Shown here piece by piece: positions 1 to 64,000 of a DNA stretch of 64,000 nt. The notes below the pieces were generated by a model. The model was not told where the DNA came from. It saw nothing but the letters and a program-made list of their open reading frames with translations, and did no database searches. Both the position numbers and the translations under genes were made by a program. Position 1 is the first letter of the stretch. Every line of letters starts with the position of its first letter. Origin of the DNA: Nakazawaea peltata (lineage: Eukaryota; Ascomycota; Pichiomycetes; Alaninales; Pachysolenaceae); contig BCGQ01000002.1 of the NCBI GenBank assembly GCA_001599355.1, positions 633,554-697,553 of the forward strand, written 5' to 3'.

Positions 1-528
1 ACATTGAAGCTGATGAGTGTGGAGCAATTGGAGTCGTGTTATCCCAACATTGCAAAGACCGAGACGGGAAAGAAGTATTTGGAACTGGCACAAGCACAGA
101 TATTCGAATTTTGGAGAAATGAATGTACAAAGGAGTTTGGACTGATCTATGAAGAGAGAGATTTAGAAGCTAAATTGGATTCATTAGACAGATTGATTTA
201 TGATGCGGAGAATCTCAGGTTCAATGGTGATGAGAATGCTAAATTATTTCCAAATGAACTCAAACCGGAGAATATCATACTGGCTAGACTCATAAATGCC
301 AAACGTGAGAAGATCGATTTATATAACCACCAGATAGAGTTACTCCGAGAACAGAACGAAAAGGAAATTATAAATCTCCAAAATTTGATGCAAGAGTCAG
401 ATAATTTGATCAGTGGGATGGTATCTGAAGTTTCGGATCACTTCAAAGGAGTGGATGATGAAGTCAAGAATTATGAAGAACTGAACCAAAAGATCAAAGA
501 ATTGCTTCGACAAATCCAGGATATTTAA
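1..528 (+). CDS. NNF1: Kinetochore protein Nnf1 (5' end cut off)
   Basis: Subunit of the MIND/Mis12 kinetochore complex, which links inner-kinetochore chromatin to the Ndc80 complex. The reading frame is open from the window edge, so the true start lies outside; the first ATG at position 13 would lose the N-terminal segment present in the family. The block EFWRNECTKEFGLIYEERD followed by a LD-LI helix matches the S. cerevisiae Nnf1 core (EFWTELCQREFKEIMEERN), and the C-terminal half is a long coiled coil. At least 175 codons are visible, against about 200 residues in the family. Identification rests on remembered family sequence. Confidence 0.85.
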   Translation, partial: TLKLMSVEQLESCYPNIAKTETGKKYLELAQAQIFEFWRNECTKEFGLIYEERDLEAKLDSLDRLIYDAENLRFNGDENAKLFPNELKPENIILARLINAKREKIDLYNHQIELLREQNEKEIINLQNLMQESDNLISGMVSEVSDHFKGVDDEVKNYEELNQKIKELLRQIQDI

Positions 529-821
529 CTGGTGTATTTATAAGTGTATATTAGTGTAATGTATTAATGATCAAGCATAATTAACAATTGGATCCATTAG
601 CTTGGGGAGGCAGTAAACACCTCCCTGCAAACACTACCCCTCCCCTCAACTTTAATCTCTTATCGTGATGCTCAAGGTAGTGATATCAATATCAATTTCC
701 ATTTTAGGCAATCGCTCCATGAAGATTTAAGAAGGAAATTGACACTGTGAATTGTTAGGAGATTTCACTAAGAGAGACCAAGTGTTGGATTAGAATATTG
801 AGAAGACACTAAATCGTCAAG

Positions 822-1897
822 ATGGATCCTTTAGAGTTGATTGAGCAGGTATGTGTGACAAATTTAGTGGGAAATGTGATTGATTTCGGCAGCTGAGCAT
901 GATTAGAAGTGTAACGCCTCCTAAGAAGCTCTGTAGGAAACGATGGGGCGATGGGAGCAAGCTGTAGAAACAGTTCTGAGGTTATTCATCATCTTTTTGA
1001 GTTCCATTACTAACTATTGAATTCTAGGCTGAAAAGAAAGCCAAACCAGCTTCTGGATTTGCCTCTTTCTTTGGAGGTTCTTCCGCTTCAAGGTACGAGG
1101 ACGCAGCTGATTTATACACGCAAGCTGCCAACCAATACAAATTGCAAAAGAACTTTCTGCAAGCAGGTAAGACGTTTGAGAAGGCTGCTGAATGCTTCCA
1201 GAAGGCCTCATCCCCAGATGAAGCTGGAGGTAGCTTGATCGAGGCCTTCAAGGCATACAAGCTGGCCAGTCCAAGCGATGCCGCAAGATGCTTATCAAGG
1301 GCCATTGAGCATTTCACATCCAAGGGTCAATTCAGAAGAGCTGCTAACTACAAATGTGACTTGGGAGAAATATATTTGACTTTAAATGAGAAAGATAACG
1401 CTATTAAGTCATTTGAAGATGCCGGAGATTGGTACTTGTCCGATTCTGCTGAAAGTCTATCGAATAAGTGCTTCTTAAGAAGTGCTGATTTGAAGGCTGA
1501 GATTGGTCAATACGTCGAAGCTTCCGAATTATATGAATCCATTGCTGAGAAGGCTGTTAACAACAACTTGACCAAATGGTCTGTCAAAGACTACTTCACC
1601 AAGCTGGTATTATGTAGACTCGCACTGTCAGACTATGCTGGTGGTGTCAATAAGTTGGATTTATTCATCAGTTGGGATCGTGGTTTTGTTCAGACTAGAG
1701 AATATAAGTTCTTAACTCAGATTTTGGATGGTGTCAAGGACAGAGACCCTGATGTGATAGGTCAAGCTTCTGCAGAATTCGATCAATACAGTAGATTAGA
1801 TAACTGGAAGGTTGCTATTTTGACCAAGATCAAAGACAGCATTGGAGGTGGCGGTTTCGAGGCTGGCGGTGATATGGACGATGATGATTTGACCTGA
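822..1897 (+). CDS. SEC17: Alpha-SNAP, vesicle fusion factor (one intron)
   Basis: Cytosolic adaptor that recruits the ATPase Sec18/NSF to SNARE complexes for disassembly. Exons are 822-848 and 1028-1897; the 179-nt intron starts GTATGT, has TACTAAC and ends TAG. Exon 1 encodes MDPLELIEQ, which joins in phase 0 to AEKKAKPASGFASFFG, the conserved SNAP N-terminus. TPR-like helical repeats follow, with GQFRRAANYK and ALSNKCFLRSADLKA-type blocks, and an acidic C-terminal tail ending DDDDLT. The product is 298 residues (S. cerevisiae 292). One CTG codon (1625-1627) lies where S. cerevisiae has Ala (LAATD). Confidence 0.95.
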
Positions 1898-2027
1898 TCA
1901 CTGCATATATATCAATCTATATATAATACATATGGTATTCAAGCTTAGCAAGATTATAGACTTCTTATTTGGGAAAGTACCAAACTTGGTAATTTCCAAT
2001 TTTCATATCATGCTACATTTCCTCGAT

Positions 2028-2035
2028 TCACGTGA
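2028..2035. promoter_or_regulatory. Cbf1-type E-box TCACGTGA
   Basis: Perfect palindrome TCACGTGA about 355 bp upstream of the serine O-acetyltransferase start. In S. cerevisiae this is the Cbf1/Met4 box of sulfur-assimilation promoters. Its pairing with a Met31/32-type site in the same promoter supports function; that both act here is inference. Confidence 0.6.
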
Positions 2036-2293
2036 CTTGACACAATTTCCCGTCATGCAGATACAATCCACACAAAAAATTTTCTCAGCTTGATGCTATT
2101 ATCAGATTTGCATGTATCAAACCGCCGTAATTGGATTGCCTTCGGGGAGAGGAACCTGGGGTGTCATTTTTCATTTATAAATCATCTCTAGTACTGATTT
2201 TAATTATTTTTACTATTTTTATTAACCATTGAATATCCACTGGGGGGTTAAGTCTACCAAATTCTTAGTGAAAAAAAGGGGAGACTCAAATAA

Positions 2294-2302
2294 CCACAGT
2301 TT
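2294..2302 (-). promoter_or_regulatory. Met31/Met32-type site AAACTGTGG
   Basis: CCACAGTTT on the plus strand is the exact complement of AAACTGTGG, the known Met31/Met32 zinc-finger core. It lies 86 bp upstream of the serine O-acetyltransferase ATG, together with a Cbf1 box at 2028-2035. Confidence 0.6.
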
Positions 2303-2387
2303 TTTCCCTGCTTTAACCATTTTTCAAATACATTTAATATTCAGGTAGTTGCTCCATTAGTAATATTTGAGGTTGTAAGAAGACCAG

Positions 2388-3944
2388 ATGTTGTCAAGAA
2401 GGTTGATTTTACAACAACAGAAATTGTTCTGCCGAGCAGTGTCTTCTAGCTCGAAAGCTATGAAGCCTCGCCCCTCTTTACTGAAAGCTGCGGCAGTTCT
2501 GAGCACTAGACATGCTACATCTACAAGTGCAGCAATTAACGGAGGGTCTTCTAATCCGCCAATGTCATTTCCATGTCTTGATAAGGTTGAAAACAGATCC
2601 CAAGATTTGTTGAACCTGGAATCGGGACCTGAACCTTCATATGGAAAAGTAGGCAAGCATAACACTCAACTCTACAGATCAGAAGATCCAATCTTCTTAG
2701 ACTATGGAGGATATTTGCCTAAATTTGAAATTGCATACGAGACTTGGGGTACCTTGAACGAAGACAAAAGTAATGCCATCTTAATTCATACTGGTTTATC
2801 AGCATCCTCCCATGTCAAATCCACCGCATTAAACCCACAGAAAGGTTGGTGGGAAAACTTTGTAGGTGCTGGAAAATACATCGATACCAACAAATATTTC
2901 GTCATATGTACCAATGTCATTGGAGGTTGTTATGGATCTACAGGACCATCCTCGATTGACCCCTCCGATAACAAGCATTATGCCACCAGGTTCCCAATAC
3001 TTTCAGTAAACGATATGGTGCGGGCACAGAACAGATTAATTAGAGAGGAGCTCGGGATCAGCAAATTATATGTTTCTATGGGCTCGTCTATGGGAGGAAT
3101 GCAATCCTTGGCGTATGCGTCAGAATTCCCGGATCAGGTAGAAAAAATCATTTCCATCAGTGGATGCGCCAGATCTCATCCTTACTCGATCGCCATGAGA
3201 CATTGTCAACGTCAGGTATTGATTGCCGACCCTAATTGGAACAGAGGGTTCTACTATGAGAACAAGGTTCCTCCTCATTTGGGAATGAAGTTGTCCCGTG
3301 AGATCGCTACAATCACATACAGATCTGGACCGGAATGGGAGATCAGATTCGGAACCGATAGAGCTGACCCTCTGAAACAGCCCCTGTTATGCCCAGATTT
3401 CTTGATCGAGACTTATTTGGACCATCAAGGAGAGAAATTCTGTTTGGAGTACGATGCTAATTCATTGTTGTATATTTCGAAAGCTATGGATCTCTTCGAT
3501 TTAGGAGCCACCAATATGCTGAGATTAAGAAATGGTAGATCTCAAGCCGAGATGAAATTCAACGGGGAAGAAATCCCATACGATGAGTTACAATTCCAAA
3601 CTTCGGATTCTTGTCTGTATCCTAAACAGCCATATGCTGAGAAGAAGGCCAGTCGTAGAAGAATGACCCAATTGGAGTCTAAGAATGATTTATTACAAGG
3701 AATGAAGCATTTCTCCGGTAAACCAGTGTTGGTTATCGGTGTAGAGTCGGATATTTTGTTCCCAGCATGGCAACAACGTGAGATTGTCGATTTACTTAGA
3801 CAAGGTGCAAGAGAAACCGGAAGAGGTGATGGATCCAATATCAGACACGTCGAATTGAGTGAAGAGATCAGTATGTACGGTCATGATACCTTCTTATTAA
3901 GCTTGGATCATATCGGAGAACCAGTCAAGGATTTTTTAGGTTAG
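2388..3944 (+). CDS. Serine O-acetyltransferase, alpha/beta-hydrolase type, mitochondrial
   Basis: Predicted to acetylate L-serine from acetyl-CoA, giving O-acetylserine for cysteine synthesis. The 518-residue protein belongs to the MET2/MetX alpha/beta-hydrolase fold, but its motifs ([50 protein letters not shown]) match the fungal CysA/Cys2 serine acetyltransferases rather than homoserine acetyltransferase Met2. The triad is visible: nucleophile Ser234 in GSSMGGMQ, Asp455 in VESDILFP, His499 in YGHDTF. The N-terminus ([17 protein letters not shown]) is an Arg-rich mitochondrial presequence. CTG at 3384-3386 sits where relatives have Ala (KQPALCPDF). Sulfur-regulon sites precede it. Serine versus homoserine specificity is inferred from similarity. 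Confidence 0.85.
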
Positions 3945-4015
3945 GATAGTTTATGAATTAAATGCATGAAATTTGAAAAAGTTTTATATTGAACAAGTAT
4001 TTACATGATGGGGGA

Positions 4016-4981
4016 TTATTCCAGCAGTTGAGAAGCGGCTCTGTTGGCAGCATTAAGCTCTTGTCTTTGCAGAGCTGCTGCTCTTAAAGCTCTTCTTTGT
4101 TTTCTTCTCTCCTTACGTCTCAGATCCAAGTCCTTTGTAGTTCTCTTAACAAGGATTCTTCCAGGCCAGATTTGGAACTTCTCCATGTACTCTTTATCCA
4201 TGTTGAATTCCTTGTGGACCACATCGTCAGTGAGACCAAGCTTATGAATAGCCCAGAAATATCTTCTGGCATTATCGACCTTCAAATATTTCAAGATCTT
4301 TTGACGTTGTTGCACTAACATACGCAATTTTCTGATGTTGTGTAAATCGTTTTGGTTGTTCTTGATATGGTCCATTAAATAGTGAATTCTTACAGTCATG
4401 ACAGCTGCTTGTACTTCAGATGATCCGGTATCACCTTCAGCCCTTTGGAATTCTTTTCTAGCCAACTCAATAGCCAATTTACATTCATCTCTTTTAGAAG
4501 TATTTCTCATCGACAATACTCTGTAGATAGCTTCTCTTCTGTTCTCAGAATCTTCAATCACGTTCTTCTTTAACCATACTTCGGAGTCGCTGTCAAATTT
4601 GGACAATAATGATTGTTGAGCTCCATATAATAACTTGTCGACCTCTTCTTTGAGATATCCTTTACCCAAGTAACGTGGCTCGGAAACTTCAGCTCTGATT
4701 CTATGGATGAAAGGAGCGTCTGGGTTACCTAAAACTGGGTCCACACTTTCGCTACTCTCTTTGATTTGAAGTTGTCTGGCTTTATTCTTATTCACTTTAG
4801 CAATTCTTCTGTTCTTCTTCTCTTGTTTTGTGAGCCTAAGTCTACCACCAATTTTTGGTCTAGCGGCAGGAGGCGAGTAGAATCTGATAGCTGTCGAGAC
4901 TGGTGAGACAGGTTTTGACAACACACTAAGCCCGATCCGTGTAGATGCGGTGTTCGTGGCAAAGGCTAATCTGGAAAACAT
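4016..4981 (-). CDS. MRPS28: Mitochondrial small-subunit ribosomal protein uS15m
   Basis: Component of the mitoribosome 30S-like subunit; bacterial S15 binds 16S rRNA early in assembly. The 321-residue protein starts with a presequence (MFSRLAFATNTASTRIG). The S15 domain lies near residues 185-265, with GDTGSSEVQAAVMTVRIHYL and RKLRMLVQQRQKILKYLK followed by YFWAIHKLGL. The C-terminus is a basic extension rich in Arg, as in fungal MRPS28. It faces the serine acetyltransferase gene convergently across 71 bp. Confidence 0.92.
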   Translation of the reverse strand: MFSRLAFATNTASTRIGLSVLSKPVSPVSTAIRFYSPPAARPKIGGRLRLTKQEKKNRRIAKVNKNKARQLQIKESSESVDPVLGNPDAPFIHRIRAEVSEPRYLGKGYLKEEVDKLLYGAQQSLLSKFDSDSEVWLKKNVIEDSENRREAIYRVLSMRNTSKRDECKLAIELARKEFQRAEGDTGSSEVQAAVMTVRIHYLMDHIKNNQNDLHNIRKLRMLVQQRQKILKYLKVDNARRYFWAIHKLGLTDDVVHKEFNMDKEYMEKFQIWPGRILVKRTTKDLDLRRKERRKQRRALRAAALQRQELNAANRAASQLLE

Positions 4982-5064
4982 GACGTTTGTGTAGTTTACG
5001 ATGAACCGCCCTTTGATCGTTTAAACTCAACACCTTCAATCGACTGGTCTCCTCCATCTTGAAC

Positions 5065-5082
5065 AAAAAATTTTTCATTTTT
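5065..5082. promoter_or_regulatory. A-tract/T-tract AATTTTT element upstream of MRPS28
   Basis: An A6T5-C-A-T5 run about 85 bp upstream of MRPS28. It resembles the AATTTT 'rapid growth element' known in mitochondrial ribosomal protein promoters of Candida-type yeasts. Such tracts are also common in yeast promoters generally, so the assignment is tentative. Confidence 0.4.
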
Positions 5083-5206
5083 GGACGGAAAATGGGCTAA
5101 TGTGCACTACTTTTGTTCGTGTGATCTAAAAGGATATTTCGTAGTTTGCTGATGATTATACAGAATAGAATAAGGGGGGTGAAGTTGGTCGGTTGATATG
5201 TTGACT

Positions 5207-6226
5207 TCAACGTAATTTACCAATCATCTTCTTTGCAGTTCTCATCTTAGCAGAACTATCGTCGACTTGTTGATTTAAATCGTCAATAAGCTCATTTTGT
5301 TCATTGACTTCATCATTGATAACCATTGCAATCTCTTTCTGCCTCAGTACAATAGCCCTTATATGCTCTACTTCGTGATCCTGTTGTTGTAATTGTAACT
5401 GTTGTTGGTGATAGAGCTCATCGTTATTCAAGCCAAGAGTTTCTTTTGTTTCGCGCAGTTTTCCTAATACTCTTCTACTACTGGAATTTCCGAGTAGCGA
5501 AGATGCTTGCGCTGTTACTCCCGAGTTGGCTGTGGTTTGTGGGGTAGATCTGGGTCCGGTTGCGATTCTCTCATTAATCATTGCTTCTAATTCGTAATAT
5601 TCTCTTTTAACCAGAGATAAGAGATCACTCCTCTTCTTCAATTCTGTCTTATCAAGGTTTTGTTCCTCATGAAGTAACGATTTGCTCAAATTGTCTATCT
5701 CTTGCTTCATCTCAATAAGCTGGGCACGACCTTCAGAGGCATTAACAGAATTGTTGAACACCTTGGTGGTGATATTCTTGATACCTACATTTATACTTTT
5801 CAACAGAGGAATCCAACTGCTACTGTCGATAATCAAATTTCTGCCGCCCTCTTTCAATGAGAGTTCCTGGTTCTGGAAAATGGTCTTGGGGAGCTCCAAA
5901 AACTCTAGCACTAAATGATGACTTCTCAAACTGGGATCGGTCGTGAGATCTTGCAAAAATTTGGCCAACTGTAATTTCCGTGACTCGATTATTTTCTCAT
6001 TAGAACTCCAAAATGTATATTTTGAGGGAAGTTGATATGGAAGAGTATGATTAAGTCGTAAAATCTCAAGGTTCTGCTTTAATGTCTGAAAGTCGGTGAA
6101 TCTCTTGCTGATAGTGTATCTATTGTAGGGTAATTTGATGTCAATATTGTAGTAGATGACGTCATCCTGTTCTTTGATCGATGGGATTGAGATCTCCACA
6201 AGTCTTGGGGAATTCTTTTCCAACAT
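5207..6226 (-). CDS. VAM7: Vacuolar Qc-SNARE with PX domain
   Basis: Vacuolar fusion SNARE recruited by phosphatidylinositol-3-phosphate instead of a membrane anchor. Of 339 residues, about 8-110 form a PX domain (YNRYTISKRFTDFQTLKQNL, then a PSK segment and a C-terminal helix ending EFLELP). About 275-339 form a SNARE helix with heptads and the zero-layer Gln in DEVNEQNELIDDLNQQVDD. The protein ends in KLR without a transmembrane segment, as Vam7 does. The central part is low-conservation coiled coil. Confidence 0.88.
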   Translation of the reverse strand: MLEKNSPRLVEISIPSIKEQDDVIYYNIDIKLPYNRYTISKRFTDFQTLKQNLEILRLNHTLPYQLPSKYTFWSSNEKIIESRKLQLAKFLQDLTTDPSLRSHHLVLEFLELPKTIFQNQELSLKEGGRNLIIDSSSWIPLLKSINVGIKNITTKVFNNSVNASEGRAQLIEMKQEIDNLSKSLLHEEQNLDKTELKKRSDLLSLVKREYYELEAMINERIATGPRSTPQTTANSGVTAQASSLLGNSSSRRVLGKLRETKETLGLNNDELYHQQQLQLQQQDHEVEHIRAIVLRQKEIAMVINDEVNEQNELIDDLNQQVDDSSAKMRTAKKMIGKLR

Positions 6227-6640
6227 CTTGCCACTTGTATGTATGTAAATAAATTTATAGTTAGTAATTTATTTTAGCTCATCGGCGGTTTTAAAGGCGC
6301 GCGGGCTCAAAATGAGATAAATTTCTTAATTGAAGTAAAGTGCTGAGGAGGGAAGGGGGAGAGGAAGGGGGGAAGGTGAAGAGGGAGAGAGCTGAAGTAG
6401 GTGGAACTAGTAATATAGCGAGCTGAAGAACATGTAGTCTACGTAACAGAATGCTAATAAATAATCTTGAAAAATGAACTTCCCCAACCCCCGTAATCCT
6501 GCCCTTCATCCAATCCATTCCAAATTTTCGTCTTTTGCAGTTGTAGAATTTTTTGTATTTGTTCAATTAGACAATCAACGTAAGAGGTAGCGATCCCAGG
6601 TCAGAATCCTCATATAGAGACATATTAAAACGAGTTTAAC
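6227..6640. other. Divergent promoter region between VAM7 and SKI8
   Basis: 414 bases shared by two divergently transcribed genes. It contains a G/A-rich tract at 6345-6400 and a short GC-rich patch (GGCGCGCGGG) near 6295. A reverse-strand open frame here is low-complexity and unlike any family I know. No specific site recognised. Confidence 0.5.
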
Positions 6641-7762
6641 ATGGGAAAAAGATATATTTCGACGGTGAATTGTGCCGCTGCGCATTCCAGCGATATCTTG
6701 GGCGTCGAGGTTTGCAAGAGGTACACGGTGACAGTAGGATCCGATGGTTATATCAGGTTATGGAAGAACGATGTACGGGACCTCAGTTCAGCCCGAGACT
6801 CGATGATCGAGCAGTTTGTCAATGCAAAGGGGTTACACCATGTAGCTGTATTTGAAGATGTCATTGAACTGGAGGTTTATGTCTTAGTTGCGGTCACTTG
6901 CTTTGATGGAAAAGTGTATATTTATAGAGTTGTTAATGACCTGTTCATTGAGCTTAAAGATTTAGACTGTGGCAATAACAACTACGCTTTGGCCTTTCTC
7001 AAGGATTCCGTTAATGGTAATAAGTTCATAGTCACTGAACTGACTGGTATAGGTAAGGTTTACGACTTGATCTTCGAGAGTGGAGTGGGTATCAAGATGG
7101 AATTACAAGGTAAACTTGAGTCCAAGGTACAAAATTTTGCCACATCGGTGGCTGTTGATGTTGATGGAAGTACTGTGGCAATTGGGTTCCAGAATGGAAA
7201 TGTACAGTTATTTGAATTGCCATCGTTGAAGCCAAGTTACTTGTTCTCTGGGTTTGGATTACAGAGCTCATCTACAACAGTAAGATGTATAGCTTTCTCA
7301 TCGAAGGGGAAATTATTGGCAGTACTGAGAGATTCGGGTGCTTATGGAACAGTTACTTTGTACGATGTGCATTATGGTGAGATCATTGGTACTTTGACCA
7401 AGACAAGCCATTCTTCCAATATTAGTATTGGTGGACATGCTCATGATGGATGGTGTTTCTCTTTAGATTTCAATGAGGATAGTACTTTATTGGTGACTGC
7501 TGGGTTTGATGATGTGTTAAGGATTTGGAATGTAGAGACCCGTGAAAGAGAGGCTAGTATTAGTGTTGGAAAGAGTGATTTCATTGATGAGGAAGAGGCT
7601 GCTGCTGCTGAGGATAGTATGGATAATTCGCTGGTGACGGGAGTTAGATTTATTTCGAAGGGGATCAGATTAGATAGTCCAGGTAGTGAGAAAAATGAAG
7701 GGATATGTTGTGTTGGATTTGATAAGGGGGTGAGATGGTTCCGTGAGGCTGGAGGGGCGTAA
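6641..7762 (+). CDS. SKI8: Ski complex WD40 subunit Ski8
   Basis: WD40 scaffold of the Ski2-Ski3-Ski8 complex, which feeds mRNA to the cytoplasmic exosome; in some fungi it also acts in meiotic double-strand break formation. The 373-residue protein starts MGKRYISTVNCAAAHSSDI, matching S. cerevisiae MSKVFIATANAGKAHDADI. WD blades include SDGYIRLWKN, AIGFQNGNVQLFEL and TAGFDDVLRIWNVETRERE. The C-terminus GVRWFREAGG is a Ski8 signature (S. cerevisiae IRWFREAGGK). Confidence 0.95.
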   Translation: MGKRYISTVNCAAAHSSDILGVEVCKRYTVTVGSDGYIRLWKNDVRDLSSARDSMIEQFVNAKGLHHVAVFEDVIELEVYVLVAVTCFDGKVYIYRVVNDLFIELKDLDCGNNNYALAFLKDSVNGNKFIVTELTGIGKVYDLIFESGVGIKMELQGKLESKVQNFATSVAVDVDGSTVAIGFQNGNVQLFELPSLKPSYLFSGFGLQSSSTTVRCIAFSSKGKLLAVLRDSGAYGTVTLYDVHYGEIIGTLTKTSHSSNISIGGHAHDGWCFSLDFNEDSTLLVTAGFDDVLRIWNVETREREASISVGKSDFIDEEEAAAAEDSMDNSLVTGVRFISKGIRLDSPGSEKNEGICCVGFDKGVRWFREAGGA

Positions 7763-8354
7763 GTAAAGATAGATAGAGAATGAGAGTGGTTTAGCACTTC
7801 AATAACTTGGTATTCTAAGAGTTTAGTATTCTAGCAGAGCGGTTTAGTAGTTTAGGTTTAGTAGCTTAGTGTTTTAGTAGCTTAGTATTCTAGCAGCTGA
7901 GTGTCTTAGTATTTAGTAGTTTAGTAGTTTAGTAGCTCAGTCACTCAGTCGCTCAGCAAGTTAGCAGGTTAGTACTTTACTAGCTTAATCCCTTACTAGC
8001 TTACTGTCTATAAGTAGATAGTTGTTCACTCGACCAAGAGTCCCAGATTACCATGGTTAAGTTACTTCTAGTGCTATAAATTCGAAAGGTCTGTCTGTCT
8101 CCCTTCCTCCCTCTCTCCCTCTCCTCCTGCCCTTCCTCCAGTTTTTCCCTCTCTTCCTCCTTTCCTCCCCACAAATGTGATGTCATTTTTCCTGTGCGGC
8201 TCAAAATCCAAAGACTAATTTAATCAGTCTGAGAGAATACCACCAATTAAACAGGTCAATATAATCGTAAACTGACCAAAGAAACGCATGTATATTACTA
8301 TTTAGACCGAATCGTGTGTGATACCTTCCATTTCCCCACGCTTTATCAAGTACA
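7763..8354. repeat. Degenerate short tandem repeat and pyrimidine tract between SKI8 and the eIF4B-like gene
   Basis: 592 bases without a gene. From about 7790 to 8000 there is a decayed tandem array with a 9-10 bp period built on TTAGTAG and GCTTAGT. At about 8095-8170 lies a C/T-rich tract typical of yeast promoters. The array is probably a diverged minisatellite in the SKI8 3' flank. Confidence 0.65.
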
Positions 8355-10253
8355 ATGACTCAGAATATCAACGCCTCCACTACGGGCAAAATTGAGAGTC
8401 CATTTGGAGTATTGAAGACTGGAGCTAGTTGGGCGGATGATGATGATGACTTTGATGTCGATAGATTACTTAGCAATTTGAAGGAGACGCCTGGATCTAA
8501 GAGCTCGAAGAGTTCTGGGTCGGAGTCTGCTCATACAGATGGTAGTCGCTTTGAGTCAAATGAACCTGCTCATTCAGCAGACCCATGGCGTCAGAACCAG
8601 GGCTCTTCTCATAGGAACCAATCGCTGTGGAAATTCAATGACCCAAATGGAACTGACTTATATGGTCAACGTCGTCGTAGAAGTTCTAGTTCTGATTTCT
8701 CTTATGGATATGGTTATGGAGCCCCCAAATATGATGCTCATGATAACCTTGGGTCTCGTCATTACAAACTGAGTGGTAGTGGGAAGTTGTATTACAATGA
8801 TAATGATCGGTTCAATGATACGAGATTCCCTCCTCTTCCATCTGAAGGGGGTGCTTTGGGTTCCAAGCATAGTTCTATCACTCTGATTAAGGCTAGACCT
8901 AAGCTGGGTCCATTTGGGAATGCTAAATCTGTTGATCAGGCAAAATTGGATAGTATTGCTGCTGCTGCTCTTGCTGCTATGTCTGGATCAATTGAGGCTT
9001 CGGAAACTGAGCCTAAATTGGGTTCAGGATTAAGGGCAAACACGGGGTCAGATATTGAAACTGGACCGAAATTCGGTTCAGGATTCAAGGCAAGTAGTAG
9101 TAGGATTGGATTGGATTCCAGACAGGCTGCTATTGAATCGGTGAAGAAATCAGTCGCACTTGTTTCTGCTTCAGTTTCTGCTCATTCATCTCATTCGGCT
9201 CCTGTATCTTCACTGCCTGTTTCAGCCCCTCCTGCTCCTCCTAAACCAAAATCAAATCCATTTGGTGTTGCCAAACCTGTTGATCAATCAAAAATTGAAG
9301 AACTGTTCCGTGCAGCTACTGCTAAGTCTGTTCAACCAATTGAAGAGGAGCCTGAACTGAAGCAAGAACTGAAGCAAGAACTGAAGCACGAGGCTGTTGT
9401 TCCAAGACCTAACCCATTTGGAAATGCTAAACCTGTAGACCAGACTAAGATTAATCTGGAAATTGAACTGAAATTGAAGGAACTTTGTGTTAATCCGACT
9501 ACTTATAAACTTGGAGATAGGCAAACTCATGAGAAGAAGTTAGTAAAGAAAGAGAGAGGGGAGAAATCATTGGACAAATCACTGGACAAGAGCCCGGATA
9601 AACACTTGGATAAATCACTGGACAAACACTTCGACAGACACATGGAAAAATCACTAGACAAACACATGGACAAACACTTGAACAGAAACCCCGACAAACC
9701 ATCCCCCCGTGACCGTAAAGAAGGTAAACGAGAAAACAGAAGAGACAGAAGAAGATCTTCAGATACAAAGACAAACTCAAAAGATGAAACCAAAGATTTG
9801 ACTTTGAGTAAATCGAGTAGTAAAGACTCTAAAGAATCTGTTCAAGGAGATTCCGTTAAGCCTGACCCTGTTCAGTCGGATTCACCTCAATTGGATCTGA
9901 CTCTGAGTCCAAAATCCAGTTCTCCAGACCTGAATCCTCGCAAAGTCAAATTCTCTTCTCGTCACCCTCGTAAACCCAAACCAAGACTGTCTCACAATCC
10001 TCGAAAGACTGATAATCCCGATGAAATAAGTGCAGTATCTGATTCTGGGACTGATATCTCTCCAGAGACCCCACCGGCTGGGATCCTGGATGACCTGGGT
10101 GTATCCAACACTGCAAACCCCGAGTCTGTAAAGCCCAGAAAACCGCACCGTAGATACCCTCATAAAAGAATGAGTGGACACTACCTGAACTCCAGCTACA
10201 GACGCAAAGAAGGCTCTCAAGAATCAAAGAAGGAAGAAGCTTCTTCCTCATGA
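8355..10253 (+). CDS. eIF4B-like disordered protein with PFG-x-AK-x-VDQ repeats, no RRM
   Basis: 632 residues, almost all low-complexity. The N-terminus has TGASWADDDDDFDVDRLL, and three copies of a motif follow: GPFGNAKSVDQAK, NPFGVAKPVDQSK and NPFGNAKPVDQTK. Motifs of the form FGxAKPVD occur in translation initiation factor eIF4B. I see no RRM, which Tif3/eIF4B usually carries. Near nt 9565-9700 a tetrapeptide run (S/H-L-D-K) repeats about eleven times; an Arg/Lys/Ser-rich tail follows. It may be an RNA-binding translation factor, but the family call is tentative. The repeat block is minisatellite-like at the DNA level. Confidence 0.55.
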   Translation: MTQNINASTTGKIESPFGVLKTGASWADDDDDFDVDRLLSNLKETPGSKSSKSSGSESAHTDGSRFESNEPAHSADPWRQNQGSSHRNQSLWKFNDPNGTDLYGQRRRRSSSSDFSYGYGYGAPKYDAHDNLGSRHYKLSGSGKLYYNDNDRFNDTRFPPLPSEGGALGSKHSSITLIKARPKLGPFGNAKSVDQAKLDSIAAAALAAMSGSIEASETEPKLGSGLRANTGSDIETGPKFGSGFKASSSRIGLDSRQAAIESVKKSVALVSASVSAHSSHSAPVSSLPVSAPPAPPKPKSNPFGVAKPVDQSKIEELFRAATAKSVQPIEEEPELKQELKQELKHEAVVPRPNPFGNAKPVDQTKINLEIELKLKELCVNPTTYKLGDRQTHEKKLVKKERGEKSLDKSLDKSPDKHLDKSLDKHFDRHMEKSLDKHMDKHLNRNPDKPSPRDRKEGKRENRRDRRRSSDTKTNSKDETKDLTLSKSSSKDSKESVQGDSVKPDPVQSDSPQLDLTLSPKSSSPDLNPRKVKFSSRHPRKPKPRLSHNPRKTDNPDEISAVSDSGTDISPETPPAGILDDLGVSNTANPESVKPRKPHRRYPHKRMSGHYLNSSYRRKEGSQESKKEEASSS

Positions 10254-10405
10254 TGACAACGATGACAATGATGATGATAAAGGGCCAAGTATGGCAGTTG
10301 ATGATTTATAGTTAAACGCTTTTTATGGTATTTCAAAAAATCAGTAGTTGATTTATTTCTATCTATATAAATATCCGTATTCCCATTCCCATTCCCATTT
10401 TAAAG

Positions 10406-11518
10406 CTATGGATCCAAAGAAGCGTCCATCAAATCATCCAAAAACAAGGATGGAGGTCTGATCTTGGACTTCTTAGATTTCAGATTCAGATTCGACAGAG
10501 CAAACGTCGAATTTGGATCTAAAGTTGGAGTAGATTCTGGTTCCGGATCCACTTGAGGAGATGCAGTCAATGGTTCTTGAGAAAGTTGGTACAGAGCATA
10601 CCAATCCAATCCTGATAGTCTTTTACTTGCTTTATGATTGAAGTTCTCTGTCGATGCCACTGGAGAATTCTCGGCAGAGAACTCATTGGAAAAGAATCTC
10701 GGACTCACCGGACTGTTGAAACCGGAGGAACTGAAATTAGGATCATACGACGTGGTAGGCGGCAGGAGTTGCAGCATTTGCGATTGGTTCATCGCCATCT
10801 CCATAGGGGAAATGTACATAGAACTTGCTCTTGATTTACGATTATTTCTGGCCAGAGACAGTACAAGGTCAGCAGTTGAGCCATTTGTAGTTGTTGGATG
10901 GAGTAATGCTGATCTTAAAGCTCTACCCTGAGATGATTGATCTCCAAATAGCAGACTGTTGTTCAATGTAGATGCACCCCCCACCGAATAAAGTGACAGA
11001 GCTGAAGATTTCTTTTCATTATAATAGTCACCGACAGTACTGGTGGCATCGGACGACCCGGTCATTTTACCGAAAATGGAGGGGTCGTATGCAAAATGTT
11101 TGGAGTCATCATTTGGATCGTCAAATAAATCATTGGTATATGAACTTGATCTCATTCTGGAGAAAATTAAAGACAATGCGCTGAAAGCGAAGAATGCCAA
11201 AAGAATAGCGGCAAGCACCGACCCCACTGAGATGAACATGGTGCCCTCAGGCTCTGTGTATCTGGTAATATAAGGGTTGGTCAAGTTGGATGCAGGCACA
11301 GTTGCTGTGAAAGTGTACGAGGTTGATGAACTCGTGGAAGATGAAGCACTTGTCAAAGATGAAGAGTAATTAGATGACCCTGATATCGAGCTTGTGGCGG
11401 AACTCGTAGTTGAAGAGGATGACGAGCTACTGGATGACGTTGTAGTCAACGCAGGCATCGACTCACTCATTACAGCTACCAACTGCAATAGTAATAGTAT
11501 CACAACAGAGGTCTTCAT
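10406..11518 (-). CDS. Type I membrane protein with Ser/Thr-rich ectodomain, CSI2/PRM5-like
   Basis: 370 residues. Residues 1-18 are a signal peptide; about 24-75 are nearly pure Ser/Thr, probably O-mannosylated. The motif NLTNPYITRYTEPEGTMFIS leads into one membrane helix (about 93-119) ending in SRMR. The cytoplasmic tail has DDPNDDSKHFAYDPSIF and is Ser/Asn/Pro-rich. The arrangement and the EGT-(M/V)-FI-(S/A)-VGS membrane entry resemble Csi2 and Prm5, cell-surface proteins linked to chitin synthesis and wall stress. Function is inferred from that resemblance only. Few CTG codons lie in conserved positions. Confidence 0.6.
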   Translation of the reverse strand: MKTSVVILLLLQLVAVMSESMPALTTTSSSSSSSSSTTSSATSSISGSSNYSSSLTSASSSTSSSTSYTFTATVPASNLTNPYITRYTEPEGTMFISVGSVLAAILLAFFAFSALSLIFSRMRSSSYTNDLFDDPNDDSKHFAYDPSIFGKMTGSSDATSTVGDYYNEKKSSALSLYSVGGASTLNNSLLFGDQSSQGRALRSALLHPTTTNGSTADLVLSLARNNRKSRASSMYISPMEMAMNQSQMLQLLPPTTSYDPNFSSSGFNSPVSPRFFSNEFSAENSPVASTENFNHKASKRLSGLDWYALYQLSQEPLTASPQVDPEPESTPTLDPNSTFALSNLNLKSKKSKIRPPSLFLDDLMDASLDP

Positions 11519-11984
11519 ACTCGTTAGCGTCGGTGTTAGAAGTAGATTCAGTTATTGTATTCAATATATAAATCGAAATAAATTGAAAATCAAATCCGTC
11601 ATTCTGCACACTAACCCCCTTCTGGGCTAGGCTACATTTGAGGACAATAGGCGCATGCAGCGAAGAGAGAAACAATACGCTGAAAAGGGCAAAAACAACA
11701 ACAAAAAAGGACGAAAAAAACACGAATTAGAGTGGCTGCGAGCTGGATTGGGGGGGGTGCGCGTGTGTTGAGGCATGAGGAGACGCGATCTGAGATATTT
11801 CAAGGGAGTGCATGGCTTGCGCGAGATGGTGGGAAGGGGCATTTGTTAATTGCTTTGAGGCTGGGGCGTATTTAATGGTGGTGTCATAGCCTGCTCTGGG
11901 AGCTACGACGCTGCGACGCTGCGACGCTACGAACCTACTCTACGAACCTACTCTACTCCTTACTACTAAATACATGTATTACCT
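11519..11984. other. Intergenic between the CSI2-like gene and TOP1
   Basis: 466 bases. Contains an A-rich tract (11690-11725), a G run near 11750, and at 11905-11955 a small tandem array: GACGCTGC-type octamers, then two copies of a 14-bp unit starting CTACGAACCTACTC. No gene seen. Confidence 0.6.
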
Positions 11985-14285
11985 CTAAAATCTCCAATCC
12001 TTATCAGCACTCTCAATAGCCCAATTAAACTTCTCCCTCAAAGTCTTAGTAAACAACTTCTCAATAGGAACATCATATTTCTTAGAAAATACAACAGTCA
12101 ATCTAGGATCAATATAGTTCATCTTAGACGTTCCTAAAGCCACCTGGGAATTATCTTCTTTGTCCTTCAATTGCAAAGTAGTGTTAGTGATTCTTTGCTC
12201 AACTCTTTCGATTTGTTGCTCCAATTTCTCCACCGTTACACTACCTTTTACTTCTGGTTTACCAGATTTCAATTCTTGCTTGTATTGTTTCAGCAAATCG
12301 TCAACTTTGGCCAACCACAGCTTCAATTCCTCTTTAGGCAACTTCTCTTGCTTCTCGGCCTTTCTCTTCTCGTTCTCACGCTCAAACTTCTTCTTATATT
12401 TCTCCTTCTCACGGGCAATAATAGTCGTATGGATCAGAGAGATCTCTTCCTTTGTCAAGTCGTCGATTTCCAGGAAATATTCAGGCTTCTTCTTCTTCAA
12501 TTTCAGATCTAATTGAAGCATCATCTTCTTAAGACGAATTTTTTGCCATGTCATCTCTTTAATCTTCTCTTGGATCTTGGCAACTCCCGTGTCATGGTTC
12601 TTACTGACGGTACGTTGGTGATTACACAAGATAGCAACGGCTCTATTAGCGGCATTGAACTTGACAACCTTCTCATTGACCGAACCTTCATTGGCAATCA
12701 AATCCAATTGATCTTGCATCGTTTTAGATGCATTATAAGTACGGAACACCTTGGCTGTTAAACCTGGCATGTAATTTTGGAAATGTTTGTTCAAAATGGA
12801 AGGATCTAATCTGTCGAATAAATCGTCTCCTGGCTTCTTGGGCAGTTTCTTGAAGATTCTCAAATTCTTGAATACCTGAATATCAACTTCGACCTCCTGG
12901 AAGAATCTGATCGAATCTTTACCCAAGAAATCGAAAGTGACTTTATTAGGAGGAGTCAAAGAAACATGCTCATAACGTAAAGAACAACATCCCACGGTAT
13001 CGGCTTCTTCTTCAGACTTCTCACCACCTGCTCTTAAGGCAAATACATCGATAAGATACGTCAGGGTAGCTCTCTGTCTGTCCAACATCAAATTGGATTT
13101 CAAATCTTTACGGTAGTCTTGTCTAATTCTCTCGATATGATCCTTCAATTCCCTGGCCTTTTCGAATTTCTTGAAGTCACTCATACCTTTCAAAGAGGAT
13201 GAGGCTGCGAATCTCACATACTTGACACTATTAGAGATATTCTCTCTCCACATGGCCAACCAAGCTACTTTATTGTCGTGTCTAATTTCTCCCCAGCTAT
13301 GACCTGGAGGTGGTGGTGGGATTGGGGCGTTCTCACTCAAGTTTAACACCACATCCTCAGGCAGAACTCTTCTCTTCAACTTCCCTGTCTTTGGATGAGC
13401 ACCACGACCTCTGAATAATCCTGGAGGTTCGATCTTGAAATTTCCAACCAGTTCTCTTCTTCCATTAAGCAAACAATACTTGTATTTCTCCTCCAGCAGA
13501 TCTCTTTCCAGCTTAATACGCTTCTTTTCCAGGGCAGGAAGCAGTTTCTTGGCCTCACGTTCTTTCACGAAATGATCATACATCTTGGAGAAATCACATT
13601 TCTCAAATTCGGTGATATTGGCATCTGGGCAACCTCCAGCCTCCTTCAATACCTCACAAAAATCCTTGAAGAAGTTCTTTTGGAAGACAGGGTTCTTAGC
13701 ATGATCGGTCTCTAACATAGCACCGAAAAATCCGGCCACTTCTTCCGCTTCCTTAGGTAAATTGACAGGCTTTCCATCGTAGATCAACTTGACCTTCTTA
13801 GGAAGAGGAACGTAATCAGGAGGAAATATTACACCGCTATGCTCAAGAGTGTCCCATTTGATCTCACCATTCAAGTCTTCTGCCTCCCACCATTTGAATT
13901 TCTGATCTTCCTCTTCATCTACGTCGTCATCATTCTTGATATCTGGAGTGTCTTCTTTCTTGACAGAAGCTTTCAGTTTCAGAGACTTTGGAGCTGGTTT
14001 CAGAGCTGGTTTTGTCACCTTTTTTGTGGTGGAAGACTTTGATACCAGCTTAGTGGTCTTAGCGCCCAGCTTTGTACTCTTCAAACTGACCGTTTTCTCC
14101 TCACTTTTCACCTTGACCTTACCATTAACTTTCCTCTTCTTAGCAAGAGGAACTTCGCTGTCATCTCCTGAGTCTATTGATTGAGGTGAGGTATTGGAAG
14201 ATTGGCTTAATTTTGACAATGGGGTGTCATCGTCGTCTGAGTCCGAGTCAATCTTAATTCTACGTTTATTTTTGTCAGTAGTCAT
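11985..14285 (-). CDS. TOP1: DNA topoisomerase IB
   Basis: Nuclear type IB topoisomerase that relaxes supercoils through a 3'-phosphotyrosyl intermediate. The 766-residue protein begins at the ATG ending at 14285 ([20 protein letters not shown]); the frame continues upstream only to a GTG. A charged N-terminal domain is followed by the core ([59 protein letters not shown]) and a coiled-coil linker. The C-terminal domain has [14 protein letters not shown], whose Tyr724 is the catalytic residue (S. cerevisiae Tyr727). The CTG codon at 13062-13064 falls on an Ala shared by yeast and human (RQRAVA). Confidence 0.97.
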
Positions 14286-14887
14286 CGCTGATGTTGTTAG
14301 GGCGTACACGTCAATTTGATCTTGAAGTTGAAATAAACAGAGAGAAAATTTCTCTGAGCGTTAGAGGAATTTAGTGAGGAGGGAAATTGGGAGGAATTTT
14401 GTAGGGATGTCTGAGCGCGTACGATGCGCGTAGGGGCAGATCAGGAAAGGGCACGAAGAGAGGGACGGGCACGAAGAGGTAAGGTAATAGAGAGGGGGGC
14501 AGGGAGAGAAGAGAAGGGCAGGAGGGAGTAAGGGGAAGCAGAAAGAGAGCACTGAGAAATTTGTAGTGAGAGACGTATAGTCAGGCCCACCAACCACTAT
14601 CATACTCAGTTACCAAGAAAAATAACAGTAACTTACTCAATTCTAACCCCACTTAGTGTAAATATAACCCAACTAAACGGCACCGTCACATTCTGTACAT
14701 TTACTTAAGAAAAGGCAAATTCACTAATCTTACATTTTGAGGCAAAACTCTCTCTACAAAAATTCTCTACAAAATTCTCTACAAAACTCTCTACAAGATT
14801 CTCTCCAAAAATTCAAAGTGTAAGTTCATTATACACTATGACAAGAAGTGATCGAATGAACTAGATCCCACTTCATTCCACTTCTCT
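14286..14887. other. Intergenic: TOP1 promoter and VanZ-like 3' region
   Basis: 602 bases. It holds GC-rich GCGCGTACGATGCGCG near 14415, two direct copies of GGGCACGAAGAG (about 14448 and 14469), a G/A-rich tract to 14550, and a tandem array at 14745-14812. No gene seen. Confidence 0.6.
14745..14812. repeat. Imperfect tandem array of a 14-16 bp TCTCTACAAAA unit
   Basis: About five degenerate copies of a unit of the form TCTCTACAAAAATTC lie head to tail downstream of the VanZ-like gene. Copies differ by single bases and by A-tract length, typical of replication slippage. Confidence 0.75.
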
Positions 14888-15460
14888 CTACTTATTCAAT
14901 TGCATCTCAATATCATCCACCTTCTTATAACTAGAGCGATCTACACCCTTAGTAGTGTCATTCTCATCTGCCCTTTCCAAGGGCAAATTTTCGCTCCGAG
15001 TCTCCCCTTCATTTTCCCTATGAGAATCTGCCTCATGCTCTCTCTGAGTCTCACCATCAAGACTCCCAAGACTCCCATCCCATACCCCAATTCTCTCTAT
15101 TCTTCTCTTCCGTAACATCCTCTTATGATAAATATCACACGACACCAACAGAATACTTGACCCAGTAATATTACAAACAATATCCGCATAATCAAACGTC
15201 CTCATAGAATTAACAGCACTCTGAACAAATTCACTACCAACTCCCCCAATTATAACACATATCACAAAAGTACATAACCTTAAAAATTTCCGATTCTTGG
15301 TCTCGAAGATCCAGTAAAAGTTCGCCGTCAACCCTCCAAATACCAAAAAATGTAATAATTTATCATTGGCAAATGACACATCCGCAAACCCTAAGTATGC
15401 CGCTACTATACATAATACTCCAAACGCTAGAAAGAACCCCCTGTTAGTAACGATACCCAT
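14888..15460 (-). CDS. VanZ-like small membrane protein
   Basis: 190 residues from the ATG ending at 15460; the open frame runs further upstream only to a TTG. Four hydrophobic segments lie in the first 125 residues. The pattern DKLLHFLVFGGLTANFYW, GGVGSEFVQSAVNSMRTFDY and DIVCNITGS is that of the VanZ-like fold (D-K-x-x-H ... E-x-x-Q ... D-x-x-x-N). The C-terminal third is hydrophilic and rich in Glu, Arg and Asp. Bacterial VanZ relates to glycopeptide resistance, but the fungal members have no firm function. It shares a 360-bp divergent promoter with EDE1. Confidence 0.7.
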   Translation of the reverse strand: MGIVTNRGFFLAFGVLCIVAAYLGFADVSFANDKLLHFLVFGGLTANFYWIFETKNRKFLRLCTFVICVIIGGVGSEFVQSAVNSMRTFDYADIVCNITGSSILLVSCDIYHKRMLRKRRIERIGVWDGSLGSLDGETQREHEADSHRENEGETRSENLPLERADENDTTKGVDRSSYKKVDDIEMQLNK

Positions 15461-15820
15461 AATTTCAGTTTCCACGGCAAAACTCACCAATTAAAACCCC
15501 TCGTCTAACTTTAAGTTGAGGTAGCCTCCCAAATAACTCAAACTCGATCGTCATTGAGTCGTTTCTCACCTTGTTGTCGTTGGCACTTCTTCACTTCATT
15601 AGCCTCCTTGATCAGCCTCTTTCCTCAGCCTTCCCGTGCTTTCCGCAGCATTTTACAGTTTTTCACTTCCGGCTCAGTCCTTCTCAAAAAAAGGTCGTGC
15701 GTTTCCTCCAATTTATCAGCGCAACCTCCACCCCCAAGAAAAATCAACGGCGCTAAAGATCAATTGATTAGAAAAGGTGGTTCGATACGTCCATCATATT
15801 CCGTGGAAATCGCTAGTATA
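15461..15820. other. Divergent promoter between VanZ-like gene and EDE1
   Basis: 360 bases. It contains GGTCGTG at 15693-15699, one of the recurrent intergenic motifs, within AAAAAAAGGTCGTGC, and a C/T-rich stretch. No separate gene seen. Confidence 0.55.
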
Positions 15821-18800
15821 ATGTCTCAAGGTAAGTAATTGTGATCTGAGAGGGTACGGGAGCATGGGCGGTGAGAATTGAATTCCCTTTCAGCCCCGCC
15901 TTTGGCCCCGCCACCCTTCCTCGCGTACCACCCTCCTGCCGCCGCCTCAGTTTCCGCATACTAACCAAATCAGTCGACTTCTCTCCCGAAGAAAAGGCTT
16001 CGTACAGCGCCATTTTCAAACTGCTCGACAAAGAAGGCCTTGGAATCGTCACTGGTGAAGTGGCTCGTCCGGTCTTTGAGCAATCCAGATTATCCACCCC
16101 TATTTTACGTGAAGTGTGGCAATTGGCCGACCCGGAGGGCAACGGATTCCTCACCGAGCAAGGTTTCTATGCTTGCCTTCGGTTAATTGGCCATTGTCAA
16201 AGGGGTCAGCCTCCTTCTCCAGCCTTGCTCGGAGTTTCAGGACCGGTGGCCAAGTTACTGCCAAGTACTCCGTTGCCTCAGCAGTTCTCTGGTACCCCGA
16301 CCGGAGGTTCTCGCCTGAGCTCTACTTCGACTGTGCCTGCTGCACCTCTTTTCCCTCCTCTTTCACTGCAAGACGTGAACAAATTCAGACAATTATTCGA
16401 TAAGATGGCCCCTACTGGCACTTTGAGTGGTGAACAACTGAAACTGATCTTCATCAAGGCTCAATTACCGACTGCTACTTTAGGTCAGATCTGGAATTTG
16501 GTCGATAGAAGTCAGCTGGGAACTTTGACTCAACAAGAGTTTGTCATGCTGATGTATCTTATAGAGCATTCCAGAAACAGGACTCTCAGTCACATCCCCC
16601 AATTTATTCCAGATGCTCTTTGGAATATCGCTGGAGGAGCCTCTCCTCTGCAAGTTCAAAGACTGCCATCTCAGATCCCAGTTGGAACCGGCAGTCCAGT
16701 ACCAACTCCTGCTGTTGCCAGAGTTCCTTCTGTTCCTACAGGAACTGTTCAAGATTGGATCATCACCCCAGCTAAGAAGCAACAATTTGACCTGCTTTTT
16801 GATAACATAGATCAATCTAAGAAGGGTGTATTGACTCCTAATGAGGTTGCTACCTTTTTGATGACTTCGAATCTTCCTCAAGAGACTTTAGGAGCTATTT
16901 GGGATTTGTCTGACATTGAGAATTCGGGTGAATTCACTAAGAGGGAGTTTTCTATTGCTTTGTATTTGGTGGAATGGAGATTAGCTGGGAAGGAATTGCC
17001 AGATATTGTACCTGAGTCGCTTGTTATTTCTGCTGGGCAGTATGTGGGACTGGCGCAGTCTCCAGCTCTGGCTCCAGCTCTGGCTCTGCATCTGTCTCAG
17101 CCTCCGCAACTGTCTCAGCCTCCACAACTGCCTTTGCAACTGCAACCTAAATCTTCCATGAACGATTTAGCCTCTTTAAACGATTTATTCTCGACTCCCA
17201 CCACTATTCAGCCTTCAGCTACTGGAAATCTCCCAACTAGAGCACCTACCACATCAGCCCCAGCTCCATTAAGATCATCTCTGACTGGAACAAGAGCTCC
17301 ATTTGTTCCAAGTTCCAATTTTGGTCAACAATTTGCTGCTCCTGCCGCCCCAGCTGTTGCAACACCTTCGGATCTGTCTCCTTCTTTACTCGAAGATAGT
17401 GGTAGTGAAGATGAAGATGGACCAATTTCTTCAGAACCAGTCAAGAGCCGCCCAATGATTCCAACTCGTGATCTGAAACCTCAGTTCACTGGAGGCTCGG
17501 CTTCTCCAGCTGTTGCTTCTCCGGTCGTTGCTTCTAGAGGGGTTACCTCTCCAACAGTCGCTGCTCCAGCCGTTGCAGCCCCAGCTGCTTCAGACCCTCT
17601 CTCAGATCCTCAACTCTCCCTGGCCACCACCGATATCGCCAACCTTTCCAACCAAATCAACTCCCTCACAAACCAAACTACTCACTTGAATGACAAAAGA
17701 GAAAAGGCAACTACCGAATTGAACAAAATCTTACTGGTAAAGAAGGACATAGAAGGCAAGTTAACCAAGCTCAGAATGTTATATCAACAGGAAGTTCAAC
17801 AAGTGCAAGAAGTGGAGACTGTTTTACTGCAATCGAAGCAAGAAACTGAGGCCTTACAGAAGGAAACTGCTCTCGTAGAGGCCAATTACCATGCCACTCA
17901 GGCCAAATTACAGCAATCTCAAGTAGCCTATGAGGAATCCCAGAAACAAATCGAACTGTTGAAGGGCAAATTGGGTAACTTGAATGCTGAGTATATCGAG
18001 TTACAAAGCCAACATGAGCGTGTAATTACACAGAAGGAAGAAACTGCTAGGGTATTAAGTGTAACTCAACAGCAAGTGAACGTTCAACAAACGAAGAATG
18101 ATGAGTTGAAAGCCACTCTTGACAAGTCAAATAAGGAACTGAATGAGTTAGAGCAGCAACATGAGTCTGCTAAGAGTACCTTGGAGTCGTTAAAGCTGGA
18201 GATTCCAATGTTGACAGCTCTGCTTTCGGCTGCTACTGCGACTGTGTCCATGACTAAATCTCTGTTGAAGGGTACTCACGATAACATCCAGTATCATACT
18301 CAGAAGAAGGAGGAACTTGAAGAACAACATAAGCAACTGAAGGCCGTTCAACTGGAAGCCAGTGACTTGACTGAGAAGTCGATGGGGGGAAGCTCTACTG
18401 GCATGGGAGGCTCTGTCTTAGCCGGTGCTGCTGGTGCTGCCGCTGTCGGTGCTGCTGCCGTTGGTACAGCTGCTGCCGGACTTTCCGGAGCAGCTCCTTC
18501 CCTGGAATCCCCTTCTACTCCGGTAATGGAATCTAAGGACCTTGAAAACAAACTCGAAAATCTCACTGTGGATTCCCCGGTCTCAAATAATCTGGTCGAG
18601 GCCGATTTAAGAAATACCGAAGAGACTTCAGCAAGCTCTCAAGTAGAGTCTTCTGACTTCCAATATACTAATCAATACCAGCAATTCAGCTTGCCTCTTG
18701 CTCGTCCTCAATCCACTACTTCCAGTGTTCTGAATAACCCACCTCAATCCGTAAGAGGAGAGGAAGATGTTTCCGAGACTGCTTCTGTAGGAGATGAGAT

Positions 18801-19893
18801 TTCCACTGAACCTGTGTCCGAGCATCCACCATTGGAATCTTCTAACACGTTGGGAGAAGTTGAAGAGGAACATGGTGAAGAAAGTGCAGAGACAGGTGGA
18901 ATGGAAGCCCGTGGTGCTTCTTCATCCTCTTCTGCTGCTGGTGAGTCATTCGAAATGGTTAATGCTGAGGTTGAAGAGCCTGTATCTGAACTGCTGGAAT
19001 TACCAGGAATGCCTGGTGGATTTGGCAGTGCTCCTGCCGTGCCAGAAGAGATTTCTAGTGATAAATCGGCCGTTGACTCGTTTAAAGTTCCAGCTGCTGC
19101 TCTTGGTGCTGGTTCCGTAGGTACTGCCGCTGCAGCTGCTCTGGGAGCTGTAGGACTTGGGACCTCTGCTAGTGCTGCTTCTGCTGATCCGATAGAGGAA
19201 TTCCCTCCAATCAAAGAACTTGAGTATGACGAATCGAGCTCTGACGATGAGGACGATTTCCATGACAGTGCTTTAGATGTAGAGAAACCTTCAAGTGATG
19301 ATTTTAAGGCTCCTCTGGAGGTTCCATCTGAGGCTGCTCCAGCTCTGTCTGCTCCAGCTCCGTCTGATTTCGATGACTTGGAACCTGCTGTAGAAGAATC
19401 AGCTCTGAAAGATGTCTCTTTCGATGAATTCGGAGAATTAGAAGAGGCTGCTCCTGAGTTCGGAAATGATGCTGATGCCGTCTTTGATGCTCCAGCTGAT
19501 GATGCTTTTGACCTGGGTTTCACCGATTCAACTGCCTTCCCAGTAGCTTCATCGGCCACTGGAAATGCATTCTCCTTCGATAATTTGGGTCCTGCTACTG
19601 CTGCCTCCAACAATGATGAATGGGATAAGTTGTTTGAAGGATTTGGTAACTCTGAAGCTCCAGATTCTTCCGCTCTGTTCACCGGATCAGCTGCCCCAAT
19701 TGCTGCTTCAGTAACTGGTGCAAGCTCAGTTGCTGCTGCCGCTACTGCCACCGCTCCTTCCACCCAAGCTCACGATTTGGCCATCCAAGAATTGACTGAT
19801 ATGGGCTTTGATCATGAGTCTGTCGTCAAAGCATTGGCCCAAGAAAATTGGAACCTCGAAAATGCAACCAATAGGTTATTGGACTCTGCCTGA
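15821..19893 (+). CDS. EDE1: Endocytic EH-domain/UBA scaffold Ede1 (one intron)
   Basis: Early-arriving scaffold of clathrin-mediated endocytosis, the Eps15 homologue. Exon 1 (15821-15830) encodes MSQ plus one base; the 143-nt intron has GTAAGT, TACTAAC and CAG; exon 2 is 15974-19893. The joined frame gives MSQVDFSPEEKASYSAIFK, a standard EH start. The product is 1309 residues: EH domains at about 5-95, 132-225 (TLGQIWNLVDRS) and 259-349 (GAIWDLSDIENSGEFTKREF); a Pro/Ala/Gln-rich linker; a coiled coil at about 552-795; a long acidic low-complexity part; and a C-terminal UBA domain (LTDMGFDHESVVKALAQENW). CTG codons are abundant; that at 16549-16551 sits on the EH Ala of F-V-x-A-M-Y-L-I. Confidence 0.95.
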
Positions 19894-19942
19894 TTCTATA
19901 GTCGACCCAATCGGGTATTTTGTTTGTGAATACACTACTTTT

Positions 19943-19983
19943 AAATTTGTAATATGCTCAATTTCTGTACTTCGTATTTTGCT
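19943..19983 (+). promoter_or_regulatory. Paired recurrent motifs upstream of GAR1
   Basis: Positions 19943-19964 form a 22-base element (core GTAATATGCTCAATTT) recurring with one mismatch at 58331-58352. Positions 19971-19983 are TTCGTATTTTGCT, found elsewhere in the window's gaps. Function unknown. Confidence 0.4.
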
Positions 19984-20056
19984 TCTCATCGTTCCATTTG
20001 GTGTTTCGCGCACGACCTTCTTAACTGAGAGGAACTAAAAAAATTTTTAGAAGGGG

Positions 20057-20069
20057 GAAAAATTTTTCA
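20057..20069 (-). promoter_or_regulatory. RRPE-like element TGAAAAATTTTTC upstream of GAR1
   Basis: Reads TGAAAAATTTTTC on the minus strand, about 95 bp before GAR1. This matches the RRPE consensus (TGAAAAATTTT) of ribosome-biogenesis promoters in yeasts, and GAR1 is such a gene. Confidence 0.55.
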
Positions 20070-20161
20070 TATTGAAAAAGAAAAGGCTTTATTAAAGTTG
20101 AATAGTACGGATTTGATTGTGGATCTATATCTTGAGACTAACGGATACATAGATACTAGTC

Positions 20162-20788
20162 ATGAACAGAGGAAGAGGATCATTCAGAGGTGGATCTAGA
20201 GGTGGATTCGGTGGAGGACGTGGTGGTTTCGGTGGCAGAGCCCCAACCCCTCAAGGACCTCCAGATACTGTATTAGAGATGGGTACATTTGTACATGCAT
20301 GTGAGGGAGATATTGTATGTTTGTCTATAAATACCAAGGTTCCATACTTCAATGCTCCAATATACTTAGAGAACAAGACACAGGTAGGTAAGGTTGATGA
20401 GATCTTGGGTCCTTTGAACGAGGTTTTCTTCACTATCAAGCCATCTGAAGGTGTTGTAGCCAAGTCCTTCAAGGAGGGAGACAAGTTTTACATAAGTCCA
20501 GACAAGTTGTTGCCGTTGGAGAGATTCTTGCCAAAGGCCAAGCCTGTTGGATCTAAGCCAAAGAAGAAGAAGGCTGCTGGAGGTTCTGCTGGAGGCAGAG
20601 GTGGTTTCGGTGGCCGTGGTGGTGCCAGAGGTGGTGCTAGAGGTGGATTTGGAGGTCGTGGTGGATCCAGAGGTGGCTTCGGTGGCCGTGGTGGTGCCAG
20701 AGGTGGTTCCAGAGGTGGCTTCGGTGGTGCTAGAGGTGGTTCCAGAGGTGGTTTTGGTGGTTCCAGAGGTGGTAGAGGAAGATTCTAA
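20162..20788 (+). CDS. GAR1: H/ACA snoRNP protein Gar1
   Basis: Nucleolar subunit of box H/ACA RNPs that guide rRNA pseudouridylation. The 208-residue protein has an N-terminal RGG stretch (about 2-27), a core of about 38-125 ([20 protein letters not shown], then [18 protein letters not shown] and [17 protein letters not shown]), and a C-terminal RGG/GGFGG tail (about 138-208). The GAR-core-GAR layout and the length agree with the family (S. cerevisiae 205). The tail is repetitive in DNA, so its length may vary between strains. The RGG repeats use few CTG codons. Confidence 0.97.
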
Positions 20789-22255
20789 TTTCAAAATTAA
20801 GAAGCATATCAATTACGAGACTAGCTTAGATCTGACAGCTTTATGACAATGATCAAAGTTCATTACCGTTCCAATATCACTAATGACGACTACCTTCTTT
20901 ATTTTTTTATCTAATTTGTTATATTACTTTATCATCATTTACACCAATAAATTTATCAAGAATGATTCTGCGTTTTAGGAGGAGACGACTGAGTGTGTCT
21001 GGTCTTTTGTATCGTTATCTGGCAGCTGGTGATTGTGGCTGTCATCGCTGTCTTGAACATGAGGCCTGACTAGTTAATAATTCGTATTTTGCTATGAGTG
21101 ATAACAAAGGTCGTGCATTGATAATCAAATGGATGCAGAAAGATGAGGTTTATTGATGGAGTCATGTTGACGGGTGCACCTGAAAGGAGTTGTAAGGAGG
21201 ATAATGACTTGAAGTTGAGTGTTCAGATATATAAGTCTACAGTGTCTTGGGTGTAGGTCAAAAGGTTCTTTTCCCATAAGCAAATCGGCTCTCTTATTAA
21301 TTTGCTAATAGATAAGCTTAGATCTAAGCTCATCTCAAGCCACTTGAAGACCGTTTGAAGCAGATCTTCCTTATATTAGCTGACCTTGTTTAATACTCTT
21401 GCTGTGGCACTGAAGAAACTCCGCATTTCTGAAATTCCATCACACCTCTAATCCACCACTAAATAATTACTTACCTACTCCATGTTATTAATATTCCCAA
21501 AAGGGTATCTTAATTACATCTAAATTAATTTCCTCTTTAGGGTAATAGAGAACAGGACTAAAAATTCCAGTTGCAGGATAAAAATGGAAACAACAACAAA
21601 GGAGATCCAGTGAGTCGGCATAAGGCAGTTGCAGAGAATGATCATACAGATCTTGTCCTTCCAATGTCAATTGAACTGTCAATTGAAAATTCTTTTGAGG
21701 CTACCAATCTACTCAATATCACGCTAAACCCCCCTTCCTCAAAAAAATCCCACCCCTAAAAAATCACCCATTAAATGAATTTAAATCATCCTAGACACTT
21801 CACTATCAACCTCCAGCTCCTCAAATTCCCCCTTATCACTCCAATCGCCTCCCCATCTCCATCCTCACCCCAACACCCCCAATCTTTTGTGCCGTACACG
21901 ACTAATTTCACCCTCCCCTTCACATACTTTGTGTATACATTTCCCAAAAGGGAAACTTCCAAACATAAAATTTTTCTCGATTTTGACAAATCAAAATACT
22001 CCCAAGATCAGGGAAGAAGTTGAATTCGAGTCAATTCTCATTTAATAGCATTGGTTTTGCTAGTTTTCGAAAACCAAGTAGTACCAAAGTCCAAGTGTTT
22101 GTTTTTGAATTCTTGGTTTGATAATATACCTGGGTGTTGTTCTTTAGTTGTTATTACAATTCAACTAATAACCTCTCCAGAAAGACCACAAGAATTACAC
22201 TTTTAATAGCGGGTAACCAATTTCTTGAACAGCGCTACTACGAATTTTGTACAAG
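20789..22255. other. Long intergenic region between GAR1 and CDC5
   Basis: 1467 bases, the longest gene-free stretch. It contains TTCGTATTTTGCT (21081-21093), GGTCGTG (21109-21115), CACGACT (21897-21903) and A/T tracts. Short open frames near 21571 and 21775 are low-complexity and lack start context or family resemblance. I looked for tRNA and box C/D features and saw none convincing, but an H/ACA snoRNA or other ncRNA cannot be excluded by eye. Confidence 0.5.
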
Positions 22256-24121
22256 ATGTCTTTGAAACCTTTGCAACCGTCTGACTTGAACAAGAGACAG
22301 AACTATTTCGGTTCTAACCAGCTTCAGACTCCAATCAAGCCTGCTGTTAAGCAAGCTGTTGGGGGTGCCGCCGCGGGGGAACAAAAGAAGAAGAAGAAGG
22401 AGAAATTATCCTCTTTATGTAAGACCCCTCCTTCTATTGTCAGAACCAAAGCTGGTAGAGGCTATCATCGTGGATTGTTCTTGGGAGAAGGTGGGTTTGC
22501 CAGATGCTTCCAAATGAAAGATGAGACCGGAGAGATTTATGCTGCAAAGACTGTCGCTAAGGCTTCGATTAAAAATGAGAAGACTAAGACTAAATTGTTG
22601 TCGGAGATTAAAATCCATAAGAGTATGTCTCACTCCAACATTGTCGGTTTCACCGATTGTTTCGAGGATGACGTCAACGTTTACATTTTACTTGAGATTT
22701 GTCCTAACGGAAGTTTGATGGAATTGTTGAAGACAAGAAAATCGTTAACTGAGCCTGAAGTAAGATATTTCATGGTCCAAATTATTGGTGCCATCAAGTA
22801 TTTGCACTCCAGAAGAGTTATTCACAGAGATTTGAAATTGGGTAATATCTTTTTCGACCCTGAGATGGAATTGAAGATTGGAGATTTCGGTTTGGCTTCA
22901 GTTTTGGATCCAAACACTTCTAGAAAGTACACTATCTGTGGTACACCAAACTATATTGCTCCAGAAGTCTTGGGAGGTAAGAATACCGGACATTCTTTTG
23001 AAGTTGACGTGTGGGCTATTGGAGTTATGCTTTTCGCCTTGTTGTGTGGAAAGCCTCCATTCCAATCCAAGGATGTACAAGTTATCTACGAGAGAATCAA
23101 GCAAAACGACTATTCTTTCCCTCCTCAAGAAAGATATCCGGTTTCTGATGAAGCCAAGGCTTTAGTTAAAGAGATCTTGGCCACTAACCCATTACACAGA
23201 CCATCTTTAGATGAGATTTTGGAACACCCATGGTTCAGAGCTGGTGCCTTCCCAAAGAGAATCACTTTGGAAACTTTGAGACATGCTCCAGACTTCTCAC
23301 ATCTCACAAAAGAGGAGTCTTCTATCAACTTCAAAGCCGCCAAGTTGAAGGCCGGTATTAATGATCAAAAGCAAACTCCAGTAGAGCTCTTGAAACAACA
23401 AGAATTGAAAGAGCTGGGTAGAGAGAAGATCTTGCCAACCTCTTTATCTCCAAACAATACCAAGAACAAATATAAGGAAATTAAGAGAACGTTCCAATTG
23501 TCGTCACAAAAATCGATCAAAGATGTACTCTACACAATCGATTTGGTACAGAAAGGTGAAGAGATGCCATGCTCATTACAAACTCCAGTTATCATTACGA
23601 AATGGGTTGACTACAGCAACAAGCATGGTTTCGCCTTTGAGTTGTCCACTAAGACTATCGGAGTGCTTTTCAATAACGGAGACTCTATTTTAAGAACTGA
23701 ACAAGTGCCAGATCACATCGATTACGTGAGGAACGGAATAGTGAGAAGACATTCTGATAGATCGATTCCTTCAATCTTGAAAAACAGTGTTGAGGTCTTG
23801 AAATTCTTCGAAAACTATATGCAAGCCAATTTGTCTTCCAGTGGTAAAGGTCAAAATGCTACAGAGGAGGTTGTCTATATGAAGTTCTACCAAAGAGACG
23901 AGGCCTTTGTAATGTTCCATTTGTCGAACGATACTTTCCAATGGAACTTCAAAGACCACCACAAATACGTCGTCAACGGTACTGTTATAACTCATATCGA
24001 CCCAAGTAAGCAGGTCGCTACTCTTCACATGAAGGAAGCCATTGCTGGCCATTTCAAGGACCCTTCCTTCGGACTCAAATTCGACATAATGAAGAAGAGT
24101 TTGGAGAAATGTTTACAGTGA
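22256..24121 (+). CDS. CDC5: Polo-like kinase Cdc5
   Basis: Mitotic Ser/Thr kinase driving mitotic entry, cohesin release, mitotic exit and cytokinesis. 621 residues from the ATG at 22256; the frame upstream offers only TTG. The kinase domain is at about 70-325, with Gly loop LGEGGFARC, Lys98, HRD Asp192, DFG at 210-212 and activation-loop Thr226 in KYTICGTPNYIAPE (Plk1 Thr210). Two polo boxes follow: the first starts at Trp450 in WVDYSNKHGF; the second includes KFYQRDEAFVMFHLSND and DHHKYV, keeping the His-x-Lys phosphopeptide pincer. All key residues are present, so it should be active. Confidence 0.97.
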   Translation: MSLKPLQPSDLNKRQNYFGSNQLQTPIKPAVKQAVGGAAAGEQKKKKKEKLSSLCKTPPSIVRTKAGRGYHRGLFLGEGGFARCFQMKDETGEIYAAKTVAKASIKNEKTKTKLLSEIKIHKSMSHSNIVGFTDCFEDDVNVYILLEICPNGSLMELLKTRKSLTEPEVRYFMVQIIGAIKYLHSRRVIHRDLKLGNIFFDPEMELKIGDFGLASVLDPNTSRKYTICGTPNYIAPEVLGGKNTGHSFEVDVWAIGVMLFALLCGKPPFQSKDVQVIYERIKQNDYSFPPQERYPVSDEAKALVKEILATNPLHRPSLDEILEHPWFRAGAFPKRITLETLRHAPDFSHLTKEESSINFKAAKLKAGINDQKQTPVELLKQQELKELGREKILPTSLSPNNTKNKYKEIKRTFQLSSQKSIKDVLYTIDLVQKGEEMPCSLQTPVIITKWVDYSNKHGFAFELSTKTIGVLFNNGDSILRTEQVPDHIDYVRNGIVRRHSDRSIPSILKNSVEVLKFFENYMQANLSSSGKGQNATEEVVYMKFYQRDEAFVMFHLSNDTFQWNFKDHHKYVVNGTVITHIDPSKQVATLHMKEAIAGHFKDPSFGLKFDIMKKSLEKCLQ

Positions 24122-24395
24122 TCCTAATGTTTTTTTCAATTCGTTGCATATCGAGATCTTGCAGCTTTGATGTCTATCGCTAATTTTGTTTTTCCCTGTA
24201 TTGATACATATATAATCCTTCCCTAATAATAATAGCTACATACCCAAAAGAACTGTTGGGGGTTATATGAAAAATGATGTAATTGATAATTAATTAAGAG
24301 GGGGTATACGAGGGGGGAACACGAGGTGGTGATCCTACACAAATTATTAAATCATTCTTTTAGTATATAATGTACATACAAGTAGTCCATGCTAC

Positions 24396-24858
24396 TCATC
24401 TAAAGATAACACCTTCATCATCGTCGTCATCATCATCATCGGCATTGTTCTCAACCAAAGACTTGATTTGCCATTCTTGTTCAAACTTCTTAGAAACATC
24501 TCCCAATAAATTGATCAATTCGGTACAGGCGTTTCTCAAAGCGGTCTTAGGCTTGTAACCTTCTTCAGTCTGCAATCTCATTACAAAGTTGGCAAACAAT
24601 GGATGTGGAATCTTGTAAGCGACGAAAATGACACGAGGGTCGTTGATCAACTGCTGCCTAAGAATGTTACCCAATGTATGGTCTTCTCTTTCAAATTTTA
24701 TTAATATGCAGTTAGGCACTCTTGGGTCTGGAGTTATTTCCAATCTAAAAGGGTTAGTAAGTACTCGCAAAGAGAATCAGTCCAAATGATAGTAGATATA
24801 CATACTTTGAGACACCGTCCGGTAAGATGAATAATTCGAATCTATCTGGAGCGTTCAT
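24396..24858 (-). CDS. RPB11: RNA polymerase II subunit Rpb11 (one intron)
   Basis: Core assembly subunit that dimerises with Rpb3, homologous to bacterial alpha. On the minus strand exon 1 is 24858-24806 and exon 2 is 24744-24396. The 61-nt intron begins GTATGT and ends TACTAACCCTTTTAG. Splicing restores [18 protein letters not shown] followed by [18 protein letters not shown], matching S. cerevisiae ([21 protein letters not shown]). The conserved EDHTLGN motif is present. The 133-residue product exceeds S. cerevisiae (120) because of an acidic Asp-rich tail. Confidence 0.95.
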
Positions 24859-25884
24859 GATGGTGGTATAATACAGGTAAAAATACACTCAAGATATATC
24901 AAATAACGGAGGTGTAATGATACGGTATTGGGAATGATCGATCGAGTCAGTATCTTTCGGAAATCCACGCCGTTTCAATCCTCTCCTCGCCTTCGACACG
25001 AATTTTTAACCGCTGAAGGGCTCCTTTTCGTTCCCGTAGTTGAGAATTTTTCTGTCGTCCAAGAAAAGTCGTGTGTGGATGTCGATTTCCTAAATAGGAA
25101 ATGTGATATTAGTTACCCTGCTCAGGGAGTTGACAAGGGGAGAGGGATAGGAGGAAGAGAAGGAGGGGCCAGAAGGTAAGGACTAGGTAAGGTGGATGGT
25201 GCAGATTGAGATCCAATGAGATTCAGATGCTTGTCAGGTTTCATCAACGTGAAATTCAGTTATTCAATTCATTTTCAAGTATGATTTTTCGAGGTGGTTT
25301 AGATCTCCTAGTTAAATTTCTGTTAAATTTCTGTTAAATTTCCATAATAGGCTAATTGTAGGGGTAGGAAAGGACTGTGGAGGGAAAAGTAATGTATGTA
25401 ATGGCAGTAGAGACCATCTCTGAGTGTGTGTTTCTGTGGGTCCCTCACTACCTTTCTGTATATCCTCCCTCTCGTTCTTTCCTCCTCTTGCCTCCCCTCC
25501 CCTATCCTTCTCTCCTTCGTACCCTCTTACCCATTCGTTCCTCCCTCTCTCCCCCTTCCTTCTTTCCTCCCTCTCCCCTTCTGTTTTTCCTTCCCCCTTC
25601 CCTCCCTCCATACAAATCCTCACATTCACAAGGAAAAAAAAAAACAGGAAAACGCAAATTCTCCTTTTGATTATTTCTCCTTCATTCGTATTCAATTCTG
25701 TAATACACCCTAGATTCCAGGTATCTAATCAGAAGTATTTCGGTGAAAGAGGTAGTCGCCCAAGTGTTGAATCGCCGATTGAAGTGTGAGAGAATCAGAC
25801 TTTGGAGAGAACAAACTAGACGACCGCGCTTTTTGACAAGAACTGACATTCTGATCTACTTAATTATTTGAATTGGATACAAGA
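24859..25884. other. Divergent promoter region between RPB11 and SIN3
   Basis: 1026 bases. AGTCGTG occurs at 25067-25073. A long C/T-rich tract at about 25440-25620 yields spurious open frames on both strands. A 10-bp direct repeat (TTAAATTTCT) occurs near 25312. No supported gene. Confidence 0.6.
25440..25620. repeat. Long pyrimidine-rich tract upstream of SIN3
   Basis: About 180 bases dominated by C and T on the plus strand (CCTCCC, CTTCC and similar runs). Such asymmetric tracts exclude nucleosomes or serve as TATA-less promoter elements in many fungi. Here it lies 265-445 bp before the SIN3 start. Confidence 0.6.
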
Positions 25885-28800
25885 ATGCAGGGCAAGAACT
25901 GGAAGGGATCTGAGACCCCTAATGGTCCTGAAAATAGACCAGGGTTACTGCCAACGTTTCCGTAAGTTATATTTGTGTTGATTGGCGAAGGGTCGACCCC
26001 CCTTCCCCTCTTACTCGATGGAGTCATATACTAACTATTAAAAAAGACGCCAACCTAACGCTCCTGTTTTACCGCCGCCATCAAGTTTAGAAAATGGTAA
26101 GTTCATCTCATCCATCATTGGAGCTCCTATTCACGTGTTGGATTCATTACTAACGATATGTTCAAGGCCAATATTATTTACCTTCGCTTCCTGGGTTGGG
26201 CAATTCTCATGAAAGTGGTAGTGGGTTTGGAATAAATCCGATGAATAACATGCATTCGGTAAGTTTAAAGATTTTATTTCACGATTCAAGACTTATACTA
26301 ACTTATTTTAAAGGAACCTTTACATCAGAAACCACTTGAACTGCTGCCTCCATCTCAAGTTACTCCACAACAGCAAGCTCCACCAACCGCCAATACAGGT
26401 TCCGCGCCACAAGCTGAATCCCTGCCATCACAGCAGCCACCTCAAGGGCTGCCTCAGGGTCCTCCACTGTCTCTGTCGGCTGGTTCTGCTTCCTCCACTA
26501 CTGGAGCCCCAGCTACAACCGCCGCTTCAACGGCTCAGACCTCTATGGGGATTCAGTCTGTATCGTCTAACTATAAACCATTAAACGTGAAGGACGCTTT
26601 ATCATATTTGGACCAAGTCAAGAATCAGTTCCAATATCAACCTGATGTCTATAATTTGTTCTTGGATATCATGAAGGACTTCAAAAGTCAAACGTGAGTA
26701 CATCAATTTGAACCATTCGAACCGTGCGCCTGTTACCCGGCCTTTAGATTTTTCCTCCGAGAAAATGCCAGGACCGTGTTATCTTAGGTAGGGTAACCTG
26801 CGCGGGTGGATGGTTGCGATAATAGGAAATTACTATAATAGGAAATCAATAAAGACTTCCTATTGAAGTATTTCCATTTTAGGAAATTTTACTAACAAAT
26901 CCATAGTATTGATACACCTGGAGTTATTGATAGAGTCTCAACTTTATTCAGAGGTCATCCAAATCTTATGCAAGGTTTCAACACATTCTTACCACCAGGT
27001 TATAGAATTGAATGCTCTTTAGACCCTTCAGATCCAAATCCGATAATTGTAACAACCCCAATGGGTACCACAGCTAGACCTGAGCTGGTTGGTGAGTATG
27101 ATCAAAGACAATGGGGTCAACAGCAACCTCCAATTCATCAAGGTGGTGCTCAATCTGACCACCCTCCAATGCTGCAACTGCCTCAACCACAGCCAGCTGT
27201 AATGAACCCTTATAACCAACTGTATGCTCCTCCAGGACAACTGCCTCCACTGGCATCAATGGTAGCACCTTCTGCGTCTCCAAATAGTCCAATTGAATTC
27301 AACCATGCTATCAGTTACGTTAACAAGATTAAGACTCGTTTCGCCAACCAACCGGATATTTACAAACATTTCTTGGAGATTTTACAAACTTATCAAAGAG
27401 AGCAGAAACCAATCACCGAGGTTTATCATCAAGTAACGGCCTTATTCCATGATGCCCCTGATCTTTTGGATGATTTCAAGCAATTCTTGCCTGATACTTC
27501 TTCTCAAGCTGAAAGACAGCAACAAATGCCTCCACAACAGCCTCTGCTGCCGGTTCAACAACAGCTGCAACCTCCTCAAGAGTACTATAAGCCTGGCGGA
27601 AAGAACTCTTTACCTCCTCTTGGTAATTTCCAACCTCCAGCAACTGGATCCAAAGAGAGAAAGAAGAAAGGTTACCCTGCTGAACTGCCAGTCTCCGATC
27701 TCAGAGGTGCTCCAATTGTTCCTTCTAAGAAATCCAAGAAAGACTTGGCTCAACAAGCCAATGAGATTCTCCAGGACAATCAAGTCCAGGCTGCTTCGAC
27801 ATTGTCAGAGGAAATTGGCTTCTTTGACAAGGTTAAGAAAGCTGTTGGTAACAAACAAGTATACAATGAGTTTTTGAAGATCATCAACTTGTATTCTCAA
27901 GATATTATTGACAAAGAGACATTAGTAGAACGTGTGGAAGGTTTCATTGGCCCATTCCCAGACTTATTTGAATGGTTCAAGCACTTTGTCGGTTACGATG
28001 GTAAGCCTTTACACATCGAGAACATCACCTTCAAGAAGCATCAATTGGAATTGTCATTATGTAAAACTTGTGGTCCATCTTATAGACTCTTGCCTAAAGC
28101 CGAGACTTTCATGCCTTGCTCAGGTAGAGATGATATGTGTTGGGAAGTATTGAATGACGAATGGGTTGGACATCCAACTTGGGCCTCAGAAGATTCAGGT
28201 TTCATTGCCCATCGTAAGAATCAATATGAAGAGATGCTTTTCAGAACTGAAGAAGAAAGACATGAGTACGACTACTATATGGAGGCTAATTTGAGGACGA
28301 TTCAAACTTTAGAAACCATTGCTAATCGTATCGCTAACATGTCAGCTGAAGAGAAACTGCAATTCAAATTACCTCCTGGCTTAGGTCATACTTCAACTAC
28401 CATCTATAAGAAGGTAATCCGTAAGATTTACGATAAGGATCGTGGATTTGAAGTGATTGACGCTTTACATGAGAACCCAGCTGTGGCTGTTCCTATTGTG
28501 TTGAAACGTTTAAAGCAGAAGGACGAGGAATGGAAACGTTCTCACCGTGAATGGAATAAGGTATGGAGAGAATTAGAACAGAAAGTGTTCATGAAGAGTT
28601 TGGATCATTTGGGATTGACTTTCAAGCAAACTGATAAGAAGTTATTGACCACTAAACAATTGATTTCGGAAATCAGTACTATTAAGATTGAGCAATCTCA
28701 AAAGAGATTACATCCTTTGACTCCAAATCCAAAAGAACAGTTAGAATACGAGTTTAACGATTACGGAATTGTTCTTGATATTCTCAAGTTGACTATTATC

Positions 28801-30462
28801 TTCTTGAACAACTCCTCGACATATTCAGCCAATGATAAAGAGAGATTAGAACTGTTTGTCAAGAGTTTTGTATCGCTTTTCTTCTCGTTGACTCCGGAGT
28901 ACATTGAAGAAGGGTTGGAGGCTCGTGATTTCGAGGCTTCAACTCAGGACAATTCGAACGATAAAGAGTCCGATGAAGTACCATCGGAGACTGATCTGAA
29001 GGAAGAAGCTCCGGTAAGTAAGAAACGTGGTCGTGGAGAGACAGATTTGTTGAAAGACGTATTAAGAAGGAACAACAATAAACTGGCTAAGAATAAACGT
29101 GAAGATACTCCTGAGACTTCTTCAGCTGGAGGTTCCGTGTCTGGAACTCCTCACCCTGAAGAAAGTGTTTCTGAACCAGTTGAAGAAGCTGAGATCTCCG
29201 AGCATATTTCAAAAGCTGCTCAAAGTTGGATAGATACAGTCTCAGCTTACGAAGAAGCTATCATCTCAGACTTCTCCTCCCCTCAAAGACACAACTACAA
29301 CTTATTCTCCAACACCACCATCTATGTGTTCTTCAGATACTTACGTACTTTGTATGAGAGATTAGAGGAGATCAAGAAGATGAATCTGGAAGTCAATCTG
29401 GATATTTCTAGTCGTAAAGAAACTCAGTTTGCTAAAGACCTCGGTTTGATTTCTCATCAATTACAAGACATGGGAATTGCCATGAAGGGAGATGACAGCT
29501 ATAATGAGATGTTGAAGTTGTCTACTCGTTTGATTGAAGGAGATCTCGAACATCAATGGTTCGAAGAAGCTTTAAGAGACGGTTACCGTAATCAAGCTTA
29601 TAAGTTGTTCACTATTGACAAGGTGGTTCAAGGTATTGTAAAACATCTGCACAGCATCGTTTCCGATCATAAAACCTCTGAGATGATCTTGTTGTTTGAG
29701 AAGGACAGAGGAAAGAGCTCTACTACAGCTCAAGAACAGATCTTATACCGTATGCAAGTACGTTCGTTCATGGGTCTGGATGATCATATGTTCCGTTTGA
29801 TGTTCAATGATAAGACCAACAAGGTGATTATTCAATTTGTCGACGTGGATGATTTGACATTGAAGGAATTTAAAGACGATGATTCCAAGTATAACTACTA
29901 TGTGACCACTTATGTCATGTCCCACCCTACCGAGAATATCCACTCCGATAAGATCTCTATACCTTTCTTGAAGGAGTCATTGAGAGAGGAAGAAGATGAT
30001 GAAGAACAAGAGGAACTGTTGAATGGATTCGTAGATCCTCAATTGAAGGTTAGCATTGATAAGAATACCTATAAAATGTTCTTTGAGGCTGGATCTTTCG
30101 ATGAGTTTTCTAGAAATAGTGTTTATGTCGGAGTCAATCCTAAGAAGTTGAAGCCTAGACAAAAGAAGATGGAGAAATTCGTTGGTATTTTGGAAGGTGA
30201 ATATGGAATGGGTAAGGAGAAAGAAGAGGCAGAGATCGAACTGAACAAACAGAGATTTGAAGTTTTGGTTAAAGACGGTGCTGAGCTGTTTATGAATTTC
30301 AAGGTAGTGGAATCAAAGGATGAGGATATTACCGAGACTACAGCTGATGGTAATGATACTAAGGAGGAGATTAAGGATAGCAGTAATGGAGAGGTGAAGG
30401 ATCAAGTAGTAGAGAAAGAGAAAGAGGTGAAAGATCTGGAAGGGGATGTCGAGATGAAGTGA
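25885..30462 (+). CDS. SIN3: Sin3 corepressor scaffold (four introns)
   Basis: Scaffold of the Rpd3 histone deacetylase complex. Five exons by splice signals and frame: 25885-25961, 26047-26096, 26167-26258, 26314-26693, 26907-30462. All four introns have TACTAAC and end in AG (85, 70, 55 and 213 nt). The product is 1384 residues. PAH1 (about 165-235, [20 protein letters not shown]) is split by intron 4; PAH2 is about 330-400 ([19 protein letters not shown]) and PAH3 about 500-570 ([19 protein letters not shown]). The HDAC-interaction domain (about 581-700) has [10 protein letters not shown] and [20 protein letters not shown]. The N-terminus and PAH1-PAH2 linker are Pro/Gln-rich with many CTG codons. 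Exon 1 encodes [20 protein letters not shown]. Confidence 0.95.
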
Positions 30463-30867
30463 GAAAGTGAGAGGGGAAAGTTTGATATTTGTTAGTCTTT
30501 ATTTTGATCAGTATATTGTTGTATTATATAGTTAAAATTGTGAATATTAAGTGTAGGAATGCTTGTAACTTCTGGTGGTCACTCTGGTAACCTTTTGGTA
30601 ACCTCTTCTGGTGAGCACCACGCTGAGCATCATAGTGAGCACCACGCTGAGCATCATAGTGAGCACCACGCTGAGCATCATAGTGAGCACTACGGCTAAA
30701 CTTGGGGAGGGGAAACGGAAGGTGAAGATGCGCAGCAAAGGGTGGGCTGGTGAGTAGGGGGTTAGCAGGGGTCTGCAGGGGGGTCATCATAATGCGCAGT
30801 GCGTTTAGCATTGGGGCCCAGCGAAAGGATGATGGGGGTACACAAATGAGTAGGTGGTTGAGTAATA
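30463..30867. other. Intergenic between SIN3 and PFA4 (convergent 3' ends)
   Basis: 405 bases between convergent genes. Holds the 24-bp minisatellite at 30613-30695 and a G-rich stretch after it. Open frames crossing it are products of the repeat. Confidence 0.65.
30613..30695. repeat. 24-bp minisatellite, three identical copies plus a partial
   Basis: Units at 30613-30636, 30637-30660 and 30661-30684 are identical (starting GAGCACCACGCTGAGC); a partial fourth copy with one change runs to 30695. Identity of the units suggests recent expansion. The 24-bp length is divisible by three, so it creates a repetitive open frame on the minus strand that is not a gene. Confidence 0.95.
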
Positions 30868-32034
30868 TCACTCAACCTCAACATCAACTCCAAAATCACT
30901 CAATTTCTCCCCAAAATCATTAAACCATTCTGTCCTTTTCATTCGAAGACGAGGGTCACTAAACCCTCTCCGTTGTCCACTATTACTTCCTGTACTACGA
31001 GCCATGGCTACCTCTTGGGATCCGGCATCAGGTGGCCATGGTAATCCCAATTGATCAAGCTCTTCAAAATCCTCCAGAATCTCATAAACTAATCCATTCT
31101 GAACTTTCGTATGAGGTGGTTTAGACCATGGCCACCATATAAGATACCATGGTCCAACACAATTATAGATGTTTCTCCACAAAGAAATATCATAAGGGAA
31201 AATGATGTCATCTATAGAGAAATCAGGGATCGAGATTTCCGTATTGGAAGGATCTAAAGAGTCCAATTCATGTTCCTCCTCCTCATCTATTGGTGTGTTG
31301 AAACTTCTCCCAGATACAAGTTTACCGAGATTCAAAGGTTTACCGGTTATCTCAAGATGATTCAACGAGATTTGCAGCCATAATCTTTTGGACTGCATTT
31401 GAGATTCCAACCGTTCAAGTTCCCATACTTCAATTTGTGTCATTCCTGAGAAAAAATGATTGGAAATCACCCTCAGAAGTAAGAGGGATAACGTCAATAT
31501 CACAAAGGAGCTCATCAATGTCAAGATCACCACACATGTTAACTCTGTCACACTGAATAAATAAGCTGGTTTGTTTCTATTATGGTAATATTCTGAGATT
31601 TTAAAACTCAATTTGTACACCACATAAATGCATCCGAGGTTGGCCCAGATAAGAAATCTTAAGAAATGGGGTAGATTTTCGTATCCAACACAGTTCATAG
31701 TCCAAGGGCAATGATGATCCATTTTTAGCACACAGCTTCTGCAAGATTTACAGTGATGACATCTTTCTGGTTTATAATTGGAACACTTACGGCACCATTT
31801 TGACCATACCAATCGATTTTTATCGTATTGGAAGTTTGGTGAAGGTGATCCCGGAGGCGTCACTATAGCCAAATAATATGAAAGCCATACCATTACCACT
31901 AGTACCAGGTAGATGACATTTTCTTGGAGCCCAAAAGAGTATTGGAAGATCAGGTAATAGGAGGTGAACCCTATGGTGAAGATAATGAGGGAGGGGATAA
32001 GAACCCCAAGCCAGGGCCACTTAAATGACTTCAT
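30868..32034 (-). CDS. PFA4: Palmitoyltransferase Pfa4 (DHHC family)
   Basis: ER S-acyltransferase; in S. cerevisiae it palmitoylates the chitin synthase Chs3 so it can leave the ER. 388 residues with membrane helices at about 9-29 and 40-58, the cysteine-rich domain (about 79-128: WCRKCSNYKPERCHHC, DHHC at 106-109, then PWTMNCVGYEN), then two further helices. The C-terminal PaCCT-like region and GLPWPPDAG motif match Pfa4. Five Cys and the His/Cys catalytic motif are intact. It is divergent from the HMG-box gene across 270 bp. Confidence 0.9.
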   Translation of the reverse strand: MKSFKWPWLGVLIPSLIIFTIGFTSYYLIFQYSFGLQENVIYLVLVVMVWLSYYLAIVTPPGSPSPNFQYDKNRLVWSKWCRKCSNYKPERCHHCKSCRSCVLKMDHHCPWTMNCVGYENLPHFLRFLIWANLGCIYVVYKLSFKISEYYHNRNKPAYLFSVTELTCVVILTLMSSFVILTLSLLLLRVISNHFFSGMTQIEVWELERLESQMQSKRLWLQISLNHLEITGKPLNLGKLVSGRSFNTPIDEEEEHELDSLDPSNTEISIPDFSIDDIIFPYDISLWRNIYNCVGPWYLIWWPWSKPPHTKVQNGLVYEILEDFEELDQLGLPWPPDAGSQEVAMARSTGSNSGQRRGFSDPRLRMKRTEWFNDFGEKLSDFGVDVEVE

Positions 32035-32304
32035 GGACCTGATTTCTGCCTGATATGGTGTAGTTGGATGAAAGGTTGACTTCAGCTGAAGAGCTTTGCT
32101 ATATGGAGTTCTCTACTAAACGACTAATCTGGATATTTGTCTACTTTACACACTACCTTATGATACCAATATTTCCGTATTAGGAAATCTTTTGTAATGT
32201 ACACGACCTCTTACTCACCTGAGAATGTAAACAAAATATAAAGCGACTAAGTCAATTGATATTTAATTTAAAAAGAGATTTAAATAGTTAGATAGTTATC
32301 AAAA

Positions 32305-33135
32305 ATGGTGAGCGCTCAACAAATCAGATCGTTCTCAACGAGTTTTGCCGCCTTGAAAATCGGTTACAGAAAGCCTTCCATTCCTTGGAGACAATTCGTC
32401 AAGGATAACTTCGAGGCTACCAAGGCCAATAATTCTACCGCCACTGCAGGTGAGATTGTTAAGGAATTGAGTGTCTCATGGAAGGAGAATGCTGCTACTA
32501 GAGAGAGATACCAAAGAGAATATGAAGTCAAGCTTCAAGAGTCGAATGAAAAGAATCCTGAGTATGCCTACGCTATCAAGCCAATTCGCCCCTTCCAAAA
32601 GTTTGTAAAGGACAATTATAAAGCTACTGCCAAGGAATTAGGAAAGACCGAGAAAGGACCTGTTGGAAAGGCTGCTGTTCTCGAAGCTTTGACCAGTAAA
32701 TGGGAGGCCATTCCTCTGGAGGAAATGGAGGTCATCAAGGCCAAGTATAAGAGACAATTGTCTAAATTTAAGAAGGAGGAAGATAAATTAAAGGGAATTG
32801 TTCGTCCTGTCAATCCTTATGTCAAGTTCTTTGTCGAATTCAGAAAAACTCTCCCACTGGATGTTAAAGGCCCAGCTGCTGTTCTTGAGGCTTCTCAACT
32901 GTGGAAGACCTTGTCTGAAAGCGAGAAGGCCAAATATACCGAGGAGTACCTTGCCGAAAAGCTGGAATACGACTCTAAAAAGTCTCTGCAAAAGGGAACT
33001 CGTGCTCTTAGTAAATATAGTCAATATGTCAAGGAGAAATTCCCGGAGATCAAGGCTGCCCACCCAGATGCTCCAAACACCGAGATTATGAAGATGATTG
33101 CTGAGGAGTGGAAACACGATAAAGATTTCGTTTAG
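32305..33135 (+). CDS. Mitochondrial HMG-box protein with four HMG modules (Abf2/TFAM-like)
   Basis: Probable mtDNA-packaging protein. The 276-residue protein starts MVSAQQIRSFSTSFAALKIG, a basic, Ser-rich mitochondrial presequence. Four HMG-like modules follow at about 22-80 (PWRQFVKDNFEATK), 92-157 (PFQKFVKDNYKATAKELG), 166-225 (RPVNPYVKFFVEFRKTLP ... LWKTLSESEKAKY) and 231-276 (SKYSQYVKEKFPEIKAAHP, shortened at the end). Abf2 and TFAM have two boxes and Gcf1-type proteins one, so four would be unusual. The third is closest to the canonical box. Localisation and DNA packaging are inferred. Confidence 0.75.
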   Translation: MVSAQQIRSFSTSFAALKIGYRKPSIPWRQFVKDNFEATKANNSTATAGEIVKELSVSWKENAATRERYQREYEVKLQESNEKNPEYAYAIKPIRPFQKFVKDNYKATAKELGKTEKGPVGKAAVLEALTSKWEAIPLEEMEVIKAKYKRQLSKFKKEEDKLKGIVRPVNPYVKFFVEFRKTLPLDVKGPAAVLEASQLWKTLSESEKAKYTEEYLAEKLEYDSKKSLQKGTRALSKYSQYVKEKFPEIKAAHPDAPNTEIMKMIAEEWKHDKDFV

Positions 33136-33963
33136 AATCAATTGTATTGTAGTTATAAGATCTGTCCATAAATAACAAGTGATTTGATTGAGAGCATTGT
33201 AGAGTGAATTTAAATTGTAAAGGGGCTGGTATGCAGCTAGAAAGGGATAAAGGGGTGTTCATTTATTGCTGAAGCGTATCGATAGCGCCATTTAGGGAGA
33301 CGTTGATTTATTGCTGACGCGTTTTGCCATCGTAGAGTGATATTTGTATTTTGCTAAGGTGATGGGGATGTATTATTTGATAATTTGCTAATGGGACGGA
33401 GTGGCAGATGCAGAGATGGAAGAGGGATAGAGATGCAGAAATGGGAGAGAGATGAGCAGTAAGGGATGAACAGTCAGTCTCAGAACTTCTCAATAGTGGG
33501 CCTGCTGCTTGCACCACGACTCATGCCAAAGATCAAATCACTAATCACCCTTCCTCCCCCCTCTCACCAAATACTTATTAATTATATAATTTATATAAGT
33601 CATCTCAAACTTTAATTTTTCACTCATCTCAAAATCTATTTAAGATATGAAATTGAGGGATATCAAATTAGATCTAATTTGAATTTCCAATAAAGAAAAG
33701 ATGAAATGACAGTTACTCTCTGTTCAGTTCACCTGTTAATATCATAACACCAACTCCTCACTGGTCTTCCCACTGGCCTCCCCTCCTACTTGACCCACCT
33801 TCTTAGCATCCCCCCATCTCATCCAAAAGTCGTGTCCTCAGAGCAAAAAATGACAAAAAATTTTTCGCCTGCCATTTTTCCCTTTTTGTCGATGATGTAA
33901 AAATTTTAGGTCAAGTTCACCTTAAAGGAGTCATTTATCAGTAATAGATATAGTATAGACAAG
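33136..33963. other. Intergenic between HMG-box gene and TIF11
   Basis: 828 bases. Contains TTTGTATTTTGCT (33343-33355), CACGACT (33515-33521), AGTCGTG (33828-33834), and A/T tracts at 33845-33910 including AAAAAATTTTTCG. No gene seen; the open frame on the minus strand near 33308 is unsupported. Confidence 0.6.
33848..33912. promoter_or_regulatory. A-tract/T-tract cluster upstream of TIF11
   Basis: Two A-tract/T-tract elements (ACAAAAAATTTTTCG and GTAAAAATTTTAGG) within 115 bp of the TIF11 start. They resemble RRPE/rapid-growth elements also seen near GAR1 and MRPS28. Functional meaning is inferred. Confidence 0.4.
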
Positions 33964-34627
33964 ATGCCTAAGAACGGAAAGGGAAAAGTAAGTAAAGGCT
34001 AGAGAAGGAGAGTAGTTGAAGACATGTGGTGAAGTACGCGTAACCGAAGAAACTGTTGACGATGACCCGCACGGCGTCAGCGTGGCATAGGCGCTTACCA
34101 AGCTGTTAGCGCTGACGAAGCTGTCAGCACTTACCGAGCTCTCAGCACTCTCGATAACCCAACTCCCAACACCATACTAACTTAAACAGGGTGGTAAAAA
34201 CAGAAGAAGAGGAAAGAACGACAACTTCGGTCAAAAGAGAGAGTTGATCACCAAAGATGAAGGTCAAGAATACGCTCAAATCACCAAGATGTTAGGTAAC
34301 GGTAGAGTCGAGGCCTCTTGTTTCGACGGTATCAAGAGAATGGCCCACATCAGAGGTAAGTTAAGAAAGAAGGTCTGGATGGGACAAGGTGATATCATCT
34401 TGGTCTCTTTAAGAGATTTCCAAGACGACCAATGTGACGTTGTTCACAAGTTCAACTTGGACGAGGCCAGAACATTGAAAAACATGGGTGAATTGCCAGA
34501 GTCTGCTAAGATCAACGAGACCGATGCCTTTGGAGGTGATGACGATGAAGATGTCAACTTTGAGTTCGGAGCTGCCAGTGATGATGACGACGATGACGAT
34601 GATGAATTGGACATTGATGACATTTAA
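33964..34627 (+). CDS. TIF11: Translation initiation factor eIF1A (one intron)
   Basis: Binds the 40S A site, promotes scanning and start-codon selection. Exon 1 (33964-33987) encodes MPKNGKGK; the 202-nt intron (GTAAGT, TACTAACTTAAACAG) is followed by exon 2 (34190-34627) starting [13 protein letters not shown]. The spliced protein is 153 residues, equal to S. cerevisiae. The OB fold is at about 30-100 ([33 protein letters not shown]) and the acidic tail ends [10 protein letters not shown]. An intron soon after the start codon is common in yeast translation genes. Confidence 0.97.
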
Positions 34628-34712
34628 ACCGACACGAACTCTATTTAATTATGTATAAAAAGATGCGATTCGCCGATAGATTCAATGATTGTAGGAAGAA
34701 CGTAAACAGGGT

Positions 34713-34763
34713 AGTACGTAAAGAGGGTAAGTACGTAAAGAGGGTAAGTACGTAAAGAGGGTA
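34713..34763. repeat. 17-bp tandem repeat, three copies
   Basis: AGTACGTAAAGAGGGTA is repeated exactly three times (34713-34729, 34730-34746, 34747-34763), preceded by one decayed copy. It lies between the convergent TIF11 and NIPA-like genes and ends 24 bp before the latter's stop. Confidence 0.95.
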
Positions 34764-34787
34764 TATTTTAATGTAGATGTATATAGG

Positions 34788-35852
34788 TCACTCGCTCAAC
34801 TCGAAACTATCGTATCTTCTCAACTCCAAATTCTCCTCGTCATTATGAGATGATCTTCTAAATTGTACAGAACGTCTGGATTGATAAGCACCAACACCAT
34901 TGTCATTCAAAGGCAAATCTCCCAAACCGTTCTTAGAAGAACTGAATAAATGTTCTCCCTTTGGAGATTTTCTAGAAATGTTCAACAAATAAACACCTGA
35001 GAAGATGATCAAGAAACCACACACAAGTGATATTATATTGACGGCTGAAGTAGTGTTGAAACCTCTAAAGAGAATGAAAGAAGCACACAAGGTGGCCGTA
35101 GTGAAAGTGACGTAATATAATGGGTTAACGATTGAGGTATCGAATTGATCTAACAGCTTGTTGAAATAATTCATTTGGGTCATGATACAAACGGCAACTA
35201 CCAAGATGAAGATGTAGGTGGAAATGTGGGTGAATTGGTTATTTCCACTTAAGGTCAATTTCAAAGCAATACCGAACAGCTTAATAGACATAACACTAAT
35301 AGAACCAACAGTGGAACAAATCGAAATGTAGATCATTGGATTCTTGGATCCATATTTAGGTACAATCTTATAGATCATGAACAAAGAATAACACAGTACC
35401 ATGAAACAGTACAACATGAACAGAGGATGAGCAGCATAGCCCAAAATCTCATCTACTGTCTCGATTTCCTTGTCTGGAGGAGCATGTAAAACAATAATAA
35501 CCGAACCTAAAAGACAGATGGCACAGCCCATCTTGCCCAAGACACCTAACTCTTCTTTCAAGAAAATCAGGGCTAAAACAGCACCGATGATGACAGACAA
35601 GGCACCTAAAGGTGTGACTAAAATCAGCGGAGCAAATGTATAGGCGGCAAAGTTGGCAATTTCACCAATCAGCATGGTGAGAATACCGGCCCACCAAATT
35701 GGGTTGGTTAAATATTCGTGATTTTCGACATTTTCAGTTCCAGATCTTTTGGATGCATTTATCAAACCTTTCTTGGTGATAATGAAAGAGGTTCCGATCG
35801 CAAGCGACGACGACATGGCAAGTGCCAATCCAATGTACTTATCGTCTACCAT
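34788..35852 (-). CDS. NIPA-family magnesium transporter-like membrane protein
   Basis: 354 residues with about nine membrane segments. The order matches the NIPA (DUF803) family within the drug/metabolite transporter fold: KYIGLALAMSSSLAIGTSFI, WWAGILTMLIGEIANFAAYT, FAPLILVTPLGALSVI, VLALIFLKEELGVLGKMGC and a C-terminal hydrophilic tail. Human NIPA1 and NIPA2 transport Mg2+; the substrate in yeasts is not known to me. The start codon immediately follows a GGTCGTG motif (35861-35867) in its leader. Confidence 0.88.
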   Translation of the reverse strand: MVDDKYIGLALAMSSSLAIGTSFIITKKGLINASKRSGTENVENHEYLTNPIWWAGILTMLIGEIANFAAYTFAPLILVTPLGALSVIIGAVLALIFLKEELGVLGKMGCAICLLGSVIIVLHAPPDKEIETVDEILGYAAHPLFMLYCFMVLCYSLFMIYKIVPKYGSKNPMIYISICSTVGSISVMSIKLFGIALKLTLSGNNQFTHISTYIFILVVAVCIMTQMNYFNKLLDQFDTSIVNPLYYVTFTTATLCASFILFRGFNTTSAVNIISLVCGFLIIFSGVYLLNISRKSPKGEHLFSSSKNGLGDLPLNDNGVGAYQSRRSVQFRRSSHNDEENLELRRYDSFELSE

Positions 35853-36671
35853 TATGAAGGGGTCGTGATTCGGTAGGGCTGTAGAGAGTGTAAAAGTGAC
35901 GGATCTAAAGGTGTGATGTAACGATAGAAATCACAAATGAAGCCAGAGGACACGATTCAATGAAATTTTATACCAACCAAGTTCAACCACCGTTGGAATG
36001 CTCTCTTAGTACACGGGTATTTATTTGGCGTCGAGACGATTCCTGTGTGTTGTCTATTTAATGAAGGATTTTTTCCTTCTTTTCTTTTTTTTGGTGTTTT
36101 TCAGTAGGGACGAAGGCTCAGTGGGGGCTAAGTAGGGGAAAAGAACAGGGATGAGATTTGGTGGAGAAGGTGGAGGAGGTTGAGCTGGTGGATGTTGAAG
36201 AGGTGAGTGAGGCTGGGGTGAGTACTGGTAGTAGAGTAAGGTTGGGTAAGGTAGCATGGTGAATTTGTAGGTTGAAGAGTGAGATAAGGAAATATTCTTG
36301 ACTAGTGTACTCTGAGAGTGAGTGGGCTGCTTGTACTGAGCAGATTACGAAATCGATAAGAACCGATAAGAGATCTTGGGGAGGAGAAGAAACTAAAAGA
36401 GTAACAGCAGAGATAGTAGGTTTTATGACTTGTAGATCATCTAATATTGGTTATTATACAGAGTAGATTTGGTTGTACATGGCCATACTTAGCCTTCTAG
36501 ATTCTATAGCCCCCACCTTTTAAGGCTATGTTTTAAGGTAATTTTTTTAGTGTGCGCGTTTCTAAGTAAATTGACACGAAAAAAAGGAACGTGAGGGAGC
36601 GCGAGGGAGCGCTGTGAGGGGATACTTAGCAAAATACGAAATGATATCAATGCTGATAACGATCAGTATAA
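35853..36671. other. Intergenic between NIPA-like gene and TatD-like 3' end
   Basis: 819 bases. GGTCGTG at 35861-35867 and TTCGTATTTTGCT (minus strand, 36628-36640) occur here. A pyrimidine-biased open frame at 36054-36257 is unsupported. No gene seen. Confidence 0.6.
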
Positions 36672-37652
36672 TCAACTTTTAAATCGGATCCAGTTGGATT
36701 CAAGCAGCAGCTCAACCTCATCTACAGGAATATTCTTGATCTCTGCTATCGAATTAAGGACATTTTCCAAATCTTTGACTTGAGAAAGTGTCCTATCCCC
36801 CATATAAGTATCTAACCCGTAATCTGTTTCTAAAAGGAGGTTCAGTATAGGGATCAGATGGATCAAATTCGCGTAACCAGGAGAATCCATATTGAATACT
36901 CTGGATATGCTAAAAAATACACGACCTTTATATGAGTTTAACCATTGTTTCAGGTGGTCCACAGATCCACTGTAGGAATGTAACAGAAACTTTATATGGG
37001 GATGAGATTTTAGAGCATCGTTAATTAGGGTCAATAGCAGGCCATGAGCACGTACACAATGAATTGACATGGGCCTGGAATTCTTAATGGCCATTTGTAC
37101 AAAATGATCGACTATCAGGGTCTGATGAGACATAGATACCAGATAAGGAGATAAACGTTTGCCATCTACAGGCTCAGATATTTCTCTTCCATATGTTCCG
37201 TAGTATCCACTCCATGGTAATTTGAACACTTTATCAAGACCAATCTCACCTATCATAGCAGTAGATTTGGCCTCATTAAAATAAGTCTGAATTTGCAGTG
37301 AAAATTCACTTAGAGGAATCGGATCAGGTAATGAATCAACAAACAGGAAGAATTCATCATCTGCATCAGGCCCCGATTTCAGCCGCGGCCTCACCACCAC
37401 CTCCGCATAATGCTCTCTCTTTGTAAATGTGCCCTTATCCTTCAAACTGAACATATGACAATACCAAGGATGAATCCCATAACAGGCGTTAATATTTGTA
37501 TGGCGAAGACCTAGAAGATGAACATATTCAAGATCGAACTGATTAGTGGACATCAAATTGCATTCTGTAGCAGACCCAATCACTTCCAAAAGCTCATGCT
37601 CATCTGGTAACTCAGCTACAGAAGTAGACAAATGGCAATGGGCATCGTACAT
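36672..37652 (-). CDS. TatD-like metal-dependent hydrolase
   Basis: 326 residues from the ATG ending at 37652 (MYDAHCHLS); upstream the frame reaches only TTG. Motifs of the TatD/amidohydrolase barrel are in order: DAHCHL, CYGIHPWY, MIGEIGLDK, SIHCVRAHG, FLLHSYSGS and LLETDYG, giving the metal His/Glu/Asp ligands. Closest remembered relatives are S. pombe Scn1 (Cut9-interacting) and S. cerevisiae YMR262W. Related TatD proteins are 3'-5' DNA exonucleases, but activity of this branch is not established. It diverges from the TPS3/TSL1-like gene. Confidence 0.85.
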   Translation of the reverse strand: MYDAHCHLSTSVAELPDEHELLEVIGSATECNLMSTNQFDLEYVHLLGLRHTNINACYGIHPWYCHMFSLKDKGTFTKREHYAEVVVRPRLKSGPDADDEFFLFVDSLPDPIPLSEFSLQIQTYFNEAKSTAMIGEIGLDKVFKLPWSGYYGTYGREISEPVDGKRLSPYLVSMSHQTLIVDHFVQMAIKNSRPMSIHCVRAHGLLLTLINDALKSHPHIKFLLHSYSGSVDHLKQWLNSYKGRVFFSISRVFNMDSPGYANLIHLIPILNLLLETDYGLDTYMGDRTLSQVKDLENVLNSIAEIKNIPVDEVELLLESNWIRFKS

Positions 37653-37850
37653 TTGGGGCAAGTTCCTTAGAAAGAAGGGGCAGATTCCTTAACTGCGTCT
37701 AAATCTGGAGAAGATTCCTATGGAAAGCAAAAGAAAAATCTTCTCCGTACCCCGTGTTTTTCGGAGAAGATTTAGATTGCTCGTATATAAACTGGGATGA
37801 GATTTGAACTTCTAGAAGATAACTAGGAGTATTGGACTATTTTATTGAAA
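37653..37850. promoter_or_regulatory. Shared promoter with 12-bp inverted repeat, heat-shock and stress sites
   Basis: 198 bases between divergent TatD-like and trehalose-synthase genes. Arms AAATCTTCTCCG (37736-37747) and CGGAGAAGATTT (37762-37773) form a perfect inverted repeat with a 14-base spacer. GAAGATTC at 37710-37717 fits a heat-shock pair of nGAAn units, and AGGGG at 37676-37680 fits a stress-response element. Trehalose genes in yeasts are induced by heat and stress. The CCG-spacer-CGG arrangement could alternatively bind a zinc-cluster factor. Confidence 0.5.
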
Positions 37851-40800
37851 ATGACTTTAATAGTGACCTCATTGTGAGTATCAGATGCTGTGGCAATCCA
37901 ATTGACTCTCTCAACATACTAACCACCCCCCTAGATTCTTACCTTATACTGTGGAATTCGAAGTAGGAAGCGAAGATCATGCGATTATTGAAGCGGAGGA
38001 GATAGAGGAGATGCAAGCTGTATCGGCGGTGGGTTCTAGACCGGTTTCCAGGCCATCCTTCAGCAAACGCGGGTCTCTGAAAGCTGTGGCTACCCTGAAG
38101 AGAGATCTCCCAGCTTCGGGGGTAGCGCCAGGCACTGCGCCAGGGACAGCCCCTGTAGCAACTAAGATGCCCTTAGCAAGCGGATTGGCTTCTGGACTGA
38201 CAAGCGCTGGAGCTTCGACTCCGGCTTTAGGTCAGAGCACATCGATCCTTAGGACGATGCAAGAAGCTGCAGCATCAGCGGCGGCATCATCTCCTGATAT
38301 CCCGGCTGGTTTCGGCTCCAATGCCAGTACGAAAAGTTCGAACCTGGGACCTCCAGGAACCTCAAATGGCCTCGGGGGTTTAGAAAACTCCGATTTGAGC
38401 AAGCTGTCGCTTGAAGACTTCTTTTATAATCATCCTAAGCTTCGTCGGTCCTCAGTGGCTAATAGTCCGAGCCTGTTGAGCTCCGGGACACTGACCCCAA
38501 TGGCCATAGAATTGGACCAAGGCTCAAGCATCTCTCAGCAGCAACATAATCAGTTGCTTAGAGCTGCTTTGGGTGGTGGAAGTGCTAGTTACATCCAACC
38601 GAAGGCTCGTACACCTCCAGTTATGAATAGTGCTGTGTTCGAAAGTGTAAAGAAGAAGGAGCCAAGTGCTCCTGGAGTTAAGATCGTTAAGAGTGTTGGG
38701 ACTACATCGCCGGCGGTGGTCAATACGCAGTCTGGGGCTACTATAGCTGCTCCCGACGCTGCTACTGGTGCCTCCACTTCAACTACGACTTCTGCTGCTC
38801 CTGCCTCTCTCTACTCCCTCCCTCAAAGAGTCTTCTCCTCCTCTGAGCTGATCCCAGGAACCGATATAACTTCCGATTCGATGATTTCTGATTGTAGTAT
38901 GGTCTCTAAAGAGCCAAAAATCACCCCATTTGGCGGGTTTTCACGTCCAGATGCCCAGATTTACAACCTCAACAGTAAAAGAGCCCAAGTCTTTGCTAAT
39001 GCACCTTTCGAAGTAGTCACTCTGAGAAGAGGGAACATTAGTATGGTGAAGGCCGTCCAAGGAGCTCTTGGGAAATCTGAAGAGCAGGATGTGACCTGGG
39101 TGGGAACTTTAGGGATGCCCTCAGACGAAGTTCCAAGTCTGACCCGTGATAAAATCACATCTAAACTCCTGGAACCCGATCTTTCAGCCGTTCCGGTCTT
39201 TGTAGACGATGTAACCTTCCAAGGCCACTATAAAAGCTTCTGTAAACAGATTCTATGGCCATCCTTACATTACCAGATCCCTGATAACCCTAAATCCAAG
39301 GTATTTGAGGAACATTCATGGGGTTATTATCAAAAAGTGAACGAACTGTTTGCTGATAGAATTGTAGAAACGTATAAAAAAGTAGACTCACCGGTCATTT
39401 GGATCCACGATTATCATCTCTTACTTGTTCCTGAACTTGTAAGAAAGAAACTCCCGGATCTGAAGATTGGTTTGTTCTTACATGTATCATTCCCGTCATC
39501 TGAAGTATTCAGATGCTTTGCTCAACGTCGTAGTTTACTCTCGGGAATGCTTGGACTGAATATTATCACTTTCCAGACCGAGGAGTATGTTAGACATTTT
39601 GTTCAGACTTGTAACCGGTTATTGTTGAGTGATTTTACAGCCGAGGAAGGTTCTGGAGTAGCTGGATCCTCTCCTTCGTTCACCGGATCTATCAGATTCA
39701 ACTCTCATTTAACTAAAGTAACTCATATCCCTGTAGGAATCGATGCTGGACTTCTCCATCGACAAATATCATCCTCTGATGACGTTCAGTACTGGCAACA
39801 GCTGATCCGTCAACGTTGGCCTGGTAAGAAACTTATCGTATCCAGAGACAGAATGGACAGAATCAGAGGAATCAAACAGAAGCTTCTCCTGTATGAAAAA
39901 TTCGTAATAGATCATCCGGAGTCACTTGAGGAGGTGATTTTAGTCCAAATTTGTCTTCCTGGTAACGATGATGATCTTCAGAGCTCAATTAGTTCGATTG
40001 TCGATCGGATTAATGCTCGTTCTCCTCATATAGCGTCGTCTTCTCAGTATCAACCTGTAGTTTTCTTGAATCAGGACATCTGTTTTGAGCAATATCTCGC
40101 TTTACTTGCTGAAGCAGATAGTTTTATAGTTTCTACCATGAGAGAAGGTATGAATTTGACTTGTCATGAGTTTATTGTGGCTTCTGATAAGAAACATTCA
40201 CCTTTGATTTTGTCGGAATTCACTGGATCTGCTTCGGTTTTCAAAGATGGAGCTCTTTTGATCAACCCATGGGATATTAAGCAGGTTGCAGAGCTGTTCT
40301 ACCGTGCCATTTCCATGTCTGAAGAGGAGAAAACTCGTAGATGGAGTAGATTAAACGAATTAACTATGAAACAGGATGCTAATCATTGGGTAAAACTGTG
40401 TATTGAGGCAATTGAAGGTCTGTGGGAGGAACAGAGTATTGGAGTAGGTAGTAGTTGTACTAAGGAAGGATTTAAGAGCAAATATATGACTACCTCGGGC
40501 TCCAGAGTCCTCCTCTTCAACCTCCTGTCTCTCACCTCTTCAAACTCTCTTGTCACCGTAGAATTCCCTAAAATGTTAGCTATCCTCAATAATCTCACCA
40601 GTGATAGCCGTAATTCCGTTTACGTAATGTCAGGTCTCCAACGAGACGAGCTCACTACTCGATTCCGTCAAGTATCAAGCCTCGGACTCATTGCTGAGAA
40701 CGGTGGATATGTAAAATTACCCGATGACGACAAATGGTATTCTTTACTGGACTCGAAATGGTGTTCAGAATGGAAACCATCTGTGCTTTCTTACCTCTCA

Positions 40801-41361
40801 TCGATTGTAGAAAGATTACCTCGATCCTCGGTCGATGAGCTGGATTGTACTGTAAGATTACATACCGAACAAGTAGGAGCCGAAGATATCGACACTAAGA
40901 CCATTCTCACTGGAGAACTGGTAGCTCATATTAATGATGTCTTTGGAGACGATAATGTCCATGCTGCTTGTCATGATGATGTCGTGGTAATTCAAGAGGG
41001 AGGATTACCTAGAAGACTGTTGCAATTGATTTGTGATCATATTAGAGAGAATAGAAGTGATTGGAAGGAGGAGTTTGAGTCGTTGCCAGTTTCTCCAACG
41101 AGTGAGAGTTTTGAGATGGGAAGTATTGGGGGAAGGATGGCTGGTGGCTCCACAGCACCTGGAGCTCCGGTAGGTCTTTTGTGTATCTTTGGAGGTCAGA
41201 GCCCTACCGATGAAGCTCTTTTCCAGCATGGTATTGAACTTGAACTTTCTCATCAATGCTCTCAATTGATGTCTATTGAAGTTGGAAAGACCAATCAAAG
41301 TTTTGCTAATCAGTATATTGGAGGAGTGAATGAGTTGATAAATATATTGAGTGATATATAG
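37851..41361 (+). CDS. TPS3: Trehalose synthase complex regulatory subunit (Tps3/Tsl1-like, one intron)
   Basis: Non-catalytic partner of Tps1 and Tps2 in trehalose-6-phosphate synthesis. Exon 1 (37851-37873) and exon 2 (37935-41361) flank a 61-nt intron (GTGAGT, TACTAAC, TAG). Splicing gives MTLIVTSLFLPYTVEFEVG, matching Tps3 MTIIVASLFLPYTPQFEAD. 1149 residues: a low-complexity Ser/Ala-rich N-terminus, a GT20-like domain (about 330-840: HDYHLLLVPELV, FLHVSFPSSEVFR, MREGMNLTCHEF) and a degenerate phosphatase-like domain (about 860-1149), where the catalytic DxDGT motif reads FNLLSLT, so no phosphatase activity is expected. CTG codons at 39460-39462 and 39556-39558 lie on Ala columns. TSL1 is the alternative name. 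Confidence 0.92.
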
Positions 41362-41675
41362 GTTAGAATGAAGTAGGATAGATGGTATTAAAGTACTGTA
41401 GGGCTGTAGATGAGTAGAGAGATGGAGTATAGCTTAGGCAGAGGCCCTGGAAGCGGATTGTGTAGGGGGTAAATTGGGGGTGGAAAACTGCGCATATTGG
41501 GGATAAATTGGGGGTACATTGGGGGTACATTGGGGGTAATTCACGGACAAGTTTGGATTGAAGGAGAGATTTTGGGTGAAATAACCAAAGCCACTACTCG
41601 ATGATCAAGATTCACCTAATATTATAATTATACAGAAACAAATATCTATGATTAAAGACTGAGGCACTCAAAACA
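41362..41675. other. Convergent intergenic region with TTGGGGGTAC repeats
   Basis: 314 bases between convergent genes. At about 41465-41540 an ATTGGGGGTAC-type 11-bp unit is repeated with three near-exact copies and decayed ones before them. No gene seen. Confidence 0.7.
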
Positions 41676-43349
41676 TCAACTCTCAATCTCAATTCTCTTG
41701 TCAACTCTAACCAATTCCTTACCCCCCAAAAATCTCATTACATTCTCAAACACCAACACTCCTACATCTCTGCCCCATAACAAATCCAAATGTTCATGAT
41801 TTTCTACACCGATCACCTTCAATTGTCCTTCTGCTTGTGGAAGTTGACTCCTCATAACTGAAATGTCTACAAGTGAGTCAATCTTCCCATACAAAATCAA
41901 CAATGGGATCTTAATATTGGCCACTGTCGGATACTCAAATGTCTGCATATTCAATTTGTACAATGAGTTGTATTTAGGCCTGAACATCTGCAATTTTCCC
42001 GACTTGATGATCTGGAACCAATGGCATACTGATTTTACAGAAGTTGTAGAGTAAAGATGGTAATAGCTGGCGAATTTCTGCTTGTAATCGATGTTGAAAC
42101 TTTGCCAATTGAATAGCATTGCATTCGCATAGTCAATTACAGCCACAAAGAGTGGAGGGTAGATAATAGATTGCCAAAATGTAGCTGAAGTAAGAAGAAT
42201 TTTCTTACCGAAAAGCAGGAATATGATATTGGGGGATAATTTGAACATGCCATTGACAATTTTGTTGTGGAGTCCTTTGGGGGTTGTCAGTGGTGAGATG
42301 AGGATGATTTTATCGATTTGCTCGTTTAAATGGGGGTGAAGAGAGAGAGCTGCAAGACCTTGGGTAGAACCTTGGGAAAAGCCTATATAAGTAATTTTAG
42401 TGGGGGAAGTCGGAGAAGACGAAGAAGGGGCAGAAAATGACACAGATTTCGATGCCGCTGCCGTTACTGGCAATGCCGAAATCGTAGAACCCACAGAACT
42501 TACCGAACTTTTACGTCTTCGGCTTATTCCATTCAAATGAGGACCAGAATTTCCTATAGGCTGCGCGGTCTCTTTCTTATTAACTTCTTCCCATATATAT
42601 TTTACCAGATCAGGGACATCAAACATGGCGAATTCATCAATACTGAAGTCCCAGAATTTTGTATCATTAATATCGTAGCGAAGAGACTTATTACTATACT
42701 TATTACCCCTATTGTTACCTAACCAGACATCATATCCGTGGTCACATAAGACTAGGGGGAGATTATCGTTCTTTTCCAGCATCGTACACCATACTTCACT
42801 GTTCATTAATAATCCGTGATGGAGATATACGGTTTTTCCGTTGGGAATTTTACCGTTTTTCAGAGGGTCCAAGCGGTGTAAAGTCAAAATATAATCGTCC
42901 CGAGTGGGTACGAGGCGGGTTTCTAAATGGTATCCGAAGATCAGACACATCTCTTCGAGATTGGACAGCTTTTGCAAGCGATGCACACGAGCGTATATAC
43001 TATCGTCAGCACCTACATTTGTCGAGTCCATTTCATGTTGCATCAGTTTTTCTTCTTCGATAGTGGTGGCATTTGAGAAGGTGCTTGACATCGAAGAATG
43101 ACGTCTACGATGAGTTGTTGAGACCCGAGTTTTTTCCTTGTTACCTGAACTGAAAACTGAACCGATGGTTGACCCAATTCCCCCGACCTCACCCCCAAAT
43201 GACATCGTACCAAGCAATGAGAAGACAAGTTTAGTCATATTTGTGAAAGAATCAATCATCCACCGCGGGAGAAAGATCGTAATGGTCGCAAGGACCGATT
43301 CCACACAAACTAACACCACAGATGATATCAGGTAGTATTGATCGTTCAT
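41676..43349 (-). CDS. Steryl-ester hydrolase / acid-lipase-like protein (TGL1/YEH family)
   Basis: 557 residues from the ATG ending at 43349 (MNDQYYLISSVVLVC); the frame upstream starts at TTG. An N-terminal membrane helix (about 6-30) anchors it to lipid droplets or membrane, as in Tgl1 and Yeh1/2. The alpha/beta-hydrolase core has YLHHGLLMNSEVW, DHGYDVWLGNNRGNKYS, and nucleophile motif GFSQGSTQG, with HEHLDLLWG carrying the C-terminal His. A Ser-rich insertion lies between them. Which of TGL1, YEH1 and YEH2 is orthologous cannot be decided by eye. Confidence 0.88.
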   Translation of the reverse strand: MNDQYYLISSVVLVCVESVLATITIFLPRWMIDSFTNMTKLVFSLLGTMSFGGEVGGIGSTIGSVFSSGNKEKTRVSTTHRRRHSSMSSTFSNATTIEEEKLMQHEMDSTNVGADDSIYARVHRLQKLSNLEEMCLIFGYHLETRLVPTRDDYILTLHRLDPLKNGKIPNGKTVYLHHGLLMNSEVWCTMLEKNDNLPLVLCDHGYDVWLGNNRGNKYSNKSLRYDINDTKFWDFSIDEFAMFDVPDLVKYIWEEVNKKETAQPIGNSGPHLNGISRRRKSSVSSVGSTISALPVTAAASKSVSFSAPSSSSPTSPTKITYIGFSQGSTQGLAALSLHPHLNEQIDKIILISPLTTPKGLHNKIVNGMFKLSPNIIFLLFGKKILLTSATFWQSIIYPPLFVAVIDYANAMLFNWQSFNIDYKQKFASYYHLYSTTSVKSVCHWFQIIKSGKLQMFRPKYNSLYKLNMQTFEYPTVANIKIPLLILYGKIDSLVDISVMRSQLPQAEGQLKVIGVENHEHLDLLWGRDVGVLVFENVMRFLGGKELVRVDKRIEIES

Positions 43350-44419
43350 TGTGATGGCGTTATGACAGTTAAATGGCGGCAACTCATCTCATCTGTAGGT
43401 TATATTGCTGAGATTACCGTATTAGGAAGGAGGGAATGAAGCGGAGAAGTCGTGTAGATGGGGTAAAATACCTAAAACGGCAATAGACAGAAGGGTTTGA
43501 AGTACTGAGGATTCTAGAAGGGAGGGAGAAAAGGTCGTGTAAAAAGAGATAAAGGGAAGAGCTCACGGGATGGGCTGAGGCAGGACGTGTAAAGTCAAGA
43601 TTGGGTTGATTCTTGCCGTTGCATCTGTTGAGATGGAGTCTGAAGATGGTCATTGGTTGAGTGTAGATCTCCACCTTCACTCCCCCCTCTCATTTGCTCC
43701 ATGTTCATTCCCCCACCTTCGCTCCTCCACCCTAAGCTGCGTTACCCAAGAAACTCGTAAGGCTGAAGGTGAAAAACTGAGGGGAGTGTGAACTGAAAGA
43801 GGGGAATTTTATGCATAGAGAGGGGAGTAAAAAGGGGTAGTGTAAAGGGGTAAGAATGGAGGAGGGAAAGGACTGCATACAAAACCCAACAGAGCTTAGA
43901 ATCGAGTATTCAATTGAGCGGGGATCACTATAAATCTACAACAAGTAATCATCTGATTAAAAGAACCACCAAAAGTGTCCCTAACTGCGCTAGGAAGGCA
44001 TCGCTCCGATGATCTACGCGCACAGTTTTTCCGTAGTTCGGCGATGGCCTTAGACTGGAGGGAGGGTATTGGAGGGGGGCAGTAAGAAGAAGAGGCTGGA
44101 GATGGAAGCTGAATTGAGAGTAGAATTGGTTCAGTAGGTTCAGTAGGCTCCATAGTATAGATTTGTAGACCACCATACACTCCAATCCAAACTCAATCGA
44201 AACTACCCCCATCTTACCCACCCTACTTTTTCCATTCTCGCATTTCCCTCGGCCATTCCGAAAAACATCACCTGAACCCACCTTGAAAATTTATAATTCG
44301 TCCACCATTTATGCACCATCCAAGATGGAGTTATCGTCGGATGGGTGTCAACCTTGTTCTGAAGAAAATCTGAAGGAGATCTATTGCAATCTATAAAAAA
44401 AGAAGAGGACTATTTAAAT
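43350..44419. other. Intergenic between lipase and ACH1
   Basis: 1070 bases. AGTCGTG at 43448-43454 and GGTCGTG at 43533-43539 precede the lipase gene. Two overlapping minus-strand open frames (43896-44180 and 43949-44281) could be a small gene, but I find no family match and mark them unresolved. Confidence 0.55.
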
Positions 44420-46006
44420 TTAGAAGCTCTTGTCCCAGTTGTCAATCTTCATGGTACCATTGTACTCCAAGTTCAAGTGCATCTTGAAAGCATCCTTCAA
44501 GATGTGAGGCTCGTGTAACGACTTTCTCTTTTCACAGTAGAAGATGGCTCTGTCCAAGTAATCTTGTAAAATAGGCTTGTAGTCTGGGTGAGCAGAGTTG
44601 TTGATGATGGTTTGAGCTCTCTCCTTTGGAGACAAACCTCTCAAGTCAGACAAACCTTGTTCGGTGACGATGATGTCCAAATCCAGCTCGGTGTGGTCAA
44701 CGTGAGAGGCAAATGGAACGATACAGGAGATACCGGTTGGGTCGGTCTTGGTTGGTCTAGCGGAAGGAGTGTGCATGATGGACAACTTGGCGTTTCTCAA
44801 GAAGTCACCAGATCCTCCAATACCGTGCAACATCTTGGATCCACTGACGTTGGTAGAGTTGGCATGAGCGTAGATATCAACTTCAACCGGAGTGTTCATG
44901 GCAATAACACCCAATCTACGGACAATCTCTGGGGAGTTGGAGACGACTTGGGAACGAAGACACAACTTCTTGGAGAACAATTCCCAGTTGTTGAATAACT
45001 TGTCGAAACCTGCTGGGGTCAATCTGACAGAGGTGGCAGTAGCAAAGTCCAAAGCTCCGTTCTCGAAAAGAGGCAAGAAAGAATCTTGCAAGACTTCGGT
45101 CCAGACAGTCAAACCCTTGAAAGATGAGGAAGCCAAACCGTCAATGACGGCGTTGGCAATGTTACCGATACCGGATTGCAATGGCAACAAGTTTGGAGGT
45201 AATCTACCTTCACGGACCTCCTTCTCGAAGAACTCAACCAAATGGCCGGCCAAACGCTTGGAAGTTTCATCTGGAGGGGTGTTTGGACCAACCTTATCTG
45301 GCTCGGTACTCTCGACGATAGCAATGACTCTTTCTGGGTCAACAGCGATGGCATCGACACCGGAACGTTGGTCGACAGAAGTGTATGGGTATGGTTGACG
45401 GTATGGTGGGTTGACGTGAGGGTCAATGTCATGGATACCCTCGAAAGATGGAGTGGTGGTGTTGACCTCGACGATGATCTTGTCGGAAACAGCCAACATC
45501 TCCGGGGAACCACCGACAGCTGGACCTGGGATGATAGCACCATTTTCGTTGATGGCAGTGGCCTCGATGATGGTGTAGTCAAGCATGTTACGGCTTTCCT
45601 CTGGACCTTGCTTGTCACGGAAGTAGAAACCATAAGCTAAATCTTGTGGGAACATAGATAAATGCTTGTCAAAGAATTGGGTACGTCCGTCATTGATGGC
45701 ATTGGCAATTGGCTTACCAACTTGATGAGGAGCTCTACGCAAGATCATGTTGTTGGTGGCCCAACGAGATTCTTCTGGACCAGCAGAGGCACCGACAAAC
45801 AAGTTGAACAGCAACTTTCCTTGTAAGTTGTTGTCCTCGACGTGTTGAGCCAACAGATCTGGGACAACCTTTGGAGCTCCGACACCGGTGAAACCGGACC
45901 AACCCAAATATTGACCGTGCTTGAACAACTCAACACATTGTTCTGGGGTACGTAACTTGTCCAAGTAAGGCTTGTATCTGACTCTTTGTTTCAAGATAGC
46001 TGACAT
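44420..46006 (-). CDS. ACH1: Acetyl-CoA hydrolase / CoA-transferase
   Basis: Mitochondrial enzyme that transfers CoA from succinyl-CoA to acetate or hydrolyses acetyl-CoA, helping acetate detoxification. 528 residues from the ATG ending at 46006 (S. cerevisiae 526). Conserved blocks: [106 protein letters not shown]. Codon use is strongly biased, as in a highly expressed gene, yet two CTG codons remain; that at 45854-45856 lies where S. cerevisiae has Ala (VPEAL). A TTCCGAA inverted repeat is in its promoter. Confidence 0.97.
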
Positions 46007-47042
46007 CGTGGTGATTTTAAACTGGTAGTTTGAGAAATCTGCTCTAAACACTCGAACTGCAGTTCTTGACTGAGGGAATGGGCGCTATTTAAATCGGTTT
46101 CGCGCTTGGGCGTTCCGAAATTTCACCGAATTTTTTCTGTTTCTTCTTTTTTTGTTGGATTCGGAACAACAGCTGTGGTTCTGTGTTTTTTTTGTTTGGC
46201 AAAATACCGCGAGGGGAACAGTGTTTGGGGGTGTTACGTTGGGGAGAGATCCGATCATGACAAGATGAGGAGTAGCTGATGGGGAGTATGCGGATAAATC
46301 ATTTATTTATAAAGGAGGGAAATCTTTAGATTTTGAGATGAGGATTTTAAGAGTTGTGATGGAGAAGGATCGATGGGATTTTGGCCACACATACATGGTG
46401 TGGGTAATAATCGAGGACAATATTTATGAGCAGCTTTGCCTTGCTATTAACCTACTAGTTCCGAGAAATATAAGAATGGCCTTAAAAACGTATGACCTTA
46501 CTTAGTTAAGTGCTCGGCCAATCAATTTGTAATATTTTTTGAGCGAATAATTTTACTTACTCTTATTTGTTGGATTCATTACCAGTGAACGAGTAATGGG
46601 GAATCATTTACCCAAATGGGTGTAACCAGTAGATCATCCATTTCGTATTCTCTCATCATATCTTGTTCTGTGTCTCTCTGCCACCCCCACTTCCACCCCT
46701 TGTCCCACCCCTTATCTCTCAACCTGCGCATCGCTTCCTCCCTCATTACGCGGACACAGGGCACACTATCAAAAGTGCGTGATGCCGAATATATTCCGGG
46801 GAAAAAGCGGGACCTGGGTTTGGGCCAATAATGCGGTCTCATTGGTCAGACAGGGGGTGCAAATGCGGGAATCTTGACATCAAACTTTCCAGAACGCACA
46901 AAACTACTACTATTTATGCCGGGTTCCGAATTTATTCTTAATACACCCCCACTTGGTTACCCCAGTTCTTGAGGGTGTCTACATTGATCTGTTTGCATTG
47001 CATTAATTTATATACATTGTCATACACACACGACTTGGTCGT
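46007..47042. other. Intergenic: ACH1 promoter and 3' flank of an unrecognised gene
   Basis: 1036 bases. TTCCGAA (46113-46119) and its complement TTCGGAA (46160-46166) lie 110-160 bp upstream of ACH1; a further TTCCGAA occurs near 46925. CACGACT is at 47029-47035. Open frames at 46579-46842 lack support. Confidence 0.55.
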
Positions 47043-47777
47043 CTAAATTTCCCTCTTGAATCCTTCAAATCCGTATAGCAACTTGTCTCTTAGTTTATCA
47101 TCAATAAGTTCCTTCTGGTAGTTGATTGCCTCTTCCCCTACAAAGTATTTAATTGTATGCACTTGGAAGTTTTTACCGAAATCAAAATAATTGAAGAGCT
47201 CACCAGAATAATCGATAACATTTGGTCGTACCTTGACGTCGAAAAAAGGTTTATCTATCGATGCCACAGTTAGTTGGCCCAGTTTCTCACGGAAATATTT
47301 CCCACTGTCTCCTTTGAAATGGTGTGGCTTCTTAAAAAATGGACCCAACTCTCTTTTCTTGTGCTTCTCCTTCCCATAAATATCACTATGAGTACCCAAC
47401 CTAAGAATCCCTTTTAATCTTGTAATCGAGCTGATCAAGGTGTTTAGCTTTGTTTCGTAGATTTCCCTTGTAATGTCCAAATCAGGCTTCATTGCCGACT
47501 CTGAGCCTCCTAAGTCGTAGATGATATCGATGAACCTATTGAATTGCAGTTGGCCTACTTTCTCTCCGACTCTGGAATGCCTATAGAATATCTGACTAAT
47601 TGGTTGACACTCATGACGCGAAAGAAGCAGATGTCCCAGTTCATAGTCGTTCATCTGCTCCGTCTTATACTTGAACACATTATAAATATGGGACACCTCA
47701 TCTTGGGATGAAGGAGCTGTCGAGACCGACATACGGAATCGGACGAAATTCCTCGGATCAAAAGTGGATTTGAGCAT
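47043..47777 (-). CDS. Unrecognised protein, likely mitochondrial
   Basis: 244 residues with normal codon use and a plausible ATG. The start MLKSTFDPRNFVRFRMS is basic and lacks acidic side chains apart from one Asp, so it could be a mitochondrial presequence. No membrane segment. Regular helical stretches lie at residues 22-95 (EVSHIYNVFKYKTEQMNDYE, QPISQIFYRHSRVGEK), and a basic patch (GKEKHKKRELGPFFKKPHHF) at about 135-155. I do not recognise the family; it could be a mitochondrial translation or ribosome factor, but this is a guess. Confidence 0.6.
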   Translation of the reverse strand: MLKSTFDPRNFVRFRMSVSTAPSSQDEVSHIYNVFKYKTEQMNDYELGHLLLSRHECQPISQIFYRHSRVGEKVGQLQFNRFIDIIYDLGGSESAMKPDLDITREIYETKLNTLISSITRLKGILRLGTHSDIYGKEKHKKRELGPFFKKPHHFKGDSGKYFREKLGQLTVASIDKPFFDVKVRPNVIDYSGELFNYFDFGKNFQVHTIKYFVGEEAINYQKELIDDKLRDKLLYGFEGFKREI

Positions 47778-48157
47778 ATTGAGGTCAGGAGATCACCGTA
47801 GTATTGTATTCAATCCCACTATCTCATCAACTGCGGAGTAACTCTTCCTCCGCACTTTCATACTAAATTACTCAGGTGAAATATTGGTTAGCAATTTATC
47901 AATTATATCAGAAGGGGGTGGTAGGTTTATTGGGGGTTAGTTGGGGTGGGTATCAGTTGGGGTGGGTATCAGTTGGGTAGAGGTTAGTTTGGAGAGTCGA
48001 AATCAAGAAGATAGTACATGTGATGAAGACAATTTGCATAGTTGAAGTTTATTTCAAATTTGAAAGCTCACCCGGGCAGTAACCCCTCTAAAGTGCAGAA
48101 GGTCTACATTAACTAGTCAGCTAATCATAAAGTGTATTCAGTTTTATATAAAAGCTC
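47778..48157. other. Intergenic with short GT-rich tandem repeat
   Basis: 380 bases. At 47939-47970 the unit AGTTGGGGTGGGTATC occurs twice exactly, followed by a partial copy. No gene seen. Confidence 0.7.
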
Positions 48158-48874
48158 TCACAAAGCAGTGGTAGCGTAGTAGATCTTTGGGGTATACTCT
48201 GGTCTGTGAGTATGAGGACCAGTAGGACCGTACAAAGTGGTTTCGTAAACAAATGATGAAGTGGTGGTGTGAGAAACAGGGGTGTATGGAAGGCTGTAAG
48301 GATGTGGGGAGACATGAGAGGTGGAAGAAGATGAGGTAGTCTCATGGGAAGACAAAGTGAGTGGAGTGAATCCCGAATCGAATTCTGAGAATGGTGGTAC
48401 CTCAGCTTCCTCTGATGATGATGACGATGAGTAAGGATAGTAAGCACTTGACAAAGTTGGAGAAGCACTGAAGTAGTTAAAGGTGGTGCTTGGTTCAGAA
48501 GCAGTGCTTTGTTCAGTTGGAGCAACAGTTGAGAAAGTGACTGGAGATGGAGATGAAGATGAAGATGAAACAACAGCTGGGTAGGATGGAGCCAGATATG
48601 ATTCAGGGGATGGAATTGGAGCGACTGACTCTGAAGAAGACTCTGGAGAAGACTCTGGAGCAACTTCAATTGAAGTTGGTGCTACCTCAGAAGAACTTGA
48701 GGTGGTAAGAGTAGCTTCCCAACCACCGGTGGTGGTACAAGAAGTAGACTCAGTAGCAGGAGCAGTCCCATTGTTAAAGCTAGGAGCATCACCAGTGGTG
48801 GTGACGTAGAAAGCTGGGAGAGCTTGGGCTGAAGAGACAAGAGCCAGTAAAACTAAAGGAATGAATGATTGCAT
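48158..48874 (-). CDS. Secreted or wall Ser/Thr/Pro-rich protein
   Basis: 238 residues from the ATG ending at 48874; upstream the frame reaches only GTG. MQSFIPLVLLALVSSAQA is a clear signal peptide. The rest is low-complexity Ser/Thr/Pro/Tyr with repeated SSSSS and (S/P)ES runs, and only one Cys. The C-terminus (IYYATTAL) is not a typical hydrophobic GPI signal, so a loosely attached or secreted mannoprotein is more likely. Low-complexity content prevents assigning a family. The promoter has CACGACC at 49213-49219. Confidence 0.65.
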   Translation of the reverse strand: MQSFIPLVLLALVSSAQALPAFYVTTTGDAPSFNNGTAPATESTSCTTTGGWEATLTTSSSSEVAPTSIEVAPESSPESSSESVAPIPSPESYLAPSYPAVVSSSSSSPSPVTFSTVAPTEQSTASEPSTTFNYFSASPTLSSAYYPYSSSSSSEEAEVPPFSEFDSGFTPLTLSSHETTSSSSTSHVSPHPYSLPYTPVSHTTTSSFVYETTLYGPTGPHTHRPEYTPKIYYATTAL

Positions 48875-49823
48875 GATGTTATTCTTCGACACAGATATCA
48901 GAAAGCTACTGGATATTACCTTCTACTTAAATACCATATTCTACATCCCTTTGCACAGTGGCTTTGAAAAATTCTCTGTGTTCTAGCCTTCATAGCCAAC
49001 ATGTCTCCCTTTAGGGTTATTTCTTGCCTAAGTAGGAAGTTGTACCTGCATCTCAAGATTTAAACTATAACGAAGGCACATAGCGAAACAATAGCAGCGC
49101 GATATAAATTTAAAAATAGCTCGAATCTAGAACCATAGTGGCACTGCGATACTTTTTGCTGCATAAACTGGAAAATATTAGGTCAAGCCGCTGAACTAGC
49201 CACGTTGAGGTGCACGACCTTTAAATGAGTTTCCAGTGCACTCATCAGCTTAAAAGTTGAGGTTAGATCTAGCTTCTGCTCTCCATACGCGATGTAATCC
49301 AAGAGATTTTGTAGCAGTGCCATCGAACTCGAAAATCCTCTTCAGTCGATTCCACCACCATAATAAACAACCACAATAGACCACCAACAAACCCAATCCA
49401 GTGACGTAATGTTTATTTTTGGCTATTTTGGGACCTGAAAAAATTTCCTAAAACGGATGTTCTAGACCGCGGCCATAGAGGAATGGCTGGTTTGGGACTA
49501 AGATAGATGGGGAATTGGGTGGTGGTAGGTATGGTGATTAGATGGCGGGTTAGGGGGTTAGTGACCATATTACAGGGCGAATCGGATATTGTAGGTTGTA
49601 TGTTCAAGCATTGTGCTGTTGCTTGTTCATAGACCCTTCTCTTGTGTAGTGAATTTTAGAAATAGAGCGAGGGGTTAGGTCTGAGGGGTTAGGTCTGAGG
49701 GGTTAGGTCTGAGGGGTTAGAGCAGACGGGTCAGGGCAGACTTAGCCCTCTCATTCATTACCTACACTAAACAACTATAAATATTAACATTACTATTAAA
49801 TACTACTTCTCAACCATAACACC
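48875..49823. other. Intergenic between the secreted-protein gene and OXP1 3' end
   Basis: 949 bases. Holds CACGACC (49213-49219) and a 14-bp tandem repeat near 49669. Short open frames near 49413 are unsupported. No gene seen. Confidence 0.6.
49669..49720. repeat. 14-bp tandem repeat GAGGGGTTAGGTCT
   Basis: Three exact head-to-tail copies (49669-49682, 49683-49696, 49697-49710) and a partial fourth. The G-rich unit contains GGGGTTAGG, similar in look to telomeric repeats, but the array sits between two genes. Confidence 0.95.
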
Positions 49824-52800
49824 TCAATTAGAATACTGCTCATCATGACGCTTGTTAATAGACCCATATCCTCTATAAGAGAATCTAGGATCAAGTTCTT
49901 TGTCACCAACTGGGGCAGATTGCTCTCCTGGGGTACCATAACCACCACCTCCTGGAGTCAAAATTACAATACGATCACCTTTCTTAACATCAACAGTATT
50001 TTTACCTCCAATGTTAGTTACTCTTTCTCTTACAAAGTTACCATCTTTGTCGTAAACCTTTCTAATCAAAAGATTCAAACCTCTGGCTCCCGGTTCACCA
50101 CCCTTCAATCCGAAAGGCAGGTTAACACGACGTTCTGACAAGATCGAAGCTTTCAATGGGATTCTGAATTCGATATCTCTTTTAGCTCCATGTCCTCCAT
50201 TGAATTTACCAGCTCCTCCAGATCCTTCTCTGATACCAAATTCTCTCACAATAACAGGATATCTTTTCTCGAAGACTTCGACATCTGTCATTTTAGTATT
50301 GGTCATATTGGTATGAACAGCAGAAACACCATGCCAGGTAGGTCCAGCACCATGTCCACCGGCAATAGTCTCATAATATCCGAAACCTTTGGTGTATCCC
50401 TTCTCAGTGTTACCCCCAATTCCGAAAGTGAAGTTATTACTGTCACCTTGAGAAGCAGCCATTGCTTCGAAAGCCCGTAAAATGACATCGGTGATTCTTT
50501 GAGAGGTCATCACATTACCGGCAACGACAGCTGCTCCTTCAGATGGTGATAAGATCGAGTTTGGTGGGATAATGACCTTCAATGGTTTCAAGAATCCCTG
50601 ATTCAAAGGAATATCCTCATTTACAAGACATCTTAAACAATATATAATGGCCGAGTAAGTGATCAGCTCTGGGGCATTCAAGTTACCATACATCTCTGGA
50701 CTAGTACCGGTGAAATCCAATACAGCCTCTTCATTTTTAATGTCTACTTTTAAACAAATCTTAGAACCATCGTCCATGAAATCTTCAGCTTCCAAAGACT
50801 TGTCTCCGATCTTGGACAAAAGCTTTCTGACAGTGGCTGCGGCATTCTCTTGAATGGCTCCCATATAAGTCAAGACTACATTGATTCCGAACTCCTCGAC
50901 CAAATGAGAAATCAAGTTCATTCCCTTCTGGTTAGCGGCGATTTGAGCCTTCAAATCACTGATATTGTCGGACAACTTTCTAGTACCAGAACATCCAGGA
51001 TACTTAGCAGGTTCTACCAAGAACAACTCGGTCATCCGCTCCTCCTGGAACTCCCCATCCTTCACAAGAAGCTCAGAATAGATAGTAGCACCTTCCTCCC
51101 AAAGTTCTCTACTGTTTGGAGGCATACTACCAGGTAAAGTGGAGCCAATATCACTGTGATGAGCTCTGGAAGCCAAATAAAAGACGATTCTTCCCTCATG
51201 GAAGACCGGAGTCATCACCGTGATATCTGGCAAGTGAGTATTACCGGCCAACGGATGGTTTCCTACGACTACATCTCCTGGTTTCAAGCGACCCTCCCAA
51301 TGTTTGGACTGGAATTTGACAAAGGTTCCCATACTTCCCAAATGGACCGGAATATGAGGAGCACTCGAGACCAAGTTGGCATCGGCATCGAATAAAGCAC
51401 ATGAGAAATCCAATCTCTCCTTGACGTTGGTGGAGACTGCGGTCTTCTGGAGAGAGTGGCCCATTTGGTCGGCAATATCGATAAATCTATGGCCGAAGAT
51501 CGAGAGCATGATCGGTTCAATGGTGATTTCGAAATCAGGGGTTACAGTGGAGGCAGAGGCCTTCTTCTTTAAGTTCTCAATGAAGATATGAGTCTCTAAA
51601 ACAGTTACGAGAGAGTCTGGAGGAATGACATTGGTCTGAGTTCCATCTGCAACAATAGCAGGACCATGGAAACGAGATCCAACTGGAATATCCTCAAGAC
51701 GGTAGACTGGAGTCTTTATTTGTGCTCCTTCAAAGTATACTTGTTTGACCATACTGGCCTTTTCTTGAGAGATTTCTACGATTTTACCTGATTTCTCCAA
51801 AGATTCCAACTGGTCATCGACAGCAGGAGTCTCTATTTTGTGGGATTTACCAATAGCACGGACTCTGACATCATCTACAATGATATCTTTGTCATCGAAA
51901 GAGAAGCCAAACTCGTTCTTGTGGAGGGTCTCGAAAATTTGAATATAATCGTCGGATTCATGTTCTTGGGTGGTCATAATAGCCGACTCGGTACCTCTAT
52001 ATCTCAAGTTCAAGTATTTCTGGAAGGTGATATCGTCTTCTTCGAACCCTTGTTCTTGGAGATTGACAGTGGCTTTACTCATCAAGTTCTTGAATACTTC
52101 ATCGATGGCAGATTTAGTTTCTACAGAATATACTAAAGAAGATGGTTCTTGGACCTCTTCTACTACGTCGGCTAAAGCCATTCCATAAGCTGAGAGGACC
52201 GAGGAGTATCTGTGGACCAACACAGTATCGATACCAAGCTTGTCGAAGGCTACAAAACAACAAGATTGTCCACCTCCTCCTCCAAACGAGACTAATCTAT
52301 GTTTGGCGAGAACATGACCTTTGGCTTCGGTCAAAGTACGGATTGGTCTGGCCATGGCTTCGTTGGCAACGTTCAAGAACCCTTCAGCAACTTCCTCGAT
52401 GGTCATTTGCTTATCAGGAGACTCGCTGTTGATCTCTGAAGTCAATTTCTCGAAAGCAGCAAAAGTGGCCTCAACATCGAGACTCTCGTTCTCGTTAGGA
52501 CCGAATATCTTAGGGAAGAACTCTGGGATTAACCTTCCCAAGACTACGTTGGCATCGGTGACGGTGAGGAACCCATTCTTTCTATAACAAACAGGACCAG
52601 GATGAGCTCCAGCAGATTCAGGTCCGACTCTCATCAAACCGTTTTGGAAGAACAATCTGGAACCTCCACCGGCGGCAATGGTGTTGATATCCAACTGTGG
52701 AGACTGAATGGTAATACCAGCAGTGGTTGTCTCGAATACATGGTCATAAATACCGGCAAAACGAGAACAATCAGTACTAGTTCCCCCTACATCTAACCCA

Positions 52801-53777
52801 ATAATTGGGATTTTATTCTTGGGATTATAAGAGGTCTCGGCTAAACCTACGACACCACCGGCAGGACCAGATAAAATCAGTCTTAAGCCGGAGAATTTCG
52901 ACGAGTCCACCATACCACCGTCTGATTTCATGAATTGACATCTGACACCTGTAGTTTTATGGTCAACGACCGATTGTAAACCGTCTTTAAGACCTTTTTC
53001 GAAACTGGTGAGATATTTCTTGATTTCTGGGGTCAAATACGAGTCTGCTACGGAGGAATTGGCTCTAGGAACGTATTTAATCATCGGAATGAGCTCCGAG
53101 GACAACGAAATATGGGTGAACCCGATCTCTTTGGCGATCTTACCCACCATTTTCTCATGCTCATTGAAAGTATAAGAATGTAAGAGACAAACACCGATGG
53201 AACGGATCCCAGAGTCGTACAACACCTTCAAAATCGACCTGATATTGGCCTCGTCGGGTCTCTGGAGCACTCTGACTACATCTCCGGATAATCCCCTGAC
53301 AAGATCCGAGTCCAGACTCAAATCTTGGGTGATGACCTGCTCTGGGTCCTCAGCATAATCTTCCAAGGTGACTCTCTCGTCAATTTCAACTACAGTATCG
53401 TAGAGGACATCAGGACGTTTGATAGCCAAGTCGAAGATATGTGGTCTTGTCTGATTTCCAATGATCAAGGCATCTTTAAATCCCTTGGTAGTAATAAGAG
53501 CACACCTCTCACCTTTACGCTCTAAGAGAGCGTTGGTAGCGACGGTGGTACCCAATTTCAACGAGGTGATGAGCGAGGTGTCTAAAGGCTCGCCACGAGG
53601 ATATTTCCTCCCTGTGGCATGCTCCAAGACCCTTCTTATTCCTTCAATGTTGGCATCGTCATAGTTAGCTGGGTCTACCGATAAAAGCTTGAAAATAAAG
53701 GTTTCCTGGCCTTCGATGAAGGCAATTACGTCGGTGAAAGTTCCACCACGGTCGATGGCGATCTCGATTTTGGCCAT
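49824..53777 (-). CDS. OXP1: ATP-dependent 5-oxoprolinase
   Basis: Hydrolyses 5-oxoproline to glutamate with ATP in glutathione turnover. 1317 residues (S. cerevisiae 1286) from the ATG ending at 53777 (MAKIEIAIDRGGTFTDVIAF); the frame upstream starts at TTG and is not conserved. The N-terminal hydantoinase A part shows LKLGTTVATNALLERKGE, GLDVGGTSTDCSRFAG, GGGSRLFFQNGL and GPESAGAHPGPVCYR. The C-terminal hydantoinase B part shows FSCALFDADANLVSSAPHIP, HLGSMGTFV, and a Gly-rich end (LTPGGGGYGTP). CTG at 52878-52880 occupies the Ala of human FSGSRAVLSGPAGG. Confidence 0.95.
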   Translation of the reverse strand: MAKIEIAIDRGGTFTDVIAFIEGQETFIFKLLSVDPANYDDANIEGIRRVLEHATGRKYPRGEPLDTSLITSLKLGTTVATNALLERKGERCALITTKGFKDALIIGNQTRPHIFDLAIKRPDVLYDTVVEIDERVTLEDYAEDPEQVITQDLSLDSDLVRGLSGDVVRVLQRPDEANIRSILKVLYDSGIRSIGVCLLHSYTFNEHEKMVGKIAKEIGFTHISLSSELIPMIKYVPRANSSVADSYLTPEIKKYLTSFEKGLKDGLQSVVDHKTTGVRCQFMKSDGGMVDSSKFSGLRLILSGPAGGVVGLAETSYNPKNKIPIIGLDVGGTSTDCSRFAGIYDHVFETTTAGITIQSPQLDINTIAAGGGSRLFFQNGLMRVGPESAGAHPGPVCYRKNGFLTVTDANVVLGRLIPEFFPKIFGPNENESLDVEATFAAFEKLTSEINSESPDKQMTIEEVAEGFLNVANEAMARPIRTLTEAKGHVLAKHRLVSFGGGGGQSCCFVAFDKLGIDTVLVHRYSSVLSAYGMALADVVEEVQEPSSLVYSVETKSAIDEVFKNLMSKATVNLQEQGFEEDDITFQKYLNLRYRGTESAIMTTQEHESDDYIQIFETLHKNEFGFSFDDKDIIVDDVRVRAIGKSHKIETPAVDDQLESLEKSGKIVEISQEKASMVKQVYFEGAQIKTPVYRLEDIPVGSRFHGPAIVADGTQTNVIPPDSLVTVLETHIFIENLKKKASASTVTPDFEITIEPIMLSIFGHRFIDIADQMGHSLQKTAVSTNVKERLDFSCALFDADANLVSSAPHIPVHLGSMGTFVKFQSKHWEGRLKPGDVVVGNHPLAGNTHLPDITVMTPVFHEGRIVFYLASRAHHSDIGSTLPGSMPPNSRELWEEGATIYSELLVKDGEFQEERMTELFLVEPAKYPGCSGTRKLSDNISDLKAQIAANQKGMNLISHLVEEFGINVVLTYMGAIQENAAATVRKLLSKIGDKSLEAEDFMDDGSKICLKVDIKNEEAVLDFTGTSPEMYGNLNAPELITYSAIIYCLRCLVNEDIPLNQGFLKPLKVIIPPNSILSPSEGAAVVAGNVMTSQRITDVILRAFEAMAASQGDSNNFTFGIGGNTEKGYTKGFGYYETIAGGHGAGPTWHGVSAVHTNMTNTKMTDVEVFEKRYPVIVREFGIREGSGGAGKFNGGHGAKRDIEFRIPLKASILSERRVNLPFGLKGGEPGARGLNLLIRKVYDKDGNFVRERVTNIGGKNTVDVKKGDRIVILTPGGGGYGTPGEQSAPVGDKELDPRFSYRGYGSINKRHDEQYSN

Positions 53778-54187
53778 TCTGGATCGGTTTAGCTTGGTAG
53801 ATGACTGTGGAGAGCTCTCTTGGACCGACTGCCTTTTTATACTGGTGAATTTGTCAATCGGCGATAGGATAAACGCAAGTCCGAGGCCACATTCCGGCGA
53901 TAAAAAAGTTGTTATCGCCGGGGGTGACAAAGGTCGTGTGCATGAGATCAAAGGGGAGGGGGGTTTGCGAATAAGCGCCGATAGAAATGAGAGGGGATGA
54001 TGGGGCGAGAGAAGAGCGAATTTTATTTATTGAACTGAATTGAGGTTAAGTGAATTGAATTGAATTGAATTGAAGTGAATTGAATTGAATTGAATTGAAT
54101 TGAATTGAATTGAATTGAATTGAATTGAATTGAATTGAATTGAACTGAACTGAACTGTACTGCATTACGTTTGAGCTCTTTTTTATC
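53778..54187. other. Divergent promoter between OXP1 and beta-glucosidase
   Basis: 410 bases. GGTCGTG at 53932-53938 (minus-side promoter of OXP1) and a (GAATT)n microsatellite occupying the beta-glucosidase side. No gene seen. Confidence 0.65.
54043..54155. repeat. (GAATT)n pentanucleotide microsatellite
   Basis: About 20 copies of GAATT with a few single-base variants (GAAGT, GAACT) run almost to the start of the beta-glucosidase gene, ending 33 bp before its ATG. Confidence 0.95.
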
Positions 54188-56950
54188 ATGGTACTGTGGA
54201 AAATACTCTTACTATTATTTGCAAGTCCTATTTTGGGGGCGATTTCTTATGATGGGCGGAAGAGAGAAGAGTTCAATGGAGGCACTATTGAGTTACAAAA
54301 ACGAGCTCATCTGAATAAACCACTTAAATATGAACCATATGACGAGGAATATGCCAAAAATCATGGCTTTGTTAGTAGACCTTTTTATCCTTCACGTTCG
54401 CATTTCCTTATTAAATTTGATTTTAATTTGAATTGATACTAACAGTTTTGGGATGAAGCTTTTGGAGGGCGGTTATCTGATACATGGCAGAAAGCATATG
54501 AAAAGGCTAGGAAACTTGTTGAGAGGATGTCAATAACCGAGAAAGTCAATTTGACTACCGGAACTGGCTGGGGTTCAGGTCCTTGTGTGGGAAATATTGG
54601 GGGTAACGCGCTTGTTCCACCTTTATGTTTCCAGGATGGTCCTAATGGAGTGAGATTCACTGATTTCGTGACTAGTTTCCCTTCTGCTCTTGCCGCTGGT
54701 AGCACTTTCAACAGAGGTTTAGTTTATCTTAGAGGTAAGGCCATGGCAATGCAACACAAAAAGAAGGGAGTTAATGTAGTTTTGGCGCCAACTGTCGGAC
54801 CTTTGGGATTAAAAGCTCAAGGAGGAAGAAATTGGGAAAGTTTTGGAAGCGACCCATATTTACAAGGTTCAATGGCTAGGAGCACTATCAAGGCCATTCA
54901 AAATGAAGGTCTCTTATCTTGTGCCAGACAGTTTATTGGAAATGAACAGGAAACTTTCAGACAGGTTAACGAGTGGGATAATAAACTTGAAGTCTCTATA
55001 AGCAGCAATATTGGAGATAGAGCAATGCATGAGATATATCTTTGGCCCTTTGCTGATGCAATTCATGCCGGCGTTAGCGCCGTCATGTGTTCTTATAACA
55101 GAGTCAACAATACATATGCCTGCGAGAACTCGGCTCTAATTAATGGATTGTTAAAAGATGAATTAGGATTCCAAGGATTCGTTGTTTCCGATTGGGGAGC
55201 CCAACATTCGGGAGTTTACTCATGCTTGGCTGGTCTTGATATGACCATGCCAGGAGAAATATTTGACAATTGGTTATCAGGGAAATCTCTTTGGGGACCG
55301 CTCTTGACTAGGGCAATCTACAATCAGACGATTCCTCAATCTAGATTAAATGATATGGCGGTTCGTATACTTGCCCCATTTTTCCAATTGGGGGTTGATT
55401 TCGAGGATATCGAGCCTCCAAATTTCTCCTCTTGGACTTACCACACTTATGGTCAGAAGTATCCATACCAACATTATGGACCAATTGTTCAAGTGAACTG
55501 GAATGTCGAGACACGAACTTCATTTACTGAGGAAACAGCTTTGAACGTCGCAAGAGAGGCTATAGTCTTGTTAAAAAACAATGGAAAGAACCTTCCGATA
55601 TCGGAGGAAGATGGAGTGAGAAGATTGTTAATTGCAGGAGCCGCAGCTGCTACAGATCCGAAAGGATTTAACAGTAAAGATCAGAGATATGTAGACGGGA
55701 TCATTACTTCAGGATGGGGATCAGGAGCTGTTAACAATCCTTATGTTACCTCACCATATGAAGAAATATCCTTGAAAGCCAGAGAAAGAAATATGGTGGT
55801 GGATTTCACAACCGATTCATATTTTTTCGAAAATGTCGATGAGATGGCCGATTACGCTGATATGGCAGTCGTGGTAGTAGAAGCAGCTTCTGGGGAGGGC
55901 TATATTCAAGTGGATGGGAATTACGGAGACAGGAAGAATTTGTCATTGTGGCACAATGGAGATGAGTTGATCCAACATGTAGCAGATAGATGTAGGAAGA
56001 CGGTGGTCGTAGTAAATTCTGTTGGCCCAGTGAACATGGAGAAATGGATAGAGCACGAAAATGTCGTGGCTGTATTGTTCACTGCCCCTCTTGGGCAATT
56101 TGTTGGAAAAGCCATAGCTGAAGTATTATTTGGGGATATTAACCCCTCTGGGCATTTACCGTTCACTATAGCTAAGAGAGATGAACACTATGCCAAGATC
56201 GTAGATCAACTCCCACCTCAAGGAACCCCCGAAGACACCTTTGATCAGGATATCTATGTCGATTATAGATTTTTCGATAAACACAACCTTAAACCCCGGT
56301 TCGAGTTTGGGTTCGGATTATCGTACACATCTTTTGAGATATCCAATCTTAAATTGATCGAGGTACAACCCCCAACAGAATACTTGCCGGAACCAAAACC
56401 CTACCTACCTATCTACAAGATGTGTGAGGATGATACCTGTGATCCAGAAGACGCTCTCTTCCCTCACGAAGAATTTGAACCGGTCCCTGGCTACATTTAT
56501 CCTTACTTATTCAATGATAAAATTGTATCGACAGATGAATTCGAATATCCGAAAGGGTATACTCCGGACCAGTTCAACGAGCCACATTTGGCTGGAGGTG
56601 GGCTAGGAGGTAACCCAGCTCTTTGGGATGTGTTTTATTCTGTTTGTGTTACTGTTAAAAATACAGGCTCCTGTTCCGGTTCCTATGTGGCCCAGCTCTA
56701 CATCGAATTCCCTTGCACTGTAATGTCGTCACCTCCTAGACAGTTGAGAGGGTTCGAAAAGATCAAGTTGACAAGTGGAGAAGAAGGTACAGTTAACTTC
56801 GATATTTTGAGAAGAGATTTATCGGTATGGGATACGGCTTCTCAGCAATGGCTCATTCAGAAGGGGGTTTACAAAATCTACATAGGGTCTTCAAGCCGGA
56901 AACTCGACCTCTGCGGTGAAATAGAGATAGGAGAGCAGGAAGTTTATTAA
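54188..56950 (+). CDS. Secreted GH3 beta-glucosidase (one intron)
   Basis: Extracellular hydrolase of beta-glucosides such as cellobiose. Exons 54188-54370 and 54446-56950 join in phase 0; the 75-nt intron starts GTTAGT and ends TACTAACAG. The spliced protein is 895 residues: signal peptide MVLWKILLLLFASPILG, a dibasic KR site near residue 39, then GH3 motifs TTGTGWGSGPCVGN, CFQDGPNGVRF, GGRNWESFGSDPYL and FVVSDWGAQHSG, whose Asp310 is the nucleophile. A C-terminal fibronectin-III-like domain ends it (SPPRQLRGFEKIKL). The short N-terminal exon is small for the family. Its stop overlaps that of the convergent PalC gene by two bases. Confidence 0.9.
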
Positions 56951-58242
56951 AAATATGACCCACTACCTATATAATTCTTATTAGGCGCATCAGAAGAGGA
57001 AGAAGAAGCCAAGAAAGCCGGCAGCGAGTCGACAGACAAGGGGATTTTTCTTCCAAGTGGCCGTTTGGAGATTATCAGAGCCGACTCATCCAGTGAGGCG
57101 ACCTTCTGGAAAGTTATATTGTCGTTTTCCTTAATCAACTTCAAGTTGATCAAGTTTGTGAGCTTGATAAGGTTGATTAAATCGATAGAACAAGCAGCCG
57201 AGAGAGATCTCCTGAATTTTTTATTTAATTTAATATCTTTTGTGGAGGTTATCTGTTTGATCAATTCCTTTTCACTGCTGAGAGATTGGTTTTTTACTTT
57301 TGACTTGAGTTTGGTCTTCCATTTGGACGCGAGGCCGGGATCATCAGATAATAAGTCCAGAGCTGGCAGCTCACCAGCTTCAGAGCCAGCTTTGAGTAAA
57401 GTTTTATGGATATAATTGATGATACCGATACTCTGGCCGATCTGGTCGGTTTGATACTTGTCTAAGGCAGTGAAATAGGCTATATAGATATAAGTGTAGG
57501 CTTTATAGGTGGATATGAGATCTGTTAAATCCTTGAGTTGAAGCTCTTTGAGTAGCTGCTCACAGACTGTGAGTTCATCGTAGATATAGACACATACCTT
57601 GAGGTATATAAGGGAATTCTTGGTATCGACGTTGAAATTCCAATCGTTCTCCACTATCTTAGCAAGCTTGAGAGTACTGGTCTTGACTAAAGAGGTCAAT
57701 TGAGCCGCACTCTCGAGTAAATGTGATAAGAAATGGAGGTATTTGGAGGATAAAATTGGGTCTTCATCAGAGTATAAGTTCGATGAGATAAGGAAGTTCA
57801 CCATAGCTAAAGCTTGGCGTATCCAATTATTAGAGAATTTCCAATCATCTTCTGAGACAGTAGACCCCGAAACAGCCCCGGAAACCGACTTTTCAATTGA
57901 TATATCAAGTGATCTTAAAGCCAAAGTCTGATACAGCAGAGTTAACAGGACACAAGCGGCGATCAATTCATGTTTTCCAGTCCATTTCGACGATGTTTTG
58001 AACTTTATAGGTTGTCCAGTAGATGAAGTGAACTTCCATGGTATCGAATCATCAAGCAGTATATTTTGAATACCATTTTCTTTCATAAGTAATCCTATGT
58101 ATTCCTCCAAATTGGAGATTCTAGCCAGTGTATCGACAGACAGCAAAGATGCACAGCTCAGGGAGATCTTAGAAACGAATTGATCATTGGAATTGGAACT
58201 TGTGAATGAGACAGGTTCACTCCAAATGGGCAGTGGGATCAT
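56947..58242 (-). CDS. RIM23: BRO1-domain pH-signalling protein (PalC/Rim23-like)
   Basis: Likely ESCRT-associated scaffold of the Rim101/PacC alkaline-pH pathway. 431 residues, helix-rich, starting MIPLPIWSEPVSFTS, with the BRO1-type helical block about 95-300 (HELIAACVLLTLLYQTLALR, YLKVCVYIYDELTVCEQLL, ISTYKAYTYIYIAYFTALDK). The C-terminus has NITFQKVASLDESALIIS followed by RPLGRKIPL, the type of tail seen in PalC. It is too short to be Rim20/PalA or Bro1, which have coiled-coil V domains. Its stop codon overlaps the beta-glucosidase stop. Confidence 0.75.
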   Translation of the reverse strand: MIPLPIWSEPVSFTSSNSNDQFVSKISLSCASLLSVDTLARISNLEEYIGLLMKENGIQNILLDDSIPWKFTSSTGQPIKFKTSSKWTGKHELIAACVLLTLLYQTLALRSLDISIEKSVSGAVSGSTVSEDDWKFSNNWIRQALAMVNFLISSNLYSDEDPILSSKYLHFLSHLLESAAQLTSLVKTSTLKLAKIVENDWNFNVDTKNSLIYLKVCVYIYDELTVCEQLLKELQLKDLTDLISTYKAYTYIYIAYFTALDKYQTDQIGQSIGIINYIHKTLLKAGSEAGELPALDLLSDDPGLASKWKTKLKSKVKNQSLSSEKELIKQITSTKDIKLNKKFRRSLSAACSIDLINLIKLTNLINLKLIKENDNITFQKVASLDESALIISKRPLGRKIPLSVDSLPAFLASSSSSDAPNKNYIGSGSYF

Positions 58243-58549
58243 TTTAGGTTGGTTAAAGGTGTAGCTCTACCTGTTAGTATCAACTAGACTTGAATTGGGT
58301 CGTGCAAAATAAACACAATCCCACCAACCAAAATTCGTAATATGCTCAATTTATCATTGTCGTAACCTGCTGCCAGAGCATCGCGTCACATTTCCCCCAA
58401 TCAGGTAACAGCTGCAGTGACACACTGATAAGTCGTTTCTTTTTACTAGAGATAAGACTTTTACCCCAGAAGCGGTGTGTGACGCGGACTTATTTAAACA
58501 AGACCAAATCCCCCTTCTTTCCCCCAATTTTAATCATCTGTTAGCAAGA
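58243..58549. other. Divergent promoter between PalC-like and PRB1-like genes
   Basis: 307 bases with GGTCGTG at 58297-58303 and, at 58331-58352, the second copy of the 22-base element found at 19943-19964. A GTG at 58475 is in frame with the protease but is not the start. Confidence 0.6.
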
Positions 58550-60028
58550 ATGAAGTTTAGTAAAATCAGTGTGGCCCTTGGTGGGGCCTTCTTTGTATCG
58601 AGCAGTCAAGCTCTGATCATCCCCTTTTTCGGTTCGAGTGTTGGATTGGCCAATTTGTTTGATTCACAGCAAATTTTGACCCCCAAATTGGGTCCCGAGC
58701 TGCCTGTCGAGGTGTACCGGAACGAACGGAAACCTCATGATTTGATCAAAGGGTCATATATAGTGACCTTCAAGTCAGGGGTTGCTTCCGACTTGATCGA
58801 GCTGCATAAAGAATGGATCCGTACCGAGTTGATGAGCCTCAGTGTCTCTGGAGTCACCGAGGACGTTTTGGACGGGTTTGATTCGTTCGAAATTGGAGAT
58901 TTCAAAGGGTATTTCGGGCACTTCCCTGAACAACTTGTAACTATGTTACAGGCCAACCCATTAGTAGCTGGAATCGAGCAAAACCAGAGGGTTTTCGCTA
59001 GTGAATTTGCCGTAGAAACCGGAGCTCCATGGGGAATCGCCAGAGTCAGCAGCAGAGATCTGTTGGATTACTCTCAAACCTACACATATTCTTATGATGA
59101 TGAGGGTGGAGAGGGAGTCACACTGTATGTGATCGACACCGGGATCTATATTGACCACAACCAATTTGAAGGTAGAGCCTCTTGGGGAAAAACCATCCCA
59201 GCCAACACCGAAGATAAAGATGACCATGGCCATGGGACTCATTGTGCCGGCACAATCGCTTCCCAAAAGTACGGTATTGCTAAGAAGGCCAATGTGGTAG
59301 CTGTGAAGGTTCTTGGATGGGACGGTTCCGGAACTATGAGCGATGTCGTCAAAGGTGTCGAGTTTGCTGCTACTTCTCATTTGGCTATGGTTAAAGAAGG
59401 TAAGCCTGGGTTCAAGGGTTCTACAGCCAACATGTCATTGGGAGGAGGAGCATCTCCAGCTTTGGATCTGGCTGTTAATGCTGCAGTCAAGGCAGGTATT
59501 CATTTCGGAGTCGCTGCTGGTAATGAGAACGACGATGCTTGTTATTCTTCCCCGGCTAGAGCCGAGCTCGCTATAACCGTAGGCCTGTCGTCATTGTATG
59601 ACTACAGAGCATATTTCTCTAACTATGGTAAATGTGTAGATGTATTTGGACCTGGTGTCAATATTTTGTCTACTTATACTGGGTACCCTGAGGCCACTTC
59701 TTCAATGTCTGGAACATCTATGGCTTCTCCTCATGTAGTTGGGTTATTGAGTTACTTCTTGTCATTGTATCCTGAGCAAGAGAGTGAGTTTGGTACTGCT
59801 GCCATTACTACGGAGCAAATGAAGAAGAAGGTTTTGGCTTTTGCTACTAAGGATGCTTTGATGGGGGTTTATTCACCTACACCTAATTTGTTGATTTTCA
59901 ATGGGGGTGGAGAAGATTTGAGTTCCTTGTGGGGGTTCAATGGTAGTACTGCCGTAGCTCCACCAGCTGCAGAAGCTGACTCATCTTTATTGGAGAATTT
60001 TATTGAGGAAGTCAAGGGGATTTTCTAG
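58550..60028 (+). CDS. PRB1: Subtilisin-like vacuolar protease (Prb1/cerevisin family)
   Basis: 492 residues from the ATG at 58550 (MKFSKISVALGGAFFVSSSQA, a signal peptide). An I9 propeptide follows (about 60-155: GSYIVTFKSGVASDLIELHK), then the catalytic domain beginning APWGIARVSSRD. The triad is Asp196 (YVIDTGIYIDH), His228 (DDHGHGTHCAG) and Ser390 (SSMSGTSMASPH); the oxyanion Asn is in AAGNENDD. The C-terminal extension after about residue 425 is short. Vacuolar Prb1 and its paralogue Ysp3 share this layout; Prb1 is favoured by the sequence around the triad, but the paralogue cannot be excluded. Confidence 0.9.
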   Translation: MKFSKISVALGGAFFVSSSQALIIPFFGSSVGLANLFDSQQILTPKLGPELPVEVYRNERKPHDLIKGSYIVTFKSGVASDLIELHKEWIRTELMSLSVSGVTEDVLDGFDSFEIGDFKGYFGHFPEQLVTMLQANPLVAGIEQNQRVFASEFAVETGAPWGIARVSSRDLLDYSQTYTYSYDDEGGEGVTLYVIDTGIYIDHNQFEGRASWGKTIPANTEDKDDHGHGTHCAGTIASQKYGIAKKANVVAVKVLGWDGSGTMSDVVKGVEFAATSHLAMVKEGKPGFKGSTANMSLGGGASPALDLAVNAAVKAGIHFGVAAGNENDDACYSSPARAELAITVGLSSLYDYRAYFSNYGKCVDVFGPGVNILSTYTGYPEATSSMSGTSMASPHVVGLLSYFLSLYPEQESEFGTAAITTEQMKKKVLAFATKDALMGVYSPTPNLLIFNGGGEDLSSLWGFNGSTAVAPPAAEADSSLLENFIEEVKGIF

Positions 60029-60040
60029 TAGATTTCTAGT

Positions 60041-60126
60041 AGATCTGAGATCTTCCAAAGTATCTGAGATACTTTGGATAATTAGGATTACTTAGGAATA
60101 CTGAGTATCATGGTAATGAGATTACC
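60041..60126. repeat. Cluster of four short perfect inverted repeats centred on G/GAG
   Basis: Within 86 bases downstream of the protease stop: 60041-60053 (AGATCT, G, AGATCT), 60055-60077 (11-bp arms CCAAAGTATCT around G), 60098-60108 (ATACT, G, AGTAT) and 60112-60126 (GGTAAT, GAG, ATTACC). All are exact. They may form hairpins in the 3' UTR; what they do is unknown. Confidence 0.85.
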
Positions 60127-60509
60127 TTCTATATAATTATGGTTTAGTATAATATATGAGTTATAGAGGATGTAGGAATGGTTAGTAGTGGCTACTAGTG
60201 GCTAGGGAGTAGTGGACTGGAGATGGGATGGAGATGGGACGAAGAAGGGAGACGGTCACCCAATCTAACAACTGAGTTTAGTCTATATTTATGAGGAAAT
60301 ATGGAGTAAATTGGAGATAAGCGATAAGGTGACAGTGATCAGTGATAGTGAGCAGTGATAGCGATCTGTGACAGTGATATGTGATATGTGACACTGATAT
60401 GCACTGATTGTGACACCGATATGTGAGAGCAATATATGTCACTAATATGCAGTCACTCCCACATATTCCTTCTGCACTCATCACCCCTCAGCAATTTATC
60501 AATTATTTT

Positions 60510-60531
60510 CGCGTCTTATTCAAATCGCGTC
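60510..60531. promoter_or_regulatory. Two MBF-type (GACGCG) sites upstream of MSH2
   Basis: CGCGTC at 60510-60515 and 60526-60531, complement GACGCG, lie 70 and 54 bp before the MSH2 ATG. ACGCG is the core bound by MBF in yeasts, which drives G1/S expression of replication and repair genes; S. cerevisiae MSH2 is one of them. Confidence 0.6.
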
Positions 60532-60579
60532 ACTCAATTCATTCCCTCAATTTACCCCCCATCTCACCACTTCAACACC

Positions 60580-63393
60580 ATGTCCAGTGTAAGACCAGAG
60601 CTCAAATTCTCTGACAGCTCAGATGAGTCGTCATTCTACAAAACATTCACGCGTGATTTCGAGTCAAAACCCCCTCAAACCGTACGCGTAGTCGACAAAC
60701 AAGACTATTTCATAGTCTTACAAGACGATGCCGAACTTGTAGCTGAGATGATCTACAAAACATCGAGTGTGATCAAGAAACATGGATTCAATGGACGTGA
60801 GATCAAGTATGTGACACTCTCGCCAGCAGTTTTCGCCAATTTCGTCCGCTTAGTGGTCTTTGAATTGGGCCATAAACTTGAGATTTACGACAAAAAATGG
60901 AAGTTGATCAAGAGTGCCTCCCCAGGTAATTTGATGGAGATTGACGAGTACATTCTGAGTTCAGATATGTCCTCATTGCCTATGATTGCTAGTATGAAGA
61001 TCTCGAACGTCGGTGGGTCCAAGAAAATTGGTCTCAGTTACGTTGATCAGAACAATAAGTTGATTGGAATTACTGAATTTATTGATAACGATATCTTTTC
61101 GAATTTGGAGAGTGTGTTGATCCAGTTGGGTATTAATGAGGTGTTGATTGCCTCGCCTGCTAATGACACCGATATCGACCATAATAAGGCCTGTCAAGTC
61201 ATCGATAGATGTAATATCACCATTTCTTATATCAAATCTGGAGATTTTAATACGAAGAATGTCGAGCAAGATTTGATCAGATTGACGGGTAATGAGTTGT
61301 TGTTCGCTACGGCTCAAGTATCACTGTTGACTTTGGCACATTCTTGTGCTAACTCCTTAGTAGAATATTTACATTTGATCTCATCGTCGGCTCCTAATGA
61401 AACTTGGGAACTTCAATGTTACCAACCTTCGAATTTCTTAAAATTAGACTATTCAGCAGTTACTCTGTTGAACTTATTTGATAAAAACGATGCCAGCAAC
61501 AGAACTACCTCGTTGTTCGGCATGTTAAACCATTGTAAATCCATCGGAGGCACCAGAATGCTCTCTCAATGGCTTAAACAGCCTTTAGTAAGTAAAAAAG
61601 AGATCGAAGAACGATTAGATATCGTTGAATTTTTGATCAATGAGGTATTCTTGAGAAATTCTTTGCAAGAAGACATTCTTAAACAAGTGCCAGACCTTTT
61701 GAAATTGGTCAAAAAGCTTGCTAAGAAGTCTGCTAGTAAATCCAGTTTGAATGATGTCATTAGACTTTATCAATTTGCGTTGAAAGTTCCTCAATTGATC
61801 GACTTACTTAAGAGCTCGATGGAAAGTAGTGACGATGCCGAACTTTCTCTGTTATTTGACCGTCTTTGGATCTCTCCTCTTGTAGAACACTCTGTTCAGA
61901 TGGCTAAATTCCAGGAATTAATTGAGAGTACAATCGATTTAGAGTCCTTGGAAAATGCCACGTCTGCTTCTCAATTAAATAACGTACAAATTAACCCGGA
62001 GTTCGATCCGAATTTAATGGAACTCGACTCCAAATTGAAACAATTACAAACTAAGATCAGACAAGAACATCTTAATGTGGCTGATGATTTATCCATGGAG
62101 CTGGAGAAGAAATTGAAATTGGAGAATCATCAGACCCATGGATGGTGTTTCAGATTGACCAGAACCGACAGTGCTGTCTTGAGAGGTAACAAACTGTATA
62201 AAGAATTACAAACCGTAAAAGCTGGAGTCTTCTTTACCACTTCCAGATTACAAGACTTGTGTTCGAGAGTTTTAGAGATTCAACTGGAATACGACAAGTT
62301 ATCCAGTAGTTTAATTAAAGAAATCGTTGAGATTTCGTCTACATACTCTCCTGTCTTCATCAAGTTGTCCATTTGTATCTCTACATTGGACGTTCTTGTG
62401 GCCTTTGCTCATGTCAGTCTGTTTGCTCCTACTCAATATAGTAGACCGGCCAAGATCTATGACATTGACGACTCTTCACGTAAATTAGACCTCCGCAATT
62501 CCAGACATCCTATTTTGGAGTATCAAGAAGACATGTCGTTCATTCCAAACGATGTAGAATTCATTAGAGGTGAAAAAGAGTTCCATTTGATTACTGGTCC
62601 TAATATGGGAGGTAAATCTACGTATATTAGACAAATTGGAGTTATATCTTTAATGTGTCAAATCGGATGTTTTGTTCCATGTGATGAGGGATCGGAATTA
62701 TGTATTTTCGACTCTATTTTACTGAGAGTTGGGGCCTCCGACTCTCAATTGAAAGGTGCCTCTACTTTCATGACTGAAATGTTGGAGATGTCTTCTATTT
62801 TACAGCTGCTGACCAGTAATTCTTTAATTATTGTAGATGAATTAGGAAGAGGTACCTCTACTTACGATGGGTTCGGATTAGCTTGGTCTATCAGCGAACA
62901 TATTTCGTCGAAAATCCACGCCTTCACCTTATTCCTGACCCATTTCCACGAACTTACAAAGTTAAGTGAGAAAGTATCTACGGTGAGCAATTTACATGTG
63001 GTTGCCCATATCCAGGACTCGAAACAAGACTCAGATCAAGATGAGATCACTCTCTTATATAAAGTAGAACCGGGGATTTCCGACCAGTCATTTGGAGTGC
63101 ATGTTCTGGAAGTTGTGCAATTCCCTCAGAAAATTATCGCCATGCTGAAGAGAAAGGCCACCGAATTGGACGAATTCAGCAGCGAAGGAGACAAAAAGAG
63201 AAGCAAATGCAGCCCGGAGCAGATCCTTCTGGGAAATGAATTGTTGAAACGAATTTTGTCGGAATGGAAACAGTCGGTAGTTGATTTGACCGATCTGCAA
63301 GAGATTATTGCCCAATTCAGACAATTGATCTCGACTAAGTACAAGCAAGAAGTTGCCAACGACCAGTTCCTCCAAGAACTGTTGTCCCTTTAG
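60580..63393 (+). CDS. MSH2: DNA mismatch repair protein Msh2
   Basis: Nuclear MutS homologue that forms MutS-alpha and -beta with Msh6 and Msh3. The ATG at 60580 is chosen because the product then starts MSSVRPELKFSD, matching S. cerevisiae MSSTRPELKFSD; the frame runs further upstream but is not conserved and covers the promoter sites. 937 residues. Lever and clamp domains contain LKQPL and LENHQTHGWCFRLTR. The ATPase has Walker A GPNMGGKS (673-680), VDELGRGTSTYDGFG and the THFHEL block. Six CTG codons sit on Ala columns of yeast or human Msh2 (see findings). Confidence 0.97.
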   Translation: MSSVRPELKFSDSSDESSFYKTFTRDFESKPPQTVRVVDKQDYFIVLQDDAELVAEMIYKTSSVIKKHGFNGREIKYVTLSPAVFANFVRLVVFELGHKLEIYDKKWKLIKSASPGNLMEIDEYILSSDMSSLPMIASMKISNVGGSKKIGLSYVDQNNKLIGITEFIDNDIFSNLESVLIQLGINEVLIASPANDTDIDHNKACQVIDRCNITISYIKSGDFNTKNVEQDLIRLTGNELLFATAQVSLLTLAHSCANSLVEYLHLISSSAPNETWELQCYQPSNFLKLDYSAVTLLNLFDKNDASNRTTSLFGMLNHCKSIGGTRMLSQWLKQPLVSKKEIEERLDIVEFLINEVFLRNSLQEDILKQVPDLLKLVKKLAKKSASKSSLNDVIRLYQFALKVPQLIDLLKSSMESSDDAELSLLFDRLWISPLVEHSVQMAKFQELIESTIDLESLENATSASQLNNVQINPEFDPNLMELDSKLKQLQTKIRQEHLNVADDLSMELEKKLKLENHQTHGWCFRLTRTDSAVLRGNKLYKELQTVKAGVFFTTSRLQDLCSRVLEIQLEYDKLSSSLIKEIVEISSTYSPVFIKLSICISTLDVLVAFAHVSLFAPTQYSRPAKIYDIDDSSRKLDLRNSRHPILEYQEDMSFIPNDVEFIRGEKEFHLITGPNMGGKSTYIRQIGVISLMCQIGCFVPCDEGSELCIFDSILLRVGASDSQLKGASTFMTEMLEMSSILQLLTSNSLIIVDELGRGTSTYDGFGLAWSISEHISSKIHAFTLFLTHFHELTKLSEKVSTVSNLHVVAHIQDSKQDSDQDEITLLYKVEPGISDQSFGVHVLEVVQFPQKIIAMLKRKATELDEFSSEGDKKRSKCSPEQILLGNELLKRILSEWKQSVVDLTDLQEIIAQFRQLISTKYKQEVANDQFLQELLSL

Positions 63394-64000
63394 CAAGTAT
63401 ATTTTAAGCCAATAAAGAAGTAGATTTGACCCCGCTTATACCTGTAGTGCGTTATTTTTCGTGCCCTGAGTGGTTTGCCCTGAATTTTCTGCCCCTTCAA
63501 GTTAATTTACTTCGTTGGGATTCTATGCGGGTCGGAGTTCGGTCCAATTGAGCTTAACCGAAGAGTTTACTAGTTAATTAAAGTGACTACTTGTAGTGTA
63601 GAGAGCTGTAGAGAGCACATAGGCTCTTAGCAACTGAATTCAATTTCTCATTTATTGCTATAATATTTATGATTTGCTTGCTTTCCAGATCGACTCCTTT
63701 CTTTTAGCACCAATTCCTTCCATAGCCCAAAGTTCCCTCATGCACGCCGCACTGCGTCCCGAAATCCCTCATCTTCCCCCACAAGTAGACTCCCTCCCTG
63801 CAAAAGAATCCACTCTGCCCCGATTTTTGCCCACTCACTGAAAAAACTGGGGTACGTCTACCCGCGCTATCTCTTAAAATCCGGGGAAAAAGACGTGGGG
63901 TCTGACTCCCCCTTTCTTATTGTGGGGAAAACAGCAAATCGCGCCTATCATTTCTTGAAGAGTCCAATAAAATACAAGGGGGAGGATTTGCAGCTAAATC
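63394..64000. other. Gene-free end of the window
   Basis: 607 bases after MSH2 with C-rich and A/T-rich patches. No gene recognised; it may be the promoter of a gene beyond the edge. Confidence 0.5.

Follow-up and report, generated by a model that had tools for sequence, protein, structure and literature searches.

The window, by which we mean the whole 64-kb stretch of DNA that was analysed, is yeast-like nuclear DNA with a G+C content of 42.3%. It contains 27 non-redundant open reading frames (ORFs) of at least 150 amino acids. (Of 30 frames, three were set aside: an open-ended duplicate and two that overlap the gene at 44420-46006.) A Pfam scan covered 20 of the 27 ORFs, and the other seven start at 10406, 14888, 20162, 22256, 32305, 48158, and 54527. 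The scan matched 18 of its 20 ORFs and gave no Pfam match for those at 8355-10253 and 47043-47777. A 632-amino-acid ORF without a Pfam match carries short repeats at 9354-9388 and 9560-9684, and the first of these arrays repeats the in-frame unit GAA CTG AAG CAA. Another tandem array (54029-54154), with about 25 copies of ATTGA, lies upstream of the gene at 54527.

The ORF at 60436-63393 (+ strand, 985 amino acids) is MSH2. It matches each of the five MutS domains in Pfam, and it aligns to the Msh2 chain 2o8b_A with E = 2.2e-198. We take this chain to be the human protein (the PDB table gives the molecule only). Among the 37 PDB matches there are six Msh2 sequences, which share the same aligned range, and the five that are listed are almost identical to the human protein. 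The natural start is most likely the ATG at 60580 (residue 49 of the open frame), as the first-pass annotation had it, because query residue 60 pairs with residue 12 of the chain. This gives a coding sequence at 60580..63393 (+). Tandem repeats of a degenerate GTGATA type (60329-60426) lie at the upstream edge of the open frame.

The MSH2 ORF contains 18 in-frame CTG codons, all on the + strand; one of them (60472) precedes the ATG start and the other 17 lie opposite a residue of human MSH2. The first-pass annotation had placed six of these codons on alanine columns, and all six do face alanine in human MSH2. They are the CTGs at 61465..61467 (in ALNLF; flank score 2.58), 62722..62724 (flank score 3.42), 62809..62811 (the second of a CTG pair), 62935..62937 (in the motif F-x-T-H-F-H-E-L; flank score 4.25), 63106..63108 (flank score 4.17), and 63145..63147. 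At the remaining eleven, the human residues are F, E, L, P, N, T, N, S, L, M, and I. It had also been claimed that none of the CTGs checked falls on a conserved leucine. This holds in substance, but two of the 17 codons do face a human leucine, in flanks that score just 0.08 (61849) and 1.00 (63229).

We also read the MSH2 columns, with CTG masked, against 40 bacterial and archaeal loci of the MutS type, which were confirmed from 110 matches to patterns chosen by the tool (THFHELTK among them). Alanine predominates opposite 62809 (A33 S5 V1 M1), 63106 (A34 G5 S1), and, in nine aligned loci, 63145 (A8 L1). Opposite 62935 we found alanine at 27 loci and serine at 13, so the alanine of the FATH motif, which had been described as nearly universal in MutS proteins, is merely the majority residue at these loci. 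Judged by these sequences, 62722 is a small-residue column (T26 S13 C1) and not an alanine column. The first CTG of the pair, at 62806, is opposite serine in human MSH2 and mostly opposite asparagine or glutamine in the 40 loci (N19 Q16 H3 Y1 K1), and the column of the CTG at 62419 has 17 gaps among 35 loci (the rest being V6 N4 E3 I2 L2 Q1). Pooled over the CTG columns (n = 227 cells), the commonest residues were alanine (0.45), serine (0.14), and threonine (0.11). As controls, the fraction of leucine was 0.50 at TTA (n = 483), 0.74 at CTT (n = 74), 0.25 at TTG (n = 208), and 0.04 at CTC (n = 79, with phenylalanine at 0.51 and isoleucine at 0.42), and the fraction of alanine was 0.73 at GCT (n = 99) and 0.29 at GCC (n = 217). 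At this evolutionary distance, true leucine codons do not always face leucine, but they face mostly hydrophobic residues, and CTG does not.

For a broader view of decoding, we tallied alignment columns for eight genes of the window, each against one solved homologue and with CTG translated as leucine. This setup favours the standard code because CTG is read as leucine in it. (The protease was aligned to 3f7o, its second-ranking match. The SIN3 columns come from residues 1-181 and 274-673, so that two small domains, the weakly aligned residues 182-273, and all residues beyond 673 are not included. The TatD gene had no match in the PDB at 1e-8, so it contributes through Pfam only.) Outside of MSH2, CTG is opposite alanine at 142 in NNF1 (13..528, +), at 7325 in SKI8 (6641..7762, +), at 13064 in the DNA topoisomerase I gene (11985..14285, −), at 28357 in SIN3 (26968..30462, +), at 39889 and 40294 in the trehalose synthase/phosphatase-like gene (38011..41361, +), and at 59123 and 59585 in the subtilase (S8) protease gene (58550..60028, +).

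Over all eight genes, the 56 CTG columns comprise 14 alanines, 6 leucines, 3 serines, and 33 other residues. As 33 of the 56 face neither alanine, leucine, nor serine, many of the CTGs must be at variable sites. The five other leucine codons (295 columns) gave A5, L170, and S5; GCN codons (181 columns) gave A77, L6, and S19; and serine codons (261 columns) gave A26, L3, and S87. Alanine is far more frequent at CTG than at the other leucine codons (p = 9.5e-9, Fisher test), which makes a chance origin of the alanine signal unlikely. In the best-conserved flanks (scores of at least 2.0), there are 24 CTG columns, with ten alanines, one leucine, and one serine. By BLOSUM62 sums, alanine is the best of the 20 amino acids at CTG (+23 half-bits, versus −6 for serine and −43 for leucine). 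The same procedure returns the standard amino acid for 58 of the 61 sense codons, if ties are counted as agreement. The three codons that depart are CTG (n = 56, best alanine), CGC (n = 3), and CGA (n = 5), of which the last two are too sparse to count; CTA is sampled by one column. CTG is the sole well-sampled codon that is off the standard code.

An emission model with frequencies taken from the window's other codons also ranks alanine first of 20 at CTG, with threonine 28.7 bits, serine 29.2 bits, and leucine 70.7 bits behind. Without MSH2 (39 columns), alanine is still ahead of glutamine by 13.6 bits and of serine by 14.1 bits. When columns were bootstrapped, alanine ranked first among nine candidates in 97.1% of replicates, and it beat serine in 99.9% and leucine in 99.97%. 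Gene by gene, alanine scored above leucine in eight of eight genes and above serine in six of eight. The exceptions are SIN3 (by 0.5 bit) and an EDE1-like gene (by 0.9 bit, from one column).

A separate line of evidence comes from Pfam scores under NCBI translation tables 1 (leucine), 26 (alanine), and 12 (serine). Summed over 34 families, alanine is ahead of leucine by 117.3 bits and of serine by 41.5 bits. Relative to leucine, 24 families rise with alanine, 7 fall (each by 0.6 bits or less), and 3 are level; relative to serine, 21 rise, 6 fall, and 7 are level. The largest preferences for serine over alanine are in Abhydro_lipase (69.6 versus 67.7) and Inhibitor_I9 (34.2 versus 33.2). Without the five MutS families, alanine still leads leucine by 94.2 bits and serine by 35.4 bits.

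The tally of 34 families omits overlapping or weaker families. Two of these prefer serine to alanine (scores for leucine, alanine, and serine): EF-hand_1 (23.6, 25.7, 28.4) and EF-hand_6 (19.7, 21.0, 24.1). Also omitted were UBA_7 (20.7 in all three), PAH_ZNF598 (24.4, 23.6, 23.7), Esterase (21.8, 21.9, 21.8), EamA (22.1, 28.4, 23.9), Hydrolase_4 (which matched under alanine only, at 20.9), and all but one (WD40) of the 22 beta-propeller families on SKI8. Among these 21, 16 rise and 5 fall when leucine is replaced by alanine. Four of the falls are of at most 1.0 bits. The fifth is Beta-prop_THOC3, which scores 83.2 with leucine, 59.5 with alanine, and 59.9 with serine, as one of its three matched stretches is lost; all of these scores are far under the family's cut-off of 305, and if it were counted, the lead of alanine over leucine would be 93.6 bits. 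Thus, the claim that CUG is alanine in MSH2 is borne out by the alignment columns, the Pfam scores, and the bacterial MutS columns, and the same is seen over the other genes tested. The proposed order of fit, with alanine ahead of serine and serine ahead of leucine, likewise agrees with the column and Pfam sums.

CTG accounts for 249 of 14,894 codons in the window (1.7%), and if it is alanine, it makes up 21% of the window's alanine codons. (Read in their two alternative frames, the ORFs give CTG densities of 487 and 41, which were not used because they are uninformative about decoding.) The gene with EH and UBA domains at 16405..19893 (+), which we take to be EDE1-like, has 39 CTGs in 1162 codons. 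In an alanine- and proline-rich stretch of this gene (17050-17092), CTG alternates with GCT and GCG, and the stretch would read PAAAPAAAA if CTG is alanine, which is a small separate sign of this decoding. Other genes are poor in CTG: there are 4 in the 1317 codons of a hydantoinase/oxoprolinase gene (49824-53777, −), 3 in the 528 codons of an acetyl-CoA hydrolase-like gene (44420-46006, −), and none in the 807 codons of 54527-56950 (+). Clades with a changed code are described as having comparatively few CUG codons, placed outside conserved sites (PMC5951914). The window has few CTGs in some genes, yet they are present at conserved sites of MSH2.

Could the standard code account for these data, with CUG as leucine and the alanine columns due to chance or to poor alignment? 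Leucine does face CTG at 6 of 56 columns, 7 of the 34 Pfam families prefer it to alanine (by 0.6 bits or less), and, outside the tally, Beta-prop_THOC3 does so by 23.7 bits. However, leucine is strongly depleted at CTG relative to its 170 of 295 columns at the other leucine codons (p = 1.7e-11, Fisher test), even though CTG was translated as leucine for these alignments. Also, just one of the six leucine columns (39346) is in flanks that score 2.0 or more, and alanine outscores leucine both in the Pfam sum and in every one of the eight aligned genes. The CTG columns were not best matched by leucine, and we consider the standard code to be the least probable reading of all, with a negligible chance of being correct. 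A serine code, like that of the Candida (Ser1) or the Ascoidea/Saccharomycopsis (Ser2) yeasts, comes closer, as serine ranks between alanine and leucine in the sums. In MSH2, it would suit the codon at 62806, given the serine of the human protein, and the 13 of 40 bacterial and archaeal loci with serine at 62935; it is also preferred to alanine by 6 of the 34 Pfam families and by the two EF-hand families outside the tally. Against this, serine is at just 3 of the 56 CTG columns, as compared to 87 of 261 columns at true serine codons (p = 3.4e-6, Fisher test), and alanine leads it in the emission model (29.2 bits), in the Pfam sums (41.5 bits), and in 99.9% of the bootstrap replicates. The best match at the CTG columns was not serine, as it should be under table 12, and we regard a serine code as very improbable.

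Decoding could instead be ambiguous, so that CUG is mostly alanine but has a real share of leucine or serine from a second CAG tRNA or from mischarging. Some other yeasts in which CUG has changed are documented to decode it ambiguously or to have more than one type of CAG tRNA (PMC8629427, PMC5951914), and the frequency of leucine at CTG (6 of 56) is somewhat above that at GCN codons (6 of 181). But in the best-conserved flanks, alanine outnumbers leucine by ten to one among the 24 CTG columns, and the seven CTG columns that were read in the 40 MutS loci include no leucine column. So, ambiguous decoding seems slightly less probable still than a serine code. A little more probable than either, though still quite unlikely, is that CUG-Ala arose independently outside of the described Ala clade, or that the source is a member of that clade that still reads some CUG as leucine; nothing in the window points to either.

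We conclude, from sequence comparison, that the window is almost certainly budding-yeast nuclear DNA in which CUG, a leucine codon in nearly all organisms, is decoded as alanine, that is, the known code of Pachysolen, Nakazawaea, and Peterozyma (NCBI table 26, the CUG-Ala nuclear code). CUG-Ala was discovered in Pachysolen tannophilus in 2016, and Krassowski et al. (2018) placed Nakazawaea and Peterozyma alongside it in the Ala clade, using BLAST-based prediction together with mass spectrometry on 18 key species (PMC5951914). The NCBI taxonomy places Nakazawaea and Pachysolen in the order Alaninales, and this order is given as the one in which CTG stands for alanine (PMC11540330). The window shares with the code of P. 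tannophilus and the Ala clade the reading of CUG as alanine, the standard meaning of the other well-sampled codons, and a budding-yeast-like gene set. In the CUG-Ser codes of the Ser1 and Ser2 clades, the same codon was reassigned by a novel CAG tRNA, but serine fits the CTG columns of the window worse than alanine does. The source of the window is most likely a member of the Ala clade. The G+C content of the N. ambrosiae assembly JANBXG01 is 42.3%, which is equal to that of the window (PMC10106607), but such an agreement is no more than a lead.

Members of the Ala clade read CUG with an alanine tRNA whose anticodon became CAG (PMC5951914). Going by the literature on the clade, the reader of CUG in the source organism would also be an alanine tRNA with its anticodon mutated to CAG, the ancestral leucine tRNA(CAG) would have been lost, and the new tRNA(CAG) would be charged by alanyl-tRNA synthetase (AlaRS). 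AlaRS would accept a tRNA with a CAG anticodon because its charging does not depend on specific bases in the anticodon; alanine identity in tRNA is given by G3:U70. The decoder is not seen in the window because searches of the 64 kb for tRNA genes, with Rfam at gathering scores and with ARAGORN at bacterial settings that may miss intron-bearing tRNA genes, found none.

The CUG-Ala code itself is already known, and what the window shows is a genuine case of this established exception. Five sequenced CUG-Ala species have been listed (PMC6692504), and Codetta agreed with the known distribution of CUG meanings in 453 of 462 budding yeasts (PMC8629427). Still, 64 kb alone was enough to recover one of the rarest known changes in nuclear codes, in which a sense codon has moved between amino acids. 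There is also a practical consequence: protein predictions made from this genome with the standard code would have leucine in place of alanine at roughly 1.7% of their residues, some of them at conserved MSH2 sites. Neither CUG, CTG, nor genetic code occurs as a term in the main text of a Nakazawaea genome paper (PMC10106607), and protein sets from this clade may therefore carry leucine-for-alanine errors.
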